NCBI GenBank assembly: GCA_021404685.1
Contig: QWHC01000004.1
Location: 38,697-102,696, forward strand
DNA length: 64,000 nucleotides
From: Chloroflexi bacterium CFX4
GTDB lineage: Bacteria; Chloroflexota; Anaerolineae; Aggregatilineales; UBA2796
Reading direction: 5' to 3'
This document shows positions 1 through 64,000 of this stretch, piece by piece. Within the stretch, counting starts at the first letter, position 1. The number at the start of each line of letters is the position of its first letter. Made by a program: the position numbers and the translations under genes. The notes beneath the pieces were generated by a model that was given only the letters and a program-made list of their open reading frames with translations, was not told the origin of the DNA and did no database searches.

Positions 1-1
1 C

Positions 2-592
2 TTGGCGGGGCTGCCGGGCGAAGACCGCCGGGCGCGCTTGCTTCAGGCGCTGAACGACTACACCACCGCGCTCGACCTGAGACGCGACGTGCCGCTCGCT
101 TACGCGATGACATTAGGAAATATGGGGAATCTCTACAATACACTGGAAGACTACAGCAAGGCGCTTGATTGCATGTGGAAAGCATATCTCGGTTTCGTGC
201 AAGCACAACACGCGCCATACATCGAGCAAAGCCAGCGTATTTTGGGGCAATTCAAAGGTCAGCTTGGTGCGCGTTTCGATGCGCTCTGGCAAGAGGTCAT
301 CGGTCAGCCGCAGCCAGCATGGTTGCAAGCCAATGACGATACAGATCGCTTGCAAGGTTTGCTCATCGCGTGGGTGCAAACACCGGATTGGTCTGCCTCA
401 CGCACCTATCTGGAGGCACATCAGGCGGACATCCTGACAGAACAGGCAGAACAGGCAATGGAAATGCTGGTTCAGGGCAACAACAATCATCCTGAATTAG
501 TGCGGCACCTTGAACTATTGCGCTCGGCACGGCGCGAAGGCATCGCGGCAGCCTATGCACAGATGGGATCAGGGCAGGACGAAGGCGCGTAG
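2..592 (+). CDS. TPR-repeat protein, 5' end cut by the window edge
   Basis: The frame is open from the first bases of the window to a TAG at 590-592, and no ribosome-binding site is visible, so the real start probably lies upstream. The visible 196 residues are helix-rich and hold at least one clear tetratricopeptide unit around residues 37-57 (LGNMGNLYNTLEDYSKAL). TPR units form protein-protein interaction surfaces. The remaining ~130 residues show no motif I recognise. Such TPR tails often sit behind a protease, kinase or ATPase domain, but that part is outside the window, so I assign no function. A small gene follows three bases after the stop. Confidence 0.7.
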   Translation: MAGLPGEDRRARLLQALNDYTTALDLRRDVPLAYAMTLGNMGNLYNTLEDYSKALDCMWKAYLGFVQAQHAPYIEQSQRILGQFKGQLGARFDALWQEVIGQPQPAWLQANDDTDRLQGLLIAWVQTPDWSASRTYLEAHQADILTEQAEQAMEMLVQGNNNHPELVRHLELLRSARREGIAAAYAQMGSGQDEGA

Positions 593-595
593 CAG

Positions 596-796
596 ATGCT
601 TCAGCAATTGCTGAATGCCTTCATGAGTCTGCCCGACTCAGAGGCAATGGTGCAGTTTGCTGCCCAAGTCCCTGCACCTTTGCTGGATATGCTGGAGCAG
701 GTGCTGGAGGCGGTCCTGCCGCAGCAGCCGCCTGAGGTGCAAGCGGCACTGCGCCAGCGCCTTGCGGACTTGCGTCGGGTGCGCGGCAGCAGTTAG
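596..796 (+). CDS. Small hypothetical protein downstream of the TPR gene
   Basis: A 66-residue acidic, Leu/Gln-rich, probably all-helical peptide starts with ATG three bases after the TPR gene stop, so the two are likely co-transcribed and translationally coupled. It has no signal peptide, membrane segment or known motif. The residue pattern (hydrophobic residues every 3-4, with Pro-Gln-rich turns) looks protein-like. The closeness to the upstream stop is the main argument that it is a gene. Chance ORFs of this size are common in GC-rich DNA, hence the moderate confidence. Confidence 0.45.
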   Translation: MLQQLLNAFMSLPDSEAMVQFAAQVPAPLLDMLEQVLEAVLPQQPPEVQAALRQRLADLRRVRGSS

Positions 797-937
797 GCGG
801 GCGGGCAAGGGTAGGGGCGCGCCGGCCGTGCCGTGGATGGTGTGGCGATGCTGCGTGCCATTCGTGATGGTGAGGATGAGTGACCGTCGTCATAGATGCC
901 TAGCCTGCACGCGAGGAAAGGCAATCAGAAGGTGTAA

Positions 938-972
938 CCTCAATCTCGCCCTGCGTGCGGGCGAGGTTGAGG
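938..972. terminator. Long stem-loop, terminator-like without a U-tract
   Basis: Left arm CCTCAATCTCGCCC (938-951) pairs with GGGCGAGGTTGAGG (959-972) around a 7-base loop; the one imperfect position is T opposite G, which still pairs as G-U in RNA. It lies downstream of the TPR/small-ORF pair and upstream of the HD gene, so a terminator or an mRNA 3'-end structure is likely. No T-run follows it on the plus strand. Confidence 0.45.
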
Positions 973-1063
973 ATGGGGTCAATTCTTCGTATTATTACAG
1001 GGGATTCGCACAGTTTTAGCAGCCCATAGCCGCGATCTTCACCACGACCCTTTGGCGAAAACC

Positions 1064-1093
1064 TTGCTTTTGCGCGCTGCCGCACGCTACAAT
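1064..1093 (+). promoter_or_regulatory. Putative sigma70-type promoter of the HD-domain gene
   Basis: TTGCTT (1064-1069), an 18-base spacer and TACAAT (1088-1093) give a reasonable -35/-10 pair. Initiation near 1100 would leave a short leader before the ATG at 1134. This is sequence resemblance only. Confidence 0.4.
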
Positions 1094-1133
1094 CTGTAAT
1101 ACATACAAAATCTTCTTTTGAGGGCTTTTTGAG

Positions 1134-1850
1134 ATGCGCCTTACCGATCAGCAGATGCAGCGCGCCGCCGATTTTGTGCGCGGCTACCTTCGCCGCACCG
1201 CCGAATGCGACTCACCCCACAATGCTGCCTTCCGTGCCGAGAACCGCTGGCAGCACAGCCTGAATGTCCAGAAGAACATCCGCGCCCTTGCCGATGGCGA
1301 AGGGATTCCGTTGGATTCCCGTGCGGTTTGCGATCTTGCTGCCCTGTTCCATGATGTGGATCATTATACGGTGGATTATGAATATCACGGCTTGCGCGGC
1401 GCCGAAACTGCCACCAAATTCCTGATGGAAGAGGGCTATGCACCGCAGTTTGTGGAGCGCGTGGCAGAAGCAGTGCGCCGTCACCATTACGAGTTGGAAG
1501 ATGATGTGCCGATTGCTGAGCAAATGCGCTATATCATCGCCAACGCTGGCAGCGAGGCACGCCTGCTGATGGATGCCGAAACGCTCGATAAGATCGGCGC
1601 CAGCAATATCGTACAATCACTGCTGACGCTGGGCAGGGCAGGCAACATGCAGGTCAACGATGCTGCCCGCGAATTGGTGAGCGGCTTTCCGCTAGAGCGT
1701 GCGCGGCTGTGGTATCAAACGCTTGTTACACCGACCGGACAGCGCATCGGCGCGCAGCGATTGGCTTTCTATGAACAAGTTTTGGCCCAGATCGAGGCAG
1801 AGATCGTCACCGAAGAACCTTACCCGCAGCGTGAGCCGCAGGACGCCTAA
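1134..1850 (+). CDS. HD-domain phosphohydrolase-like protein
   Basis: The 238-residue protein carries an HD metal-binding signature: His near residue 41 (QHSLNV), the HD pair in ALFHDVDHY (~residue 73), further His in RRHHYE and a distal Asp in DAETLDKIG. HD-family enzymes hydrolyse phosphate esters such as nucleotides. The short single-domain form and the N-terminal helices resemble the stand-alone YedJ-like group, whose substrates are mostly unknown. A promoter-like sequence precedes the gene. The 3' end overlaps the likely GTG start of the next gene by 20 bases, which suggests co-transcription. Substrate cannot be told from the sequence. Confidence 0.8.
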   Translation: MRLTDQQMQRAADFVRGYLRRTAECDSPHNAAFRAENRWQHSLNVQKNIRALADGEGIPLDSRAVCDLAALFHDVDHYTVDYEYHGLRGAETATKFLMEEGYAPQFVERVAEAVRRHHYELEDDVPIAEQMRYIIANAGSEARLLMDAETLDKIGASNIVQSLLTLGRAGNMQVNDAARELVSGFPLERARLWYQTLVTPTGQRIGAQRLAFYEQVLAQIEAEIVTEEPYPQREPQDA

Positions 1851-3501
1851 GCCGCCTACGCGCAGCGCGCTCGGACTCATGCTGAGTGCGCTGTGCCTAG
1901 CAGCGCTTGCCTGCAACCTGACACCCGGCATTCCCATCACACCGACTATCGCACCAACGCTGCGTCCATCTCTCACCTATACGCCAAGCCCAACCGCCAT
2001 CGCGCTGCAACCAAGCCCAAGCCACACTCCAACTGCCACACTCACCCATACGCCGACCGCCAGCCCTACCGATCTGCCAAGCCTTACACCCACACACACC
2101 CTGACGCTGACCCTAACGCCAACGGCTACCCTGACTGATCTGCCCACCGATCAGCCGACGCGCACCGCCACGTCCCGCCCAACGCTGACTGCGACTTTCA
2201 CAGCAACCGCCACACTGACCCAAACCACCACGCCAACAGCAAGCCTGACCGTTTCCGCAACACAAACGCCTACTTTCGCGCCGACCGCCACCTTGACCGC
2301 AACCATCCGCCTTGTGACTGCCACACCGCCGCCCACGCAAACTGCTTCACCCTCACCCACCGCGCTGCTGATTATCTTGCCGCCGCCGACTCTACCCATC
2401 ACCGACACGCCGCCGCCGACTATCCTCGCCTTTTTGCCAACCGCCGCGCCACTTAGCACTGGCACACCGCTGCCCGTCCCATTTGAGCCGCCGCCTGCCA
2501 CTGCCGCACCACCTACGCCCTTTGTGATTGCACGCAGCGAGGGCGAATTTGCCATCATCGGCGGCGATACGCTGCTGCTGCCGCCCAGCGAGACCACCCG
2601 CGCCTTTGATGTGAGCGCCACAGGACGCCGCGCCCTAATTGACCAAGACGGACGCCTGTTCATTGATGGCGCGCTGTATACGGGCGGCGGCAAACACGTT
2701 AATCAGCGTTTCGTGGCAGCACGTTGGTCGTCGGATGGTGCGTATCTCGCCTATGTAGTGGAGACGCCCAACGCTGAGGCGCTGCGCTTTGATCCGATCC
2801 GCGCCAATGATGACGGCGTTTGGGTGGTGGCACTTGGCGGCGAAGCGCGCCATGTGCTGCGGAATCACTATGTGGAAGGCTCTAACGAATTTCCCTTCCG
2901 TGTGGCACGCAGTCTGGCTTGGGCAGACGATCAAGATGCGCTGCTGATCAATGTGACGGCAGGTGGCGGCATTGCGGCAAGCATCCTGACTGGGCGCAGC
3001 CGCTTTGCCAACGAACGCATGGACGGCTTGTTTGCCGTGCTGCCTTTCAACGGCACAGCATGGCTGCCCAATGGAGTCGGTTGGGTTGCCACCACGCTGC
3101 CAACCCTTGAGCGCGGCGTGCAGCTTGGCATTGTGGATCGCTACACCGCCGCCTTCACACCCATCTTTGATGGCGCGGCGCTTGGGTTGTGGCTGCAAGA
3201 TGGCGCACGCCTGCCGGACGGACGCTACGCCTTCCTCGGCAGACCGTCGCCGGATGGTCGCAACTACGCAGGCGGCAACAATCTGAGCCTCTACGTGGGC
3301 TATGAGACAGAGCGTCCTTACCAGTTAAGCCAACCGCTGGAAGGTGAGGTCATCCGTGCGGAGTGGAGTCCGAGTCGGCTGGCGCTCTATGTGCAGACGC
3401 GCCAAGCGGACGGCATCATCCGCAATTTTGTACTGGATGCGCTCAGTGGCGCACGCCAAGAGCTGGCACGCGGCGCCTTCCCGATGAGCTGGCAGAATTA
3501 G
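1831..3501 (+). CDS. Lipoprotein with Thr/Pro-rich stalk and beta-propeller-like domain
   Basis: I chose the GTG at 1831 because it gives a basic n-region (SRRTPKPPTR), a hydrophobic core and a lipobox (LAALAC), a textbook lipoprotein signal; an in-frame ATG at 1771 is the alternative. After the lipidated Cys comes a ~180-residue low-complexity stalk of TPT/TAT repeats, then a ~330-residue globular domain. That domain has repeated patterns such as 'ARWSSDGAYLAYV' and 'AEWSPSRLALYV', typical of WD40/PD40-like propeller blades. The protein is probably tethered outside the membrane with the stalk as a spacer. Ligand and role are unknown. The start overlaps the HD gene. Confidence 0.75.
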   Translation: MSRRTPKPPTRSALGLMLSALCLAALACNLTPGIPITPTIAPTLRPSLTYTPSPTAIALQPSPSHTPTATLTHTPTASPTDLPSLTPTHTLTLTLTPTATLTDLPTDQPTRTATSRPTLTATFTATATLTQTTTPTASLTVSATQTPTFAPTATLTATIRLVTATPPPTQTASPSPTALLIILPPPTLPITDTPPPTILAFLPTAAPLSTGTPLPVPFEPPPATAAPPTPFVIARSEGEFAIIGGDTLLLPPSETTRAFDVSATGRRALIDQDGRLFIDGALYTGGGKHVNQRFVAARWSSDGAYLAYVVETPNAEALRFDPIRANDDGVWVVALGGEARHVLRNHYVEGSNEFPFRVARSLAWADDQDALLINVTAGGGIAASILTGRSRFANERMDGLFAVLPFNGTAWLPNGVGWVATTLPTLERGVQLGIVDRYTAAFTPIFDGAALGLWLQDGARLPDGRYAFLGRPSPDGRNYAGGNNLSLYVGYETERPYQLSQPLEGEVIRAEWSPSRLALYVQTRQADGIIRNFVLDALSGARQELARGAFPMSWQN

Positions 3502-3561
3502 GGTCGGTGTGGCGCCGCCGCTCTAGCTTTGCTGCCGTTGCTTCAGCCCGTCAACCACGCA

Positions 3562-5178
3562 TCAGTTGCTCGTGTTGGCGCGTGGCTCGCTGCCGCGCAC
3601 CCATTGGTTGAAAACTGACGAGAGATCGCGCTCGGAAACGTCCTCAAAGGCGCGCTGCACATCATCCGTCACGGCGATACCATATTTATGCCGCCTGAAG
3701 TATTCCGCCAGCGCCGCGTAAACTATTTCACGCCCAAGCTGGCGTTCCAATTCCACGTAGAAGAGCGGTCCCTTAGTGTAGATGATCGCACCGTAGGCGA
3801 TACCTGTATAATTGCGGACGGGCAGTTCCAGCGGCAGATCGGGCAAGCTCCGCGCAAGGTAGCCCGTATAGCGCTGCTGAAAGTTATCTACATAATCCTC
3901 GCCAACCTTCGGATCGTCGTAGGCAGCGCGGAAGTAGACGAACTCGGTGTAGCTGGTCAGCGATTCGTCAATCCACGGCAGCGCCACCTGATTGTTGCCA
4001 ACCAGTGCGTAAAACCACTGATGCCCAACCTCATGGGCGATGACCACTTCAAGGTAGCGGTTGCCCTGTATCCAGGCTCGTTCGGCAATCTGAATAATGC
4101 CGGGGAACTCTACGCCGCTGGGCGTGGGATTCTGCGCGACGACTAACTTAGCATAGGGATATTCGCCAAAGGTGGCGTTGAAAATCTTTAAGGATTGGGC
4201 GGCGTATTGCATGGCAACTTTTGTGCCGTCTGTGGAGGAATTGGCACGATCTTTGTAGTGCAGCATCACAATGCGGGTGCCGTCCACCTCTGTGCTGGTG
4301 GTCGTGTAGCGCTTGCTTGCTTGGAAGGCGTGATCGCGCATGGGTCCGGTCACATCGCGGTAAGTGATTGTACCGTCGGCATTGCGCGTCGTCTCGATGA
4401 TCGTGCCGCTGGTTGCCAATACCAAATCGGCGGGTAGCGTCAGGCGCACGTCATACAGACCTGTCTCGGTGTAGGCAGGATCGCCTTGTGGTGAGGGTAA
4501 ATCCGTCCACCAACCGACCTGCGGCTCATAAACGGAGAGTGTTGGATACCACGCTGTGGCAGAGACAACATCGTTCACATAGCCAAAGCGCCCATAGCTG
4601 GTATTCAAGCCGCGCGACATGACCATTGTGAAATCGAGGCGCACCTCAACGGACTCGCCATCTTGCAGCGGTACGGGCAGCGGCACGCCCATCACAGAGC
4701 GCAGTTCCGAAAGGCTCGGCTCGACCTGTGTGCCGTTCACCTCAACATAATGTACATTCATACGTCCGCCAAGCGATGGCGTGTTGGCATACAGCCGAAA
4801 GACCAACAAATTAAGCGTCTCGCCGCTGCGATTGGTATAGCGCACGCGCTGCGCGCCGCGAAAAACGGCGTCTGGCTCAAAGCTGAGGTTGGCAACAATA
4901 AAATAGCGGTTAGTATTTACAAAACGGTCTACATCGTTGGCGAAGGCGGGCTTCATCGCCTTTTTGTGGGCGCTCACATCTTGCCAGTCTACTTCGGGCA
5001 AATCGTGCAGCGGCGGCGCGGGAACAGTCGTCGGTGTGGTGAGTGGCGCGGCGGTCTCGGTGGGCGGGAAGGTTGGCTGTGCGCTGAAGGCGGCGGTGTT
5101 CGGCGCGCTTAGGATAAAGGCGGCAAACAAGAAGGCAGCCAGCAGAGTTAGCGCTGCAAGGCGAATAGGCGTTTTCAT
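3562..5178 (-). CDS. Secreted M1-family zinc aminopeptidase
   Basis: The 538-residue protein has an N-terminal hydrophobic signal segment followed by a Pro/Thr-rich stretch, so it is exported. The M1 gluzincin signature is intact: HEVGHQWFY supplies the two His ligands and Glu, and a second Glu follows ~18 residues on (in WIDESLTSY) as the third zinc ligand. M1 enzymes remove N-terminal residues from peptides. The usual GAMEN exopeptidase loop is not recognisable; 'PSGVEFPG' sits at the expected place, so substrate choice may differ. It lacks the C-terminal helical ERAP domain of large M1 enzymes. It is convergent with the lipoprotein gene. Confidence 0.85.
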   Translation of the reverse strand: MKTPIRLAALTLLAAFLFAAFILSAPNTAAFSAQPTFPPTETAAPLTTPTTVPAPPLHDLPEVDWQDVSAHKKAMKPAFANDVDRFVNTNRYFIVANLSFEPDAVFRGAQRVRYTNRSGETLNLLVFRLYANTPSLGGRMNVHYVEVNGTQVEPSLSELRSVMGVPLPVPLQDGESVEVRLDFTMVMSRGLNTSYGRFGYVNDVVSATAWYPTLSVYEPQVGWWTDLPSPQGDPAYTETGLYDVRLTLPADLVLATSGTIIETTRNADGTITYRDVTGPMRDHAFQASKRYTTTSTEVDGTRIVMLHYKDRANSSTDGTKVAMQYAAQSLKIFNATFGEYPYAKLVVAQNPTPSGVEFPGIIQIAERAWIQGNRYLEVVIAHEVGHQWFYALVGNNQVALPWIDESLTSYTEFVYFRAAYDDPKVGEDYVDNFQQRYTGYLARSLPDLPLELPVRNYTGIAYGAIIYTKGPLFYVELERQLGREIVYAALAEYFRRHKYGIAVTDDVQRAFEDVSERDLSSVFNQWVRGSEPRANTSN

Positions 5179-5238
5179 GCGATCATAATCCTAAAGCAAA
5201 CAGTACGGTAGAGAGAGTATAGCGCGTTAGGTAGCGTT

Positions 5239-6198
5239 CTAGCGAAACCAGTGCCGCAGTGCTTGCCACGTTACGCGCCGCTTGGTGCTGATATGCCGCC
5301 GTTTGTGCAGCATTTTGGCGCGCAGCCGCCAGGCTTGCCCATAAGCAGGCAGCGAGCGTGGTTCACGCAGCAGCATGAAGGCAAAAATGCCGATCTCGTA
5401 GGCGAGGAACGGCACAATATCGCGCAGCAGGTGGGACGGAAAATCGTTCTTGAGCAGCAGCAAATAGCGATTTCGCACGGCAAGGCGGCGCATCCATGTT
5501 GGCGCACGTTCGCGCCTGCCGGGACGAAAGGTGCGAATGTGCTGCGCTTGCGCCGTTGGCACATACAGGCACTGCCAGCCCAGCAGTTGAGCGCGCCAGC
5601 AGAGGTCTACATCTTCCTTGTGCATGAAGAAATCCTCATCAAAGACTTCGCCGTCTATCTGAATAGCTGCCAACATGCCGCGCCGATAGAAGGCTGCCGC
5701 ACCATCCACGCCGAACACTTCACCAGGCTGGCTGGGGCGCTGATCCAGTGGCGCATTGTCTGCAATCAGCCCTTGCCGCCGTGTGCGCCGCATGAACAAG
5801 CCTGCGCCATCTACAGCGTGTGGCGGCGACTCTAGGCTTTCGCAGCGCAATAAGCAGGCGGCTGCCATGCCAGCTTGCGGATTTGCCTCAAGCGCTGCCA
5901 ACAGGTGCGCGCAAAAATCAGGCGAGAGGCGCACATCAGGGTTCAATGTCAGCACGTAATCTTCGGTGCAGCCTGCTAGCAAACGGTTATGAGCAGCTGC
6001 ATAGCCAAGATTGATGGGTGATTCAATCACAACAAGCGGATATTGGCGGGCAATTTGGCAGGTCGCATCTGTGGAAGCGTTATCAAACAGGCGCACATAC
6101 GGCGGTGTGTCAAGCTGCTGGCTGAGCGCCGACTCAAGGCAAGCGCTCAGCGTTGATGCGCTGTTGTGCGTGACGATGTGAATGGCAAGCGAAGGCAT
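5239..6198 (-). CDS. Family 2 glycosyltransferase (rhamnosyltransferase-like)
   Basis: The 319-residue protein starts with the GT-A fold entry of GT2 enzymes (IVTHNSASTL), has the LFDNASTD acceptor and the metal-binding LNPDVRL (DxD-like) motif near residue 88, and a later DFFMHKEDVDLCWRA segment typical of WbbL-type rhamnosyltransferases. Such enzymes transfer a sugar from a nucleotide donor to a growing cell-surface glycan at the cytoplasmic membrane face. A hydrophobic patch around residues 262-280 may give peripheral membrane contact. It starts one base before the biotin carrier gene stops, so the two are probably co-transcribed although functionally unrelated. Confidence 0.85.
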   Translation of the reverse strand: MPSLAIHIVTHNSASTLSACLESALSQQLDTPPYVRLFDNASTDATCQIARQYPLVVIESPINLGYAAAHNRLLAGCTEDYVLTLNPDVRLSPDFCAHLLAALEANPQAGMAAACLLRCESLESPPHAVDGAGLFMRRTRRQGLIADNAPLDQRPSQPGEVFGVDGAAAFYRRGMLAAIQIDGEVFDEDFFMHKEDVDLCWRAQLLGWQCLYVPTAQAQHIRTFRPGRRERAPTWMRRLAVRNRYLLLLKNDFPSHLLRDIVPFLAYEIGIFAFMLLREPRSLPAYGQAWRLRAKMLHKRRHISTKRRVTWQALRHWFR

Positions 6199-6199
6199 C

Positions 6200-6694
6200 T
6201 TAGACGAGGGTGATCAATGCCTTGTTCTGCTCGACGGTCTGCCCTTTTTCAACGTGAATGCGCTCCACTTTGCCGCTACGTGGCGCTTTGATGTCGTTCT
6301 CCATTTTCATGGACTCAAGGACGACCAACGGCTGCCCTTTCTCCACCTCTTGCCCTTCAGAGACGCGCACCGCCACGATCAAGCCGGGCATCGGCGAACG
6401 GATGGCGATCTCGCCTTGTGCCACGCCAAAGCCACCGGAAGCGCTCATCAGGCGTTGTTGGCGCTCATCCAGCACTTCAACATCGTACAGATCGCCTGCC
6501 AGCAGCACCTGATAGCGCCCGTCTTGGTTTTCAACCAATGCCTCCACGCTTTTGTTATTGATCAGCGCGGAGTAGAGCGCCTCTGAGATGTGGTAGAAGT
6601 CCACGTGGCGTTCCTCACCATTGATGGTCAGCCGCCCGTCCTTGTCCAGTTCAATCTCAAAGGTCTGCCCGTTTACTGTTGTCAAATACTTCAT
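6200..6694 (-). CDS. Biotin carboxyl carrier protein (orphan)
   Basis: The C-terminal ~75 residues form a biotinyl/lipoyl domain with the biotin-attachment motif ESMKMEN; Lys130 is the expected biotinyl lysine. The N-terminal half resembles the extended part of carriers of acyl-CoA carboxylases or oxaloacetate/methylmalonyl-CoA decarboxylases. The protein would shuttle carboxybiotin between a biotin carboxylase and a carboxyltransferase. Neither partner is in the window, so which carboxylase it serves is open. The domain start (RSPMPGLIVAV) is typical of propionyl/acetyl-CoA carboxylase carriers. A TATAAT lies just upstream. Confidence 0.85.
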   Translation of the reverse strand: MKYLTTVNGQTFEIELDKDGRLTINGEERHVDFYHISEALYSALINNKSVEALVENQDGRYQVLLAGDLYDVEVLDERQQRLMSASGGFGVAQGEIAIRSPMPGLIVAVRVSEGQEVEKGQPLVVLESMKMENDIKAPRSGKVERIHVEKGQTVEQNKALITLV

Positions 6695-6737
6695 CTTTTA
6701 ATGATTCTCGCCAAGTGGTGCAGAAAACATGCCTGCC

Positions 6738-6743
6738 ATTATA
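6738..6743 (-). promoter_or_regulatory. Putative -10 element for the biotin carrier gene
   Basis: A perfect TATAAT on the minus strand lies about 45 bases upstream of the ATG of the biotin carrier gene, in the intergenic space shared with the divergent Uma2 gene. No convincing -35 box is at the right distance. Confidence 0.4.
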
Positions 6744-6850
6744 TCCTATTGTGACAAGGGCGTGTAGCGCTGTGTTGGCAAAACGATGGGTAAGCGGTGG
6801 GTGTGCTGTGTTAAAATGAGGCAAGCTAGGGATGCGGAGAGGTGTAACCA

Positions 6851-7438
6851 ATGGAAAACGTGCAAACACGGCTGAGCAATGCGGCATTCCGCCACTTTGA
6901 GGGACTGCCGCACAACCTGCACAAACGCTTTGAGCTGCACAACGGAGAGCTTATCGAGATGCCTTCGCCCAGCCCGTTACATCAGTGGATTGTTGCCCGT
7001 CTTGTGTTTTTGATCAGCAAATGGCTAGAGCCAGCAGCACTTGGTTATGTTTTTGGCGATAACCTTGACTACGAGCCAGCCGAAGGCGTCATCGTCAAAC
7101 CGGATGTATCGTTCGTCTCCCGTCAGCGCGCGCCAAGCCTGCCGCAAACCTTTCAGATCATGCCCGATCTGGCGGTGGAGGTTGTTTCGCCAAGCAACAC
7201 CGAACGCGAGATGTTGCAGAAGGTGCAGCTTTATTTCGCGCATCAGGCACAGGTGGTCTGGGTGATTTATCCTGATCAACGCATGGTGCGTGTTTACACA
7301 CCTGCGGCGCAAGGTGTCCATGTGCGCCAATTGGTGGAAGGCGAAACCTTAGAGGGTGGCGCGCTGCTGCCTGATTTCGCGCTACCCATCGCTGAAATTT
7401 TCCCCAAGCCAGAGGCTGAGCCGCCTCATGAGGCGTAG
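6851..7438 (+). CDS. Uma2 family endonuclease-fold protein
   Basis: The 195-residue protein matches the Uma2 (DUF820) family, which has a PD-(D/E)XK restriction-endonuclease-like core: the order is GELIEMPSPS, then VKPDVSFVS, then PDLAVEVVSPSN with the active-site acidic residue, a downstream Lys (QKVQLYF), and VWVIYPDQRMVRVY. The family is greatly expanded in cyanobacteria and Chloroflexota and often occurs in many scattered copies. The physiological role is unknown; a DNA nuclease activity is inferred from the fold. It stands alone between a biotin carrier gene and a Clp-like gene. Confidence 0.85.
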   Translation: MENVQTRLSNAAFRHFEGLPHNLHKRFELHNGELIEMPSPSPLHQWIVARLVFLISKWLEPAALGYVFGDNLDYEPAEGVIVKPDVSFVSRQRAPSLPQTFQIMPDLAVEVVSPSNTEREMLQKVQLYFAHQAQVVWVIYPDQRMVRVYTPAAQGVHVRQLVEGETLEGGALLPDFALPIAEIFPKPEAEPPHEA

Positions 7439-7535
7439 CTATGCCTCAGCCACCCTTGTCGGATCGGCGCTTTTAGGCTACCCTTAGGGCATCCTCAATA
7501 GGTGGTAAGCGCAACATCAGATTAGGTGCGGATGT

Positions 7536-9755
7536 ATGGCAACCTTAAATCCTAAATTACTCTCGACAGATAGCACCGCTGTGCTGAACAGCGCGGTTGA
7601 TATTATCAAGTCTTATGGCAGGCAGACGATCTATCCAGAGGCGGCACTGCTTGCCCTGATCCGTTCCCAAGAGACGGCTGCCCGCCGCGTGCTGGATTTT
7701 TACAAGACACAGCGCGGGCTTGATCTAGATCGCCTTGAACGCACCGTGCGCCTTGCTGTCGAGTCGCGCCGTGATGTTGACGGCGATTTGCTGTTTAACG
7801 CTGCCAGCGGCGAAAAAATCGGTCTCAGCCGCCAGATGATCATCGCCCTTGATGAGGCGCTTAGTGTGGCGCAGGCGGGCAACGAGATGGTGGTGGATAC
7901 CGATCATCTGTTGGCTGTCATGGCGGAGAGCAAGCTCAGCACCGGCGGCATTATGCGCCAATTCGGGCTGACACCACGCGCCATGACTGACCTGATGGCA
8001 GAGCGCATGGTGACTCAGAAAGGTGCTGCCACTGCCGATGTAGTTGCCGAAGTGCAGCGCGGCAATCTGCGCCCGATCTACTTCCGCGAAGGGCTGCTCA
8101 AAGAGCTGATCAACATGCTCTCGCAGCGCATCAACCGCCATGTGATCTTGATCGGTCCCGAAGGCGTTGGCAAGCGCTCACTCGCCTACAGCTTGGGCAT
8201 GTTGATCGCTGAGGGCAAGGGTCCCGTTGGGCTGAAGAAGCTGGTCACCATTGATGAGGCTGCCCTGCTGGATAATCCCGTGCAGACAGTCACCAATGGC
8301 TTGGCACAGGCAAAAGGCGGCATTTTGTTCGTCCCGCGCCTAGAGCGCTTCTTTGGCGGACCCGTCCGCTCCGAGTTCCCACGCGCCACGCCCAACATCC
8401 AAAAGGCGCTCTTGGCGGATGATACCGTCATCTTGGCGACCAGCACACAGGGCGAGTATGACGAACGGCTTGCCAATGCCAGCGGCGTTGCCGGGCGTGT
8501 GCAGTTGCTGCGCGTGCCAGAGCCAAACGACGATGAGGCGTCCGCCATCATCAAGGTGCTTGCGCCGCACATCGCCGCCAACTACAAGGTGCAGATCACC
8601 GATGACGCCATTAAAAGCGCCATTCGCCTTGCCCGCCGATACATGAGTCCCGGCACACCTTTGCCGCGCAGCGCCGAACACATCCTGCACCGCGCCGCTG
8701 CTATGGTGAACGTCAGCCGCCATGCCGAAGCTTCAACCGATGGCGCCTCGCCCAACGATGAGGTGGATGCCGAAGATGTGACGCTTGCCGCCGCACAGAT
8801 GACGGGCATTCCAGTTGCTAAACTTGGGCAAGATGAGCGCACGCGCTACGCCAGCATGGTTGAACATCTGCATGAGCGCATCATCGGACAATCTGAGGCG
8901 GTGCTTGCCGTCAGCCGCGCCGTGAAAACTGCCCGCGTCGGCTTGAAAGACCCAAAGCGTCCCATTGGCAGCTTCCTCTTTCTGGGACCGACCGGCGTCG
9001 GCAAGACCGAACTTGCCAAAGCACTGGCAGAGTTCATGTTTGGCAGCGAAGATGCTATGCTCGAAATTGACATGAGCGAATACATGGACGAGAGCGCCGT
9101 CAACAAGCTGATCGGTGCGCCGCCCGGCTACGTCGGCTACGAAGGCGGCGGTCAGCTGACCGACCGCGTCCGCCAACAGCCCTACATCGTCGTGCTGTTT
9201 GATGAGGTAGAAAAGGCAAACAACCGCGTCATGGACGTGCTGCTGCAAGTGCTGGAGGCAGGTCGCCTGACGGATGGACAAGGGCGCACCGCTAACTTTA
9301 GCGAGGCAGTCATCATCCTGACCAGTAACTTAGGGCATGAATATTTGCAGGATACCGACATCACCGAAGAAGACCGCGAAGGCGTGATGGATGAAGTGCG
9401 GAATTTCTTCCGCCCTGAGTTCCTGAACCGCCTTGATGAGATTGTGATCTTCCACATGCTCGGCACAGCCGATTTGCGCGCCATCCTGAACCTGATGCTG
9501 AAGAAAGAGGCGAAGTTGGCGGCAGAGCGCGGCTTGAACCTGACCTTTACAGAGGCGGCGAAGGATTGGATGATGGCACAGAACACCACGCCTGAATGGG
9601 GCGCACGTCCGCTGCGGCGGATCATTGCGCGCAGCGTGCGCGATCCGCTGGCGGATTTCCTGCTCTCCGCCAACCCTGATTTTGGCACAGCGATCAGCAT
9701 TGATGGTGCGCCTGATGCTGATAAGCTGACCTTTCGCGTTGAAGCGAAGGCATGA
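7536..9755 (+). CDS. Clp/Hsp100 AAA+ ATPase with degenerate first ATPase domain
   Basis: The 739-residue protein has a double Clp N-domain (~10-155), a first AAA module (~180-400) and a second (~440-730). The second module is intact: GPTGVGKTELAKALA (Walker A), VVLFDEVEKA (Walker B), TSNLG sensor and a ClpB-like D2-small tail. The first is degenerate: its P-loop reads GPEGVGKRS and the Walker B site reads LFVPRLERF, lacking the catalytic Asp-Glu. No coiled-coil M-domain and no IGF/LGF ClpP-docking loop are seen, so it is not obviously a ClpP partner. It may act as a stand-alone unfoldase or scaffold. Its stop overlaps the next start (ATGA). Confidence 0.85.
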   Translation: MATLNPKLLSTDSTAVLNSAVDIIKSYGRQTIYPEAALLALIRSQETAARRVLDFYKTQRGLDLDRLERTVRLAVESRRDVDGDLLFNAASGEKIGLSRQMIIALDEALSVAQAGNEMVVDTDHLLAVMAESKLSTGGIMRQFGLTPRAMTDLMAERMVTQKGAATADVVAEVQRGNLRPIYFREGLLKELINMLSQRINRHVILIGPEGVGKRSLAYSLGMLIAEGKGPVGLKKLVTIDEAALLDNPVQTVTNGLAQAKGGILFVPRLERFFGGPVRSEFPRATPNIQKALLADDTVILATSTQGEYDERLANASGVAGRVQLLRVPEPNDDEASAIIKVLAPHIAANYKVQITDDAIKSAIRLARRYMSPGTPLPRSAEHILHRAAAMVNVSRHAEASTDGASPNDEVDAEDVTLAAAQMTGIPVAKLGQDERTRYASMVEHLHERIIGQSEAVLAVSRAVKTARVGLKDPKRPIGSFLFLGPTGVGKTELAKALAEFMFGSEDAMLEIDMSEYMDESAVNKLIGAPPGYVGYEGGGQLTDRVRQQPYIVVLFDEVEKANNRVMDVLLQVLEAGRLTDGQGRTANFSEAVIILTSNLGHEYLQDTDITEEDREGVMDEVRNFFRPEFLNRLDEIVIFHMLGTADLRAILNLMLKKEAKLAAERGLNLTFTEAAKDWMMAQNTTPEWGARPLRRIIARSVRDPLADFLLSANPDFGTAISIDGAPDADKLTFRVEAKA

Positions 9756-10774
9756 AGCGGACAAGACGAACGGCGCGCTTATTGTGTGCGCTCCTGATCG
9801 CGCTCTTGGGCGTGGCTGGGCGCGCTGGGGCGCAGCCGAGCGTTACGATCCTGTTCACAGGTGATGTGATGCTTGGGCGCAGCCTTGAGGCAGCCGCGCG
9901 CGCCGCCAACGATCCGCTCTTTGCTTTTCGGCGTGTGGCAGATATGCTCCAAAGCGCCGATCTGACCGTTGGCAACCTTGAATGCGTACTGAGCGATCTG
10001 GGCGCGCCTGCCCACAAGGCGTATGCGCTGCGCTGCGCCGAAGGGCTGGAAGCACTGCGTTGGGCAGGCTTTGATGTTCTCTCTCTCGCCAACAATCACG
10101 CCATGGATTTTGGCGAGGGAGCGCTCTTAGATATGATCAACCGCCTGCGCGTTGCAGGTATTGCCACAGTGGGTGCGGGCGAGAATCTGTCCGCAGCGCG
10201 CCTGCCTGCCGTGCTGCTCAGCAACGGCGTGCGGATTGCCTTTCTGGGCTATGTGAACGTGCCGCAAGACGGCGCACCCTTCTACTTTCGGAACGACCTG
10301 ACGGCTGCCACAGCTACCCAAGCAGGCGTGGCGTGGGCAAATGCCGATCCCGAAGGTGTGGCGATGATTGAGGAGGACGTGCGCGCTGCAAAAGCGCTTG
10401 CCGATGTGGTGATTGTGCTGCTGCACGCCGGCACGGAATATACGCGCACGCCGAATGCTGTGCAGCGGACACTTGCCTACGCCGCCATAGAGTCAGGCGC
10501 GGCGGCGGTCATCGGCGCACATCCGCATGTGCTGCAAGGTGTGCAGCGCTATAAAGGCGGCATCATTGCCTACAGCTTGGGCAATTTCGCCTTCGATATG
10601 GCAGTGGATACATCGGCGGCACTGCGCCTGAGCGTGACGGCAGACGGCGTGCAGGGCTACGAATGGCTGCCGATTGTGATCGGAAATTATGGGCAGCCAC
10701 GCCCTGCTACGCCTGAACAAGCAGCGCGCATTCACGCCGCGCTGGAGCGCCTCACCACACAGCTAAACCGCTAG
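9752..10774 (+). CDS. CapA-family (poly-gamma-glutamate synthesis-like) metallophosphatase-fold protein
   Basis: The 340-residue protein begins with a signal peptide ending near GRAGA-QP and then follows the CapA/PgsA pattern: FTGDVMLGRSLE, VGNLECVLSD, SLANNHAMDFGE, LLHAGTEYT and GAHPHVLQG. The conserved Asp, Asn and His residues match the calcineurin-like metal site of this family. CapA proteins are linked to export or anchoring of poly-gamma-glutamate in Bacillus, but many homologues occur without capBC, as here, and their substrates are unknown. It overlaps the Clp gene by 4 bases and converges on the SWIM gene. Confidence 0.85.
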   Translation: MKRTRRTARLLCALLIALLGVAGRAGAQPSVTILFTGDVMLGRSLEAAARAANDPLFAFRRVADMLQSADLTVGNLECVLSDLGAPAHKAYALRCAEGLEALRWAGFDVLSLANNHAMDFGEGALLDMINRLRVAGIATVGAGENLSAARLPAVLLSNGVRIAFLGYVNVPQDGAPFYFRNDLTAATATQAGVAWANADPEGVAMIEEDVRAAKALADVVIVLLHAGTEYTRTPNAVQRTLAYAAIESGAAAVIGAHPHVLQGVQRYKGGIIAYSLGNFAFDMAVDTSAALRLSVTADGVQGYEWLPIVIGNYGQPRPATPEQAARIHAALERLTTQLNR

Positions 10775-12219
10775 ACCAAGCCCTGATCGCCAGCAGCAGC
10801 ACGCGCCGCAAGGATATGCTCACACGGACCCAGCGCCATGATGTGTTCTTTGAAGAAGGCGCACTCACACTCAGCGTAGCGCAGCCGTGATTCCCTATCC
10901 ACAGCGATGATGACGTTGTAGGTTGCGTTGCCATCGTTCACGCTCACATATACGCGAGTCTCGCCTTTGCGAACCTCAGACGGACCATGGCTCTGCACTT
11001 CCACCGCGCCGCTCTTGACCAACGCACGGGCGCGGCTCAGGCGCGGATCGGGCGCAAAGAAGGTCTCCCAGTCCAGCGGCTCGCCAAACAATTCCCGTGA
11101 ACGGTAGCGCCGCTTAGCAGGATCGTACATGGCGCGCCCTTCGCGGCACAGCCGAAAGAGCGCCGCCTCTGCCTCTGCTGCGCCTAGCAGCGTGTGCGCC
11201 TCGACCTCAGCGCGTGTGGCAGTGTAGCGGCTGTTCAGAAAATTGTAGACGGCGGCGATCTGTTCCGCGTCGAGGTCTGCTTGCGGCGCCAGCAAATCTA
11301 GGGCGCTGCTGCTTGACCAATCGTTCCGCACCCAGCCACTCAGCACCAGTGTGAAGGTGAAATCACCAATGTGGCAGATGTAGAAATGCGGCAAGCTGCG
11401 CCCCAGCACGCCTACCGTCACCTTATCGGCGAAGGGCAGCACGTCGCGCAGCAGTTCAAGGCGCTTTCTGCCCCATAAGCGCACCACGCGGTCATAGCCT
11501 GCGTAGCCCGTGCCAGTCAGCCAGAAGCGCTCATCCCACGGCTCCAGCACAAGGGCAATCGCCTGATTGGTCTTGAACTCAAAGCGCATCCCACGCGGCG
11601 GCTTGCGCGCATTGTTCTCCATGAAGTAGCAAATGGCGCTCAGCAGATCGGCAGGGCGCACCTCAAAGGTGAACGGGCGCATGGCAAGCGCGCTCTGCAC
11701 CTGAAGGAAGCCCTTCACCCAACTTTCCGGCAGCTCCACTTTGTGTTCAAAGTGCGCCTTGCCTGCTGCGCCAACCTGAGTCTGCACGCCAAAGCCACCG
11801 CCGCCTACATTGAAAGTCGTCCGTCGGCTGGAGCGCAGTGCCTCTAAGCTGTTTCGCAGGGCAAAGGTGAAATCAATGTTGGTAGTGCCGTAGGTTGGCT
11901 CGTTGGTGATCTCAAAGGCGTCCGTGGCGGCGGCAAGGCGCACATAAGCAGATTGATCAGTGCTGAACGCCTCAAAACAGACCTCATCCGGATGCACGGT
12001 GATGACAGGATCAAGCACGAAGCCGCGAAAGCCTTCGCGGAAATCGCCCAAGATCACTTCGTGCAGGGCGGTCATCAGGCGGCGCATCAGAACAGGCTCG
12101 CGCAGCACGCCGCTAAAGCTAACGGGCGCACGGCGCGTGTTGGCGGCAAACGCGACCTGCGAGCCATTGAGGGATGTATGAACTGAGGTGGTGCGATCAT
12201 AAGCAAGTGTAAAGAGCAT
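10771..12219 (-). CDS. SWIM zinc-finger protein
   Basis: The 482-residue protein ends in a SWIM zinc finger: CEC, a 12-residue gap, then CEH (CxC-x12-CxH), near residues 456-473. SWIM fingers bind nucleic acid or protein partners. The N-terminal ~300 residues are beta-rich with no motif I know; a helical stretch around 325-400 may form a winged-helix-like segment. It starts two bases after the stop of the 1076-residue helical-repeat gene, so the two are one operon and probably partners. SWIM proteins with large helical-repeat partners recur in bacteria, sometimes with MoxR/VWA genes, but none of those is here. Confidence 0.8.
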   Translation of the reverse strand: MLFTLAYDRTTSVHTSLNGSQVAFAANTRRAPVSFSGVLREPVLMRRLMTALHEVILGDFREGFRGFVLDPVITVHPDEVCFEAFSTDQSAYVRLAAATDAFEITNEPTYGTTNIDFTFALRNSLEALRSSRRTTFNVGGGGFGVQTQVGAAGKAHFEHKVELPESWVKGFLQVQSALAMRPFTFEVRPADLLSAICYFMENNARKPPRGMRFEFKTNQAIALVLEPWDERFWLTGTGYAGYDRVVRLWGRKRLELLRDVLPFADKVTVGVLGRSLPHFYICHIGDFTFTLVLSGWVRNDWSSSSALDLLAPQADLDAEQIAAVYNFLNSRYTATRAEVEAHTLLGAAEAEAALFRLCREGRAMYDPAKRRYRSRELFGEPLDWETFFAPDPRLSRARALVKSGAVEVQSHGPSEVRKGETRVYVSVNDGNATYNVIIAVDRESRLRYAECECAFFKEHIMALGPCEHILAARAAAGDQGLV

Positions 12220-12221
12220 GG

Positions 12222-15200
12222 TTAAACTGCCTCCTGCGCGGCGATCTGTTGTTGCAGCCGCACGTATGTCGCCAGAATATCATCAGGCACTGCCGTCCGT
12301 GCGCGGAAATCGGCAACGGCATCGAGGGCGGGCAAAATTTGGCGGGCAAAGTAAGCGCCGTGGGCGGCTGCCGCTTCAAGCGCCGCCAACACAAGGTGTT
12401 TCGTCTCGCGGCGGAAGCGCCCTAACAAGAAGGCGCGCAGCGTTGGCAGGTTTTCCACCACACGCGCCGCCGCAAAGGCATCGCCAATGTTCAGCAGTTC
12501 AAGCCCGAACAAGATCACATAAATGCTGGGCGATTCAAGCAATTCACTGATCGCCTCTGGCACATGCAGCCATACTTCACGGTGCTGCGTGGTCAGATAG
12601 TCCCAAATCCGATTGTTCTGGCGCAAATTGTTCCAGCGGTTAATCTGAAAGGCGCGCATCTGGGTGAGGACGGCAGCGGCAAAACGCACATAGCCGAGCG
12701 GATCGGCGGCGTGCAGCTTGCTGAGGTAGGCAACAACATCCTCTGAATATTGCGTGATTTTCTGCCGATCTTTTGTGGCATCACCGCGATACCACCGCGA
12801 GGCAAGCTGACCGCCGATCTGCCCAACTTCGATCAACAGGCGAAAGGTGAGATAAATCAGGAAGTCGGTGTCTTCGCGCTGGACTGCTTGCTTGAACAAA
12901 GCATGGCTTGGTAGTTGCAGATAGGTTTCAAGGATCGGGCGAACGGCACTGCCAAAGCGTTGGTAAAGTTTCTCGGCGAAGTCCGCACTAATTTGCCAGC
13001 GGTTGCCCCACCATCCCTGTGGCACATCGGGCAAAATCGGCGCGACTTCCGCCAAAAACTGCGCCTCACTGTGGCTGCCCTTGAGCAGTTCTTCGAGCGC
13101 TTTTTGCCAAAGGCGAACATCGCCAACCTGAAAAACGACTTGCCAATAGGTGCTGTGTGTGCAATGGCGCTCCACAGCTTTCAGAAGTGCCTCATGTGGC
13201 TTGATCCAATGGGTGTGCTGGAGGATATAGGGCATGACTGCCTCACCATAGCGATCTATGAAGGCGAGCAGCGGGCTGGAATCTTGAACTTCCCAAGTGT
13301 TGCGCGGGTGAATTTCGCGCAGGCGCGCCACAATCTGATCGGCAGGCACAGCCTCTTTCCAAAGTGCCTCCAGCTTCACCTTCCACACATGGGCTGTGTT
13401 GGGGCGCTCATCCACAAAGGCATCTAACAGTGCCTGATCGCCGCGCCTTTTTGCTAAATCACGCAGTTTGTTAAACTGTTGGTCGCCCCAGCTCCACCAA
13501 TGCCGCGTCTGCACATGGGCGCGCACAAAGTCACCAAAGCGTTCAGGGTTGCGGCTGTAGAGCGCGCTGGCAACAGCGTCATTCAGTTGAAAACCGCGCA
13601 CATCGCGCAGTTCAAGTGCTTTGGCAAGTTCCTCATCATCGCGGAGTTCGGCTGCCAAGCGGGCAAGCTCTGCCCGCCAGCCATCGTCGCGGATGATAAG
13701 CGCGTAGAGCCGTGTGTAGAGCTGGGTGTGTCCATTTTGGGCAATTTCAGGCAGCAGTTCGCGGATGAGGTATTCATGATTGCGATTCAGATAGCGAATC
13801 AACAACGGCGCGAAGAAATCGCCGCCGCGCCTGTAGAGTTCACGCGCCCAGACATCCGCCTGTGCGCTGAAATCGCTTGCCTGGCGGCGTGCAATGGCGC
13901 TCAGTTCGCGCAGCAGCGCACCGCGATCAATGTCCAATGCCAAAAGCGCACGCAGGCGCGCCTCACTCGCCCAGTTTAGATAGCGCTCCATGTAGGGCAG
14001 CACCGCCTCGCCGTATTTGGCAAAAAAGTCTGCCAGAATGGTTGGCTTGCCGATTGGGTCGGTCAGGTGCCACATCTCTAAGGCTGCCACAATCTCATCA
14101 GCGGGCATATCGGCTGCCAACAGTTCGCTCAGTTTTGCACGCCACTGCTCATCTGTGGCAAATTTGCGGAAGAAGCGCGGATAGTTGGTATCGGCGGCTG
14201 CCTCTAGCGCTGCCAAAAAGTTGGGATACCGCCCACGTGCGGCAAGCATGTGGCGTTCAATGAACGGCAGGCTTTGGGCAGATGCTTGGCGATACAGGGC
14301 AGTCGCCACCTCATCGGTCAGGCGCATTCCGTAAATATCCAAGCCTTCCAGCGCATTATCAAGCGGCTGGTTGCTGTGCAGCGCGCTCAATACATCTGCA
14401 TGCCAGGCTTCATGATCGGAAAGGTAGCGCATCAATGCTCTATATGCACCAGCGTGCCGATGGTGCGCACGCTCCGCAAGACGTTTCAATAACGGGCGGT
14501 CGTTGTGTGCATAATGGAACATCTCCACAAACACATGCGGCGCACGCTCAAAGACGAATTCAAGCCAGTGCGCGGTGAGGTGCTGCAACATTCGGTAACC
14601 AATTTTATCTTGCCATTTGCGGATGGCATCCCTATCTGCCTCCGCATTGGGCGGTCTTTTTTTAAGGGCAGCGATCTCCGCTTCCAGAAAGGCAAGCGCG
14701 TAGGTATCCACATTCTCTAAGAGGTAGCATTCGCCCGACGCGCCCAAGTGTGCCTTGATCTCGTAGATCAGGTCTGGTGGCAGGCTCATCGCTTTCTCAG
14801 GCTGCCAATGGTGCAATAAGGCTACTTTATCGCTGGATGATTCAGGCGTTTCAGCCGCCAATATTTGGCGCACGCGCTCATACCATGCGTCGGGCGTGGC
14901 GTTCCACTTAAAAAGCATAGCAGCCAATCTGCTCTCAGGCGCCGTCGCGTTCACCAGTGCTGTCAACTGTGGGTAAGGTCTGTCATACCGAAGGGTATTT
15001 CTGAGGCGCTCTAGGGCTGCGTCACCTTCTGCATGGTAGACGGCTACTGCCGTTTCATCATCGTGATCACTGGGGGTGGCGTTTAGGAAGCGTCTCAGAC
15101 TTTCGAGATCGCCTGACTGGGCGCGCGCCAACACTTGTGCCTTCCAATAATCGCCTGTTTCGCGCAGATGGTAGAGATCGCGCCATAGATCCTCTGCCTG

Positions 15201-15452
15201 GTCTGCCTCGGCACGCGCCAGAAGTGCCTCAAGGACTTCGGAATGCTGCTTTTTGTTTAGGTGGTCAATCAGAAAGCGGTGAAAGAAGTGCCTATCGCGC
15301 TCATAGAGTTTGTTTGCCCACAGCTCGGCAAGGGTGCTGAAGGGTTCGGGATGCGTTTGGGCAAGGCGCAGGAGGGCACGGACGAGTTCCGCATCAGAGA
15401 TGGGGCTGTTCAACAAGCCCTCAAGTTCGACGCGCACAGCAGGGTCAGACAT
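12222..15452 (-). CDS. Large helical-repeat protein, partner of the SWIM protein
   Basis: I place the start at the ATG at 15450-15452, giving 1076 residues; the longer frame to 15704 has a low-quality N-terminus that runs across the terminator hairpin of the neighbouring operon. The sequence is almost entirely helical, rich in Trp, Arg and Leu. It has internal repeats: a unit of the type FFAKYGEAVLPYMERYL recurs as AFIDRYGEAVMPYILQH and LYQRFGSAVRPILETYL, roughly 250 and 100 residues apart. This suggests a HEAT/ARM-like solenoid scaffold. No enzymatic motif or membrane segment is visible. It precedes the SWIM gene by two bases. Function unknown. Confidence 0.8.
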   Translation of the reverse strand: MSDPAVRVELEGLLNSPISDAELVRALLRLAQTHPEPFSTLAELWANKLYERDRHFFHRFLIDHLNKKQHSEVLEALLARAEADQAEDLWRDLYHLRETGDYWKAQVLARAQSGDLESLRRFLNATPSDHDDETAVAVYHAEGDAALERLRNTLRYDRPYPQLTALVNATAPESRLAAMLFKWNATPDAWYERVRQILAAETPESSSDKVALLHHWQPEKAMSLPPDLIYEIKAHLGASGECYLLENVDTYALAFLEAEIAALKKRPPNAEADRDAIRKWQDKIGYRMLQHLTAHWLEFVFERAPHVFVEMFHYAHNDRPLLKRLAERAHHRHAGAYRALMRYLSDHEAWHADVLSALHSNQPLDNALEGLDIYGMRLTDEVATALYRQASAQSLPFIERHMLAARGRYPNFLAALEAAADTNYPRFFRKFATDEQWRAKLSELLAADMPADEIVAALEMWHLTDPIGKPTILADFFAKYGEAVLPYMERYLNWASEARLRALLALDIDRGALLRELSAIARRQASDFSAQADVWARELYRRGGDFFAPLLIRYLNRNHEYLIRELLPEIAQNGHTQLYTRLYALIIRDDGWRAELARLAAELRDDEELAKALELRDVRGFQLNDAVASALYSRNPERFGDFVRAHVQTRHWWSWGDQQFNKLRDLAKRRGDQALLDAFVDERPNTAHVWKVKLEALWKEAVPADQIVARLREIHPRNTWEVQDSSPLLAFIDRYGEAVMPYILQHTHWIKPHEALLKAVERHCTHSTYWQVVFQVGDVRLWQKALEELLKGSHSEAQFLAEVAPILPDVPQGWWGNRWQISADFAEKLYQRFGSAVRPILETYLQLPSHALFKQAVQREDTDFLIYLTFRLLIEVGQIGGQLASRWYRGDATKDRQKITQYSEDVVAYLSKLHAADPLGYVRFAAAVLTQMRAFQINRWNNLRQNNRIWDYLTTQHREVWLHVPEAISELLESPSIYVILFGLELLNIGDAFAAARVVENLPTLRAFLLGRFRRETKHLVLAALEAAAAHGAYFARQILPALDAVADFRARTAVPDDILATYVRLQQQIAAQEAV

Positions 15453-15538
15453 GGCATTCCCTTTCCTGAATATTGGAAAAGCCTTTGCATGAGGATAGTT
15501 TAGCACAAAAGTTCGGAGGCGTCTAGAGGGGTGAGGGG

Positions 15539-15562
15539 GCGGGTCGGGAGGAGCCGACCCGC
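15539..15562 (-). terminator. Stem-loop at the end of the type III CRISPR operon
   Basis: GCGGGTCGG (15539-15547) and CCGACCCGC (15554-15562) form a perfect 9-bp GC-rich stem with a 6-base loop, 26 bases beyond the last stop of the CRISPR operon. No T-run follows on the minus strand, so it could be a factor-assisted terminator or an RNA 3'-end stabiliser. Confidence 0.5.
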
Positions 15563-15588
15563 TGTGGAAAAACGCGATTTGAGGAATG

Positions 15589-15852
15589 TTAGGACTGCTT
15601 GAGGCGGTTCTTTGCCTCTTTTGCAGAAATGGGTTTGAAAGGTGGCTCGCCTCCCGTAAACTCCAAATAGACATTGTTGCGGTCGTTACGGGCTGTGTTG
15701 TCACCTTGTGCGGTCACTACCTGACCCCCGTATCGTGCATCTAGTTTTACTTTGAAGGGCGTGTTAGCTGGAAATTTCCCAGCAACCACACCAGACACTA
15801 CATCGCTAATATTGAAGGCAGAGGTTTGAGACTGAACGACCGCAGCAGGCAC
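15589..15852 (-). CDS. Small unknown protein, last gene of the type III operon
   Basis: An 87-residue frame begins with GTG three bases after the stop of the Cas7-insertion gene, with TAAGGT just upstream. It therefore belongs to the CRISPR operon by position. The protein is basic at its C-terminus (KEAKNRLKQS), beta-prone in the middle (FKVKLDARYGGQVV) and has no zinc, HEPN or CARF motif. It is too short and too beta-rich for a typical Cas11 small subunit. I do not recognise a family. It may be a III-D accessory protein or an unrelated passenger. Confidence 0.6.
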   Translation of the reverse strand: MPAAVVQSQTSAFNISDVVSGVVAGKFPANTPFKVKLDARYGGQVVTAQGDNTARNDRNNVYLEFTGGEPPFKPISAKEAKNRLKQS

Positions 15853-15855
15853 ACC

Positions 15856-17847
15856 TTACACGTCTTTTACCTCTGACGGACGCGGCAGCACAGGGCGATC
15901 TGTATATTCGTTATCGGGCTTCTCGATCTTCATGTACTCGAAGCGCCGTTCCTGCGGCGTGAGCATGACGCACAACTCACGGATGCGATCAATGGCGCGG
16001 AAATCGTGCTTGATACCTAGCTGGCTCACCACATATTCCTCAAAGGCTTTGATGTACTCGTCCGCTGTTTCTCGGCGCTCTGCGGTTGCCCAGCCGTCAC
16101 CCTCGAAAAGCTGTACGTAGCGTTTTTGACGGTCAATCAGGTGCAAGGTTGGCGTCAGTTTGACCATACCCATACCATATGGTTTGCCCATGCCCAGCTG
16201 ATGGCGATGCTCGGCGCTGCATGGTAAGTAAAGCGCCCATGCCAGCGCACCAAGTTCAACCGCGCTCAGGTTCTCAAAGCGAACAGTGAACTTGAAGGTC
16301 ACATTTTCTTTCACGGGCTTCATCCGCGTGTGCTGTGTATCGCTGCCCTGCTGAATTTTTTTGAGTGCTTCTAGGTCTTTCTGCTCAACATCGTTTATGG
16401 TTGTGCCGTGCTGCCGCCAGTAGAGCTTGTGTCCACGCAGGTTTGGACGGCGTGGCTTGGTGGTAGCATAGTGGTGCAGCTCAGCTTTAGAGCGGTAGGC
16501 TTCTTCTGGCTGTTCAAGGTAGTGTTGAAAAGTCGTGACCTTTGGTCCGCCTAGAATTTTCGGGATGAATTCGCGCTCATAGAAGTCTTTACTATCATCT
16601 GCGACAACAGCATCTGAAACGCTAACGCGAGAGGCATAAGCACGGCGCTTATCGCCTTGCTTAATATCTTTCGCCTCCTCCGCTTTGCCGATGTAGCCGA
16701 AGATTGCCTCTGCTATATCATAGTGATCGGAACGCTCTCGCAGTGCCTCAGGGATGAAATCACGCGGCGTGACAGCGCGGATCGTCCGTTTGCCGCCCTT
16801 TGTCTCGGTCAGGGTTGCGGGAATGCGGAAAAATGGTGCATGACCGAAGTAAATCACCATCTCACCTTCACCGGAGCGCGGCGGGATGTAAAAAATCGGT
16901 CGTCCAGCCACGAGGCAGCCAAATTCTTCGTCGAAGGGCTTTTCCTTCAGGAAAGGCGTCAAGCCATCGCGGTAGTCCTTAACAGCCTGTGGATCAATCT
17001 GCACGCGTGGCAGCCGAGCATCCGCTTCAAAGACGATCACAAAGTTCTTGCGCCCTGTTTGAACGCGTCCACGTGACTCGCCGCTTGACTCTGCCATGTT
17101 ACCGGTGCAGACCAGCACACCATCTCGCTGCTCACCTTGTCTCGGCGTGCGAACACTGGCGCGCAAGCCCGCACGTCCGCTTTGAAGCGATTCGGCAAGC
17201 ATGACATCAAGGTATTGCACACGGTAATCAGCGCTATTGAGGTGAATGATGCCCTGAAGCCGACTGACCGCTTCAGCCACATTACCTCTCTCGTCCAAAT
17301 CCCGCACTTTGGCGAATGTTTTACCTTGCTGCTTGGCAGCAGGGCGGATGAACCATTTATCGCCGTCGCACTCTAGGAAGCCTGCTTCTACATATCTGCC
17401 AAGCGGCCCAAGCGTGTTTTTGTAATTTTCACCGAGCGGATCATCTGACCTGGCAGCCACCGCACGGAAGAAGATTTTCGGCTTGTCACTGACTCGCCCC
17501 ATCTTCCCAAACGCCACGATCTCCACCAGACTCCGCAACATGCCGCGCAGCGAACTGCCCGGAATGACAGGCTTACCATTGCGCTGGAAGAAATCAGACT
17601 TGTTTTTGTGCTGCTCGGCTTTTGCTGCCTCAGCTTCGGTCAACATGCCGCGAATGTAGAGCGGCGTCTCGGTGGTGAGCGTGACGGTGAAATGTCCGCT
17701 GTGCTGATCCGCGTGGTAGCGGTCGTGATCGGGCAACGGCTCAGCAGGCACGACCTTATCCGGCAGCGGTACGAAGTTGTAGGGCGCGTGTGCCACGCCG
17801 CGCCCACCACCCTGTGATTGTCCGCCTTGTCTTCCCTTGTTACCCAT
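15856..17847 (-). CDS. TIGR03986-type RAMP protein (Cas7-insertion subunit of type III-Dv)
   Basis: The 663-residue protein has a Gly-rich disordered N-terminus (~1-20), then a RAMP fold with IRGMLTEAE and the crRNA-binding loop PVIPGSSLRGMLRSLVE (~93-109), which is diagnostic of the TIGR03986 family. A long insertion follows, and a Gly-rich RAMP loop occurs near the C-terminus (GMGKPYGMGMVKL). In the Synechocystis III-Dv complex the equivalent protein is the Cas7-insertion subunit, one of the backbone subunits able to cut target RNA. A strong ribosome-binding site (AAGGAGG) precedes the ATG, and the gene overlaps csx19 by 8 bases. Confidence 0.9.
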   Translation of the reverse strand: MGNKGRQGGQSQGGGRGVAHAPYNFVPLPDKVVPAEPLPDHDRYHADQHSGHFTVTLTTETPLYIRGMLTEAEAAKAEQHKNKSDFFQRNGKPVIPGSSLRGMLRSLVEIVAFGKMGRVSDKPKIFFRAVAARSDDPLGENYKNTLGPLGRYVEAGFLECDGDKWFIRPAAKQQGKTFAKVRDLDERGNVAEAVSRLQGIIHLNSADYRVQYLDVMLAESLQSGRAGLRASVRTPRQGEQRDGVLVCTGNMAESSGESRGRVQTGRKNFVIVFEADARLPRVQIDPQAVKDYRDGLTPFLKEKPFDEEFGCLVAGRPIFYIPPRSGEGEMVIYFGHAPFFRIPATLTETKGGKRTIRAVTPRDFIPEALRERSDHYDIAEAIFGYIGKAEEAKDIKQGDKRRAYASRVSVSDAVVADDSKDFYEREFIPKILGGPKVTTFQHYLEQPEEAYRSKAELHHYATTKPRRPNLRGHKLYWRQHGTTINDVEQKDLEALKKIQQGSDTQHTRMKPVKENVTFKFTVRFENLSAVELGALAWALYLPCSAEHRHQLGMGKPYGMGMVKLTPTLHLIDRQKRYVQLFEGDGWATAERRETADEYIKAFEEYVVSQLGIKHDFRAIDRIRELCVMLTPQERRFEYMKIEKPDNEYTDRPVLPRPSEVKDV

Positions 17848-18412
17848 TGCCCACCTCCTTCAAGCAAACCAAGCGGCTGAATGCCACATAGACAAAGCCA
17901 TTATCATCTGTTTTCAAGTAATGGCGCACAGTCAGGCGCAGCGGACGCCAATCAGGCTTAGCTTTCGTCACGTTGATCGGCACGTGATGCACCAAGCCTT
18001 GCGCGCCGTCGCTCATCTTGGTGAAGCCGTCACTATCAGACTTTTCGGCGTGATCGCCCCACAAAATCTGATCCTCATCGAAGTATTCGCAGCCTTCGCC
18101 CATGCCATCCTTGATAATGCGCGCATGGAAGTTTCCATCGCTATCCCGCCACACGAAGTATTCGGCATTTTCATTGAAGAGGCGCGCCTGCTGGAGCGTC
18201 TCCGTTTTTAATTCTTGTGGCTTGGGGATCAGTTCGTTGTTCACCACCTTGCCCCAGATCACACCATCATCGGCGTGCGCCAGTAAAAGTGCATCATTTC
18301 CCGCGCTCCCAACCTGCTCTTGCAGCCATTTCACAGGGTCTATAGGATCAACGGCTACGGGAGAAGGCTCTACACTGACAGAGGTGGTTGTTCCCTGAAT
18401 TGTGCGTTTCAT
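17840..18412 (-). CDS. csx19: Csx19 (TIGR03984), type III-D accessory subunit
   Basis: The 190-residue protein fits the TIGR03984/Csx19 family, which is restricted to type III-D loci: LLAHADDGVIWG, a central EYFDEDQILWGD block and a C-terminal LRLTVRHYLKTDDNGF-type segment. In the III-Dv complex Csx19 is a structural subunit bound to the effector. No catalytic motif is visible, as expected. It overlaps the double-Cas7 gene at its start (ATGA) and the TIGR03986 gene at its end, so translation is coupled. Presence of csx19 with csx10 and TIGR03986 is the main marker for calling this module III-D. Confidence 0.88.
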   Translation of the reverse strand: MKRTIQGTTTSVSVEPSPVAVDPIDPVKWLQEQVGSAGNDALLLAHADDGVIWGKVVNNELIPKPQELKTETLQQARLFNENAEYFVWRDSDGNFHARIIKDGMGEGCEYFDEDQILWGDHAEKSDSDGFTKMSDGAQGLVHHVPINVTKAKPDWRPLRLTVRHYLKTDDNGFVYVAFSRLVCLKEVGNG

Positions 18413-19821
18413 GCGCTCACCTCCTTGACGTAATCCTCTAACTGCTCACGGTCACCCGTGATGCTCAATTTGCCTTTTCCAGCATCTTCGACGCGCCACT
18501 GTTTGTTATTGTGCTTGATGGTCGCTTCCTTGCCCGCCAATCTGCCGCGCCCAACGCTCGATTCACCGCCCAGCGCCAAATCGCCCGTCCACAAGTCCTT
18601 CAAGATCAGCAGCAGCAAGCCAATCTCAGCATCGCTCGGATTCTTGATGCGGCATTTCAGCGTGACCGTGCCGCTGATGTGTGGCTGCTGGTTGAACAGT
18701 GCAGTATCCAGCGCGCCGCCGGTGAAGCGGTCAATGCTGACGCGGCTCTGTACCATGTCAAACTGACCACCGTCAATGGCATGTTCCTCAAAGGTGATGC
18801 GGCTGGCAGCCCGATCTTTTTGTGCTTTTTTATCACCATCTGTATCGCCAAAGGCGCCGAATAGCTTGTTGATAAAATCCCCTGCATCAGCGCGATTAAG
18901 CGTGTTGGCAATTTTCAGCGCACGCGCCCGAATGGCGCCGGCGAGGCTGGTGCCGCTCAGCACTGATTTGCCGTTTGAGCGCAAGTGTCCCATATCGGCA
19001 ACCGTGCTATCGGAACGGATGAGCAGCGTGCTGCGAAGGGTGAAGGTTGCCTCTAGCGTGAACACCTGGCGCGCATCTTTCAGCGGCTCAACGTCGAATG
19101 TTGCGAACAGGTCTTTGCTGGTATCACTTAGCGCGTCGCCGCGCAGCCATGCCATGAGGTCAGTCTCGTTATGCATGTCGTAAATACGGACCTGCCACTC
19201 GTCAACCTTCGCCCGACCGTAGCCGCGCCCTTTGCGCGCACCGAGCGTGATCTCGCCTGCTTGCAGCCCGTGCAGTGCCGTTGCCAGCAACTGAAGCAGT
19301 TGATTTTCATTATCGTTTTCGGTCAGGATCAGCTCAAAGCGCAGCGGAAAAGATGTGCCTGCCTGCCAGACCACGAAAGTGTAGAGCGCACCTTCAGAGG
19401 CTGTGCGCGATTTACCATCAATCCGCACGCCGTCGCGCAGTTCAACCGTGCCGTTGTCACCTAGTGCGTCGTCTACGATCAAGCGGCTCTGGGCACCTTC
19501 GGCATCTTCGCGCACGCCGCCAAAGAGCGCAGCAGCGTGGCTATTGCCTGATTGGGCGTGACCATAGCCCTTTTCAAGCGACCACACATAGCTACGCAGC
19601 GCGCCGGCGATTGAAGCGCCTGTTAGGAGTGGTTTGCCTTCGCGCTCATCCACAATGAGCGGCATGAGCGCGCCTGCTTCATCGCCGCTGCCGAAGTGCG
19701 CCGGCGTCTGCAAGACCAACGTGCCTTCCACCACCACGCGCTTGACGATCTTGCGCGACTTTTCGCCATGCCACATTGCTTGCGCTAATAAATTTTTGTC
19801 GTTTGGCAGTGCTTCACTCAT
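18409..19821 (-). CDS. Double Cas7 RAMP protein (Cas7-2x) of type III-Dv
   Basis: Two Cas7-like RAMP domains are fused in 470 residues. Domain 1 (~25-220) has the loop LLTGASIAGALRSYVW, and domain 2 (~250-440) has VLSGTSLAGAIRARAL; each ends with a Gly-rich stretch (GARKGRGYGRAK and GGESSVGRGRL). Cas7 subunits form the backbone along the crRNA and, where a key Asp is present, cut bound target RNA. At the position of that Asp, domain 2 keeps Asp (STVADMGHL) while domain 1 seems to have a hydrophobic residue (AGALMPLIV), so only domain 2 may cut. The arrangement matches Cas7-2x of the Synechocystis III-Dv complex. Confidence 0.88.
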   Translation of the reverse strand: MSEALPNDKNLLAQAMWHGEKSRKIVKRVVVEGTLVLQTPAHFGSGDEAGALMPLIVDEREGKPLLTGASIAGALRSYVWSLEKGYGHAQSGNSHAAALFGGVREDAEGAQSRLIVDDALGDNGTVELRDGVRIDGKSRTASEGALYTFVVWQAGTSFPLRFELILTENDNENQLLQLLATALHGLQAGEITLGARKGRGYGRAKVDEWQVRIYDMHNETDLMAWLRGDALSDTSKDLFATFDVEPLKDARQVFTLEATFTLRSTLLIRSDSTVADMGHLRSNGKSVLSGTSLAGAIRARALKIANTLNRADAGDFINKLFGAFGDTDGDKKAQKDRAASRITFEEHAIDGGQFDMVQSRVSIDRFTGGALDTALFNQQPHISGTVTLKCRIKNPSDAEIGLLLLILKDLWTGDLALGGESSVGRGRLAGKEATIKHNNKQWRVEDAGKGKLSITGDREQLEDYVKEVSA

Positions 19822-21322
19822 TGCGATCTTCCTTTCCTTTGCCTGCTTCTTTGGCGGCGCGTTCTAATACGGCGTCAATCAAGATGAGTGCGTTTTCATC
19901 TTTTTCAGCAGTCTCGGTCAGCCATGCTTTCATTGACTTGCCATTCACACGCGCCTTCTCAAAATGCTTATCGGCGCGCTTGCCTTTAATTTCCTCAAAA
20001 AACTTCTTAATTGCTTCGCTCAGTTGGCGATCATGCTTAGGCTTCAGGCGCTCACTGAGGACGATCTGCCGCAGACGGTTGATCTGGCTCTTGGGCATCG
20101 AGGATACACTCAGCCTCAGTCCTTTCGCATTGTCTAGCGCCTTCTGCTCAGTCTGTTGGCGCTCAATGCGCTTGTGCATCTCCTTCCAAAGTTCCTCGGA
20201 GGCGCCCAACGCGCTTTTGCCCGTATCGCGCACTGGTTTTTTCTTATCGCCATTCAGCACAGCCCGCTCAGGGCGTTGCCAGCCGATAGCGAACCGCCCA
20301 AAGCCTTCGTTGCGCCGCTCACCGATGCCGCGCCCATCAATGCTAAGTGCTGTGCCTGCCTTCAAAACCAGTACGCTGCCCATGCTGATCGTCGGCATTT
20401 GCGGCAGCGGCAGTCCCCATTTGCGGTTGAAGCCGCCGACGATGCCCTGCCCAAGATAGGCTTTCTCAACAGCATCAGGCGCAATGCCCAATGCACGGCA
20501 CAGCGATTCCAAATCAGCAGCGTGCTGACCATGTTCATTACGCAGGATGACATCGCTGAGCAAGGTGATCACAATCTTATCGCCGCTCGGTGACGCCTCG
20601 TCCGCCTCTTGCCAGGCATCGGAGCTTTCCACAGCGCTGATCGTCACACGCCCATAGCCGGCATTGCGTGCGCCGCCCATGACCACCGTCTTGTTTTCGC
20701 GCAGCAGACCTTCCATGTAAACAGCGTCGTCGTCGTTTTCACACAGTACCGCCGCCTCGAAGACTTGTCCGGCTGCCAGCGCGTTGTACTGATAGATGGT
20801 GCCGTTGTTTTCGCCGCGGCTGCGCCCGGCTTTGCGATCTCGCAGCGTATGCACGCTGATGGTGCGCTGTAAATCAGCAATTAGAACGCGCCCATCGCCA
20901 TTGAAGGCGACGAATGCGCCGCGCATTGACTTCGGCTTGTTCTGCTTCTTGTCTTTCTCGTCAGATTGATCCTCTGAATCACCCTCGCTTTTGAAGGCAT
21001 CATCTTTGATCTCGCGTTTCTCTGCGGGGGTCCCGTATTTTTTCTTCATCCAGGTGTGCGGCGCAGGCAGGCAGCGTTTACCACCTAACACGGGATAGCC
21101 GTTCAGGAAGCGCGTTTTAGGGCTGAAGAAACAACGGCGTGCTGCCTCTGCTGTAGCGTCTAACTCAACTAGCCCTTCCTTACGCAATGTCAAGCCGATC
21201 AAGACGCCGCGCAGCACACTGCCGGGAATGTAATCGTAAGAGACCGCGCTGTTCGGATCGCCCTCAAGGGCAGTTACCAAAAGCGGCTCTTCTAAAGTCA
21301 GGCGATAGGTGATGATCTTCAT
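19814..21322 (-). CDS. csx10: Csx10 RAMP protein with Cas11-like helical tail
   Basis: The 502-residue protein starts with a RAMP domain (ITYRLTLEEPLLVTALEG, then YIPGSVLRGVLIG) and a second beta-rich part (~225-350) with the Csx10/Cas5 pattern LGQGIVGGFNRKWGLPLPQ and GERRNEGFGRF. Residues ~365-502 are entirely helical and charged (SQINRLRQIVLSERLKPK onward). This tail is of the size and character of a Cas11 small subunit, and no separate Cas11 gene exists in the III-D module. In III-Dv the equivalent subunit is a Cas7-Cas5-Cas11 fusion. Csx10 should hold the crRNA 5' handle. Start and stop both overlap neighbouring genes. Confidence 0.88.
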   Translation of the reverse strand: MKIITYRLTLEEPLLVTALEGDPNSAVSYDYIPGSVLRGVLIGLTLRKEGLVELDATAEAARRCFFSPKTRFLNGYPVLGGKRCLPAPHTWMKKKYGTPAEKREIKDDAFKSEGDSEDQSDEKDKKQNKPKSMRGAFVAFNGDGRVLIADLQRTISVHTLRDRKAGRSRGENNGTIYQYNALAAGQVFEAAVLCENDDDAVYMEGLLRENKTVVMGGARNAGYGRVTISAVESSDAWQEADEASPSGDKIVITLLSDVILRNEHGQHAADLESLCRALGIAPDAVEKAYLGQGIVGGFNRKWGLPLPQMPTISMGSVLVLKAGTALSIDGRGIGERRNEGFGRFAIGWQRPERAVLNGDKKKPVRDTGKSALGASEELWKEMHKRIERQQTEQKALDNAKGLRLSVSSMPKSQINRLRQIVLSERLKPKHDRQLSEAIKKFFEEIKGKRADKHFEKARVNGKSMKAWLTETAEKDENALILIDAVLERAAKEAGKGKEDRNE

Positions 21323-21972
21323 GCGCGCACGCCTCCAATCCGTTTCTCAAACTTGTTGAGCAATGTATCCTGCGCTTCTGTGCCTTCCAGCCACACTTTC
21401 AAGCGCCCACGCCCACGATTGCGCCCACTGCCGCCGCGCTTGAGGTTTGCCGCACACGCCGCCAACAGTGCAAGGTGTGTTTCCTCTGGCTCTTTATCAA
21501 AGTGCAGCGGCGCACTGAACTCTAAGCCGCGCAGCACCACACGCGCCGAGCGCAGACTGCCCTCCTGCGGCACGCCAAACTTCGACTCATCCACAGCCGT
21601 CTGGCGGCGAATGCTGGTCAGCGACTCCAGAATTTGGGTTGGTGTGAAAGATTGCCCCTTAACGTATGCCACAAGGTCACTCGGCAGTTCGGCGCGCCCA
21701 ACGCGCATATGCGCTTGGCTATCCAAGTTGCTGCCACCTACGCCAAACAGCCATTTCGCCGCCGCTGTCAAATCTTCAGGATTGCCGAGCGCGTAGAGGA
21801 TGTCCGCGCAGGCTTCCACCAACAAGCCTTTCAGCGTGCGCCCGCGAATGATCGGCAAGCCCGTGCTGGCGTCATGCTCCACTTCCGCATCCACCAAGCC
21901 GACCACGCCATCGCCGCGCCCAAAAGTTGTATCGCTGAGCAGTTTGATCTTCAGCGTCAGTTCAGCTGTCAT
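21319..21972 (-). CDS. Csm3-like Cas7 RAMP subunit of the type III-D module
   Basis: A single-domain Cas7 protein of 217 residues: the N-terminal KIKLLSDTTFGRG strand and loop, the putative catalytic Asp in GLVDAEVEHD, the crRNA loop LPIIRGRTLKGLLVEA, and a C-terminal RGGSGRNRGRGRLKVW Gly/Arg-rich RAMP loop. Csm3-type subunits bind crRNA and cleave target RNA at 6-base steps with the conserved Asp. I use the ATG embedded in TGATG with the cas10 stop; a GTG one codon upstream is equally possible. Its own stop overlaps the csx10 start (ATGA). Confidence 0.88.
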   Translation of the reverse strand: MTAELTLKIKLLSDTTFGRGDGVVGLVDAEVEHDASTGLPIIRGRTLKGLLVEACADILYALGNPEDLTAAAKWLFGVGGSNLDSQAHMRVGRAELPSDLVAYVKGQSFTPTQILESLTSIRRQTAVDESKFGVPQEGSLRSARVVLRGLEFSAPLHFDKEPEETHLALLAACAANLKRGGSGRNRGRGRLKVWLEGTEAQDTLLNKFEKRIGGVRA

Positions 21973-23630
21973 CACTCACCTGCTTTCTGATCCGTCCGCA
22001 GCGGAATGTGAATATCCATCAGTTCTAGCGCATCGAAGTAGCCACACACGCCTTCGCACCAACCGTTGGCAAAACCATCAAGTTGCGGTAAGTCCTCGGC
22101 GCTACCTTTTTTTTCTATGTAAACATTGCGGAAACGCTCAACTTCCTGAGGACCTTGGCGCAGTGCATCGCGCAGCAGCTTCGCCTTGTTGCGCTTCTTT
22201 GCCCATACATCGTTTTGGAACGCGCTTGTGAGTTTCTCCACAACTGACCACCGATGGACACCTACAGTTGCTTCATCGCCCAGCGCCACTGGACGCAGGG
22301 TCAGGCTGCCCTGTGATACGGTGTATTCGCGCTTGCGCATTTCTTCGAGATCGCTATACAAGCCACCGGCAGTAAAGTACCAGTCCAGCGCACCGCCCTT
22401 AAAACCAGCGCTGCGGCGGAACTGTTTAGCCGCGCTGCACAGTTCTTCACTGAGCGCGTAGGCACGCGCAAACGGATAGCGCGATTTGACAATCGCCACG
22501 CCCGCGCACGCCGTGAGTTTATCTGAATACCCTAGCTTCTTTAGTTCTTCATCGTTTTGCGCTGCCTTTTCAAAGGCTTGCAGATATTCGACTGCCAGTG
22601 CCACGCCGATGCGTCCGTCGCAGACGAAGGTCGTATCATCGCCGCCGAAGATGATCGGGCGAATGGGCAGATTCATGTGATTCTGATCACTGAGCGTAAA
22701 TTTAAGATCAGGGACGGTACCAACACCGAGAATTTCCATGCCTTCAACAGTTTTTTCGATCAGCAGATCGATCACGGCTTTCATTGCCGCCAGTGAGATG
22801 CGCTTGGTTGCCTGAGAGAAAGCGCGTATGTTATCAATGTATTTGCAATCAGCACTTTCAGTGCCGATCTGCTTGATAATATCACCCATATCGTTGCCAT
22901 CGGCGTGAACGATAGCGATGTAGCTGCTTTCACCTCTGGAGCGTCCGAGATGATCCAGATCATCTGGGAAGGTGTAACCACTGTGTTCTTCGAGCAAGGA
23001 ATCCTCAAGTTTTTGCTTGGCGTGCTTGGCTGCACCGGCAATATCCTGCTTGGCAAGCACTTCGGCGGAAAGGTAGCGCCTATCATCGCCGATGTGGCGA
23101 CGGGCAAGTGCCGGCAAGCCTGTCTCTTGGCACATGGCAGTTACGCCGAGCCCGAGCAGCGGTGCATTGGCAGGCAACCTGCTCACCGCCGCTTTCATGC
23201 CGCGGCGTAGTTCACCAACTGCCTTGCCAAGCGGACATTTTTCGTTTGTGCTGTCCCATGTGATGCTGTGAACCTCCAAACGCAAGTTGGGTGCCTCGCA
23301 CAGCACTTTCTTCGAGAGCCGCTCTGTGAAGGCTTTGGCGTGATCCTTATTGCGGAACAAGATTGTGATGTTGCCGCCGCCAAAGTAGATTACTTCGGCG
23401 TCAAGCGTGCTGCCTTCATCAAAGATGTGACCTTTCGCAAACGGCTTCTTCGCCTTTGGATCGGTAATGTTGTGTGTTAATTTGGCATTTTTCAGCGCCT
23501 CAAACGCCCATGCCTCCGTTGCCTGCGCCACAAGGTAGGAAGCGCCAACGTTCTCCTTCAGGCGGTTGCTACCAAAAACGTAGCTTTGAATGCCGCCGCA
23601 TTCCACGGTGAGTAAGGTATATTCCGTCAC
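21972..23630 (-). CDS. cas10: Cas10 of the type III-D module, HD-less, GGDD intact
   Basis: The 552-residue protein opens directly with the first polymerase-like domain (VECGGIQSYVFGSNRLKEN) and has the degenerate palm YFGGGNITI at 82-90. The second palm carries HADGNDMGD (~242-250) and an intact GGDD at 329-332, the catalytic site that makes cyclic oligoadenylate from ATP when target RNA is bound. There is no N-terminal HD nuclease domain, so DNA cutting by Cas10 is not expected. The GTG start shares one base with the TAG stop of a leftover csx14 fragment, and the first ten bases lie inside a 111-bp repeat also found before cmr1. Confidence 0.9.
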   Translation of the reverse strand: MTEYTLLTVECGGIQSYVFGSNRLKENVGASYLVAQATEAWAFEALKNAKLTHNITDPKAKKPFAKGHIFDEGSTLDAEVIYFGGGNITILFRNKDHAKAFTERLSKKVLCEAPNLRLEVHSITWDSTNEKCPLGKAVGELRRGMKAAVSRLPANAPLLGLGVTAMCQETGLPALARRHIGDDRRYLSAEVLAKQDIAGAAKHAKQKLEDSLLEEHSGYTFPDDLDHLGRSRGESSYIAIVHADGNDMGDIIKQIGTESADCKYIDNIRAFSQATKRISLAAMKAVIDLLIEKTVEGMEILGVGTVPDLKFTLSDQNHMNLPIRPIIFGGDDTTFVCDGRIGVALAVEYLQAFEKAAQNDEELKKLGYSDKLTACAGVAIVKSRYPFARAYALSEELCSAAKQFRRSAGFKGGALDWYFTAGGLYSDLEEMRKREYTVSQGSLTLRPVALGDEATVGVHRWSVVEKLTSAFQNDVWAKKRNKAKLLRDALRQGPQEVERFRNVYIEKKGSAEDLPQLDGFANGWCEGVCGYFDALELMDIHIPLRTDQKAGE

Positions 23631-23731
23631 TATTCCCAGCCTTTCATGATCTTGATCAATGCCAAGCGCGGGTCACGGATTCGATCTCCAAAGTCGAACA
23701 CATCGCGCATCCGCTCGTAAATATCCTGCAA
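23621..23731 (-). repeat. 111-bp direct repeat, copy A (between cmr6 and III-D cas10)
   Basis: This segment matches 29568-29678 without gaps, with only two differences, both third-codon-position changes that keep the protein sequence (CGG/CGA Arg and GTG/GTA Val). It holds the last 31 codons and stop of csx14 and the first ten bases of the III-D cas10 gene. Together with copy B it brackets the whole cmr1-cmr6 cassette in the same orientation. Confidence 0.97.
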
Positions 23732-23776
23732 CAGCGTGATAACCTTTGAAAAGCCACGCTGTTGCAAGGTATTCAT
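23630..23776 (-). pseudogene. 3' remnant of a csx14 gene, possibly translated as a 48-residue peptide
   Basis: Five bases after the cmr6 stop an ATG opens a 48-codon frame. Its last 31 residues (from DIYERMRDVFDFG to KGWE) are identical to the C-terminus of the intact csx14 at 29577-30398, while the first 17 are unrelated sequence from the inverted repeat. The HTH is missing its first helices, so it cannot act as a regulator. Its TAG stop shares a base with the GTG start of cas10, which may keep translation flowing from cmr6 to cas10. I treat it as a recombination scar rather than a working gene. Confidence 0.75.
23727..23766 (-). repeat. Perfect 12-bp inverted repeat at the cmr6/cas10 junction
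   Basis: TGCAACAGCGTG (23727-23738) and CACGCTGTTGCA (23755-23766) are exact reverse complements around a 16-base spacer; pairing extends to 14 bp with one bulged A. Five bases of the left arm belong to copy A of the 111-bp repeat; the rest is unique to this junction. In the mRNA it would form a stable hairpin ~100 bases before the cas10 start. Confidence 0.85.
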
Positions 23777-23780
23777 GCCT

Positions 23781-24677
23781 TTAGGATTCAGGTGCCGCTT
23801 CAAACACGCCGTAGCCTGCGGCAGTTTTGGCACCGACACCGAGCATATTCAGCGCCTCACGCAGCATATGGCGTGCATCTCCTAGATGTAATTCACCCGT
23901 TGTGCGCCGTTTGCTAATGGCGAAGGCAAAGCACACCCCTTCACTGACGGTGATATAACTAACAGGATTTGGACTGTCGCTATCATCAGGCGCTTGCTTG
24001 CCGCTGTCGCGGTAGTATTTAACGAAATGTGGCGTCATTACATCCACTGTGAAGAGTCGCCGGGGCGGTGCTTCTACCAGTACCGCATCGTGGAAGACAC
24101 ATGTGCCTGCTTCGCCCTGCGAGCCGAACATCTTGCGGTAGAGCGTGATGTGTTCTCTATCGAGTTTTGGTAACGCCTCAAAAACCTCTTCAGGTTCTGC
24201 TTCACTTAGTAGCTCATCAAATTTGTCGAGATTGAGCGACGTGCCTGATTGTTCAGCGAGCCAAAGCAAGAAGTAGTTGCGCGTCAAGCCTTTCAGGGCG
24301 CTGCCGGGAATGTAGGGCAACCCGGTAACACGGTGCAGTGTGATGCCGAATTCCAAGGCGCCCTTGCCGCCCAACCCAACCACCAAGCGCCCTTGCAGCG
24401 TTGCCTTGAAACGTGCCCCGCCTTCGGTCATGGCACGCCAGCGCTGGTAGGTGCTTTTGATGAGCGCCTCGTCAGGTTTGAAATTTTTGCAAAGATCGCA
24501 CAACCAGAAACCACGCTCTTTGCCGATAACTTTATCCCGATCATCGAGGCGATCCGTCTGCTCAATCACCTCTTGCGGCGCATAACGCCCAAGCTGCAAG
24601 CCAAAATTCTGGCACTTAGCGGCGTGTTGGTGAATCAGTTTTGCCGCGTCCTTCGGCACAAGATAGGTGTAGCTCAT
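23781..24677 (-). CDS. cmr6: Cmr6, type III-B RAMP subunit
   Basis: The 298-residue protein has the Cmr6 pattern: a ~90-residue N-terminal helical part with a CDLC pair, then the RAMP core with LVVGLGGKGALEFG and the loop PYIPGSALKGLTRNYFL, and a C-terminal GVGAKTAAGYGVF Gly-rich stretch typical of Cmr6. Cmr6 caps the backbone of the III-B (Cmr) complex near the crRNA 3' end, contacting Cmr1. Start overlaps the cmr5 stop by four bases (ATGA). Downstream lies a 150-base junction with the III-D module instead of the usual overlap, the largest gap in the operon. Confidence 0.92.
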   Translation of the reverse strand: MSYTYLVPKDAAKLIHQHAAKCQNFGLQLGRYAPQEVIEQTDRLDDRDKVIGKERGFWLCDLCKNFKPDEALIKSTYQRWRAMTEGGARFKATLQGRLVVGLGGKGALEFGITLHRVTGLPYIPGSALKGLTRNYFLLWLAEQSGTSLNLDKFDELLSEAEPEEVFEALPKLDREHITLYRKMFGSQGEAGTCVFHDAVLVEAPPRRLFTVDVMTPHFVKYYRDSGKQAPDDSDSPNPVSYITVSEGVCFAFAISKRRTTGELHLGDARHMLREALNMLGVGAKTAAGYGVFEAAPES

Positions 24678-25090
24678 CCGCCGTTATCCTCGCTCTTCCA
24701 GCCTTTTGCCTCTGCGAAACGCTTTAGCCAGTTGATGTAGGCGAGAACTTCGGCTGTGGTGCGCCGATAATCGGCAGTGGATTGCCGCAACAGCCATTCT
24801 ATCAGCTTGTTATCAGTAAGTTTGAACTCTTGCTTGATCCAATCGGCGATGTGCGCGTAAGCAAGCCCATGTTCACTCTGTTCATTGCCGCCTGCCTTTG
24901 CCAGCAGAAACGCCAACATCTGCCCAAGCCCATCGGTCTGGATCAACTGTGGCAAGCCGCGCACCAGGGAGCCGTATTTCTTCTGCGTCTTCTCTGGCAC
25001 ACTGCGATCAATATACTCAATGTTGTTCCAAGCGTGCTTGGCACGGCGCTGTTGCAGCGTCTGTTGTGCAGATTGTGTTTTGTCTGTCAT
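24674..25090 (-). CDS. cmr5: Cmr5, type III-B small subunit (Cas11 family)
   Basis: A 138-residue all-helical protein with the Cmr5 signature pattern: the N-terminal QQRRAKHAWNNIEYI, a middle SLVRGLPQLIQTDGLGQML and a C-terminal ALAYINWLKRFAEAKG-like helix (LAYINWLKRFAEA). Cmr5 forms the inner filament of the Cmr complex and helps separate the crRNA-target duplex. I use the ATG at 25088-25090, five bases after the cmr4 stop; the longer frame would overlap cmr4. Stop overlaps cmr6 start. Confidence 0.9.
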   Translation of the reverse strand: MTDKTQSAQQTLQQRRAKHAWNNIEYIDRSVPEKTQKKYGSLVRGLPQLIQTDGLGQMLAFLLAKAGGNEQSEHGLAYAHIADWIKQEFKLTDNKLIEWLLRQSTADYRRTTAEVLAYINWLKRFAEAKGWKSEDNGG

Positions 25091-25095
25091 GCTGA

Positions 25096-25998
25096 TTATG
25101 CTCCCGCCCAACGCAAGGCAACCATACCCGAACCTGTGGTTTCATCGCCACCCAACTGAATACGCTGCGGCACATTCTCAGCGTCGCGCAGCCAGTTCGC
25201 TACTTCCTCGTCACTGCCATTGCTGCCGTCCCGCGTGCTGCGCGCCAAGATTGCGCTCATCAGCAGGCAGTCTGAAGGCAACGCCTCTTGCGTCCAGAGC
25301 GCGCCTTGTGCCACAGTCTTTTTCACGCGCTCAAGGCGCACGCGTGTCACAATCTCGGTGCTGTTCTGCACAAAATCGCGGAAGGACTCATCGCTCAGCA
25401 CGATCAGGCTGTTTTGCACCTTCTTGCGCCAATACTCATATGCCTGATCAGTCGGGAAAGCATTTTCTGCCAGCCACTTAGCAATGGCATCTACGCTTTT
25501 ATCGGATGTGCATTCGAAGCTGAATTCTTCTAGCACTGCTCTGCCTGTAACTGATAGGGCGCTGCCACTAGTGACAAGCGCATTTTCGCCTACCACACTG
25601 CTGCTAAGCGACGGAAAGCCCTCCACATCACGGGCAACACGCGCCAGCACAGCCGCGCAAGTAGCGTAGGCGAACACACCGCTTAACGAACGGACAGGAA
25701 ACAGCACAATGCGCGCATCACCCACAGAGACCGCACCGGCAAACGAGACTTGCTTTTTTTGCTTTTTGCCGTTCTCATCAACTTCTTCTACCTCGTAGAT
25801 GTCACCAAAGACAGCCTTCAAAACGCTTTCGCCCTGCTTCGCCTGACTGCGTAGCGCGCCTTTGATGCCGCTGCCCTGCACAATCGGAAATTGGGTGGTG
25901 CGTTCGCGCTGAATGGGCAAATCAATTGCCGAAACTGTGCTGCCAACGCCGGCGTGCAAGGATGTTTCCGTATAGATAAAGAGTGGAATGCTCAACAT
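25096..25998 (-). CDS. cmr4: Cmr4, type III-B Cas7 backbone nuclease
   Basis: The 300-residue protein is a canonical Cmr4: TETSLHAGVGS followed by SAIDLPIQRE, where Asp26 sits at the same position as the catalytic Asp of Pyrococcus Cmr4, then the crRNA loop FPIVQGSGIKGALRSQ and, at the C-terminus, QLGGDETTGSGMV. Multiple Cmr4 copies line the crRNA and cut bound target RNA at 6-base intervals. The residue needed for cutting is present, so the III-B module looks RNase-competent. It lies 27 bases after cmr3, a normal intra-operon gap. Confidence 0.94.
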   Translation of the reverse strand: MLSIPLFIYTETSLHAGVGSTVSAIDLPIQRERTTQFPIVQGSGIKGALRSQAKQGESVLKAVFGDIYEVEEVDENGKKQKKQVSFAGAVSVGDARIVLFPVRSLSGVFAYATCAAVLARVARDVEGFPSLSSSVVGENALVTSGSALSVTGRAVLEEFSFECTSDKSVDAIAKWLAENAFPTDQAYEYWRKKVQNSLIVLSDESFRDFVQNSTEIVTRVRLERVKKTVAQGALWTQEALPSDCLLMSAILARSTRDGSNGSDEEVANWLRDAENVPQRIQLGGDETTGSGMVALRWAGA

Positions 25999-26025
25999 AG
26001 TCTTAAACGCTCGCTTTCTGTGTGT

Positions 26026-27087
26026 TTACCATGTGCCAGTTGCAAAGATGCCGAAGCCCATCGCGCCGTGATCAAGCGCGCCGTTGGGCGTCTCGGTGAA
26101 TGGAATGCCTCGCAGATCAACATCCTCAAAGAAGAAAACACTGCCAGCAGGCACATAATTTCGTAGCGGACGCGCTTGCTTACGTGCCATATCCCAGCCG
26201 CTGAACGGCTGCGGCTTGCCAATAACGTGCGAGATCAGCCTTCCGCCACCTACCCAAGGCGACCAATCGCCTGAGGCAGGCTGCCAACCATCGCTGAAGT
26301 AGGCAGGCGTTAGCAAGGTGACGCGCACGCGCTTGCCTGTATGCTTTTGCAACGACTGCGGTGGCTGTGCCAGCACTCGATAGCGTGCGCCACGCGACTC
26401 GCCGCCGATGTCCATCACGCCCTGCTCCGGAAAGAGCGTTTTGTTCAAGCCTGCCAGCAGCCCAAAGCCTTCCCGCAAACGGATGAATTCCGCAGTGTAG
26501 AAATGCCCTTGCTTATTGGCACGCCTTCCGTAATCGAGCGCCAAACCAACGCGCTCCTCGCGCTCAAAGATGCTCTCGGCACAGTGTAGATTGCCTAAGT
26601 TTAGATCGCCTGCTAGATAGCGCATAAACTGATCGTCGCTCAGCCAGCCCTCTGCCTCTTTGAAGCCTTCACCGCTGCCTTGCAAAGGACGCCATCCCTC
26701 AAATGGATTGTTGGTGTGCCAAGTGAGGCTATCAGCAGGTGTCAGCAGACGATACGCACGCGATTCCTTGTTGTAGACCAAATCGAGCGGTGCTGGAAAG
26801 AAGCGCTCCACACGCCCGTTGGCGTGTTTTGCTACAAACGGTGCCTGCGCCCGTAACCCGTTCAGATCGTTAGGCGTGCCGACTTCGGTCTGCACGGCGC
26901 CGCGCCCAAACTCAGCCCAGTCCGTGTCGGTCTGTTCAAGGTAGGCAGTCCGCAGCGCGCCTAACACAGTCTGTGGCGATGGCGGAAACAGGCTGCGCGC
27001 CACAAAGTTCTGCGCTGCCGTGAACGGCTTGTTATCGCGGAAGAACCACACATCAATCGGTTCGATGAAGAGCCATTGTTCGCTCAT
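26026..27087 (-). CDS. cmr3: Cmr3, type III-B Cas5-like subunit
   Basis: The 353-residue protein starts with the Cmr3 hallmark: IEPIDVWFFRDNKPFTAA and SLFPPSPQTVLGALRTAY. The C-terminal part carries GGGRLISHVIGKPQPFSGWD and ends with the Gly-rich MGFGIFATGTW stretch. Cmr3 binds the 5' repeat-derived handle of the crRNA and contacts Cmr2. Length is normal for the family. Start overlaps the cmr2 stop (ATGA). Confidence 0.93.
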   Translation of the reverse strand: MSEQWLFIEPIDVWFFRDNKPFTAAQNFVARSLFPPSPQTVLGALRTAYLEQTDTDWAEFGRGAVQTEVGTPNDLNGLRAQAPFVAKHANGRVERFFPAPLDLVYNKESRAYRLLTPADSLTWHTNNPFEGWRPLQGSGEGFKEAEGWLSDDQFMRYLAGDLNLGNLHCAESIFEREERVGLALDYGRRANKQGHFYTAEFIRLREGFGLLAGLNKTLFPEQGVMDIGGESRGARYRVLAQPPQSLQKHTGKRVRVTLLTPAYFSDGWQPASGDWSPWVGGGRLISHVIGKPQPFSGWDMARKQARPLRNYVPAGSVFFFEDVDLRGIPFTETPNGALDHGAMGFGIFATGTW

Positions 27088-28673
27088 GCTTGCCCTTCCT
27101 TTGCTCGATCAGTTGCCAAGAAGCGCGTCAGGATCGCCCAATTTGCCATATCTGCCCAAGTTGGGATGGCGGGCTTTTTAGGCTCACCTTTCTTATCAAG
27201 GACAGGTTCAACCAAACAGATCATCTCCTCCATAATCGGCTTGACTTCGCGTTCAAAGTCCACGCCTTCGGCAGTGCGCCGCTTGGCGACACGCAAAATC
27301 TCGGCTTGGCGCAGTTGAACCATATCTGCGGCGTGCAAATCGTGGTCAATTGCCTGTAACTCATAGCCTAGCTTGCTAGAGATTTTGCCCTGCTCAAAGA
27401 GTTCTTGCAGCCGTTGCAGGAACGGCACAACTTTCCAGTTGGCGCCGGCACTCCGCATCTGCCCTGTGCCGTGCGCTTCTGTGAAGACCACAGCATCACG
27501 CCCGTAGTTGTCTTTGGCAGTTTCTTCAGCCTCACGTGCCATCTCTAGCGCGTTATCCAACGGCAGATCGTGCGGTGTGATGGCAATGCCGGCGCTGGCT
27601 GTCAAGCCCGTCAGCGCATGGAATGCATTATAGAGTTCATAAGCGCACTTTAGAGCGTGCTTCAATGGCAAGAGCGCTAACACATCATCGCCACCGCTGT
27701 AGACCAATAAGCCGCCAGCGCCGCCATGCTTTTTGATAGTTTCTGGGACAATCTGAGTAGCAAACCGAGTGAGTTTAGCTGAGAAGGCGATGTGTTCTTC
27801 GCGGCTCTTCAACGTGCTTAGGTGCTTGCCCATCCTATCGCCGTCCATGTGCAGGACGGCGAGATAGCCGACAACCTCTTTACCGGAGTCTTTGCGACCG
27901 GTGCGGCGCTCGGTCTCTTCGGAGTCTTCCTTTTTATCAAAGGCAATGGCTGTCGTTGAGCGTATCTCAAACTTTTTATCTCCAAAGCATTTAGCGTGAT
28001 GCTGCCCTGCCAAACGCTTGATGATTGCCAGCGCACCGAGCCGCTCATTGGGACTCAGCACAATATCGCCCACCGCGTCAACCAGCCGCGTGCGCTGATT
28101 TTCAGTGAAAGGCAGCGCAGATTGTGCACCTGTTAGGGTGCATTTGTCACCGGCTGCCTCAATCTGTGGGAAGTGGCGCGCATATTTGCGCTGCGCCAAC
28201 GCGCCGCCAGCTTGCCCCAAAAGATCAGTGTGCTCGCTCTCATTATAAGGCAAGGCGACCCAGTAAAACTCCAGCCAATCGTATGCCTGTTGCTGAAAAA
28301 CTTGCAGCCACTTGCCATCGCCGAGCCTATCGCGCAGCCATTTCTCGACCTTTTCGGCAAATTGTATGCGCCATTGATCGCGGATCGCTTTTTCGACGCG
28401 TTCCGCAAGTGTGTAAGGCGCTTCATTGCTCAGGAAGGCGAACCGATGCGGTGTGCCTTTCAGGTCAGCTTCAGATAACTGGGTGCCTTGTTGCGGCGCA
28501 GGGAAGATCGGCTGAAAGCCTGCACTGCTTGTTGCTGCTTGGACGCCTGCTGCCGCGAGCGCGCTGAGCATACGGCTGCCGATGTACAAGTCTTGGGTGC
28601 GGCGCGCCTGTGCGATGAATGCCTGCACCGGACCGATGGTGAAGAGGAATAAATGTTTGGTCATGACGTTCAC
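27084..28673 (-). CDS. cmr2: Cmr2/Cas10 of the type III-B module, HD-less, GGDD intact
   Basis: The 529-residue protein begins with the Cmr2 D1 pattern (FTIGPVQAFIAQARRTQDLY), so the ~200-residue N-terminal HD nuclease domain of longer Cmr2 proteins is absent. The catalytic palm has HMDGDRMGKH (275-284) and SGGDDVLALLP with GGDD at 327-330, expected to make cyclic oligoadenylate on target binding. GTG at 28671-28673 overlaps the cmr1 stop (GTGA); an ATG three codons later (28664) is the alternative. It is clearly a different lineage from the III-D cas10 further down the operon, with little visible similarity outside the palm. Confidence 0.93.
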   Translation of the reverse strand: MNVMTKHLFLFTIGPVQAFIAQARRTQDLYIGSRMLSALAAAGVQAATSSAGFQPIFPAPQQGTQLSEADLKGTPHRFAFLSNEAPYTLAERVEKAIRDQWRIQFAEKVEKWLRDRLGDGKWLQVFQQQAYDWLEFYWVALPYNESEHTDLLGQAGGALAQRKYARHFPQIEAAGDKCTLTGAQSALPFTENQRTRLVDAVGDIVLSPNERLGALAIIKRLAGQHHAKCFGDKKFEIRSTTAIAFDKKEDSEETERRTGRKDSGKEVVGYLAVLHMDGDRMGKHLSTLKSREEHIAFSAKLTRFATQIVPETIKKHGGAGGLLVYSGGDDVLALLPLKHALKCAYELYNAFHALTGLTASAGIAITPHDLPLDNALEMAREAEETAKDNYGRDAVVFTEAHGTGQMRSAGANWKVVPFLQRLQELFEQGKISSKLGYELQAIDHDLHAADMVQLRQAEILRVAKRRTAEGVDFEREVKPIMEEMICLVEPVLDKKGEPKKPAIPTWADMANWAILTRFLATDRAKEGQA

Positions 28674-29569
28674 CAGCCTCCCCAGACTTTTTCGGCATTA
28701 AAGCGTTGTGCTGCCGCGTTCATAAAGTCGCGCACTGTGTTCCAATCAATTCTGCGATCAGGCTTGGCGCGCAGTGCAGTTAACACCGGATAGTAGCGCC
28801 CATTGATCCGGCGTAGTTGCGCGATTAGTGGTGAAGAGCGGCGCGGATTGGCGCTGCCGAACGAGTCCTGTTTTGGGCGAAACGTACTGTTACGCAGCAG
28901 ATCGCGGAACAGGCTCACCACAGCCTCTTCGTAGTCTTCATAACCGCGCTTGCCAACAATGATCCACGAATGTTTCGGATGCAGCGTCGGAAAATCTGGC
29001 ACGCCGACCGCAGTGCTGGCGTTGCAGCCTGCCGCTTCCAACGTTTGGCGGATGACGGTGATCAGCGCCTCAGGTGAGTCATAGTTGGGTGCGCCGCCTT
29101 TGCTCAGTTTGAACGCGCCAAACATGCGCCGTGAGCGCTTGCCGAGCCCGCCTAGCAACGCCCAGACATGCAGTGCGTGCAGTGCCTCTTGAGGCAGATC
29201 GCCATGTCGCGTTACTAACTCTAGCTTGACTTTCCATTCAGGCTGAATTGCCCAGGAAGGCGAGCGCTCATGTTCAGTGTTTTTGTGCGGCAGCATCTCG
29301 CTCTTGCGAGTGTAGTCTTCATTAACAGTGATTGGATAAACACGCACGGCAACTTTCGAGCCTTGATCTGTTGCGCCAAACACTTGGGACTCATGCTCCC
29401 AGAGTTCCTTCAAATCTGATGTTTTTGCGCCGATGATAGCACGCAGCCAGTAGCGCAGTTGCCCACGCACAGAGGCAGCACGCACTTCGAGGCTATCTTT
29501 GCTTTTAGGATCAGCGCCATTACTGAACATCGGGCTGATCACTTCCAACGAAAAGGTCTTTTTTTTCAT
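28670..29569 (-). CDS. cmr1: Cmr1, type III-B RAMP subunit
   Basis: The 299-residue protein has the Cmr1 start (FSLEVISPMFSNGADPKS) and the motif VRAASVRGQLRYWLRAIIG, plus LGGLGKRSRRMFGAFKL in the middle, which is characteristic of Cmr1. It is a single-copy version rather than the two-domain long form. Cmr1 sits at the crRNA 3' side of the complex. Its ATG follows the csx14 stop by seven bases; the GTGACGGA in between is identical to the start of the III-D cas10 gene and belongs to the 111-bp repeat. Confidence 0.92.
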   Translation of the reverse strand: MKKKTFSLEVISPMFSNGADPKSKDSLEVRAASVRGQLRYWLRAIIGAKTSDLKELWEHESQVFGATDQGSKVAVRVYPITVNEDYTRKSEMLPHKNTEHERSPSWAIQPEWKVKLELVTRHGDLPQEALHALHVWALLGGLGKRSRRMFGAFKLSKGGAPNYDSPEALITVIRQTLEAAGCNASTAVGVPDFPTLHPKHSWIIVGKRGYEDYEEAVVSLFRDLLRNSTFRPKQDSFGSANPRRSSPLIAQLRRINGRYYPVLTALRAKPDRRIDWNTVRDFMNAAAQRFNAEKVWGGW

Positions 29570-29678
29570 TCCGTCACTATTCCCAGCCTTTCATGATCTT
29601 GATCAATGCCAAGCGCGGGTCACGGATTCGATCTCCAAAGTCGAATACATCGCGCATTCGCTCGTAAATATCCTGCAA
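29568..29678 (-). repeat. 111-bp direct repeat, copy B (csx14 3' end / cmr1 start)
   Basis: This is the second copy of 23621-23731 (109 of 111 bases identical). Here it is the 3' end of the intact csx14 gene and its stop, plus ten bases reading GTGACGGAAT. In copy A those ten bases are the start of cas10; here they are out of frame with cmr1, whose ATG uses their last two bases. Confidence 0.97.
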
Positions 29679-30398
29679 GTGCCGCTGCACCGTCCGCTCC
29701 GAGAGCGCCAACAGATCGGCAATTTGCGTATCGCTGTAGTCATCATGCAAAGCAAGCACGTTTGCCACGCGCTTTTGGGCATCCGTCAGGCGCGCCAGCA
29801 GCATTTCTTTGCGATTCAAGCGCTTTTTCAAATGCTCAATGATGTCTTGGCGCGTCAGCGACTCTAAGGTGGTCGGTGCGAAGCGCGAAGGCAGGAATGG
29901 CATCGGCGTCACCTGCACACGCGCCCGATCCGCAGACGGCACATGCCACAGGTTATGCTCCATGATGTCCTTCGGCGTCAGCACTGTCCAGACGGCGTCG
30001 TGTTCATCCAGCAGCAGCGAGGCAGCGTAAACAGCGTAGACGCTCATTGCCTTGCGTCCGCCGGCAACCATCAGATGCACGCTGTAACCCTGCTGTTTGT
30101 AGTAGAGCAGGGCATCCAGCACGCCGTAGAAATATGCCTCTGCTGCGTTTTCGTCCTCAATATCCAGCAGTGGCGAGTCGTCCAGCGCACGGATTTCGCG
30201 TAGTTCGAGCGGCAGCTCGGCATAGGCGCGCCTGATCTCGCTTTGCAGCGCACGCAGCGGTTCGGCAATGCCGGACTGGAGGGGATCCGTGTGCAGCAAG
30301 CCGATCCGTTGGTAGGGATACTTGATGCGTAGGTTGTCGAAGGCAACGGTCACTGCTTGTGGGCGCTGCCCAACAGTGGCAAGGTAGATGTGGTGCAT
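29577..30398 (-). CDS. Csx14/NE0113-type CARF protein with C-terminal LuxR-like HTH
   Basis: The protein (273 residues from the ATG at 30396-30398; another ATG lies 6 codons upstream) starts with YLATVGQRPQAVTVAFDNL and has VAGGRKAMSVYAVYAASLLL around 115, the two conserved segments of the NE0113 (Csx14) CARF-like family that binds cyclic oligoadenylate. Residues ~197-246 form a LuxR-type helix-turn-helix (SDTQIADLLALSERTVQRHL). The combination suggests a transcription regulator controlled by the second messenger, or a ring nuclease with a DNA-binding tail. It lies between the APE2256 gene and cmr1. Its last 31 codons are duplicated at 23621-23731. Confidence 0.85.
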   Translation of the reverse strand: MHHIYLATVGQRPQAVTVAFDNLRIKYPYQRIGLLHTDPLQSGIAEPLRALQSEIRRAYAELPLELREIRALDDSPLLDIEDENAAEAYFYGVLDALLYYKQQGYSVHLMVAGGRKAMSVYAVYAASLLLDEHDAVWTVLTPKDIMEHNLWHVPSADRARVQVTPMPFLPSRFAPTTLESLTRQDIIEHLKKRLNRKEMLLARLTDAQKRVANVLALHDDYSDTQIADLLALSERTVQRHLQDIYERMRDVFDFGDRIRDPRLALIKIMKGWE

Positions 30399-30402
30399 GG
30401 GT

Positions 30403-31533
30403 TTAGTCGCTTCCATAGAATTGATTGAGCTGATCGGCAGCCCAAGCCAATTGATCTAGTGTTGCCGCATTGGTTAAGATTTCAAAGCGCGCACCGAACC
30501 GATTCCGATCTTGATAGGTACCAATGAGCTTGCCCTGATAGACGTAAAAAGTTGTGCCTCGGATTGTCCGCTGCCTATCATAAGGCAGACTGTGTGCCGT
30601 CTTGATCCATGGCACTTCAGCGCAAACTCTCTGGACAAACTCTTTGAAACCATCTGGATAGTGATCATCGCGGAAAGAAGGCGGACGCTTTTCAGACGGC
30701 GCAACGGGCGAGAGGGTTAAATCCCTCGGAAAGCGCAGACGGAAGCCTGTCAGGTAAATCTGACCGACTGCACCTAGCCCAACATGCACTTCACCATCAA
30801 TCTCAACTTCTTCGAGCAAAATACGCAGCTTATCGTCTACATCTTGTGTTTCGGCAAGGGTAACGGTCGCACCACGCTCAAAGAAAGCAAGCACATCGGC
30901 ATTCTCGCCAAGCACCTGATAATCAAAGGCGATAGGCATTGGTGGAATGTTGATAATCTCTGAGAAGCGCTCAAAGCGATATAGCACAGGAATTTCTAGC
31001 GCTTGCCCAAAGACAACGGCAATTGCAATCTGCGCCTTATAGCCACCGGTTGCATCAATGAGGATAGTTTCTCTTTGGTAGCGCTGAACAAGATCGCCGA
31101 TTTGTCGGACAAGGTTGCGGAGCCCGTCCGTTTTGAAGCGCGCTGGTTGTGCATCTTGCAATCCTTCTATGATGTGATATTCAACCGTCTCAAGATCGGG
31201 CAGATCACGCCCGACGCGCTCAGTAAAGTAGCTCTCTAGCAGGTCGCCGACGTTTTGTCCGTCGTCCGTGTTAGAAACAAGAAAGTGGATATGCCGTAGT
31301 TCAATGCGCCCACGTTTGACAAGTTCGGCAACTGAATTAATTTCTGCACCGCAAATACGTGCTGATGGCTCAACCTGTGCCAAGACACGCGCTAGCTGTC
31401 CCCAGTTTTTCTCACCGAGAAATCTCTGTAGTTCAGCATGAACTTCTTGGGAGACACCACTGTCAGCGCGATATTCATTTTTAATATTTGTAATAACACT
31501 CGTTCCTACAGTGCTAATCAAACGATTCTGCAT
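30403..31533 (-). CDS. APE2256-type CARF protein with unrecognised C-terminal domain
   Basis: I start at the ATG at 31531-31533 (376 residues), eight bases after csx15; the longer frame overlaps csx15 without reason. The CARF domain (1-~205) has STVGTSVITNI at 7-17 and DATGGYKAQIAI at 160-171, diagnostic of the APE2256 family that binds cyclic tetra-adenylate. A linker or winged-helix-like part follows (~210-255), then a basic ~115-residue domain (262-376). That C-terminal domain has no HEPN RxxxxH, no PD-(D/E)XK and no HD motif. It is either a new effector domain, a diverged toxin such as a RelE-like interferase, or a sensor only. It is the best candidate effector in the locus. Confidence 0.85.
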   Translation of the reverse strand: MQNRLISTVGTSVITNIKNEYRADSGVSQEVHAELQRFLGEKNWGQLARVLAQVEPSARICGAEINSVAELVKRGRIELRHIHFLVSNTDDGQNVGDLLESYFTERVGRDLPDLETVEYHIIEGLQDAQPARFKTDGLRNLVRQIGDLVQRYQRETILIDATGGYKAQIAIAVVFGQALEIPVLYRFERFSEIINIPPMPIAFDYQVLGENADVLAFFERGATVTLAETQDVDDKLRILLEEVEIDGEVHVGLGAVGQIYLTGFRLRFPRDLTLSPVAPSEKRPPSFRDDHYPDGFKEFVQRVCAEVPWIKTAHSLPYDRQRTIRGTTFYVYQGKLIGTYQDRNRFGARFEILTNAATLDQLAWAADQLNQFYGSD

Positions 31534-31540
31534 AGTTCGG

Positions 31541-31921
31541 CTATCGCCTTTCCCGTGCGGTGTGCCGCACATTGTCCAAATTAATAATCTCTGCCACTTC
31601 AAAAGCGCTAACCAACGCATTCGCAACCGGACGCAAACGCACAATCGTTGGGAAGCGTCCGCTGCGCCCATGCAGTTCCGCCAGCAAAATCGCTGTTATG
31701 AAATTTAGGGAAGGTGGCACGATCAGCCACGCTTCGGTCTGCCACTGCTCCGCCGTGATGCCTAAGCTATCCATCAGGGCAACCACCTGTGGCACGAAAG
31801 GTTGGTCTACTTCAAACTGAACGCGAATATTGCGTATACCGTCTATGGTACCGCCCAACTGCCCCTCAATTTGTGCAACCTGCTCAGAGGTGAGCGGATG
31901 TGAAAAATTGATAATTTGCAT
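31541..31921 (-). CDS. csx15: Csx15 family protein, first gene of the type III operon
   Basis: The 126-residue protein matches the Csx15 pattern: IINFSHPLTSEQVAQIE at the start, VQFEVDQPFVPQ, a Trp-Gln motif (TAEQWQTEAW), LIVPPSLNFITAILLAEL and a final HGRSGRFPTIVRLRPV segment. Csx15 occurs only with type III CRISPR loci. Recent work, as I recall it, links the family to binding or degrading cyclic oligoadenylate, so a switch-off role is likely; no metal-site motif is visible. I start at the ATG at 31919-31921, five bases after GAAGG; a GTG two codons upstream is the alternative. A putative promoter lies ~58 bases upstream. Confidence 0.85.
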   Translation of the reverse strand: MQIINFSHPLTSEQVAQIEGQLGGTIDGIRNIRVQFEVDQPFVPQVVALMDSLGITAEQWQTEAWLIVPPSLNFITAILLAELHGRSGRFPTIVRLRPVANALVSAFEVAEIINLDNVRHTARERR

Positions 31922-31978
31922 GAACACCTTCTACAATGAGTTTCGTTTGCGTTTTCGATCAATTTCAAAAGTACCTCT

Positions 31979-31984
31979 ATTATG
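31979..31984 (-). promoter_or_regulatory. Putative extended -10 promoter of the type III operon
   Basis: On the minus strand TGGCATAAT gives an extended -10 element about 58 bases before the csx15 start. No good -35 box is present at 16-18 bases, which fits an extended -10 promoter or an activator-dependent one. It is the only plausible promoter I see for the 16-kb operon. Confidence 0.35.
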
Positions 31985-32104
31985 CCATAGAACTTTAATA
32001 GAACGGATGCGTACTGACACCCAAACCTAAACAATTTCGCTTTAGCTGTTAAGGCGTGGTCGCAAACTGGGTTGAAGTGCGGCACGGACTGGCGGGCATT
32101 GCGC

Positions 32105-32132
32105 GCTTGACAATCTACCTGACACCTCTAGA
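32105..32132 (+). promoter_or_regulatory. Sigma70-type promoter of the small gene at 32189
   Basis: A consensus TTGACA (32105-32110), a 16-base spacer and TAGAAT (32127-32132) form the best promoter match in the window. It points away from the divergent CRISPR operon. Confidence 0.6.
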
Positions 32133-32188
32133 ATAGGCTACAATGTAGCCAATAATGCAATCCACAAGCCTGTTGAGGATGTTGAACA

Positions 32189-32533
32189 ATGCCTTCTACT
32201 CAGGAGCAAATCACCGCACAGCGTGATGCAAAAGTGCGCGAAACGCTTGGCGAACTCGCGCCGATCTGGTTGGTTTACGAGGAATTTCGTCCGCGTGAGG
32301 ATGCGATCATCTTCAACCTTGTCTACAACGATCCATCCTATGGCTGGATGAACCGCCGTTTTAAGTATGATGGCTTCAATAATGTGCTGTATCACATGGG
32401 ATGGCGTTTGCTGAGCGAGGTAGAACAGCTTGAAATTTTAGAACAAACGCCGTATCTTGACGGCGAACTTGCCGTGCATGTCAAGAATGCGCCGCAGCAC
32501 CGTGCCAGCGGCACGACGCTTGTGCAACGCTAG
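32189..32533 (+). CDS. Hypothetical protein divergent from the CRISPR operon
   Basis: A 114-residue acidic soluble protein with aromatic-rich stretches (NDPSYGWMNRRFKYDGFNN and VLYHMGWRL) and no known motif, signal or membrane segment. A near-consensus promoter precedes it and TTGAGGA lies ~10 bases before the ATG, so it is very likely expressed. Its last four bases overlap the convergent prmC stop. The shared upstream region with csx15 is positional only; nothing in the protein ties it to CRISPR function. Confidence 0.7.
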   Translation: MPSTQEQITAQRDAKVRETLGELAPIWLVYEEFRPREDAIIFNLVYNDPSYGWMNRRFKYDGFNNVLYHMGWRLLSEVEQLEILEQTPYLDGELAVHVKNAPQHRASGTTLVQR

Positions 32534-33393
32534 AGCAACACTTCCAGCACACGGTCTAGGGCAGCGTGATCTTGGTGCAGGCTGATCTGCGCGCCGTGTG
32601 GAAATGCCTCGTGCGCGGCAGCCAGCGCTGCCTCACCCTGATCTGCGCCAATCTCCAGCAGCAGAATGCTGGGCTTTGCCAAACGGCTTGGCGCTTGTTG
32701 CAATAAGCGCCGCACCAGCGCCAAGCCATCTTTGCCGCCATCAAGGGCGATGGCAGGCTCAAACTTGGCAACTTCTAGCACGTCTAGCTCAGCCGTTGCA
32801 ATGTAGGGCAGGTTGGCGCACATCACATCGAACTGACCGCCAATGCCCGCCAGCAAATCGCCCTGCATAAAGCGCACATTTCGCAGATCGCGCCCGTTGT
32901 GCTGCGCCACTTGCAGCGCCGCCGCCGAGAGGTCGGTTGCCAGCACCCGCGCAGCAGGCAAATGCGCCGCCAAGCTGAGCGCAATCACGCCGCTGCCCGT
33001 GCCAACATCTACGACGCGCAGCAACGGATCAGACTGCCGCCCTTGCGCCTGCACCCATCCAAGCGCCTTCTCAACAATTAGCTCTGTCTCAGGGCGCGGA
33101 ATCAGGACATGCGATGTGACGGTGAACTCACGGTCAAAAAAGGTGCGCTTGCCCACAATGTAGGCAGTGGGCATTCCGCGCGCCCGCAGTCCAACCAGTT
33201 TAGCGTAGGCAGCAGCTTGCTCAGGGCTTAGCGATGCCTCATCATGCGCGATCAGATGTTCGCGGGTCGTGCTGAGCAGATGGGCAAGGATCAACTGCGC
33301 GTCTAGGCGTGGTGCGCCGCTGTGACCCATCAGAATGCCCGTTGCGGCAGTTAGCGCTGCCGCGATGGTGCGTGCCGCCGCTGGATCATTCAT
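32530..33393 (-). CDS. prmC: PrmC (HemK), peptide-release-factor glutamine methyltransferase
   Basis: The protein (287 residues from the ATG at 33391-33393) is a class I SAM methyltransferase with the DVGTGSGVIALSLA SAM loop and the catalytic NLPY motif (MCANLPYIA). The N-terminal helical domain ends with IPRPETELIVEKAL, typical of PrmC. It methylates the Gln of the GGQ motif in release factors RF1 and RF2. It overlaps the prfA stop by eight bases, and the prfA-prmC pairing is classic and confirms the assignment. It converges with the small gene upstream. Confidence 0.95.
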   Translation of the reverse strand: MNDPAAARTIAAALTAATGILMGHSGAPRLDAQLILAHLLSTTREHLIAHDEASLSPEQAAAYAKLVGLRARGMPTAYIVGKRTFFDREFTVTSHVLIPRPETELIVEKALGWVQAQGRQSDPLLRVVDVGTGSGVIALSLAAHLPAARVLATDLSAAALQVAQHNGRDLRNVRFMQGDLLAGIGGQFDVMCANLPYIATAELDVLEVAKFEPAIALDGGKDGLALVRRLLQQAPSRLAKPSILLLEIGADQGEAALAAAHEAFPHGAQISLHQDHAALDRVLEVLL

Positions 33394-34480
33394 CGTCGGC
33401 GGCACTGACAGGCTGCGCGCCCATGCCGAGCTTCTCAGCTTGTTCGCGCATGGCAAGTTCATCTATAAAATCGTCAATGTCACCATCCACAAAGGCAGTC
33501 AGGTTGTACATCGTCTTGCCAATGCGGTGATCGGTGACGCGGTTCTGCGGATAGTTATAGGTGCGAATCTTCTCGCTGCGCTCACCGCTGCCAACCTGAC
33601 TGCGCCGTGTGGACTCTTGCTCTAGGCGCTGGCGCTCAACTTCCATCTCATACAGGCGCGCCCGTAAGATATTCATCGCCTTGATGCGGTTTTGAAGCTG
33701 TTTGCGCTCATCCTGCACGTCTACCACAATGCCGGTTGGCACATGCGTCAGGCGCACCGCCGAGTCAGTCGTGTTGACGGATTGTCCGCCGGCGCCCTGC
33801 GAACGGCGCACTTCAAGGATTACGTCTTTGGGATCAATGTGGACATCTACTTCATCCATTTCGGCAAGGACTGCGACGGTTGCGGTGGAAGTGTGAATGC
33901 GTCCCTGACTTTCGGTGGCAGGCACGCGCTGCACCCGATGCACACCGGACTCATATTTCAGGCGTGAGAAGGCACCGCGCCCTTTCACAAAGACTGTCAC
34001 AGTACTGTAGCCGCCAATGCCCGACTCGTTGGCGCTCATGATTTCAGTCTCCCAACGCTTGCTTTCAGCATAGCGCATATACATACGGAGCAGGTCGGCA
34101 GCGAACAAGCCTGCCTCATCGCCACCTGTGCCAGAGCGAATCTCCAGGATCACATTTTTATCGTCGCGTGGGTCTTTGGGCAGCAGCAGGCGCGTTAATT
34201 CTGCCTCCAGCCCTTCGATCTGCGCCTCAAGGCTCTCTAGTTCTTCACGCGCCATGGCACGCAGTTCGGGATCGCGCTCCGCTTCCCACATGCTTTGTGC
34301 ATCAGCGCGCTGCTGCTTGGCGCGCTGGTAGAGCCGATAGGCATCTACAATCGGCACAAGCTCGGCGCGCTCTTGGGCAAGGGCGGTCACTTTATTGTAG
34401 TCGCTCAGCGTTGCATTGTCCGCCAACAAGCGTTCGATCTCTTGGTAGCGGGCTTCAATACCGTTTAGCTTATCAAACAT
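33386..34480 (-). CDS. prfA: Peptide chain release factor 1 (RF1)
   Basis: With the ATG at 34478-34480 the protein has 364 residues, the normal RF1 length. It has the N-terminal helical domain (MFDKLNGIEARYQEIERLL), RSGTGGDEAGLFA, and GAGGQSVNTTDSAVRLTH with the GGQ that triggers peptide release. The codon-recognition PxT-type motif is replaced by the local sequence VPATESQGRIHTSTA, which fits RF1 (PAT). It recognises UAA and UAG on the ribosome. The 49 extra codons of the longer frame have no similarity to RF1. It forms an operon with prmC. Confidence 0.96.
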   Translation of the reverse strand: MFDKLNGIEARYQEIERLLADNATLSDYNKVTALAQERAELVPIVDAYRLYQRAKQQRADAQSMWEAERDPELRAMAREELESLEAQIEGLEAELTRLLLPKDPRDDKNVILEIRSGTGGDEAGLFAADLLRMYMRYAESKRWETEIMSANESGIGGYSTVTVFVKGRGAFSRLKYESGVHRVQRVPATESQGRIHTSTATVAVLAEMDEVDVHIDPKDVILEVRRSQGAGGQSVNTTDSAVRLTHVPTGIVVDVQDERKQLQNRIKAMNILRARLYEMEVERQRLEQESTRRSQVGSGERSEKIRTYNYPQNRVTDHRIGKTMYNLTAFVDGDIDDFIDELAMREQAEKLGMGAQPVSAADDE

Positions 34481-34688
34481 GGATATCCCATTGGAAAAGG
34501 GTCTGTCTCGCGTGCTTAGATTGTAGCCGTGAACGGCTGTTTTGTACACTTCGAGGGTTGTAGGGCAATGCGCCGCGGTGAGGGCGGTGTACGTATCGCC
34601 TACACCTGCCCTACGCTTGATTGACAAGGATTGCCGACCTGTGTATGCTCATTAGGCGGTGCAGTTTTTAGAAAGTAAGCGCGCCACA

Positions 34689-36174
34689 ATGCACAGACGG
34701 CTACCAGTTGCCTTTAGTATTCTCTTAACATTTTGCCGCCCAAGCCGATGATCCCTGCCAAACGCCGAACGTCGCACCGACCTTCCTGCCACGCGACAGC
34801 CGCAGCACACCACAGCCTACACGCACGCCGCTGCCCTACGATCCCTGCGCGCCAAGCCAAACACCCACGCAAACGCCACTACCGCTACCACAGACAACAC
34901 TTACCCTTGCGCCCACATTCATCCCACGCCCAACGTGCGATGATAGCGTTGGACTTTACCGCCCTAGCACAAGCCAGTTCTTCTTGAAAATGCGCTTAGG
35001 CGATCTAGAAGCCACGCATGTAGTCACCTACGGCAGTCCTGGCGACATGCCCATTGCAGGCAAATGGACAGGCGATGGGTTAGATCGCATTGGCGTTTTT
35101 CGTGCGGGGCAATGGTTTCTTACACAAACCGTCACAGACCAACCCCAAGCCGCCTATAGTTTCACCTTTGGCGCAGTGGGTGACAAACCAGTGGTTGGCG
35201 ACTGGAATAATAATGGCATAGAGACCGTAGGGGTCTACCGTCCCGCCAATGGCTCAGGCACATTCTACCTTCGCAACAGCCTCAGCACAGGCTTTGCCGA
35301 CCGCACCATCACGCTAAACTTTGGGTAAAGCGCCGAGGCGGTGTCTGTAGCAGGACGCTGGGCGCCCAGTGTCGGCTATGGTGTGGGCATCGTGGAAAAT
35401 GGTGTGTTTAAGTTGGTTAATTTGCCATCTTCAGGCAGCGCTTTGACTTTTACAGCGCCAACCTATACGGAAACCTTTGGCAGTGCGCTGGATAAACCGT
35501 TTGTGTTCATGGGCGCCCATCATATCGCGGCTGTGTTTCGGGACAGCCGTTTTTCCATCAAGCCTGAGAGCAGCAGCACGGGTTGTACTTCACCCAGTTT
35601 GTTCGGTGTAGCGAGCGATGTGCCGCTGGCGGGCAAATGGCAAATCATAAGCACTCCCACGCCAACGCCGACGATGGTGCCGGGTACCTGTCAGGCCGTC
35701 GTTACCCAAGGAAAACAACTAGAGGCTTATGCAGATATGCGCTCCGCTGCTGTGGCAGACCTGTCAAATGGATTTGCGGGAATTATTCAAGCAGGTAATG
35801 TTGTGGAAGTTTATAGCCGTTCTGAACTCCATGAAAGCATTACTGAGATCGGTATCGCCAGCCTTCCACAACAAAGATTCTGGGCAGACACAGGCGATGG
35901 TCGTGTTTCGTTGGTCTCTGGTTCGTGCAGTTTACTGACGCCTAAGCTGCTCGATCCACCTATTAGCAACCCAATCCAGCGCCCTGCGCCGTGGGCAGTG
36001 TATCCACTTGAATATAATATTCTTACCTTTAAGAAAAGAGAGTTATTGTTTATGGAAAAATTTTCTGGGCAGTTTTCTCCTGATGGTAGGCATGTTGTAT
36101 TTGAGACCGATTCACAGTTCTTTGTATGCAACATGCCTGAAGGATTTCCTCCATCGCCCGTTGTTAGCAATTGA
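34689..36174 (+). pseudogene. Decayed secreted FG-GAP/VCBS-like repeat protein
   Basis: A signal peptide (MHRRLPVAFSILLTF) starts at 34689, but the mature part continues in another frame. Dropping one T in the T4 run at 34731-34734 gives a smooth AAQADDPCQTP junction, a Pro/Thr-rich linker and then repeats of the type GSPGDMPIAGKW and GAVGDKPVVGDW. An in-frame TAA at 35326-35328 splits repeat three; the same frame resumes as EAVSVAGRW and runs to 36174. So one frameshift and one nonsense codon break an otherwise recognisable extracellular propeller-like protein. The C-terminal 160 residues are unrelated to the repeats. Assembly error is an alternative for the frameshift. Confidence 0.75.
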
Positions 36175-36180
36175 ATAAGT

Positions 36181-36219
36181 AGGTGTGCGGTGGTGCCCGC
36201 ACCGCCTTCAACGGCACCT
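36181..36219 (+). terminator. Nested stem-loop after the FG-GAP pseudogene
   Basis: GCGGTG (36187-36192) pairs with CACCGC (36200-36205), and AGGTG (36181-36185) pairs with CACCT (36215-36219), giving a two-tier hairpin seven bases after the stop codon. No T-run follows. Confidence 0.4.
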
Positions 36220-36392
36220 GCCTATTTGTGGAACGGCTTTCAGAACCGCAGTTGGCTACCTGCAAGTGGAGCATGTGCCTCATCGAATGCGGGCTGCCCT
36301 AACTTGCAAGCAAAGCCCGACAATATGCGCTTTGCTTGGCTAGAACGACAGATGGCAGAAATTTTCAGATCGCGTGCTTGGTGAGGTGATTT

Positions 36393-37613
36393 ATGAAACG
36401 TCTACGATTGAGCCTTGTTCTGGTCTGCTTAGGGCTGGCAGTTTGGAGCCTATCGGGAGTCGCTTTTGCCCAAATTGCCTATGAAAGGCGAACAGTGCTG
36501 GACTGGAGCAGCGATGGGCAGTTTATCGCACTCGGTTCGCGGCAAGGTGTTTTGAAGATTTTTATGGCGCATCAAAAGCTACTCATGCGCGAATTTCAAG
36601 CACACTTAGGCGGGGTAAAAGCACTGAAGTGGGGCGGAAATGTGATTCTTTCGGCTGGCAATGATGACTGAGTCGAGCTGTGGTTTTTTAGCGGTTTATC
36701 ATTATCTAATATTACAATCCTCTACAGTTCCGGTACAGCTAACTCTCCTAATATTGGCGCGGTCGCTTGGTCTCCAACTAGTGATAGGATAGCAACCCTT
36801 CGTTTCGAAGGGAACCCTAATCTATCCATCTGGGACCTTTTAGGCAGACCGAGACAACTTGCAAGCGTTGGGAGTGCAAGCACTGCACAATGGAGTCCGA
36901 GCGGTAGGTTATTTGCTGTTGGACATTTGCGAGGAAGTGTTGCAATCCATAATACCGTTGATGTTGATTTTGAGCGCTTGTTTGTACTTGACTCAATACA
37001 TCCCGAAATACTGCTGGTTTCGCTTGATTGGAGTAAAGATGACGCCTACTTGCTTGGCAGCGATGGCTATGGGCGGGTGTTCGTTTGGGAGGTAGACAAT
37101 CAAAAGCTAGTTCATACCTTCCACAGCGCAGCGGTTGAGGACATTACGGTTGGTGATCCATACACACACGCGGCACTCAAGGCACGCTTCAGCGCCGACG
37201 GGCGCTCTGTGCAAGCGGTTAACGCAGATGGCACGATCCGTTCATGGGACTTGGCAACAGGTCAGCTTCTCTCAGAGGTCAAGGTTGCCCGCCCAATTGT
37301 CTCCGCCGCGTGGAGTCCCTATGGCGCGCAGTTGGTGGTGGATTTGCTCAATCCGCCGCAGGGCGATGCTCAAGATGCGCTGGCTGCCAACAATCTGCAA
37401 ATCCTTGTGCCGTTTGCCTCGCTGGAGCAGTTTAACGCAATCGCCTCGGTGTGCATCACCAACACTGCTGAACAAGCTGCCTTGCAAGCGAAAGCGGATT
37501 CGGAAAGTCTGGCAGGGCTGTCAGCCTATGTAAGCGGCTTGCCGATGGAAGTTATCCCGCCTGCCTGCGCGGCGGACTTGCTCGCCATCGCAGCAGCGTT
37601 GCAGGGGAAGTAG
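36393..37613 (+). pseudogene. WD40-repeat secreted protein interrupted by an in-frame TGA
   Basis: A signal peptide (LRLSLVLVCLGLAVWSL, cut near AFA-Q) starts at 36393. WD40-type blades follow (VLDWSSDGQFIALGSRQG, then SAGNDD). An in-frame TGA at 36669-36671 stops translation, yet the same frame stays open from 36672 to 37613 and continues the blades (WSPTSDRIATLRFEG, WSPSGRLFAVGH, FSADGRSVQAVNADG). Without the TGA the protein would be 406 residues. The stop falls at the variable D-x-V-E-L-W turn of a blade, so it could derive from CGA or TGG. The downstream part has no good ribosome-binding site of its own. Confidence 0.75.
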
Positions 37614-37640
37614 GGGTGGGCGCCCTTCCTAAACCAATCA

Positions 37641-37669
37641 TTTCCAAATGGCGGGCTTGGCGGCATAAT
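37641..37669 (+). promoter_or_regulatory. Putative promoter of alaS
   Basis: TTTCCA (37641-37646), a 17-base spacer and CATAAT (37664-37669) form a moderate sigma70-like pair about 45 bases before the alaS start. No T-box or other riboswitch fold is evident in the short leader. Confidence 0.4.
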
Positions 37670-37715
37670 AGTGCCTAAGACATTCGGGCTAGGATTTAGG
37701 AATACTCAGCCACCT

Positions 37716-40421
37716 ATGAAACGCATGACCAGCTTTGAAGCGCGCCAAGCCTTCCTTGATTTTTTTGAAGAACATTATCATCAGCCGGTCGCCTCCTCCT
37801 CGCTGGTGCCGGGCAACGACCCAACCTTGCTGTTCACCAACGCCGGTATGGTACAGTTCAAAGATGTTTTTCTAGGCTTGGATCAGCGCCCTTACAAACG
37901 CGCCACCACCTCCCAGAAGTGTATGCGCGTCAGCGGCAAACACAACGACCTTGAAAACGTCGGTCCCTCGCCGCGCCACCACACCTTCTTTGAAATGCTC
38001 GGCAACTTCAGCTTTGGCGATTACTTCAAGTCTGAGGCGTGCCGCTTTGCCTATGATGTGCTGACCAAAGTCTACGGCTTGCCCGCCGACCGCCTCTTTT
38101 TCACCATCCACACCAGCGATGATGAGGCATATCGCGTCTGGACGGAAGAGATCGGCATCCCGCCTGAGCGCGTTCACCGCTTGGGCGATAAAAGCAACTT
38201 CTGGCAAATGGCGGATGTCGGTCCGTGCGGACCTTGCTCCGAAATCTTCTGGGATTGGCACCCTGAGCGCGGCACAGACTATGAGACGATTGCCCGCGAA
38301 CATGCCGAAGATACAGGGCGCCTCTTTGAGGTCTGGAATCTGGTCTTTATGCAGTATAACCAGAAACCTGACGGCACACGCGAGCCGCTGCCCGCGCCCA
38401 GCGTGGATACCGGCATGGGCTTAGAGCGCATTGTGAGCGTGCTGCAAGGCGTGCAGAGCAACTATCACACCGATCTGTTCATGCCGATCATTGCGCGTGT
38501 GCAAAAGCTGAACGGCAGCACACCGAACGATTATCATCATGATCCTGTGCCATACCACGTCATCGCTGACCATGTGCGTGCGGCTGCCTTCCTGATCGCC
38601 GACGGCGTAAATCCGGGCCCGAAGGATCGCGGATCGGTCTGCCGCATGGTCATTCGGCGGGCGGCGCGCTATGGCAGGCGCATCGGCTTCACCGAGCCGT
38701 TTCTGGCAGAGGTGGCAGAGTCGGTCATCGAGGTGATGGGTGGTCACTACAAAGAGTTGGTCGAACGCCGTGAGGCAATCCGCAAGGCGCTGACTCAGGA
38801 AGAAATCCGCTTTGGGCGCACCCTAGAGCGCGGCTTGCAGCAGCTTGATGAGATGCTTGCCAACCTGCCGCACGGCGCAAAACTGAGCGGCGCGGATGCC
38901 TTCTTCCTGAAGGGATCGCTTGGGCTGCCCTTTGAGGTGACTCGCGATGTCGTCCGTGAGAAGGGCTTTGATGTGGACGAGGCGGGCTACGCCGAAGAAG
39001 AGGCAAAACATAGCCTTGCCAGCGGCGCAGGGCAGGCGATGGGTACCATCGAGAGCGCTGAAATCTACGCAACGCTGCTGCGCGAATTGCAGGCAATCGG
39101 CGCACTGAAGACGGAAGGTGTGATCTACAATCCGTATGGCGACCTAACCAAGAACATCCGCATCCTCGCCATCCTGCGCGATGGGCAGTCCGTTGAGCGC
39201 GCCGAAGTGGGTGATCGGGTTGAGGTGGTGGTGCAGGCAACGCCATTCTACGTTGAGGCAGGCGGACAAGTCAGCGATACGGGCGTGCTGCGCGGCGCAA
39301 CGTGGGCAATTGATGTCGAAGATGTGCGCCGTCCCGTCAACGGCTTGATTGTGCATATCGGTGAGGTGGTGGAAGGGCAGCCTGTGCTGGGCGATACCGG
39401 CGTGGCACAGGTGGACGAGGCGCGGCGGCTGAACATTATGCGGAATCACACCGCCACCCATTTGCTGCACGCGCAGCTGCGGAATGTGCTTGGCACACAT
39501 GTGCAACAGAAAGGCTCACTGGTTGCGCCCGACCGCTTACGGTTCGATTTCAGCCACGATGCAGCACTCAGCAATGAGGAACTCGCCGTGCTGAACAGCA
39601 ACATCAACGCGGCGATTGCAGCCAACATGCCCGTCCTGATCGAGGAAAAGAGCCTAGAGCAGGCGCGCAAAGAAGGCGCAATGGCGCTCTTTGGCGAGAA
39701 ATATGGCGAGCGCGTCCGCACGGTGACCATTGACGGCGAAGGCAGCATGAACGGCAAATACAGCTATGAACTGTGCGGCGGCACGCACGTGCCATCCACA
39801 GCCGTCATCAGCACCTTCATCATCACGGCGGAGGGCAGCGTTTCGCAAGGCACACGCCGCATCGAGGCGCTGACGGGCGCAGCCGCGCAGCAGCACATCG
39901 CCCGCCAGCTTGAGGCACTACGCCAAGCGGCACTCAAACTCGGCACGACGCCTGAAGGTGTGCTGCTGCGCGTGGATGCTTTGCAAGCAGAGCTTACCGA
40001 GGCGCGCCGCGAAAATGGACGGCTGCGCTCACAGCTTGCCAAGATGGTCTTTGATTCGCTGCTGGCAAAGACGGAGAAGATCAACGGTGTCAACGTCTTG
40101 GTGACGCAAGTTGGCACCGCTTCCCCAGAGACGCTGCGCGAAATGACCGACTGGTTCAGGGATCGGATGAAATCCGGCGTGGTGGTCTTCGGTGCGCTGA
40201 GTGGGGATGAAAAGCCACAATTGATCGCCGCGGTGACCGACGATCTCTCCAGGCGCATTCACGCCGGCAACCTAATCAGGCACATCGCGCCGATTGTGGG
40301 CGGCGGCGGCGGCGGGCGACCGAACATGGCGCAAGCCGGCGGCAAAGAGGCGGGCAAACTGCCAGAGGCGCTTAACGCGGCGCGCAAGTTCGTGGCAGAG
40401 GCGCTCAGCAGCGGCGCGTAG
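37716..40421 (+). CDS. alaS: Alanyl-tRNA synthetase
   Basis: From the ATG at 37716 the protein has 901 residues, normal for bacterial AlaRS; ATG 37725 is also possible. The aminoacylation domain shows LFTNAGMVQFKDVFLG and the class II motif region GKHNDLENVG; the editing domain has HTATHLLHA and CGGTHVPSTA, the zinc-binding residues that clear mischarged Ser and Gly. The C-terminal C-Ala part ends with the GGGGGGRPNMAQAGG loop. All catalytic segments are intact. It is monocistronic, with a promoter in front and a hairpin behind. Confidence 0.97.
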   Translation: MKRMTSFEARQAFLDFFEEHYHQPVASSSLVPGNDPTLLFTNAGMVQFKDVFLGLDQRPYKRATTSQKCMRVSGKHNDLENVGPSPRHHTFFEMLGNFSFGDYFKSEACRFAYDVLTKVYGLPADRLFFTIHTSDDEAYRVWTEEIGIPPERVHRLGDKSNFWQMADVGPCGPCSEIFWDWHPERGTDYETIAREHAEDTGRLFEVWNLVFMQYNQKPDGTREPLPAPSVDTGMGLERIVSVLQGVQSNYHTDLFMPIIARVQKLNGSTPNDYHHDPVPYHVIADHVRAAAFLIADGVNPGPKDRGSVCRMVIRRAARYGRRIGFTEPFLAEVAESVIEVMGGHYKELVERREAIRKALTQEEIRFGRTLERGLQQLDEMLANLPHGAKLSGADAFFLKGSLGLPFEVTRDVVREKGFDVDEAGYAEEEAKHSLASGAGQAMGTIESAEIYATLLRELQAIGALKTEGVIYNPYGDLTKNIRILAILRDGQSVERAEVGDRVEVVVQATPFYVEAGGQVSDTGVLRGATWAIDVEDVRRPVNGLIVHIGEVVEGQPVLGDTGVAQVDEARRLNIMRNHTATHLLHAQLRNVLGTHVQQKGSLVAPDRLRFDFSHDAALSNEELAVLNSNINAAIAANMPVLIEEKSLEQARKEGAMALFGEKYGERVRTVTIDGEGSMNGKYSYELCGGTHVPSTAVISTFIITAEGSVSQGTRRIEALTGAAAQQHIARQLEALRQAALKLGTTPEGVLLRVDALQAELTEARRENGRLRSQLAKMVFDSLLAKTEKINGVNVLVTQVGTASPETLREMTDWFRDRMKSGVVVFGALSGDEKPQLIAAVTDDLSRRIHAGNLIRHIAPIVGGGGGGRPNMAQAGGKEAGKLPEALNAARKFVAEALSSGA

Positions 40422-40444
40422 AATACGCTAAAAGCACACAAAAG

Positions 40445-40470
40445 CAGCGCCCGTAACTGAACGGGCGCTG
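40445..40470. terminator. Bidirectional terminator between alaS and the WXG100 genes
   Basis: CAGCGCCCGT (40445-40454) and ACGGGCGCTG (40461-40470) form a perfect 10-bp stem with a 6-base loop. On the minus strand the stem is followed by the U-rich CTTTTGTGTGCTTTT, so it should work best for the WXG100 operon; it also lies 24 bases after the alaS stop. Confidence 0.7.
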
Positions 40471-40518
40471 TCGCTTCCAGTTCTTAGCCACACCGCTTGC
40501 GCGGGCGCGGATGTTTTT

Positions 40519-40812
40519 TTATACGAAGCGGGTCGAGCCGCTGAAGTCGCTGTCACGCAGTGCCTTGATTGCGCCGTTCAGGTCGCCGTCCATCTCGATG
40601 CAGGTCGCCGAGAGTGTCTTGCACTTGGTGGCGATATTATCGAGGTAGAATGCCAGCGCCAGATTGCCGACCATACCGAACATTGCGCTTGCCTTGAGTG
40701 CCTTCGCGGCGATCTCTAGCACCGTGCCGACGGTCTTCAGCACATCACCAGAGGTGCCGAACACTTTCGCCATACGTGCTACAACTTCATAATCCATTGC
40801 AACGTCTGCCAC
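40519..40812 (-). CDS. WXG100-like protein lacking the WXG motif, pair B
   Basis: A 97-residue helical hairpin-type protein with the N-terminal block MDYEVVARMAKVF also seen in the gene at 41215-41520, so the two are paralogues. There is no Trp-x-Gly in the turn, which instead has a hydrophobic stretch (SAMFGMVGNLALAFYL). Size, helix pattern and position among WXG100 genes indicate an Esx-like type VII secretion substrate or the partner of the WXG protein encoded just upstream at 40857-41183. It is the last gene of the four-gene set, and a terminator follows. Confidence 0.7.
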   Translation of the reverse strand: MADVAMDYEVVARMAKVFGTSGDVLKTVGTVLEIAAKALKASAMFGMVGNLALAFYLDNIATKCKTLSATCIEMDGDLNGAIKALRDSDFSGSTRFV

Positions 40813-40856
40813 GTGCCTTACTCCTTACTAGCCTATCTTGCCGAATTTCACGCGAA

Positions 40857-41183
40857 TTAGAAAATCTTCTCGAAGATGCCCGACACTTGACCGACGATGC
40901 CCTGCACCATCTTGTCAGCATTCCGCATGATGTTGAGCGCGTTGCCCAATTTGCCACCGAAGCCGGTGATGGCTGCGATCAGCTCCATCATCTGCGGGAA
41001 CACACGGGTGACCAGCTCTTGCTTGAAGGCCTCGGCGCCCTTGCCGATCCATGCGCCGTTCTGAATGGGTGCGGCACCCTGACGGATATTGCCCACCACG
41101 CGGTCGCAGGTGTCTGCCTGACGGCTGAATTGCTGGATGTTCTCTTCGATCTCACCCGCAATGAATGTGAAAATACCACTCAT
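40857..41183 (-). CDS. WXG100 family protein, pair B
   Basis: A 108-residue helical protein with the WXG turn realised as WIGKGAEAFKQEL near residue 46 and helices before and after it, which is the WXG100 (Esx) hairpin. The C-terminal helix extends past the usual length and ends in VSGIFEKIF rather than a clear YxxxD/E secretion signal. WXG100 proteins are small substrates, usually dimers, of type VII secretion systems. It is a paralogue of the protein at 41560-41859. No EccC/EssC ATPase gene is near. Confidence 0.82.
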   Translation of the reverse strand: MSGIFTFIAGEIEENIQQFSRQADTCDRVVGNIRQGAAPIQNGAWIGKGAEAFKQELVTRVFPQMMELIAAITGFGGKLGNALNIMRNADKMVQGIVGQVSGIFEKIF

Positions 41184-41214
41184 GATTATTACTCCTCCCC
41201 TTGCTCGCTACGAT

Positions 41215-41520
41215 TTATAGGAACTTGCCGCGTGCCGTGTTATCACCGCGCTGGATGGCGTCCTTGGCAAACTTCACGTCGCCCGCCAGTTCCTTGAACT
41301 TTTCAGTCAATTTCTGGATGCGTGGCGCAAGGATTTTGTCCAGCGCTTCGGCAAAGTCATCGCCGCCCAAGCCGAGCAGCGCACCGCCGCGCATCTTCTG
41401 AGCAACAGCTTGCATAGCCTGAGCCGTTTCGGTCAACTGCTGTGCGCCGCCGTTGAAAATCTTGATCATGTCTTCAACAACTTCGTAGTCCATCTGGACA
41501 TCAATACCGGACATAGCCAA
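41215..41520 (-). CDS. WXG100-like protein lacking the WXG motif, pair A
   Basis: A 101-residue helical protein with QMDYEVVEDMIKIFNGG near its start and a Gly-rich turn (GGALLGLGGDDFAEAL) where a WXG motif would be. It shares the MDYEVV block and overall pattern with the gene at 40519-40812. As part of an alternating WXG / non-WXG series it is probably the heterodimer partner of the protein encoded at 41560-41859, like EsxA/EsxB pairs. Start could be the first ATG or the one two codons later. Confidence 0.7.
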   Translation of the reverse strand: MAMSGIDVQMDYEVVEDMIKIFNGGAQQLTETAQAMQAVAQKMRGGALLGLGGDDFAEALDKILAPRIQKLTEKFKELAGDVKFAKDAIQRGDNTARGKFL

Positions 41521-41559
41521 CCTCCCTTAGGTTTTCTTATCTTTGATTGCTTGATCTGA

Positions 41560-41859
41560 TTAACCGAACAGCGCGCAGCCTTCTTCTTCCGCCTGGCGCA
41601 GCGCATCCGCAACGCGCTTGGTGGCAGAAGCCGCATCCGCGAGCGCACGCATCATGCGATCCATCGCCGGGTTCACCAATTCTTCCATTTCCTTATAGAA
41701 GTTATCAGCACCCTTGCCGATCCAGCCGCCGCCCTTCAGCGCGTCCACACAGCTTTTCACGGTCTGCAACAACTGGCGAGTCTGATCCGACTCTTTGCTA
41801 AAGTTGGCGGAAATTTGCTCCAGTGAGCTGTAATCCGCCTGAATTTTTGGAGCGCCCAT
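41560..41859 (-). CDS. WXG100 family protein, pair A (first gene of the set)
   Basis: A 99-residue protein with a clear WXG100 hairpin: a first helix (QISANFSKESDQTRQLLQTV), the turn GGGWIGKGADNFYKE with WIG, and a second long helix (ATKRVADALRQAEEEG). It resembles Esx-family type VII substrates. It heads a four-gene minus-strand set that has a promoter-like sequence ~100 bases upstream and a terminator at its end. The set is separated from selD by a divergent promoter region. Confidence 0.85.
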   Translation of the reverse strand: MGAPKIQADYSSLEQISANFSKESDQTRQLLQTVKSCVDALKGGGWIGKGADNFYKEMEELVNPAMDRMMRALADAASATKRVADALRQAEEEGCALFG

Positions 41860-41955
41860 TGCTTACCCTCCACTTACCTAGACATTGAACTTTCACTTTT
41901 CATCCGCCATTTCGCGCACCGTTTTGTTAGGTTGCTCTCGGCGTTTGATGTTTTT

Positions 41956-41985
41956 AGTTTACGGTCATTGGGTCGCTTGAGTCAA
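41956..41985 (-). promoter_or_regulatory. Putative promoter of the WXG100 gene set
   Basis: On the minus strand TTGACT (41980-41985), an 18-base spacer and TAAACT (41956-41961) form a plausible promoter, with initiation expected ~90 bases before the first WXG100 gene. Confidence 0.45.
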
Positions 41986-42065
41986 GCAAACCGAAACAAA
42001 CTCCCCTGCAAAGCCCCCGAATTTTTACAGGATTTTTATAACCTCTTGATGGGTCTTTTTTATTG

Positions 42066-42096
42066 TTGCCAAAAAGCGCTCACCAACCGCTATAAT
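42066..42096 (+). promoter_or_regulatory. Putative promoter of selD
   Basis: A perfect TATAAT (42091-42096) lies 33 bases before the selD start. TTGCCA (42066-42071) is a fair -35 box but the spacer is 19 bases, slightly long. Confidence 0.5.
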
Positions 42097-42129
42097 TGCC
42101 CCAAAATGGTTTAGCGATAAGGCTTGGCA

Positions 42130-43191
42130 ATGTCCGATCAATCTTCTCAACCTGTAAAACTGACCGCACTTGCCGCTTGTGCTGGCTGCGCGGCAAAACT
42201 TTCTCCGCGAGCGCTGATGCACGTGCTGCAACCGTTGGCAGCCACTTTCCGTGCCGCCGATTTTCCCGCGATGCTGGTGGGCTTGGAAGCGCCTGACGAC
42301 GCCGCCGTTTACCAGATCAGCGCCGATCAGGCGATTATCGCAACCGTAGATTTCTTCCCGCCGGTGGTGGATGATCCCTTCTCGTTTGGTGCCATTGCCG
42401 CCGCCAACGCCATGAGCGATGTCTATGCGATGGGTGGCGAGGTGCTGTTTGGCATTAACCTTGTTGCCTTCCCGGAAAGCCTTGATACAGCAATCCTCTC
42501 CGAGATTTTGCGCGGCGGCGCGCATAGCCTGCGGGCGGGCAACGCTGCCATCGTCGGTGGACACACCATTAAAGATGCTGAACCCAAATATGGTGTGGCA
42601 GTCACGGGCATCATCCATCCGCAGCGCGTGATCACGAAGGGCGGCGCCCAAGCCGGCGATGTGCTGATCCTGACCAAGCCGCTGGGCGTCGGCGTCATCA
42701 CGACGGCACTCAAGCGCGACCTTGCCGCTCCCAACGATGTGCAGGCAGCCATCCAGAGCATGATGACGCTGAACCGCGCCGCCGCGCAAGCCGCACAGGC
42801 GGTTGGCGTCCACGCCATGACGGATATTACGGGCTACAGCTTGCTGGGTCATGCCCGCGAAATGGCAGCTCTCAGCGGCGCAGACCTCATCTTTAGCTAC
42901 AGCGCGCTGCCCTGGCTCAGCGGCGCACAGCGCTACGCAGACGCTGATTGTTTTCCCGGCGGCGCACACACCAACCGCGCCTACTACGAGGCATGGGTCA
43001 CCTTTCCTGATGATTTGCCGCACGCCGCACGGATGCTGCTCTTTGACCCGGAGACCAGCGGCGGCTTGTTAATGGCTGTGATGGCGAGCCGTGCGCCGGC
43101 GCTGCTGGCAGAGTTGGCGGCACGCGGCGTGCAGGGTTGGTCGGTTGGGCATGTGGTGGCAGGCGACGGGCGGGTGCGTGTCGAAGGCTAA
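42130..43191 (+). CDS. selD: Selenide, water dikinase (selenophosphate synthetase)
   Basis: The 353-residue protein has the SelD N-terminal active site in the form ACAGCAAKLSP: Cys20 and Lys23 correspond to the essential Cys17 and Lys20 of the E. coli enzyme, while the second, dispensable Cys is Ala. ATP and metal binding segments follow (DDAAVYQI, NAMSDVYAMGG, GGHTIKDAEPKYG, TDITGYSLLGHA). SelD makes selenophosphate from selenide and ATP for selenocysteine or 2-selenouridine synthesis. No selA, selB, selC or selU is in the window, so the use of the product is open. It is monocistronic. Confidence 0.95.
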   Translation: MSDQSSQPVKLTALAACAGCAAKLSPRALMHVLQPLAATFRAADFPAMLVGLEAPDDAAVYQISADQAIIATVDFFPPVVDDPFSFGAIAAANAMSDVYAMGGEVLFGINLVAFPESLDTAILSEILRGGAHSLRAGNAAIVGGHTIKDAEPKYGVAVTGIIHPQRVITKGGAQAGDVLILTKPLGVGVITTALKRDLAAPNDVQAAIQSMMTLNRAAAQAAQAVGVHAMTDITGYSLLGHAREMAALSGADLIFSYSALPWLSGAQRYADADCFPGGAHTNRAYYEAWVTFPDDLPHAARMLLFDPETSGGLLMAVMASRAPALLAELAARGVQGWSVGHVVAGDGRVRVEG

Positions 43192-43206
43192 CGACAGCCC
43201 ATTGAT

Positions 43207-43237
43207 GGGTGCGCTGTGCTAGGTGAGCAGCACACCC
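43207..43237 (+). terminator. Stem-loop after selD
   Basis: GGGTGCGCTG (43207-43216) pairs with CAGCACACCC (43228-43237) with a single C-A mismatch and an 11-base loop, 16 bases past the selD stop; CCTTGTTTG follows. Confidence 0.5.
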
Positions 43238-43419
43238 GCCTTGTTTGGGGTAATACACTGTCCGTCAGTTTGGGCGTGTTGTAGGTTTGCAACTTGAGGA
43301 TTGGGAAACTCTAGAAACGCCTGCCGAAAGCACCGCCCACTTGCCCTAACCGCCCACTCTATGCCACAATTGACAGGATTGACAAGCCAACCGCACCAAG
43401 ATAGGCAGCAGAGTCACTC

Positions 43420-44556
43420 ATGGGCAAATCTTACGATGCAATCGTGATCGGGCTGGGCGTGATGGGCAGCGCGGCTGCTTATCATCTTGCCAAAGCAGGC
43501 AAGCGCGTGCTTGCCCTTGAACAATTTGCGATAGACCACCGCTTAGGCAGCTCCTACGGCGAATCGCGCATCATTCGCTATGCCTATACACACCCAACCT
43601 ACGTCCAAATGGCGCGTGAGGCGTTCACCTTGTGGCGCGCCCTAGAGCAGGCCAGCGGCAAGCGCCTGCTGGTTCGCACCGGCGGCTTCGATTTTGGTGA
43701 GGAAGACTCGCCCTCCCTGCAAAACACGTGCCAAACCTTAACGGCTGCCAATGTTCCCTTTGAGTGGCTGACGCCCAACGAGGCGGCGCAGCGCTTTCCG
43801 CAGTTCAAACTGACGCCAACCATGCGCGCCATTTATCAGGCAGATGCTGCTTATTTGGCTGCCTCTGCCTGTGTGTTGGCGCAAGCAGAACTGGCGCACG
43901 TGCTGGGTGCGGATTTGCTGCCTGATACACCCGTGCAGCGCCTTGAACCACTGCGTGACTCGGTGCGCGTCCACACAGAGTCGCGCACCTATGAGGCTGC
44001 CAAGCTGATCATCACTGGCGGCGCGTGGATGGGCAAACTGCTCAGCCAGTTGGATCTTCACCTGCCCTTGCAGCCAACCCGTGAGCAGATCGTGTTCTTT
44101 GAGCCTTACGATCATGATATGTATGCGCCTGACCGCTGCCCGATTTTCATCTTCCACAGCCCAACTTGGTTTTATGGCTTGCCCAATGTGGATGGCAACG
44201 GCGTGAAGGTTGGCATTCACGCCAACAATGATGCTTGTGATCCTGATCAGGTGAACCGCACACCTGATGACGCCTACATCGAGACGGTTCGCCAGTGGAC
44301 GCGCCAACACCTGCCGCTTGCCGCTGGCGAGGTGAAAGAGGCGCGTGTGTGCTTGTATACCATGACGCCTGACGAACACTTTATCATAGATGCACACCCT
44401 GCCTACCCACACATCGTCTTTGGTGCCGGCTTTAGCGGGCATGGCTTCAAGTTTGGCAATCTGATCGGCAAGCTGCTCTCGGAGATGGCACTTTCGGGCA
44501 GCAGCAGCCACGATCTGCATTTGTTCCGTATGGCGCGCTTCAGGCAGCCTAGCTAG
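43420..44556 (+). CDS. Monomeric sarcosine oxidase / N-methyltryptophan oxidase-like flavoprotein
   Basis: The 378-residue protein is a DAO-family oxidase: FAD-binding GLGVMGSAAAYHLAKAG at 11-27, then SSYGESRIIRYAYTHP, which is typical of the MSOX/MTOX group, and at the C-terminus VCLYTMTPDEHFIID, whose Cys matches the residue that covalently holds FAD. Such enzymes oxidise N-methyl amino acids with oxygen, giving formaldehyde and peroxide. It is intact and of normal length (family ~370-390). The downstream arsC starts 18 bases later and may share its mRNA. Substrate is uncertain among sarcosine, N-methyltryptophan and pipecolate. Confidence 0.88.
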   Translation: MGKSYDAIVIGLGVMGSAAAYHLAKAGKRVLALEQFAIDHRLGSSYGESRIIRYAYTHPTYVQMAREAFTLWRALEQASGKRLLVRTGGFDFGEEDSPSLQNTCQTLTAANVPFEWLTPNEAAQRFPQFKLTPTMRAIYQADAAYLAASACVLAQAELAHVLGADLLPDTPVQRLEPLRDSVRVHTESRTYEAAKLIITGGAWMGKLLSQLDLHLPLQPTREQIVFFEPYDHDMYAPDRCPIFIFHSPTWFYGLPNVDGNGVKVGIHANNDACDPDQVNRTPDDAYIETVRQWTRQHLPLAAGEVKEARVCLYTMTPDEHFIIDAHPAYPHIVFGAGFSGHGFKFGNLIGKLLSEMALSGSSSHDLHLFRMARFRQPS

Positions 44557-44574
44557 AAGAAAGGATAGGCTCTT

Positions 44575-45000
44575 ATGCGTGATGCTCAACCCAAACTGCG
44601 CGTACTTATCCTCTGCACGGCAAATTCGGCGCGTTCACAGATGGCGGAAGGCTTGCTGCGCCACCTTGCCGCCGACCGCATCGAGGCATTCAGCGCAGGC
44701 AGCCGCGTGACCAGCGTCAATCCGTTTGCGATTCAGGCGATGGACGAGCGCGGCATTGATATTCGCGGGCAGTTTTCCAAGCACCTGAACGAATTCCTTC
44801 AGCAGCCGTTTGATTATGTGATCACGGTTTGCGATGCCGCCGCCGAAACCTGCCCGATTTTTCCCGGCAGAGCGACGCGCCTTCACTGGAGTTTCCCTGA
44901 TCCTGCCGCAGTTGAAGGCGATGCCGCCAAAGCAGAGGCCTTTCGCAGCGTGCGGGAAGGGCTGGAAGCGCGCTTCAAGGCGTGGTTGGAGACGCTTTAG
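44575..45000 (+). CDS. arsC: Arsenate reductase, thioredoxin-coupled LMW-phosphatase type
   Basis: The 141-residue protein has the low-molecular-weight phosphatase P-loop CTANSARS (Cys14-x5-Arg20). It also has the pair CDAAAETC, two Cys seven apart, which match the redox Cys82 and Cys89 of Staphylococcus pI258 ArsC, and the FPDPAAVEGD general-acid loop (DPA). This set marks thioredoxin-linked arsenate reductase rather than a tyrosine phosphatase, which would lack the later Cys pair. No arsR, arsB or acr3 is adjacent. It sits 18 bases behind the oxidase gene. Confidence 0.88.
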   Translation: MRDAQPKLRVLILCTANSARSQMAEGLLRHLAADRIEAFSAGSRVTSVNPFAIQAMDERGIDIRGQFSKHLNEFLQQPFDYVITVCDAAAETCPIFPGRATRLHWSFPDPAAVEGDAAKAEAFRSVREGLEARFKAWLETL

Positions 45001-45102
45001 GCAGGGCGCCCTCTGCTTTCTTGCCCTGCCCGCGGGGATAGGGAGAGCGTGATCTGTTCTGATGAGCGTTGGGCAAGCGTAGCCTACAAGCGCGATAGCC
45101 TG

Positions 45103-45111
45103 TGCTACAAT
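45103..45111 (+). promoter_or_regulatory. Putative extended -10 element of the transglycosylase gene
   Basis: TGCTACAAT (TGN plus TACAAT) lies about 33 bases before the GTG start at 45145. There is no clear -35 box. The sequence GCTACAAT also appears before the HD gene (1086-1093). Confidence 0.35.
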
Positions 45112-45144
45112 TAACGGAATGTTTCTGAGTGAGGTTGTAGCGCA

Positions 45145-45858
45145 GTGCGGATGTTGTATCGCTTATGGGTGGCTTTTTTGCCGTTACAACTGCTGATGAT
45201 CATTGGTGCGGTGGGCATGACGGCGGGTGTGATGGCGGCGTTGGTCGTGGTGCTGTTGCGCGGCGGTATTCCAACGGCTGCTTCTGCGGCTAACCCTGCC
45301 CAAGAAGCGGCATTGCACGCCCGCCTGACGCGAGATCGGATCGCGCCTGTGTTCACACCTGAAGTGCAGTTCTGGTCGCCGTGGATCATGAAATGGTCGC
45401 GTGAGTATGGTGTTGATCCTGACATTCTGGCAACCGTCATCCAGATCGAGAGTTGCGGACATTACCTTGTCAATTCGCCGGCGGGCGCGCAAGGCTTGTT
45501 TCAGGTGATGCCCTTCCACTTCGCCGAAGGCGAAAACATGCTCGACCCTGAGACGAACGCGAAGCGCGGTATCAACTACCTGATCGGTGGCTTGCAGCGC
45601 GCCGATGGGCATATCGGCTTGGCGATGGCGGGCTATAACGGCGGTTGGGGCGTCATTCCGCGTGGCTGGGGACGCTGGGTGACCGAGACGCGCAATTACT
45701 ACCGCTGGGGATCGCTCATCTACATGGATGCACTTGCCGGCAAGACCACCCAACAGAGTGAGGCGCTCCAAAGCTGGCTGAACGCGGGTGGCGTCAATTT
45801 GTGTCGGCAGGCGGCGCAGGTGCTTGCACCGCTGCAAGCCACACCCAACGCACCCTAA
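45145..45858 (+). CDS. Membrane-anchored SLT-type lytic transglycosylase
   Basis: The 237-residue protein has an N-terminal membrane anchor (LLMIIGAVGMTAGVMAALVVVL, ~16-37) and an extracytoplasmic SLT/lysozyme-like domain: WSREYGVDPDILATVIQIE with the catalytic Glu in QIESCG, SPAGAQGLFQVMPFH, then AMAGYNGGWGVI. It would cut peptidoglycan between MurNAc and GlcNAc to make 1,6-anhydro ends, for wall turnover or insertion of envelope machines. GTG start; an ATG two codons later is possible. It is convergent with the MBL gene. Confidence 0.88.
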   Translation: MRMLYRLWVAFLPLQLLMIIGAVGMTAGVMAALVVVLLRGGIPTAASAANPAQEAALHARLTRDRIAPVFTPEVQFWSPWIMKWSREYGVDPDILATVIQIESCGHYLVNSPAGAQGLFQVMPFHFAEGENMLDPETNAKRGINYLIGGLQRADGHIGLAMAGYNGGWGVIPRGWGRWVTETRNYYRWGSLIYMDALAGKTTQQSEALQSWLNAGGVNLCRQAAQVLAPLQATPNAP

Positions 45859-45862
45859 GGCG

Positions 45863-46873
45863 CTACGCCGCGTGCCAGAACGCCACACCCTCGCGCAGAT
45901 CGGTGAAGGCTTTGCCATCGCGCACCAACAGATCGAGATGCCCTAACACTTCCGAGATAGCGAGGAACATCTCAGGCTCGCGCAGGTGCGGAAACATGGC
46001 GCGCACCAGTTGATAGAGCGTGCGTGGCTGCTCAGCGCACAAGGCGCGCAGCTTTTCGGCGCGCTGAGCGTGCATGGCAAGCCGCGCTTCCACCAATTGC
46101 GGCACCTGTGTGACAGGCTCGCCGTGGCCGGGATAGGCGATGTGGATGTCTAACTGTGCGATGCGCTGCAACTCGCGCAGATAGTCCAGCAGGCGTTGCG
46201 GACGCGGCATTTCAGGTGATTCAGGCGGCTCTAAGAGCGGATTAGAGCTGATAGCGCGCAGGACATGATCGCTAGAGAGCAGAATGCGCGCCTCAGGCTG
46301 GTACAAGCACAGCAGATCGCCGGCGTGTCCCGGCGTGTGGTAGACCTGCCACTGCCTGCCCAGCAGCGCGATCTGATCGCCTTCCACAAGCGTATCCTCT
46401 ACCCGAACAGGCTCGGCAAAGCTGCCCAAATAGGCAGAGACGCGCTCAATGCCGCCGATGACATCCTCCGGTACGCCGCCTTCACGGAAGATTGACAGCA
46501 TGTAGGCATCAAAGGTGCTACGCTTTGCCGCAGGAAAATCCAGCCACGGCACACACAAGGGATGGGCTAAGACTTGCGCGCCTGATTCCGCGACGATTTC
46601 TCCCGCCAGCCCAATGTGATCGGTGTGATGGTGCGTCAGGATAATGCGCTCAATATCCCGAAAAGTGACGCCACAGGCTGCCAAGCCTTCCTTCAAGGCG
46701 GCGCGTGCTGCATCGGTGCGGACGCCGCAATCAATCAGGGTCAGTGGCGCCGAACCGCCGCCTAGCGCAAGGTAAGCGAAGACATCGCCAACCGGAAACG
46801 GCGTAGGCAGCGTGATCGCATACAAGCCATTCAGGGCAGTTTCGTGGCAGTGCGGTGTGATTTTAGTGAGCAT
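45863..46873 (-). CDS. Metallo-beta-lactamase fold hydrolase
   Basis: The 336-residue protein has the MBL metal site LTHHHTDHIG (HxHxDH near 81-88), a later HTPGHAGDLL with another metal His, SSDHVL with the bridging Asp, and AYPGHGEPV near the end. The C-terminal ~70 residues form a helical winged-helix-like cap, as in the LACTB2/YflN group of broad hydrolases or thioesterases. It overlaps the MaoC gene by 11 bases and so is the last gene of a five-gene operon. Substrate unknown; pairing with a MaoC hydratase hints at acyl-CoA or thioester chemistry. Confidence 0.85.
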   Translation of the reverse strand: MLTKITPHCHETALNGLYAITLPTPFPVGDVFAYLALGGGSAPLTLIDCGVRTDAARAALKEGLAACGVTFRDIERIILTHHHTDHIGLAGEIVAESGAQVLAHPLCVPWLDFPAAKRSTFDAYMLSIFREGGVPEDVIGGIERVSAYLGSFAEPVRVEDTLVEGDQIALLGRQWQVYHTPGHAGDLLCLYQPEARILLSSDHVLRAISSNPLLEPPESPEMPRPQRLLDYLRELQRIAQLDIHIAYPGHGEPVTQVPQLVEARLAMHAQRAEKLRALCAEQPRTLYQLVRAMFPHLREPEMFLAISEVLGHLDLLVRDGKAFTDLREGVAFWHAA

Positions 46874-47393
46874 CGGTCTCGGTGCTGTGGCTATCGGACT
46901 CGGTCACCGTCTCCGTGCTGGATGCGCTCGGTTGGCTGCGAACCATGATTGTCCACTCGCCCTTTTGAACTGCCTCATCTTTTTGGTTCAGCACCTTCAC
47001 ATCCAAGGTGACGATGCCGCCGCCTGCGGCAGGCATTGGGCGGCGCTTGCTGACGCTCGCCTCGACGCGGATCGTATCGCCAATGTAGACCGGTGCGCGC
47101 AGTTTCATCTCAAAGCCCAGAAAGGCGATCACGGTGCCTTCTAACACGCCAAGCTGGTAAGCAAGCCCGGTTGCCACCGAAAAGACCAACGCACCATGTG
47201 CGATGCGCGCTCCGAACTGCGTGCCTTCCGCGTAGATGGAATCGGTATGCATTGGGTTAAAATCGCCGCTGAAGCCCGCAAACGCCACCAAATCGGATTC
47301 GGTGATGGTGCGTCCGCGTGTGCGGATCGGCAGCCCTTCGACGAATTCTTCGAACCATAAGCCTTGTCCATAGCGGTGAATGATGTGAGTCAT
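46863..47393 (-). CDS. MaoC-like (R)-enoyl-CoA hydratase family protein
   Basis: The 176-residue hot-dog fold protein has the MaoC pattern: GRTITESDLVAFAGFSGDFNPMHTD with the catalytic Asp and His (DFNPMH), then FGARIAHGALVFSVATGL. MaoC enzymes add water to enoyl-CoA. The C-terminal ~25 residues are a Ser/Thr/Glu-rich tail unlike the fold and probably disordered. It sits between rfbB (18-base gap) and the MBL gene (overlap). Confidence 0.88.
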   Translation of the reverse strand: MTHIIHRYGQGLWFEEFVEGLPIRTRGRTITESDLVAFAGFSGDFNPMHTDSIYAEGTQFGARIAHGALVFSVATGLAYQLGVLEGTVIAFLGFEMKLRAPVYIGDTIRVEASVSKRRPMPAAGGGIVTLDVKVLNQKDEAVQKGEWTIMVRSQPSASSTETVTESDSHSTETDAH

Positions 47394-47411
47394 GGTTGCT
47401 GATTCCTCACC

Positions 47412-48437
47412 TTATGCCTGTGCATCTGCCAAGCGCTGCGCGTACTGCTGCTTATAGAACTCTAGGTATTCGCCCGTCTTGATCTTGCGCCACCACCATT
47501 CATTGCGCTGATACCATGCGACGGTCTGGGCAAGGAGCGACTCGAAATCATCGTTGCGCTGCCAGCCAAGCGCCCTGATCTTGGTGCAGTCCACGGCGTA
47601 GCGCCGATCATGGCCGGGACGGTCTGCCACATGGCGGATGAGCGTCTTCGGCTTGCCAAGCAGTTGCAGCAGGCGGTGCGTCACATCAATGTTGTGCTGC
47701 TCATTCTCGCCGCCCACGTTGTAGACCTCACCCGCCGCACCGACATGCAGCACAAGGTCAATGGCACGGGCGTGATCATCCACGTGCAACCAATCGCGCA
47801 CCTGCTTGCCATCACCATAAACAGGCAGCGGACGGTCGTCAATCGCCTCAGTGATGAACAGCGGCATCATCTTTTCGGGATATTGGTAAGGTCCGTAGGT
47901 GTTGCTGCCGCGGGTGATGGTCGTGTACATGCCGTGCGTCACGTGGTAGGCGCGCACCATCATCTCGCCACCTGCTTTGGCGGCGGAGTAGGGGTTGTTG
48001 GGCTGAAGGGTGTCCGTCTCTTTGAAGTCACCTTCTGCCAACCAGCCATAGACCTCATCCGTGCTGACTTGGTGAAAGCGTGTGATGCCAAGTGCGCGTG
48101 CCTGCTCCAGCAGGACGTAGACGCCGATCACGTCCGTATCGAGGAAGGCGTGCGAACTCATAATGCTGCGGTCAACGTGCGATTCTGCCGCAAAGTTGAC
48201 GATTGCATCCACCTGATAGTGTTCCAACACGCGCTTGACGGTCACCGCATCGGCGATGTCGCCACGCTCAAAGCGGTAGTTCGGCTCGTCGTGAACAGGC
48301 AGCAAGTTATCGGTGTTGCCAGCATAGGTCAGCTTATCCAGCACAATAATGGTGTAGTGCGGATATTTCTCGACCATATGGCGTACAAAGGCGCTGCCGA
48401 TGAAGCCTGCGCCGCCTGTGACTAGAATGTTTTTCAT
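47412..48437 (-). CDS. rfbB: dTDP-glucose 4,6-dehydratase
   Basis: The 341-residue protein is an extended short-chain dehydrogenase: NAD-binding GGAGFIGSAFVRH, the STDEVYG motif of dTDP-glucose dehydratases and the catalytic YSAAK. It converts dTDP-glucose to dTDP-4-keto-6-deoxyglucose, the entry point to dTDP-rhamnose and other deoxysugars of surface glycans. rfbA, rfbC and rfbD are not in the window. Its ATG overlaps the stop of a membrane glycosyltransferase (ATGA), which places it in a surface-glycan operon. Confidence 0.93.
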   Translation of the reverse strand: MKNILVTGGAGFIGSAFVRHMVEKYPHYTIIVLDKLTYAGNTDNLLPVHDEPNYRFERGDIADAVTVKRVLEHYQVDAIVNFAAESHVDRSIMSSHAFLDTDVIGVYVLLEQARALGITRFHQVSTDEVYGWLAEGDFKETDTLQPNNPYSAAKAGGEMMVRAYHVTHGMYTTITRGSNTYGPYQYPEKMMPLFITEAIDDRPLPVYGDGKQVRDWLHVDDHARAIDLVLHVGAAGEVYNVGGENEQHNIDVTHRLLQLLGKPKTLIRHVADRPGHDRRYAVDCTKIRALGWQRNDDFESLLAQTVAWYQRNEWWWRKIKTGEYLEFYKQQYAQRLADAQA

Positions 48438-49840
48438 GCGTTTATCACCTTAGGTTTGAAAAAGTCAGCCCGCCGCTGCCCAAAGTATAGCAGGGCATAA
48501 GCGGAGAACAAGAACAGCAACGGATCACTGGGTGATCGGTAGCGTGTGCAAGGCGTCGTCAGTACGTAGAAGACGGTCAGGCTCAGCAGCACAAGCCCAA
48601 TCAGCGAAACATCACGCCAGGCGCGGCGCGTTTGCCACATGCCGATCAGGGCAAGGATCAGCAAGCCGCCGAAGTAAAAGCGATGCACCCAACGCCCGAT
48701 CACATTGAAAAGCGGTTCGGCGTAAACATCACCTTCCGCGCTGAAGCCATTGGCGCGGATTTCTTCGGGATCGGTCAGGGCGCGGATGCTGCCGTCCGCT
48801 TCGCGCACGAACGGGATCACGCCGTTGATCGGATTGCGGGTCGGGAAAACATCAGGCGTCCACTGTGCGTAGACCTTCCAGAGCAGCAAAGCGGGAATTT
48901 GCTCAGGAGTCTCCCGCAAGTACTCAAGCGTCAGGCGTGTGAGGCGTTCGCTGTTCTCCACAAGGCGCAGAGCAAGCTCGCCCGACTCGGCTTGCACATC
49001 CAAATGCTCAGGCATCCACAGCAGCGGATAGCCGGCTTGGATGAACGGCACAGTATACGGACTGTTGCCGCCCCACAGCGCAACGCCCAAGTTGCCGCCG
49101 ATTGGGATGAAGCGATTGAACGCCTGATAGGTCTGCCACAGCCATGGCGACACCACCACCAAACTAATGAGCGCCGCAGGCACAAGGCGCGCTGCACTCT
49201 GCCAGATATTCAGCCGAAACAAGCACCATAGCGCACCACCGAAGGCAATTAGGACGGCTGGCGGACGCGTGAGCGCCAACAAGCCGATTGCCACGCCACA
49301 GGCAGCGATCACCGCCCAGGTGCCGCCGTCAAGCCGTTTGCGCTCGCGCAGCGTGGCAAAACTGAGCGCTGTCAGGCTGATCAGCATCGCCAAGAGCGAG
49401 GTGTAGCCGACGCTGAGCGTCTGAAAGATCAGGTAAGGATAGAGCGCAAAGAAAACGCCCGCCAACGCGCCAACGGCAGGCTTGCCAAATAAGCGCTTGC
49501 CGAGCTGAAAGATTGCCCAGACCGTCACCAGATCAAAGAGGAGGTTCAGGAGGCTGATGGCAACCAACGTGCGCCCGCCGATGGCATAGGCGAACGCCAG
49601 CAGCACAGGATACAGCACGCTAGAGCCTTCCACGTCAATTTGACCTGCCTCTAAGCCCAGCACGCCTGTTGCCAGCAAGTTCTGAGCGCGCACATCATAG
49701 GCGCCTTCGCCATGCACCACGTCGCCTTCAAAGGTGAGCTGCTGCCCAAGCACAAGCAGAACGCCAAGCCGTGCCACCGCGCAGAGCGCCAGCACCGCAG
49801 GCAGCCAATAGTTCGTTGGAATGTTAAAGTGTTTGATCAT
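48434..49840 (-). CDS. GT39-like polyprenyl-phosphate glycosyltransferase, membrane protein 1
   Basis: From the ATG at 49838-49840 the protein has 468 residues with about ten hydrophobic helices, starting with YWLPAVLALCAVARLGVLLV. The first periplasmic loop carries acidic residues (LTFEGDVVHGEGAYD) where PMT/ArnT-type enzymes have their catalytic Asp or Glu. Such proteins move sugars from polyprenyl-phosphate carriers to lipids or proteins outside the membrane. It overlaps both the upstream GT39-like gene by 17 bases and rfbB by four. The acceptor is unknown. Confidence 0.78.
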   Translation of the reverse strand: MIKHFNIPTNYWLPAVLALCAVARLGVLLVLGQQLTFEGDVVHGEGAYDVRAQNLLATGVLGLEAGQIDVEGSSVLYPVLLAFAYAIGGRTLVAISLLNLLFDLVTVWAIFQLGKRLFGKPAVGALAGVFFALYPYLIFQTLSVGYTSLLAMLISLTALSFATLRERKRLDGGTWAVIAACGVAIGLLALTRPPAVLIAFGGALWCLFRLNIWQSAARLVPAALISLVVVSPWLWQTYQAFNRFIPIGGNLGVALWGGNSPYTVPFIQAGYPLLWMPEHLDVQAESGELALRLVENSERLTRLTLEYLRETPEQIPALLLWKVYAQWTPDVFPTRNPINGVIPFVREADGSIRALTDPEEIRANGFSAEGDVYAEPLFNVIGRWVHRFYFGGLLILALIGMWQTRRAWRDVSLIGLVLLSLTVFYVLTTPCTRYRSPSDPLLFLFSAYALLYFGQRRADFFKPKVINA

Positions 49841-51125
49841 CTCGGTTTTCAGAGAGGCTGCGCCCGGCGAGTGCCGCGCCGGCAAAGATCAGCCAGAGCG
49901 CTGCCGTTGGGAACAGATAGCGCGGAATAGCTGTCAGCAGGCTGTGCAGCGCATAAAAATAGAGCAGCACGCCATAGAGCGGCAGCGCTTGCCAGAACAG
50001 CCGCCAACGGAACATGCCCAACACGCTGCCCAACGCGCCCAACACCAGCGCGCCAAAATGGAAAATGTAGAGTGTTAGCTTGGGCAGGAAGGCATCGCCG
50101 TTCAGCACGCTGCCAAAGCCCACCACACTGCGATCTGTCGTCCACCACGTCAGGAACAATTCCTTAAGGCTTTCGCCGCCGAAAAAGACGGTGTTGTGTG
50201 GTTGCAGGCTTGCCTCTAGCAGGTTGCCCAGTCGGCGCGCCACATAGCCAAGCGGATCGCTGCGGATCGCTTCAAAGGCAAGCTGTGTGTAGATTTGGTC
50301 GTTTTTGCCCTCATCCTCCACGCCAATGCCCGCCCGCTGATCCACGCATTCAGGACCGCACCAGCCCTCATTGGTGCCAAGATAGAAATTGGCTGCCAAG
50401 CCCGCGCCGCCGATCATAAAGATTCCCCAGCGCACGTAGCCGTAGGCAGTCCAAGCGAGAACGACCAGCGCATAGGTGATCATGAGCGCCGCAATCAGGC
50501 GCAGCGCACGCCGCCGATAGCACCATACCAAGTGCGCGGCAAAGATGATTGGCAAGGCGAGCGCGATAGCGCGAGTCAGGCTTGCCAAGCCCAGCAGCAC
50601 GCCCACCCAGACCACCTGGCGCGCCGTGAGGGGCTTTCCGCGCTGCGTGAGATGCCCATGCAGCGCCAGCGCGCCGATCATCAGCGGCAAGAACACGCTT
50701 TCCGTCAGCACTTGCCCTGCTTCAATGATGAAGATCGGGTTGATTGCCACCAACCACGCGGCAATCAGCGCGGCGCGCTTGCCAAAGTAGGCGTTCGCCG
50801 CTGTGTAGATTGTCCCGACCAGCGCAACACTCCACAGCACGTTCAACAGGCGTAAGGCGGTCAGGCTTGCCTCACCAAAGATGACCTGCACCACACCGAC
50901 GTAAATCAGGTAGAGCGGCGGAAGGGTAACCGCCTGCGCGGCTTGCCCACGCACCAACTCTAGCCCATACTGCATCAGCCCAAGCGTATCCCCACCGCTG
51001 ATGTTAGGTGGTGTGAATAGGACGAACACTAAGCGCAGGGCAAAGGCAACTGCAAGGATTAAGGGCGCGCCGTGCAAGGGCAGGCTGAGGGATGTTTGCG
51101 TTTTTCGGACGGGCAGTGCGTGCAT
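49824..51125 (-). CDS. GT39-like polyprenyl-phosphate glycosyltransferase, membrane protein 2
   Basis: The 433-residue protein has ~9-10 hydrophobic helices, the first (LILAVAFALRLVFVLF) followed by a loop with NISGGDTLGLMQYG, whose Asp is the likely catalytic residue of PMT_2-type enzymes. It has the same architecture as its downstream neighbour, so the two probably act in sequence or are diverged paralogues. It is the first gene of the minus-strand glycan operon. No clear promoter is visible in the 139 bases upstream, which contain the pot operon hairpin. Confidence 0.78.
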   Translation of the reverse strand: MHALPVRKTQTSLSLPLHGAPLILAVAFALRLVFVLFTPPNISGGDTLGLMQYGLELVRGQAAQAVTLPPLYLIYVGVVQVIFGEASLTALRLLNVLWSVALVGTIYTAANAYFGKRAALIAAWLVAINPIFIIEAGQVLTESVFLPLMIGALALHGHLTQRGKPLTARQVVWVGVLLGLASLTRAIALALPIIFAAHLVWCYRRRALRLIAALMITYALVVLAWTAYGYVRWGIFMIGGAGLAANFYLGTNEGWCGPECVDQRAGIGVEDEGKNDQIYTQLAFEAIRSDPLGYVARRLGNLLEASLQPHNTVFFGGESLKELFLTWWTTDRSVVGFGSVLNGDAFLPKLTLYIFHFGALVLGALGSVLGMFRWRLFWQALPLYGVLLYFYALHSLLTAIPRYLFPTAALWLIFAGAALAGRSLSENRDDQTL

Positions 51126-51211
51126 TCATTCCGCCGTTAGCTTACGTTAAATCGGCGGAAGTGTAGCCTGACTCAGGGGCATAAGTCAAGGTGCGGTTGT
51201 GGTTCATACAG

Positions 51212-51237
51212 CACGGACGGGATTTCTCCCGTCCGTG
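51212..51237 (-). terminator. Terminator hairpin after the pot operon
   Basis: CACGGACGGGA (51212-51222) and TCCCGTCCGTG (51227-51237) form a perfect 11-bp stem with a TTTC loop, 27 bases past the potD stop on the minus strand. No U-tract follows on that strand. Confidence 0.6.
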
Positions 51238-51264
51238 GCTTCGCTTGAATGGGTGGCAGTCTGC

Positions 51265-52347
51265 CTAGCCGCCGATGCGGACCTCTGCCCAGATTTCATC
51301 CCACAGGCGGCGCGCTGCGTCGTCTAGCGGGCGAATCCATTCCATCTTGGCAATTTCCTCATCAGAAGGCAGGAATTTGAGCAGCACAGGATCGGTGAAT
51401 TCGCGGGCTGCCTTGTTGGCGCTCAGAAAGCCGATGGTGTTGCTAATGCGCGCCGTATTCTCTGGCTCCAACAGGAAGTTGATGAAATGCTCTGCCGTCC
51501 CTTTGCGCGGACTCTTGGCAGTGACGCACACGCTCTCTTGGAAGCGCAGCGCACCTTCTTTCGGCGTTACGTGGCGCCATTCGCCTTCGGGATTATCTTC
51601 GGTTGCGGTTAGCAGGGCAGCTTTTGCCGTCGCACCATTCCACGACTGCGAGAGGATCACCTCTTTGGCAGGCAACAGCGTCTCTTGGTAATCGGCGCTG
51701 TTGATGTAACGGTACTGCGGCACGACGCGCAGCAGCAGATCGCGTGCCTGCTCCAGTTCGGCGCGCACACTGCTGTTCGGCGAATAACCGAGGTAAATCA
51801 GCGCCGCGCCAAGCAGTTCACGCTGATCATCAAAGACGTTGATGCCGCCGAGCATGGTGTAGTTCTCCACCTGCTCAGGCTCAAAAATGGCAGCCCACGA
51901 ATCAGGCGGCGTCTCGATGGATTCATGATAGGCGATGCCCGTCGTCCCCCACATATAGGGCAGGCAGAAGCCATCAGGATCGTACCAGGCATCAAGGTTC
52001 AGCGGATCCAGGTTTTCCCAGTTTGGCACGTTGGCGCGGTCAATCTTAGCGACCAATTCCAACGCGATCATGCGTGCCACCATATAATCAGACGGGAAAA
52101 CCACATCATATTCGGCGCCTGCTTGCAGCTTGGCAAACAGCTCTTCATTGGTGGCATAGTTATCGTAGGTGACGCGCACGCCGAACTGCTGCTCATACTC
52201 GATCAGCAGCGCTTCGTCAATATAATCACCCCAGTTGTAAACGTAAAGTTCGCTATCCAGTTGTTGTGCGCGTGAAGGCGCGCCCAGCGGCGCGAACACG
52301 GCGACTAAGGCGACGATCAGCGCCAGAACAACAAGACGTTTTGCCAT
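51265..52347 (-). CDS. potD: Spermidine/putrescine-type substrate-binding protein
   Basis: The 360-residue protein has a Sec signal peptide (LVVLALIVALVAVFAPLG, cut near SRA-QQ) and the PotD start YVYNWGDYIDEALLIEYEQ, followed by VVFPSDYMVARM and YMWGTTGIAY. These match the periplasmic polyamine-binding PotD/PotF family. It is the last gene of potA-potB-potC-potD and would feed polyamine to the permease. The signal lacks a lipobox, so anchoring is by another route or it is free in the envelope. Confidence 0.92.
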   Translation of the reverse strand: MAKRLVVLALIVALVAVFAPLGAPSRAQQLDSELYVYNWGDYIDEALLIEYEQQFGVRVTYDNYATNEELFAKLQAGAEYDVVFPSDYMVARMIALELVAKIDRANVPNWENLDPLNLDAWYDPDGFCLPYMWGTTGIAYHESIETPPDSWAAIFEPEQVENYTMLGGINVFDDQRELLGAALIYLGYSPNSSVRAELEQARDLLLRVVPQYRYINSADYQETLLPAKEVILSQSWNGATAKAALLTATEDNPEGEWRHVTPKEGALRFQESVCVTAKSPRKGTAEHFINFLLEPENTARISNTIGFLSANKAAREFTDPVLLKFLPSDEEIAKMEWIRPLDDAARRLWDEIWAEVRIGG

Positions 52348-52361
52348 CAGGTTTTGCTTCC

Positions 52362-53246
52362 TTATTCTAGATTGAACGATTGAACAGGCTGTGCTTTGCC
52401 GCCGCGCTGCATCAACAGCGAAACGACCACCAAGACGACCGAGAGCAGCAGCACCAACGAGGCAACCGCTGTGATCTCAGGCTTTAAGCCGAAACGGATG
52501 GACGAGTAAATCTTGACGGGCAGCGTTGTATCGCCTTGTCCGCCGACGAAAGACGTGATCACGAATTCATCAAAGGACATGGTGAACGCCATCAGCCCGC
52601 CTGCCAAGATAGCAGGGCGCAGCAAGGGCAGCGTCACGCGCCGAAACGCCTGCCATGGGCTGGCATACAGATCGGCAGCTGCCTCTTCCAAGCGCGCATC
52701 AAGGCTTGCCAGCCGCGCCCGAATGATAACCGCCACAAACGCCGTGTTGAACGCCACATGCCCAATCAGCACCGTCCAACGGCTGAGCGAGACATTGACC
52801 GCCGAGAAAAAGAGCAGCAGCGAGAGCGCCATCACAATATCAGGAATGATGACCGGCAAGTAGAGCATTCCATCATAGGCATTTTTGCCACGAAAGCGGA
52901 AGCGCTCCAACGCCAAGCCTGCCAAAGTGCCAAGCACTGTTGAGATCAGCGCTGAGAAGGTGGCAATCCACAGCGTAACGCTCAAAGAGCTGATCCATTC
53001 ACGGCTGCTGAACACACGCTGATACCACTGCACACTGAAGCCTTCCCACGTGCCAAGCCGCGTGCCGCTGTTGAACGAGAAAATCACCAAAACGATGATC
53101 GGTAGGTAGAGAAAGGCGAACACCGCAAGGCTGATCAGCGGCAAGCCAAGCCGCGTGGCAGAGCGCGCTTGCCGCCGCAGCGTATCGCCTAGGCGGGGCG
53201 CAACAATCGGCGGCGCAACCGTGAGGCGGGTGAATTCTGTGGTCAT
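52362..53246 (-). CDS. potC: Polyamine ABC transporter permease PotC
   Basis: The 294-residue protein has six hydrophobic helices after a ~35-residue polar N-terminus and the permease EAA loop EAAADLYASPWQAFRRVTLP, which docks on the ATPase. FSFNSGTRLGTWEGFSVQWY is typical of PotC. It forms the channel with PotB. Start overlaps the potB stop (ATGA-type) and it precedes potD by 14 bases. Confidence 0.92.
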   Translation of the reverse strand: MTTEFTRLTVAPPIVAPRLGDTLRRQARSATRLGLPLISLAVFAFLYLPIIVLVIFSFNSGTRLGTWEGFSVQWYQRVFSSREWISSLSVTLWIATFSALISTVLGTLAGLALERFRFRGKNAYDGMLYLPVIIPDIVMALSLLLFFSAVNVSLSRWTVLIGHVAFNTAFVAVIIRARLASLDARLEEAAADLYASPWQAFRRVTLPLLRPAILAGGLMAFTMSFDEFVITSFVGGQGDTTLPVKIYSSIRFGLKPEITAVASLVLLLSVVLVVVSLLMQRGGKAQPVQSFNLE

Positions 53247-54550
53247 GTGAGGGCTGCCTTTCTGCCTAAGCGGAAGTAAACAAGGGTAGCAATGAGCATT
53301 AGCACGGTTAGCACCATGCCGAACGCCGCACCAAAGGCTTTATCGCCCGATGCGCCAATAAACTGCTGCTCCAGCAGGTTGCCAATCAAGAAGAATTTGC
53401 CGCCACCCAGCACGTTGGAGATGACGTAGCTGCCAACGGTCGGGATGAACACCAAGATGCAGCCTGCCACCACGCCGGGCAGCGTCAGCGGGAAGACGAC
53501 ACGCCAAAAGGCGCGCACAGGGTCAGCGTAGAGATCGTTGGCTGCCTCCACCATGCGTTTATCCAGCCGTTCGATGCTCTGATAAAGCGGCAGCACCATA
53601 AACGGCAGGTAGCCATAGACCAAGCCAAGCAGCAGCGCGCCCGGCGTATTTAGCAAGTCCAGCGGACGGTTGATGACGCCTAACACATCCATCAGCACGC
53701 TGTTTAGCACGCCATCGCGCCGCAGGATGATGATCCATGCGTAGGTGCGAATCAGAAGATTCGTCCAGAACGGGATCATGACCAACAGCAGCCAGATGTT
53801 GCGCCAGCGCTCCGGTTGGCGTGCGATCCAAAAGGCGAACGGATAGCCGATCACAAGGCAGATGACCATCGTGAGGAAGGCGATCCACAGCGTGCGAATG
53901 ATGATGTTGAGGTAAACTAAGCCGCTAACGCCAATCGGCGTGATCAGGCGTTGGTAGTTCTCTAGGCTTGGCGTGCTGAGGTCAAGCGTGCCTAATTCGG
54001 TGGTGCGCCCTAAACTTGCCGCGAAGACGCCAACCAACGGCAGCACGAAAAAGATGCCGAGCCACACAAGGCTTGGGTATGCCAGCAAGGCGCCGCTGTT
54101 GCGCGAGAGCAGCGCCAACAAGGCACCACTGTGCGCGCCGATGAGCAGCGCACCGCCGAAATCACGGGTGGCGCCAAAGTAGAGCAGGCTGAGCGCAATG
54201 CCCGCCCAGGCCCGCGCCGCCGCAATCCGCCCGACCTGCGCCTTGTCATTCAGCAGGCGCAGCCCAAGCCACCCATCCAGCCCGATCAAGGTTGCCAACA
54301 ACAGGGCAACGCCACCCATCGAAAGGCTTTCTGCCAGCCGATAAAGTCCCGTCTCGCTTGGCAGAAACTCTTTCTGCCCCAACAGTGGAACGCGCACCCA
54401 AAGCGCTATTCCGTACAAGGCGCTTAACAGCACCGCCCAACCTGCCCAGCGTTCGTAGCGGCGTTGGTAAGGACGCGCCGCCGCCCACCTTGGCAGCTTG
54501 GCAGCCACTGCCGCCTTGCTACCCACACCCGTTGAAGCTGTTGTCGTCAT
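53243..54550 (-). CDS. potB: Polyamine ABC transporter permease PotB with N-terminal extension
   Basis: The C-terminal ~280 residues are a normal PotB (IFFVLPLVGVFAASLGR, EAANDLYADPVRAFWRVVFP as the EAA loop). About 150 extra residues precede it and hold three further hydrophobic helices (WAVLLSALYGIALWV, MGGVALLLATLIGLDG, and a third near 115-150), so the protein has ~9 helices against the usual 6. The extension is in frame with good coding character and is not a start-site artefact, because the membrane helices begin soon after the chosen ATG. Its purpose is unknown. Confidence 0.88.
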   Translation of the reverse strand: MTTTASTGVGSKAAVAAKLPRWAAARPYQRRYERWAGWAVLLSALYGIALWVRVPLLGQKEFLPSETGLYRLAESLSMGGVALLLATLIGLDGWLGLRLLNDKAQVGRIAAARAWAGIALSLLYFGATRDFGGALLIGAHSGALLALLSRNSGALLAYPSLVWLGIFFVLPLVGVFAASLGRTTELGTLDLSTPSLENYQRLITPIGVSGLVYLNIIIRTLWIAFLTMVICLVIGYPFAFWIARQPERWRNIWLLLVMIPFWTNLLIRTYAWIIILRRDGVLNSVLMDVLGVINRPLDLLNTPGALLLGLVYGYLPFMVLPLYQSIERLDKRMVEAANDLYADPVRAFWRVVFPLTLPGVVAGCILVFIPTVGSYVISNVLGGGKFFLIGNLLEQQFIGASGDKAFGAAFGMVLTVLMLIATLVYFRLGRKAALT

Positions 54551-54634
54551 TCTTTCCCAGCGGTCACCTCATCAGTTGAGAACTGTCTCCAGTGCTTTTC
54601 CGAACGATAGAACTAGGCACCATGCCTAAATCAG

Positions 54635-55714
54635 CTAATCCACAAGGACGCGAGCATTTTCCAGCACCCACGTCACATAGACCGTATCACCGCGCCGAAA
54701 GCGCTGATCGCGGCTGGCGCCTAAATTTTGCACCCGCGCCACCACCTGCGTGCGCTCGCCAAGCTGCACCACATAGCGCATATCCGTGCCGATGTAGACC
54801 GCCTCGCGCACGCTGCCGCGCAGCGCACTGGGATCGCCATTGGTCGCGCTCAGGGTAATTTTTTCAGGGCGAATGGCAACCGTCACCCGCGCACCGTCTG
54901 CTAAGGCGCGCTCGCTAGGCGCCGCCGCGATGCTCAACGAAGGCTCTAGCATGACTTCTGCCACGCCATTCGCATTGACCAGTTCACCTTCAAGAAAGTT
55001 CGTCTCGCCGATGAAATCTGCCACATAGCGCGATTGCGGACGCTCGTAGATTTCTTCCGGCGTGGCGCATTGCAGCACATGCCCATGCCCCATCACAGCG
55101 ATCCGATCCGACATGGTCAGCGCTTCTTCTTGGTCGTGCGTGACGTAGATGAAGGTGATGCCGATCTCTTGCTGAATCTGCTTGAGTTCAAACTGCATCG
55201 CCTTGCGTAGTTTCAAGTCCAACGCGCCCAGTGGCTCATCCAACAACAGCACGGCGGGACGGTTGACCAAGGCACGCGCCAATGCCACACGCTGCTGCTG
55301 CCCGCCCGAAAGCTGAGCGGGGCGGCTGTTGGCACGCTCAGACATCCGCACCATTGCCAGTGCCTCGCGCACACGCAGATCGATCTCTTTGCGCGGCAGG
55401 CGCTGCATTTCCAAGCCGAACGCCACATTTTGGGCAACGGTCATGTGTGGGAATAGTGCGTAATTCTGGAAAACGGTGTTGATCGGGCGCTGAAAGGCAG
55501 GCGTTTCGCTAACGGCTTGCCCGTGCAGGTAAATTTCGCCGCTAGTAGGTGATTCAAAGCCGGCGATCAGGCGCAGCGTCGTTGTTTTGCCGCAGCCACT
55601 TGGACCGAGAATCGAAAAGAACTCGCCGTCCTTAATTTGGAGCGAGATGTTCTCTACTGCGCGAAAGGTGCCGTAGGCTTTGCTGAGGTTAACCAGTTCC
55701 ACTGCATAAAGCAT
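54635..55714 (-). CDS. potA: Polyamine ABC transporter ATP-binding protein PotA
   Basis: With the ATG at 55712-55714, preceded by GGAGG at nine bases, the protein has 359 residues. Walker A is [12 protein letters not shown], the signature [15 protein letters not shown], Walker [13 protein letters not shown], and a switch His lies in [10 protein letters not shown]. The C-terminal TOBE domain (~245-359) is of PotA type. It energises the PotBC channel. It is the first gene of the minus-strand operon, with 84 bases before potB, and is divergent from the dehydrogenase operon. Confidence 0.94.
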
Positions 55715-55859
55715 CGCATAAAGCCTCCTATGCAAACGCAGAAAAACCGTGCGTAGAATTTTGCTATTTTAGTCGGAATGGCGCAGAATGCCAGTTGTAT
55801 TTTTGTGACGTGGTGTTACAAGCCTGTTATGCCTCAGGCGGTGCTTCCCAAACAAGTGT

Positions 55860-55889
55860 TTGTTAGGCACTTGCCACAGGCGGTATAAT
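55860..55889 (+). promoter_or_regulatory. Promoter of the 2-oxoacid dehydrogenase operon
   Basis: TTGTTA (55860-55865), an 18-base spacer and a perfect TATAAT (55884-55889). A strong AAGGAG (55905-55910) follows, so the leader is very short (~25 bases). Confidence 0.65.
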
Positions 55890-55921
55890 GAGCATAGGCT
55901 TTTGAAGGAGAAACTTTATCT

Positions 55922-56959
55922 TTGTCTGCTTTAACCAAAACGCAACTTTCACGCCCTTCGGAGCAGCTTTCCAACGAGACGCTGCTCGATATGTATTGGC
56001 ACATGCTGCTTTCGCGCCGCACCGATGAGCGTGCTTGGGTGCTGCATCGGCAGGGCAAGATTGCCTTTCACATCAGCGGCATGGGGCATGAGGCAACACA
56101 GGTCGGCGCCGCCTTCGCCATCAACCGCGGTGTGGATTATGTTGTGCCATATTACCGCGATTTGGCGTTGGTGATGGCGCTTGGCATCACACCACGCGAT
56201 TTTATGCTTAGCCTATTTGGCAAAGCGGGCGAGATCAGCAGCAAGGCGCGCCAAATGCCCAGCCACTGGGGCAGCAAGGCGCACCACATCCTCTCGACCT
56301 CTAGCCCGGTGGCAACGCAGGTGCCGCAGGCAGCCGGTATGGCTTTCGCCATTAAATATCAGCGCGAAAACGGCTTGCTTGATCCGAACGACGCAGCACA
56401 GCCGCGCTTGGCGCTCACCTGCTTGGGCGAAGGCTCGACCAGCCAAGGTGAGTGGCACGAAGGCATGAATTGGGCAGGCGTCCATACGCTGCCGTTCATC
56501 TGCATTGTGCAAAATAACAACTACGCCATCTCCGTGCCGATTGAACAGCAGATGGCAGTCAGCCACGTTGCAGAGCGCGCCATTGCCTATGGCGTGCAGG
56601 GCGTCACCGTAGATGGCACCGATATTCTCGCTTTCTACGATGTGATGCGCGCCGCTGTAGCGCGTGCCTACAACGGTGAAGGCGCAACGCTGATCGAGGC
56701 GAAGTGCTACCGCCTGACGCCGCACAGCTCCGATGATGATGATCGCTCGTACCGCCCGCGTGAGGAAGTGGAAGAAGCCAAGCGCACCGATGCCATCTTG
56801 CGCTATGAGCAGCACTTAATGGGACGCGGCATCCTGAGCGACGCGCTGAAGCAAGACTACGAGCAGCGGGCGCGGCAAATGGTGGATGAGGCACAGCGCT
56901 ACGCTGAAAATGCGCCCTACCCTGAAGAATCTTCTTTGTATGAGGATATTTATGCCTGA
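55922..56959 (+). CDS. 2-oxoacid dehydrogenase E1 component, alpha subunit
   Basis: The 345-residue protein uses a TTG start, set by AAGGAG 11 bases upstream; no in-frame ATG precedes the conserved region. It shows ARQMPSHWGSKAHHIL, the thiamine-diphosphate motif CLGEGSTSQGEWHEGMNWAG ending in NNNYAIS, and SSDDDDRSYRP, the loop that carries the phosphorylation-type Ser region in BCKDH. The pattern fits branched-chain (bkdA1) or acetoin/pyruvate types. With E1 beta it decarboxylates the oxoacid and passes the acyl group to lipoyl-E2. Overlaps E1 beta by eight bases. Confidence 0.92.
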   Translation: MSALTKTQLSRPSEQLSNETLLDMYWHMLLSRRTDERAWVLHRQGKIAFHISGMGHEATQVGAAFAINRGVDYVVPYYRDLALVMALGITPRDFMLSLFGKAGEISSKARQMPSHWGSKAHHILSTSSPVATQVPQAAGMAFAIKYQRENGLLDPNDAAQPRLALTCLGEGSTSQGEWHEGMNWAGVHTLPFICIVQNNNYAISVPIEQQMAVSHVAERAIAYGVQGVTVDGTDILAFYDVMRAAVARAYNGEGATLIEAKCYRLTPHSSDDDDRSYRPREEVEEAKRTDAILRYEQHLMGRGILSDALKQDYEQRARQMVDEAQRYAENAPYPEESSLYEDIYA

Positions 56960-57938
56960 AATGACTTTAATTGACGCGCTGCGTGAGGCGATGGACGAAG
57001 AACTCGCCCGCGATCCGCGTGTGTTCATCACCGGTGAGGATGTTGGTAAGCGCGGTGGCGTTTTCCGCGCCACGATGGGGCTGTATGAAAAGTATGGCGA
57101 GAAACGCATCATTGACTCGCCGCTTGCCGAACTCTCCATCGTGGCGATTGGCATCGGCGCAGCCTGCGCCGGCTTGCTGCCCATCTGCGAGATACAATTT
57201 GCCGATTTTATCCATCCCGCCTTTAACCAAATCGTGAACGAGGCGGCAAAGATGTACTACCGCAGCGGCGGCACCTGGAACGTCCCCATGACCATCCGTG
57301 CGCCTTACGGCGGCGGCATTGGCGGCGGCTTGTATCACAGCCAGAGCGTTGAGGCGTTCTTCACGCATGTGCCGGGGCTGAAGGTGGTGATCCCTTCCAC
57401 GCCGCACGACGCCAAAGGCTTGCTCAAAAGCGCCGTGCGCGATCCGAACCCTGTCTTGTTCTTTGAGCCGAAGAAAGGCTACCGCAGCATCAAAGGCGAG
57501 GTGCCAGCAGGGGACTACACCGTGCCATTGGGCAAAGCGCGCCACGCCCGCGAAGGCAGCGATCTATCGGTCTATGCCTACGGTATGATGGCGCATTATG
57601 CGGTGCAGGCGGCTGAACAAGTGGCGCGTGAAGATGGCATCCAGTGTGACGTGATCGATCTCCGCACGCTGCTGCCTGTTGATAAAGAGTCGATCTTAGC
57701 GTCCTTCAAAAAGACAGGGAAAGCGCTGATCGTCTATGAGGATAACCTGACGATGGGCTACGGCGCGGAAATTGCCGCCATCCTGAGCGGTGAGGGCTTT
57801 GAATATATGGACGCGCCGATCAGGCGCTTGGGCGCGCCAGATGTGCCGGCTGTGCCATTCAGCCATCCGCTGCAAGAGGCATTCATGCCGAACCCACACA
57901 AAATCGCCACCGCCATGCGCGATTTGGCTGCCTATTAA
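56952..57938 (+). CDS. 2-oxoacid dehydrogenase E1 component, beta subunit
   Basis: From the ATG at 56952 the protein has 328 residues, normal for E1 beta. Conserved pieces are FITGEDVGKRGGVFRAT, DSPLAELSIVAIGIGAA, EIQFADFIHPAFNQIVNEA and YGGGIGGGLYHSQSVEAFF, all typical of the pyruvate/branched-chain transketolase-like beta subunit. It forms an alpha2-beta2 tetramer with the gene before it. The start overlaps the E1 alpha stop, so expression is coupled. E3 (lipoamide dehydrogenase) is not in the window. Confidence 0.93.
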   Translation: MPEMTLIDALREAMDEELARDPRVFITGEDVGKRGGVFRATMGLYEKYGEKRIIDSPLAELSIVAIGIGAACAGLLPICEIQFADFIHPAFNQIVNEAAKMYYRSGGTWNVPMTIRAPYGGGIGGGLYHSQSVEAFFTHVPGLKVVIPSTPHDAKGLLKSAVRDPNPVLFFEPKKGYRSIKGEVPAGDYTVPLGKARHAREGSDLSVYAYGMMAHYAVQAAEQVAREDGIQCDVIDLRTLLPVDKESILASFKKTGKALIVYEDNLTMGYGAEIAAILSGEGFEYMDAPIRRLGAPDVPAVPFSHPLQEAFMPNPHKIATAMRDLAAY

Positions 57939-57948
57939 AGGAGAGACC

Positions 57949-59283
57949 ATGCCAACCAATGTGATTATGCCGCAGCTTGGCGAAAGCGTGGTTGAAGGCA
58001 CGCTCAGCCGCTGGCTGAAACAGGTCGGTGAGCGCGTTGAGGAATTTGAGCCGATTGCCGAAGTGACCACTGATAAAGTGGACACCGAAATCCCCGCGCC
58101 CGCCAGCGGAGTCGTCTTGGCAATTCACGTTGCCGAAGGTGAGACCGTCGAACGCGGCACGCTGCTTGCCGTGATCGGGCAGCCCAATGAGCAGGTTGCC
58201 ACCGCACCAAGCGCGCCACCTGCCCAAGCGCACGCCGCCAATGGGCAATCTGTCGTAGTGGCAGCCACACCGCCACAAGCCGCCGCACAGCGTTACAGCC
58301 CTGTGGTGGCGCGCATGGCAGCCGAACATAACCTAGACCTAGCGCGCATTCACGGGACGGGGCTAGGCGGCAGGGTGACCAAGAAAGACGTTGAGGCATA
58401 CCTTGCCGCGCAGACCAGCCCACCTGCCGCGCCGCTTGCGCCATGGGAGCAGCCTGGCGGCGGCGATCTGTTCAAGCCGACCGATGAGATTTATGCGGCT
58501 GCCAACGCCAAGCCGGTTGCCGCGGCGCCGCAGCCAAGCGCCGTGCCACGCCCTGCTGCACCGCAGAGTCTTCCGCCAAGCACTGCGCCAGATGGCACAC
58601 TCGTGCCGCACAGCGCCATACGCCGCAGCATTGCTAAGCACATGGTCGAGAGCAAACTGCACACCGCGCCGCACGTGACCACCGTCTTTGAGGTGGACAT
58701 GGCGCGCACCATGGCACATTGGAAGGCGAACGAAGCGCCTTTCGCCGCGCAGGGCGTGCGCCTTACGCTGACTGCCTACTTTGTGGCGGCGGTGGTGCGC
58801 GCCGCACAAGCGCAGCCAACGCTTAACAGCCGCTGGACGGATGACGGATTGCTCATACCGCCAAGCGTGAACGTTGGCATGGCGGTTGCCTTGCAAGACG
58901 GCTTGATTGTGCCTGTCATCAAAAACGCGCAAGACCTGAACCTCGTCGGCTTGGCGCGCCAAGTGACCGATCTCGCCACACGCGCCCGTGCTAAGCAGCT
59001 TAAGCCCGACGATCTGCAAGGTGGTACAATTACCTTAACCAACCACGGCGTTTCGGGCAGTTTGTTCGCCACGCCGATCATTAATCAGCCGCAATCAGCG
59101 ATTGTGGGCGTTGGCGCCGTCACCAAGCGCCCTGTCGTCATCACCGATGCAGACGGTAACGACATGCTTGCCATTCGCCCGATGCTCTACGCCACACTGA
59201 CCTTTGATCACCGTGTGGCAGATGGTGCGCTGGGCGATGCCTTCATGCGCGTTTTCAAAGATACACTGGAGAATTGGAGCTAA
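57949..59283 (+). CDS. 2-oxoacid dehydrogenase E2, dihydrolipoyl acyltransferase
   Basis: From the ATG at 57949 (GGAGAG seven bases upstream) the 444-residue protein has a single lipoyl domain (1-77; Lys43 in TTDKV is lipoylated), an Ala/Pro linker, an E1/E3-binding domain (YSPVVARMAAEHNLDLARI, ~120-155), a second linker and a catalytic acyltransferase domain (~215-444) with the active site FDHRVADG (HxxxDG). It transfers the acyl group from lipoamide to CoA. The length, single lipoyl domain and neighbours favour a branched-chain type, but pyruvate or acetoin cannot be excluded. Confidence 0.93.
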   Translation: MPTNVIMPQLGESVVEGTLSRWLKQVGERVEEFEPIAEVTTDKVDTEIPAPASGVVLAIHVAEGETVERGTLLAVIGQPNEQVATAPSAPPAQAHAANGQSVVVAATPPQAAAQRYSPVVARMAAEHNLDLARIHGTGLGGRVTKKDVEAYLAAQTSPPAAPLAPWEQPGGGDLFKPTDEIYAAANAKPVAAAPQPSAVPRPAAPQSLPPSTAPDGTLVPHSAIRRSIAKHMVESKLHTAPHVTTVFEVDMARTMAHWKANEAPFAAQGVRLTLTAYFVAAVVRAAQAQPTLNSRWTDDGLLIPPSVNVGMAVALQDGLIVPVIKNAQDLNLVGLARQVTDLATRARAKQLKPDDLQGGTITLTNHGVSGSLFATPIINQPQSAIVGVGAVTKRPVVITDADGNDMLAIRPMLYATLTFDHRVADGALGDAFMRVFKDTLENWS

Positions 59284-59286
59284 CCG

Positions 59287-59496
59287 ATGTCCGCCGCCGC
59301 AGCGCAGTCCCTTTCGCAGCAATCGCGCTTGATCTTTTTGGCAATTTTGATGACGGCACTGCTGCTGTGGGCGCAGCGACGCCGCACGCCGATCATCATC
59401 TCGGTGCGCGGCGATAACACGCTCATCACGCTAGATCGTGGTGCTGCTATCCTCGGCGCCAAGTGGAACACGATCACGCTCCATGAAGAAGTTTAG
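59287..59496 (+). CDS. Small single-pass membrane protein, hypothetical
   Basis: A 69-residue protein three bases after the E2 stop has one hydrophobic helix (LIFLAILMTALLLWA, ~15-29) followed by RRR, so its C-terminal ~35 residues should be cytosolic by the positive-inside rule. That tail (ISVRGDNTLITLDRGAAIL) is beta-prone. No family is recognised. The position suggests co-transcription with the dehydrogenase genes. Confidence 0.55.
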   Translation: MSAAAAQSLSQQSRLIFLAILMTALLLWAQRRRTPIIISVRGDNTLITLDRGAAILGAKWNTITLHEEV

Positions 59497-59509
59497 TTGA
59501 GGTGCTGCC

Positions 59510-59806
59510 ATGCCGCGCTACGATTACCGTTGTTTGGTCTGTGAGGTTGTGTTTGAGGCAAAGCACGGCTTTGATGATCCGCCGCCGCCTTGCCCAAATG
59601 GGCATTCTGAGGTGCAGCGCCTGATCACAACCACGCCGCGCCTGCTGAAAGGCATGGCTGCCCTTGCCAGCCGCAGCGCCAGCAAGGAAGAACTGCAAGC
59701 AAAATGGGCAGAAGAAACGCCCAAACTGCGTAAGAAACTGGTGGAAAAGCTGGGCGAGGAAACAGTCCGAAAGCATGGCAGCACGCTTGGCAGGGCGGAT
59801 GATTAG
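59510..59806 (+). CDS. FmdB-family zinc-ribbon protein
   Basis: The 98-residue protein starts with MPRYDYRCLVCEVVFE, the FmdB/CxxC_CXXC_SSSS ribbon; the first CxxC is at 8-11. The second half has only one Cys and then Gly-His (CPNGHSEV), so the site is C-x2-C...C-x2-H-like. Members of this family are small putative regulatory or metal-delivery proteins of unknown exact role. The C-terminal ~50 residues are helical and charged. It lies 13 bases after the small membrane protein gene and converges with the next cluster. Confidence 0.8.
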   Translation: MPRYDYRCLVCEVVFEAKHGFDDPPPPCPNGHSEVQRLITTTPRLLKGMAALASRSASKEELQAKWAEETPKLRKKLVEKLGEETVRKHGSTLGRADD

Positions 59807-59822
59807 CCAAGCGTGCCGTCCG

Positions 59823-60962
59823 TCAGCCAAGCAGGTTGATCACCAAGAAGACGAGGGCGATCACATTTAGCCCTGCCAGCACCAAGACGCCTGCGGAAAA
59901 CGGCGATCCACCTGCCGCGCCTGTCGCTTCAATCTCAGCGGGAATGCGCGAGAATGGATCGGATGCGCTGCTGTATTTACCACGTCCGCTGCCGCTGAAC
60001 GTGCTGCGCCTTTTACCGCCCATTAAGCTCTGTGGCACGTTGCGCGGATGGGCAGGCGCAGCCGATCCCGACTCGGCATAGCCCTGAATGTCTTCCAGCG
60101 TTAGCGGTGAATCATCAAAGGCGTCCTCACCGAAGTCCGTCGCGTCGGTGGACTCAGGTGAATACAATGAGTAATCGGGCTGAGAGTCCTCGATCAGCTC
60201 ATCGTCAGCAAACGCCTGATCAAACACGCCTTCAGCAGCGGTGCCGCCGTAGGATGCTTCCGCAGCGTCGGAGAACAAGGCATCGTCGGCATAGCCTGTT
60301 GAGGCGTAATCAGCGCGGAAGCTGAACGGCTCAGCATCCACACTTGGCGGCGGTGCGCTGCGCTGATCACCTGCCCACAAGCCGCCGTAATCGAAATTAT
60401 CTAAGTCCTCTAGCGGATCGGTTGGCACGCTAAACGGCGAATCAACAGGCGCGGCGCTAAAGACGCTGTTGGCGGTACCTAACGGCAAGTTTTCCAGCCA
60501 TGCATCATAATCTTCATCGGAAAAGGCAGGCACGCTGCCGCCGCTGCCATGCGCCGGCACACTTGTTGAATCCGCACCCCAGTCCACGCTGGTTGGCGTG
60601 CTAGAGGGACGCGGTGGCTGCGGTGCGCCGCCAAAAGGCGATCCGGCGAAGGGATCGTCGGCTGCGGATGAGCTGCCAAAAGGCGAGGCAGCGAAGGGAT
60701 CATCGGCTGCGGCAAGGCGCGTCTGGAGCGCTTGCAAGCCTTTGAGCGCCTTTTGATTGTTCGGGTTGATGTCGAGGACGTTCTCAAGGCAGATTGCCTG
60801 TTCCTCCGCCGTCTCCACGCAAGCGCTCAGCCATAGCCACGCCTGCTCATTCATCTGATCAACCTGCACAATGCGCTCTAGCATCAGGCGCGCCTCTGCC
60901 TTGCGGTTGGCTTTCACTGCGTCAATGGCGCTGCGGAGCATTGCCTCAACATTAGGTGGCAT
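59823..60962 (-). CDS. TPR-like protein with acidic linker and C-terminal membrane anchor
   Basis: The 379-residue protein begins with a two-to-three-helix TPR-like unit (AEARLMLERIVQVDQMNEQA, then INPNNQKALKGLQAL; 1-80). It continues with ~250 residues of acidic, Ser/Phe/Ala-rich low-complexity sequence (DDPFAASPFGSS repeats) and ends in a hydrophobic helix (VLVLAGLNVIALVFLVINL) at the very C-terminus, so it is tail-anchored with the bulk in the cytosol. It follows the kinase gene by 23 bases. The linker is a likely target for phosphorylation or a flexible scaffold. Function unknown. Confidence 0.7.
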   Translation of the reverse strand: MPPNVEAMLRSAIDAVKANRKAEARLMLERIVQVDQMNEQAWLWLSACVETAEEQAICLENVLDINPNNQKALKGLQALQTRLAAADDPFAASPFGSSSAADDPFAGSPFGGAPQPPRPSSTPTSVDWGADSTSVPAHGSGGSVPAFSDEDYDAWLENLPLGTANSVFSAAPVDSPFSVPTDPLEDLDNFDYGGLWAGDQRSAPPPSVDAEPFSFRADYASTGYADDALFSDAAEASYGGTAAEGVFDQAFADDELIEDSQPDYSLYSPESTDATDFGEDAFDDSPLTLEDIQGYAESGSAAPAHPRNVPQSLMGGKRRSTFSGSGRGKYSSASDPFSRIPAEIEATGAAGGSPFSAGVLVLAGLNVIALVFLVINLLG

Positions 60963-60985
60963 GGCATTTTCACTCCAGAATGATC

Positions 60986-62542
60986 TTACGGGGCGGCGAT
61001 CTCGCCCACAATTTCACAGCCATTCAGGCGCGTGGAGCAAGTGGCAAGGGTTTGCCCAGCGCGCAGCACACGGAAAACATCTATGCCTGCGCTGGGCGTC
61101 CAGAAAGGTGCCTCACCGCGCCGCAGTTCAATCTTTTGATCGGGATTGGCGCAGTTATCCGGCAGGGCAGCGGTGCTTGTCACACGGATAACGGCACATT
61201 GTTCGGGCAGAAGGGTGGCGTTGCTCTGGAAACTGGCAGTGCGGTTGCCTTGCTCAAAGCGCAGTTCGCCCAAGGGCAGTGTCTGTCGGCTGAGATTGTA
61301 GATCACAAAGGTATTGTTGCTATAGACAAAGCGCACAGTGGGTAACGCAAACTGACCATTGGGTGCGGGCAGCAAGGGCGGTGTTGCCTGCGGCGTCAAC
61401 AAATAGGACATCAGCGCACCGACGCCGACAATCAGCGCCGCCAGGAGGGCAAACGCCAACACCTGAAGGCGTGAGGCACGCTTTTTTGCCAGCCGCGCTG
61501 TATGCACCGAACGGCTCGGGTTGGTTGGGTCTTCGGAAAGGGCGGGCAGAGGCGGCTTGGGTAGGGAAGCGGGTCTCGCCATTTGGCTGGCGGAGAGCAA
61601 AGGCGTTGGGCTTGGGTCGGCTGCGGTAAGCTCGGCGGTGGTTAGCACATCGCCGCTGAGTTTGATATTTTGCGGCTTGCCGCTGAATGCGTCGCGCAGG
61701 GCAGTTGCAAACTGGCGGGCAGTTTGCCAGCGCGCTTCGGGGCGTTTTTCCAACGCTTTTAAGATGACCTGCTCAACTGCCTCTGGAAGGTCAGGGCGGA
61801 TGCTACGCGGCGGCGGTGGCGGCGTAGAGATGTGCAGCAGGGCAAGGCTCATCGCGGAGTCGGCGTCGAAGGGTGTTTGCCCGGTCACCATCTCATAGAC
61901 GATCACGCCGAGCGAATAAATATCGCTCTGTGGCACTGCCCGATCAGAGGCAACCGCTTGTTCTGGTGCAATGTAGCGCGGCGTGCCAAAGGCAGTGCCA
62001 AGCGTATTATCGCCGCTGGTCTCCATCAGCAGGCCGAAATCCATCAAGATGGCGTGCCTATCGCTGCTGAGCATCACATTAGAAGGTTTGATGTCGCGGT
62101 GAATAACACCGCTTCTGTGAGCATAGTCCAGCGCAGCGCTGACATCATCCACCACGCTGAGCAGTTGGTCGGTTTCGATCAGGCGCTTTTGCGTGCGGAG
62201 GCGCTTCAGCTTTTGGAGCAGCGTTTGCCCTTCCAGAAGGCGCATGGCAAGGTAGTACAGGCTTTCACCCTGCCCAAACTGATAGACGGTGACGATATTG
62301 GGATGGTGCAGGTTTGCCACGGCACGCGCCTCGCGGAAGAAGCGCTGCTTCATCTCGTCGTTATCTTCAGATTGCGGGTTGATAACCTTAATGGCGGCAC
62401 TGCGGTGCAGGTTGGCATCAAAGCCTTCGTAAACACGCGCCATGCCGCCGCGCCCAATCAAGCGCCGAATTTCATAGTCACCTAACCGCGTTCCGATCAG
62501 CGGGTCGGCTGTGGGTGCGGAGTTTTTTTGGGAAGTTGCCAC
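60986..62542 (-). CDS. PknB-type membrane Ser/Thr protein kinase
   Basis: The 518-residue protein has a complete Hanks-type kinase domain (~20-285): IGRGGMARVYEG loop, AAIKVI with the ATP Lys, HRDIKPSNVML catalytic loop, MDFGLL (DFG), GTPRYIAPEQA. A Pro/Ser-rich stretch follows, then one transmembrane helix (LAFALLAALIVGVGALMSYLL, ~356-376) and a ~120-residue extracytoplasmic domain with Cys pairs. It is topologically like PknB but with a unique sensor domain in place of PASTA repeats. It is flanked by a pseudo-receiver/Roadblock gene and a TPR membrane protein gene. Confidence 0.92.
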   Translation of the reverse strand: MATSQKNSAPTADPLIGTRLGDYEIRRLIGRGGMARVYEGFDANLHRSAAIKVINPQSEDNDEMKQRFFREARAVANLHHPNIVTVYQFGQGESLYYLAMRLLEGQTLLQKLKRLRTQKRLIETDQLLSVVDDVSAALDYAHRSGVIHRDIKPSNVMLSSDRHAILMDFGLLMETSGDNTLGTAFGTPRYIAPEQAVASDRAVPQSDIYSLGVIVYEMVTGQTPFDADSAMSLALLHISTPPPPPRSIRPDLPEAVEQVILKALEKRPEARWQTARQFATALRDAFSGKPQNIKLSGDVLTTAELTAADPSPTPLLSASQMARPASLPKPPLPALSEDPTNPSRSVHTARLAKKRASRLQVLAFALLAALIVGVGALMSYLLTPQATPPLLPAPNGQFALPTVRFVYSNNTFVIYNLSRQTLPLGELRFEQGNRTASFQSNATLLPEQCAVIRVTSTAALPDNCANPDQKIELRRGEAPFWTPSAGIDVFRVLRAGQTLATCSTRLNGCEIVGEIAAP

Positions 62543-62568
62543 AGGTTGCTGCTCACGGCTTTTTTCGC

Positions 62569-63762
62569 TTATTCGTCTATATCGCCAATAATACCCTGCA
62601 TTAGCGCATCGTCAAAGGTGATGCGGCTCTCCGGCGCAAGGGCAAGGGCGCTCTCTGCCAGTTTATCAGGATCAAACATCGCCTCCGCCTGCTGCAAATC
62701 TACGCTGTCCAAGCCATCGAATAGGCTCGGATCAAAATCGGCGATAGGCTGCGCGGCGGGGCTTTGGGGAGCAGGGCTTTGGGCGGCGGGACGTTGGGTG
62801 ACGACGCTGCTCGGCATGACGGGCTTCTCGACGGTGGGTGCAGCTGCCGCTGAGGTCACAGCGCGCATATCTTGTGTTCTGGTTTTGCGTTTGGCGTGCG
62901 GTTCGGGTTTGTGGTGCAGCGCTGGCGATGAGGGCTTCGGATCAAAGGCAACTTCGCCGATCAGCTCCAACATCTCGGTGATGGCGGTGCTGCCATAGCG
63001 CTTAACGTTGCCGAGTGCGGTGGGCGGCGCGTTGCGGTCAAAGACTAAGATGATGAAGTGGTGCAAGCCTAAACTTAGCCCGAAGACGGTGCTGCGCTCT
63101 GCATCGTAATATTTCAGCACACGCGGCTGGTCGCCCAGCGCGGGCAACATCTTGATGGTATTACCAAAGCCGGGCGCAAGGGCAGCCGCAAACAGGTCAC
63201 GGTCAACGTAGCCTGCCGCGCCATCATAGCCGATCACTTTACCGTTACGGTCGGCAAGGATGACAGCCATCGCATTCACATTCCGCATCAGATCAAACAT
63301 AATCTTCTGGAGCGAATCAGTGTATTCAAGCGGCGGGACGGGGATGATTTCCTCAGGCGAGGCATCACGTGGGGCAGCCTCAGGTCCATCGAGGGCGATC
63401 CGCAGCGCACGGATGAAGGTTTCAGGCGCCATCGGACGGCGCAGGTATTGGAAGGGCGACTGGGCAATCGTCTCGGCGTCCAGTTCGGGATCGGTCTCTT
63501 CGCCGACCACAATCACGGGCAAGGCTGCCATCTCGCGTTTTGCCATCAGGGCGAGGATAGTGCCACTGCTCGCCTCCAGCAGCGTCTGGCTGCTGATGAG
63601 CAAATCGGGCGCCACGGCGCGCAGTTCCAGCATGGCGTCATCGCCGCTGTAGGTTTCGATCAGGCGTGGACGGCGATCCATAAGTTCCATCGCAGCACGC
63701 ACGAGATGGTAGAGTTTCTGCTGCGGGTCAACAACGATAATTCTTGGACTGCTTGTAGACAT
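62569..63762 (-). CDS. Pseudo-receiver and Roadblock/LC7 domain protein
   Basis: The 397-residue protein starts with a CheY-like fold (RIIVVDPQQKLYHLVRAAM), but the phospho-acceptor site reads PDLLISSQTL with Ser in place of Asp, so it is a pseudo-receiver (1-~125). Residues ~150-275 look like a Roadblock/LC7 or GAF-like domain (SLQKIMFDLMRNVNAMAVIL, then GLHHFIILVFDRNA), a fold that partners small GTPases in Chloroflexota and Myxococcota. A disordered Pro/Ala linker and an acidic tail (MQGIIGDIDE) follow. No MglA-like GTPase is nearby. It is the first gene before the kinase. Confidence 0.75.
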   Translation of the reverse strand: MSTSSPRIIVVDPQQKLYHLVRAAMELMDRRPRLIETYSGDDAMLELRAVAPDLLISSQTLLEASSGTILALMAKREMAALPVIVVGEETDPELDAETIAQSPFQYLRRPMAPETFIRALRIALDGPEAAPRDASPEEIIPVPPLEYTDSLQKIMFDLMRNVNAMAVILADRNGKVIGYDGAAGYVDRDLFAAALAPGFGNTIKMLPALGDQPRVLKYYDAERSTVFGLSLGLHHFIILVFDRNAPPTALGNVKRYGSTAITEMLELIGEVAFDPKPSSPALHHKPEPHAKRKTRTQDMRAVTSAAAAPTVEKPVMPSSVVTQRPAAQSPAPQSPAAQPIADFDPSLFDGLDSVDLQQAEAMFDPDKLAESALALAPESRITFDDALMQGIIGDIDE

Positions 63763-63838
63763 ACTTCACCTACCAGTAGCTTGGGCGATCAAACCAGAAT
63801 GCGGCGTCGCTTTGATGAACGTTAGGGAATACCTACTC

Positions 63839-63844
63839 ATTATA
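63839..63844 (-). promoter_or_regulatory. Putative -10 element upstream of the pseudo-receiver gene
   Basis: A perfect TATAAT on the minus strand lies ~77 bases before the ATG at 63762. No good -35 box precedes it; the expected place falls inside the terminator hairpin. Confidence 0.35.
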
Positions 63845-63857
63845 CTCCAAAAACTGA

Positions 63858-63875
63858 GCAGGGCGGCAGCCCTGC
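63858..63875 (-). terminator. Rho-independent terminator of the gene entering from the right edge
   Basis: GCAGGGC (63858-63864) and GCCCTGC (63869-63875) form a perfect 7-bp stem with a 4-base loop, followed on the minus strand by CTCAGTTTTTGG. It is the only hairpin in the window with a clear T5 run. Confidence 0.65.
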
Positions 63876-63899
63876 ACCTGAACTGTTTGTGAAAAATTT

Positions 63900-64000
63900 C
63901 TAATTGGTATGCACGGCTGCGCCGCTCGGTCTGCCCAACGACGTTTTGGTTGGCTTGCTCTTGGGTGCGGCGTTCGGCGCGGCGTAGCGCATCGCTAATA
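63900..64000 (-). CDS. C-terminal fragment of a minus-strand gene, cut by the window edge
   Basis: Reading leftward from the edge, one frame is open to a TAG at 63900-63902 and encodes a basic Ala/Pro/Lys-rich tail ending SGRPSGAAVHTN-like (LGRPSGAAVHTN). The terminator 24 bases further supports a gene end here. A second frame is also open through this stretch, so the choice is uncertain. Too little is visible for any function. Confidence 0.4.
   Translation of the reverse strand, partial: LAMRYAAPNAAPKSKPTKTSLGRPSGAAVHTN

Follow-up and report, generated by a model that had tools for sequence, protein, structure and literature searches.

Introduction

CARF effectors determine how type III CRISPR systems protect cells. 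The closest described relative of the protein analyzed here is Cami1 of A. vinosum (CARF7--CARF_RelE_like; PADLOC model PDLC01939; PDB 8phb and 8phj), a dimeric, cA4-activated CARF-RelE protein reported to cut mRNA at the A site of the ribosome (PMC11229360, citing Mogila 2023). Ring nuclease activity is also present in Cami1 (PMC12409355), and its gene lies in a type III-B neighborhood, directly preceding cmr1. Another CARF7-RelE protein, SyCsm6 (Sll7062; PDLC01934) of Synechocystis, which has a type III-D neighborhood, broke down cA4 in vitro but left RNA intact, and its K167A variant served as the control presumed to be inactive (PMC9676260). Members of the Csx15 family either act as sponges for cA4 or cleave it slowly as ring nucleases (PMC13148439), and in ptuXYZ the C-terminus of PtuZ is a BECR (RelE/YoeB-like) toxin domain (PMC11980606).

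Here we describe a CARF7 protein of Chloroflexi bacterium CFX4 in which another C-terminal domain, referred to as X, takes the place that RelE has in Cami1. The architecture is already known as the PADLOC family CARF7--CARF_DUF2103 (PDLC01930), a catalogue entry only, from which the protein shows no structural difference; no functional study of this family was found in the literature searched, nor any paper that pairs DUF2103 with CRISPR or CARF. The gap is a widespread CARF7 family with an uncharacterized domain at the effector position: a large, phylum-crossing clade that joins a Cami1-related sensor to a candidate executing domain with no assigned function or fold.

The CARF7-X gene lies in a compact type III operon

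The features of the operon are collected in Table 1, in which positions refer to the window, that is, the whole stretch of 64,000 nucleotides that was analyzed. The CARF7-X gene is a real ORF encoding 376 aa plus a stop codon, as the sequence-only reading of this DNA had proposed; its ATG at 31533 is the start used by relatives, and an alternative longer in-frame ORF (to 31671) runs into csx15. The spacing between csx15 and the CARF7-X gene is 7 nt, and the latter overlaps by 14 nt with the following CARF-HTH gene, after which come cmr1 to cmr6 with a GGDD Cas10 and then a type III-D module with a second one, the motif being kept in both Cas10 proteins. The CARF3/NE0113-HTH protein, encoded between the effector gene and cmr1, is a probable cOA-responsive regulator of the operon; its LuxR-like HTH (GerE) was matched with an E value of 1.3e-4, below the curated cut-off. 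Neither the window nor the three flanking stretches that were read showed a CRISPR array.

Table 1. Features of the type III operon and its surroundings in the window.
Feature	Coordinates	Strand	Evidence or remarks
CARF7/APE2256 protein, 376 aa	30403..31533	-	CARF + winged helix + C-terminal domain X
Domain X, residues 268-376, candidate executing domain	30406..30732	-	
Csx15 (family of ring nucleases or cA4 sponges), opening the operon	31541..31927	-	NF040560 E 6e-45
CARF3/NE0113 protein with C-terminal HTH	29577..30416	-	PF09623 E 6e-20, PDLC01851 E 5.5e-51
Cmr1 (type III-B)	28670..29569	-	family matches
Cas10/Cmr2 with GGDD cyclase motif	27084..28673	-	motif + family matches
Cmr3	26026..27087	-	family matches
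RAMP protein, Cmr4 by position	25096..25998	-	PF03787; orthologues in Cmr loci of relatives
Cmr5 + Cmr6, by position and size	23781..25111	-	orthologues in Cmr loci of relatives
Cas10d (type III-D) with GGDD motif	21972..23630	-	motif + family matches
Type III-D module: Cas7-like proteins, Csx10/Cas5, Csx19	15856..21975	-	family matches

The statement of the sequence-only reading that the locus holds no other nuclease effector agrees with the lack of any Csx1 profile match over the 121 kb around the gene. Searches of the whole genome (94.75% complete) with CARF-HEPN and CARF-PD-(D/E)XK models found no other gene of either class, apart from a weak self match to the CARF-HEPN models.

The sensor half is homologous to Cami1

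A match to PF09651 (Cas_APE2256) over residues 61-198 (E 5.8e-31) established the APE2256-type CARF. In an AlphaFold model of the 376-aa protein, built on an alignment of 77 relatives (mean pLDDT 93.6), the CARF domain is predicted at residues 1-205, followed by a winged helix of helices and a beta hairpin at about 205-267 and by a linker. The profile of the 77 relatives matched Cami1 (8phb) at residues 6-264 with an E value of 1.7e-26, followed by the ring nucleases Sis0811 and SSO1393, and Cami1 was also the top structural match (Foldseek E 1.8e-14; VIA Z 20.9). VIA aligned 281 residues with apo Cami1 at 9.2 A, the alignment extending to model residue 361, and 240 residues with ribosome-bound Cami1 at 5.2 A, with residue 270 the last one aligned. 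From these profile and fold matches we conclude that the CARF and winged helix are homologous to those of Cami1 and that the sensor half is Cami1-like; the C-terminal half is not recognizably so.

The Crn1-type ring nucleases Sis0811 and SSO1393 share the CARF fold (Z 17-19, residues 1-269) and the catalytic Ser and Lys positions, but are stand-alone off-switches that do not carry domain X. The ligand-site motifs GTS12 and TGGYK166 are conserved across CARF7-X relatives: Ser12 shares an alignment column with Ser12 of Sis0811, and the lysine of the TGG-Y/F-K motif, invariant in 77 of 77 relatives, is the counterpart of Lys167 in SyCsm6. Judged from these residues, the CARF domain probably degrades cA4 slowly through Ser12 and Lys166, so that the effector would be self-limiting together with Csx15. 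SyCsm6 was considered as a characterized member of the CARF7-X family and rejected: it has in common with the family a CARF7 sensor with the ring-nuclease lysine, but it matches another CARF7 model (CARF_RelE), has a RelE-like C-terminus and belongs to another clade.

Domain X shows no recognizable nuclease motif or solved fold

Domain X is predicted by AlphaFold as an αββββα unit at about residues 296-373, with helices at 296-306 and 359-373 flanking strands at 310-315, 328-332, 335-341 and 347-354. Modeled in isolation, it gave identical elements (pLDDT 87.5). The description of residues 262-376 as a basic domain holds, though they are only mildly so (pI 9.2; 16 K/R, 13 D/E).

Profile searches found no match to a HEPN, PD-(D/E)XK, HD or toxin family in the C-terminal part, as had been supposed. 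Pfam searches with X of the 77 members returned nothing convincing and no RelE-family match in any of them, and no Pfam family, DUF2103 included, was matched by X. The model of X is alpha-beta4-alpha and not a helical bundle as in Csx1/Csm6. CARF4--CARF_PDDEXK was not matched among the PADLOC families listed, and no PD-(D/E)XK fold stood among the listed matches of isolated X. Comparison of isolated X with the PDB by Foldseek and VIA-align gave nothing above Z 3.5, neither a RelE-type match nor one to a non-catalytic dimerization fold; the top rows, which comprised longin, roadblock, profilin and PH-like folds, were taken as generic alpha/beta meanders. A profile search of PDB sequences with X returned at best an FHA domain (Spk1; 43 residues, E 0.009), rejected as a chance match. 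Against viral models Foldseek found no match with an E value under 0.07, and X was not found in phage, plasmid and IMG/VR searches. No match was obtained with hhalign between X and the C-termini of CARF-RelE and NsnC proteins, a comparison of little power, since the known RelE groups mostly failed to match each other too.

The CARF domain is much more conserved than X. Within the subgroup of the CFX4 protein, strong conservation is seen at His291, Pro293, Lys302 (Arg in the CFX4 protein), Tyr318, Gln321, Phe329, Gly338, Arg349 and Asn370, and the main subgroups taken together retain only Ser/Thr315, an aromatic residue at 318, Phe329, Gly338, Arg/Lys349 and Leu369, with the cyanobacterial subgroup deviating even from several of these. 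Alignment of the subgroups revealed no clear catalytic residue set conserved family-wide and almost no strictly conserved polar residues, a pattern not usually expected of a catalytic site, which counts against an effector role of X.

The term "unrecognised", which the sequence-only reading had applied to the domain, fits X itself but not the architecture: the PADLOC model PDLC01930 aligns through columns 1-352/353 with residues 1-373 (E 4.2e-100) and is matched by 77 of the 77 aligned relatives.

CARF7-X proteins form one clade across 14 phyla

A scan of 84,980 species genomes yielded 164 relatives, of which 80 were kept; one biochemical and structural study could therefore resolve the function at many loci. 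In a tree of the CARF and winged helix, 78 members form a single clade (support 100/97), apart from the clades of Cami1 and SyCsm6, which covers 14 phyla by record labels. In one Chloroflexota CARF7 protein with X (L144, from the same stretch as L158), the CARF groups with a CARF-RelE protein, with long branches; this might be a separate acquisition of X.

Type III genes resembling those of the window were found at 42 or more of the 80 loci, a lower bound with short contigs counted. Loci of Anaerolineae (L015-L019) repeat the order csx15, CARF7-X, CARF-HTH in either direction, some having Cmr genes and others lacking them. The Csx1 profile had matches in 18 of 93 related loci, with an adjacent csx1 in Caldilineaceae, so that X need not be the sole executioner there. 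In Arthrospira sp. PCC 9108 (L094:6846-9098), a CARF7-RelE gene stands in tandem directly upstream of the CARF7-X gene.

X appears to recur in NsnC

A second context of X is provided by the PADLOC NsnC model PDLC03895 (281 columns). Its columns 174-281 match X of 14-16 cyanobacterial CARF members, with E values down to 3e-38, and its columns 1-173 match another protein set, encoded after an AAA_15/DUF3696 ATPase; on plasmids the genes run DUF262 - DUF3696 - NsnC. This layout is that of ptuXYZ, and we infer that NsnC corresponds to PtuZ. As the third gene product of these DUF262 - DUF3696 ATPase modules, NsnC/PtuZ differs from the CARF7-X protein in having no CARF and an unrelated N-terminal domain, and only this one model ends in X, whereas other models and proteins have different C-termini. 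In other NsnC proteins the same N-terminal domain is followed by C-terminal domains of RelE-like or different type, some resembling HigB/Gp49 toxins (L114; PF05973 E 0.054, below the cut-off). Because the NsnC C-termini vary in this manner, X appears to belong to a set of interchangeable C-terminal domains that occupy a toxin position. Searches of several hundred cyanobacterial genomes plus others recovered separate halves only and no natural NsnC protein with both, so the NsnC link of X rests on the PADLOC model. That X seems to turn up again where an unrelated defense family has its toxin makes it a good target for study.

Several alternative C-terminal domains appear to exist in NsnC. Five NsnC-like proteins (L137-L139, L141, L142) have a third, unrelated C-terminal type (motif YGFHKETDQFYVF...YPTYHGFPI). 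A candidate for a protein consisting of X alone (L189) was rejected as a CARF gene with an internal deletion.

A proposed role of X as the executing part of a Cami1-like effector

We favor, at a probability of roughly 0.55, the reading in which X is the executing part of a Cami1-like effector, its fold being left uncommitted. The earlier proposal that X may be the executing part and possibly a new effector type is partly supported, X being the sole effector candidate found in the locus and apparently recurring in NsnC; the architecture is already recorded in PADLOC, and X may or may not be catalytic or a new effector type. The CARF7-X protein is a variant of CARF effectors, Cami1-like, and not a categorically new system.

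For its ligand, dimerization, activation, toxicity and target we infer the following. Upon target recognition, the Cas10 proteins of the III-B and III-D modules would make cOA, probably cA4, a signal suggested by the action of Csx15 on cA4. Binding of cOA by a CARF dimer would expose or activate X through the winged-helix linker, and activated X would do the damage, most likely to RNA or the translation machinery, since X occupies a RelE-type position in both CARF7 and NsnC/PtuZ proteins. The CARF, through its ring-nuclease residues, and Csx15 would then switch the response off. The lack of in vitro RNase activity in SyCsm6 (PMC9676260) counts against an effector role. Going further, we consider it possible, but only tentatively so, that X represents a toxin domain class of its own, without RelE ancestry, which has been exchanged as a module between type III CARF and NsnABC/ptuXYZ ATPase defense, acts on translation or some other core target and is spread over at least 14 phyla.

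Rather unlikely, in our judgment, is that X is a strongly diverged RelE/BECR domain, in which case the protein would be a ribosome-dependent mRNase of the Cami1 type. The position of X behind the same CARF and winged helix that RelE follows in Cami1 would be explained, as would the extension of the apo Cami1 alignment to residue 361 and the end-to-end coverage of cyanobacterial members by the general CARF_RelE model of PADLOC, and the predicted helix and four-stranded meander fit the general BECR description. Such an origin is, however, at odds with the 0 of 77 members matched by a RelE family of Pfam and with the separation of the X clade from those of Cami1 and SyCsm6, and the fold comparison of isolated X (best Z 3.5) and the profile comparison with CARF-RelE C-termini returned no RelE match either, the former being of low power and the latter failing for known RelE groups as well.

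It is unlikely that the protein serves chiefly to switch the response off, as a ring nuclease in which X is a non-catalytic part for stabilization, ribosome binding or partner binding: the ring-nuclease residues kept in a CARF far more conserved than X, the nearby Csx1 and upstream CARF7-RelE genes of some loci and the activities of SyCsm6 would accord with it, but the locus would then have a regulator and, counting Csx15, two candidate off-switches without an effector. A ring nuclease without a known effector was met in only 31 loci of a published survey (PMC12409355). Moreover, X is retained over 14 phyla in proteins about 376 aa long, beyond the needs of a stand-alone off-switch, and the same type of domain occurs where an NsnC model has its toxin.

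Other features of the window

At positions 10771-12219 the window encodes a 482-aa protein that matches PADLOC SWIM_XIII over residues 67-474 (E 4e-144); we take the name of this model to denote a retron type XIII accessory protein. The gene adjoins one for a protein of 1160 aa (12222-15704) that matched no family, and no reverse transcriptase was found among the ORFs read.

A 111-nt direct repeat, 98% identical, is present at positions 23621-23731 and 29568-29678. It corresponds to the 3' end of the CARF-HTH gene, including the stop codon, copied just ahead of the start of the III-D cas10. This repeat suggests that the CARF-HTH gene formerly stood before the III-D cas10, the Cmr block now lying between the two copies.
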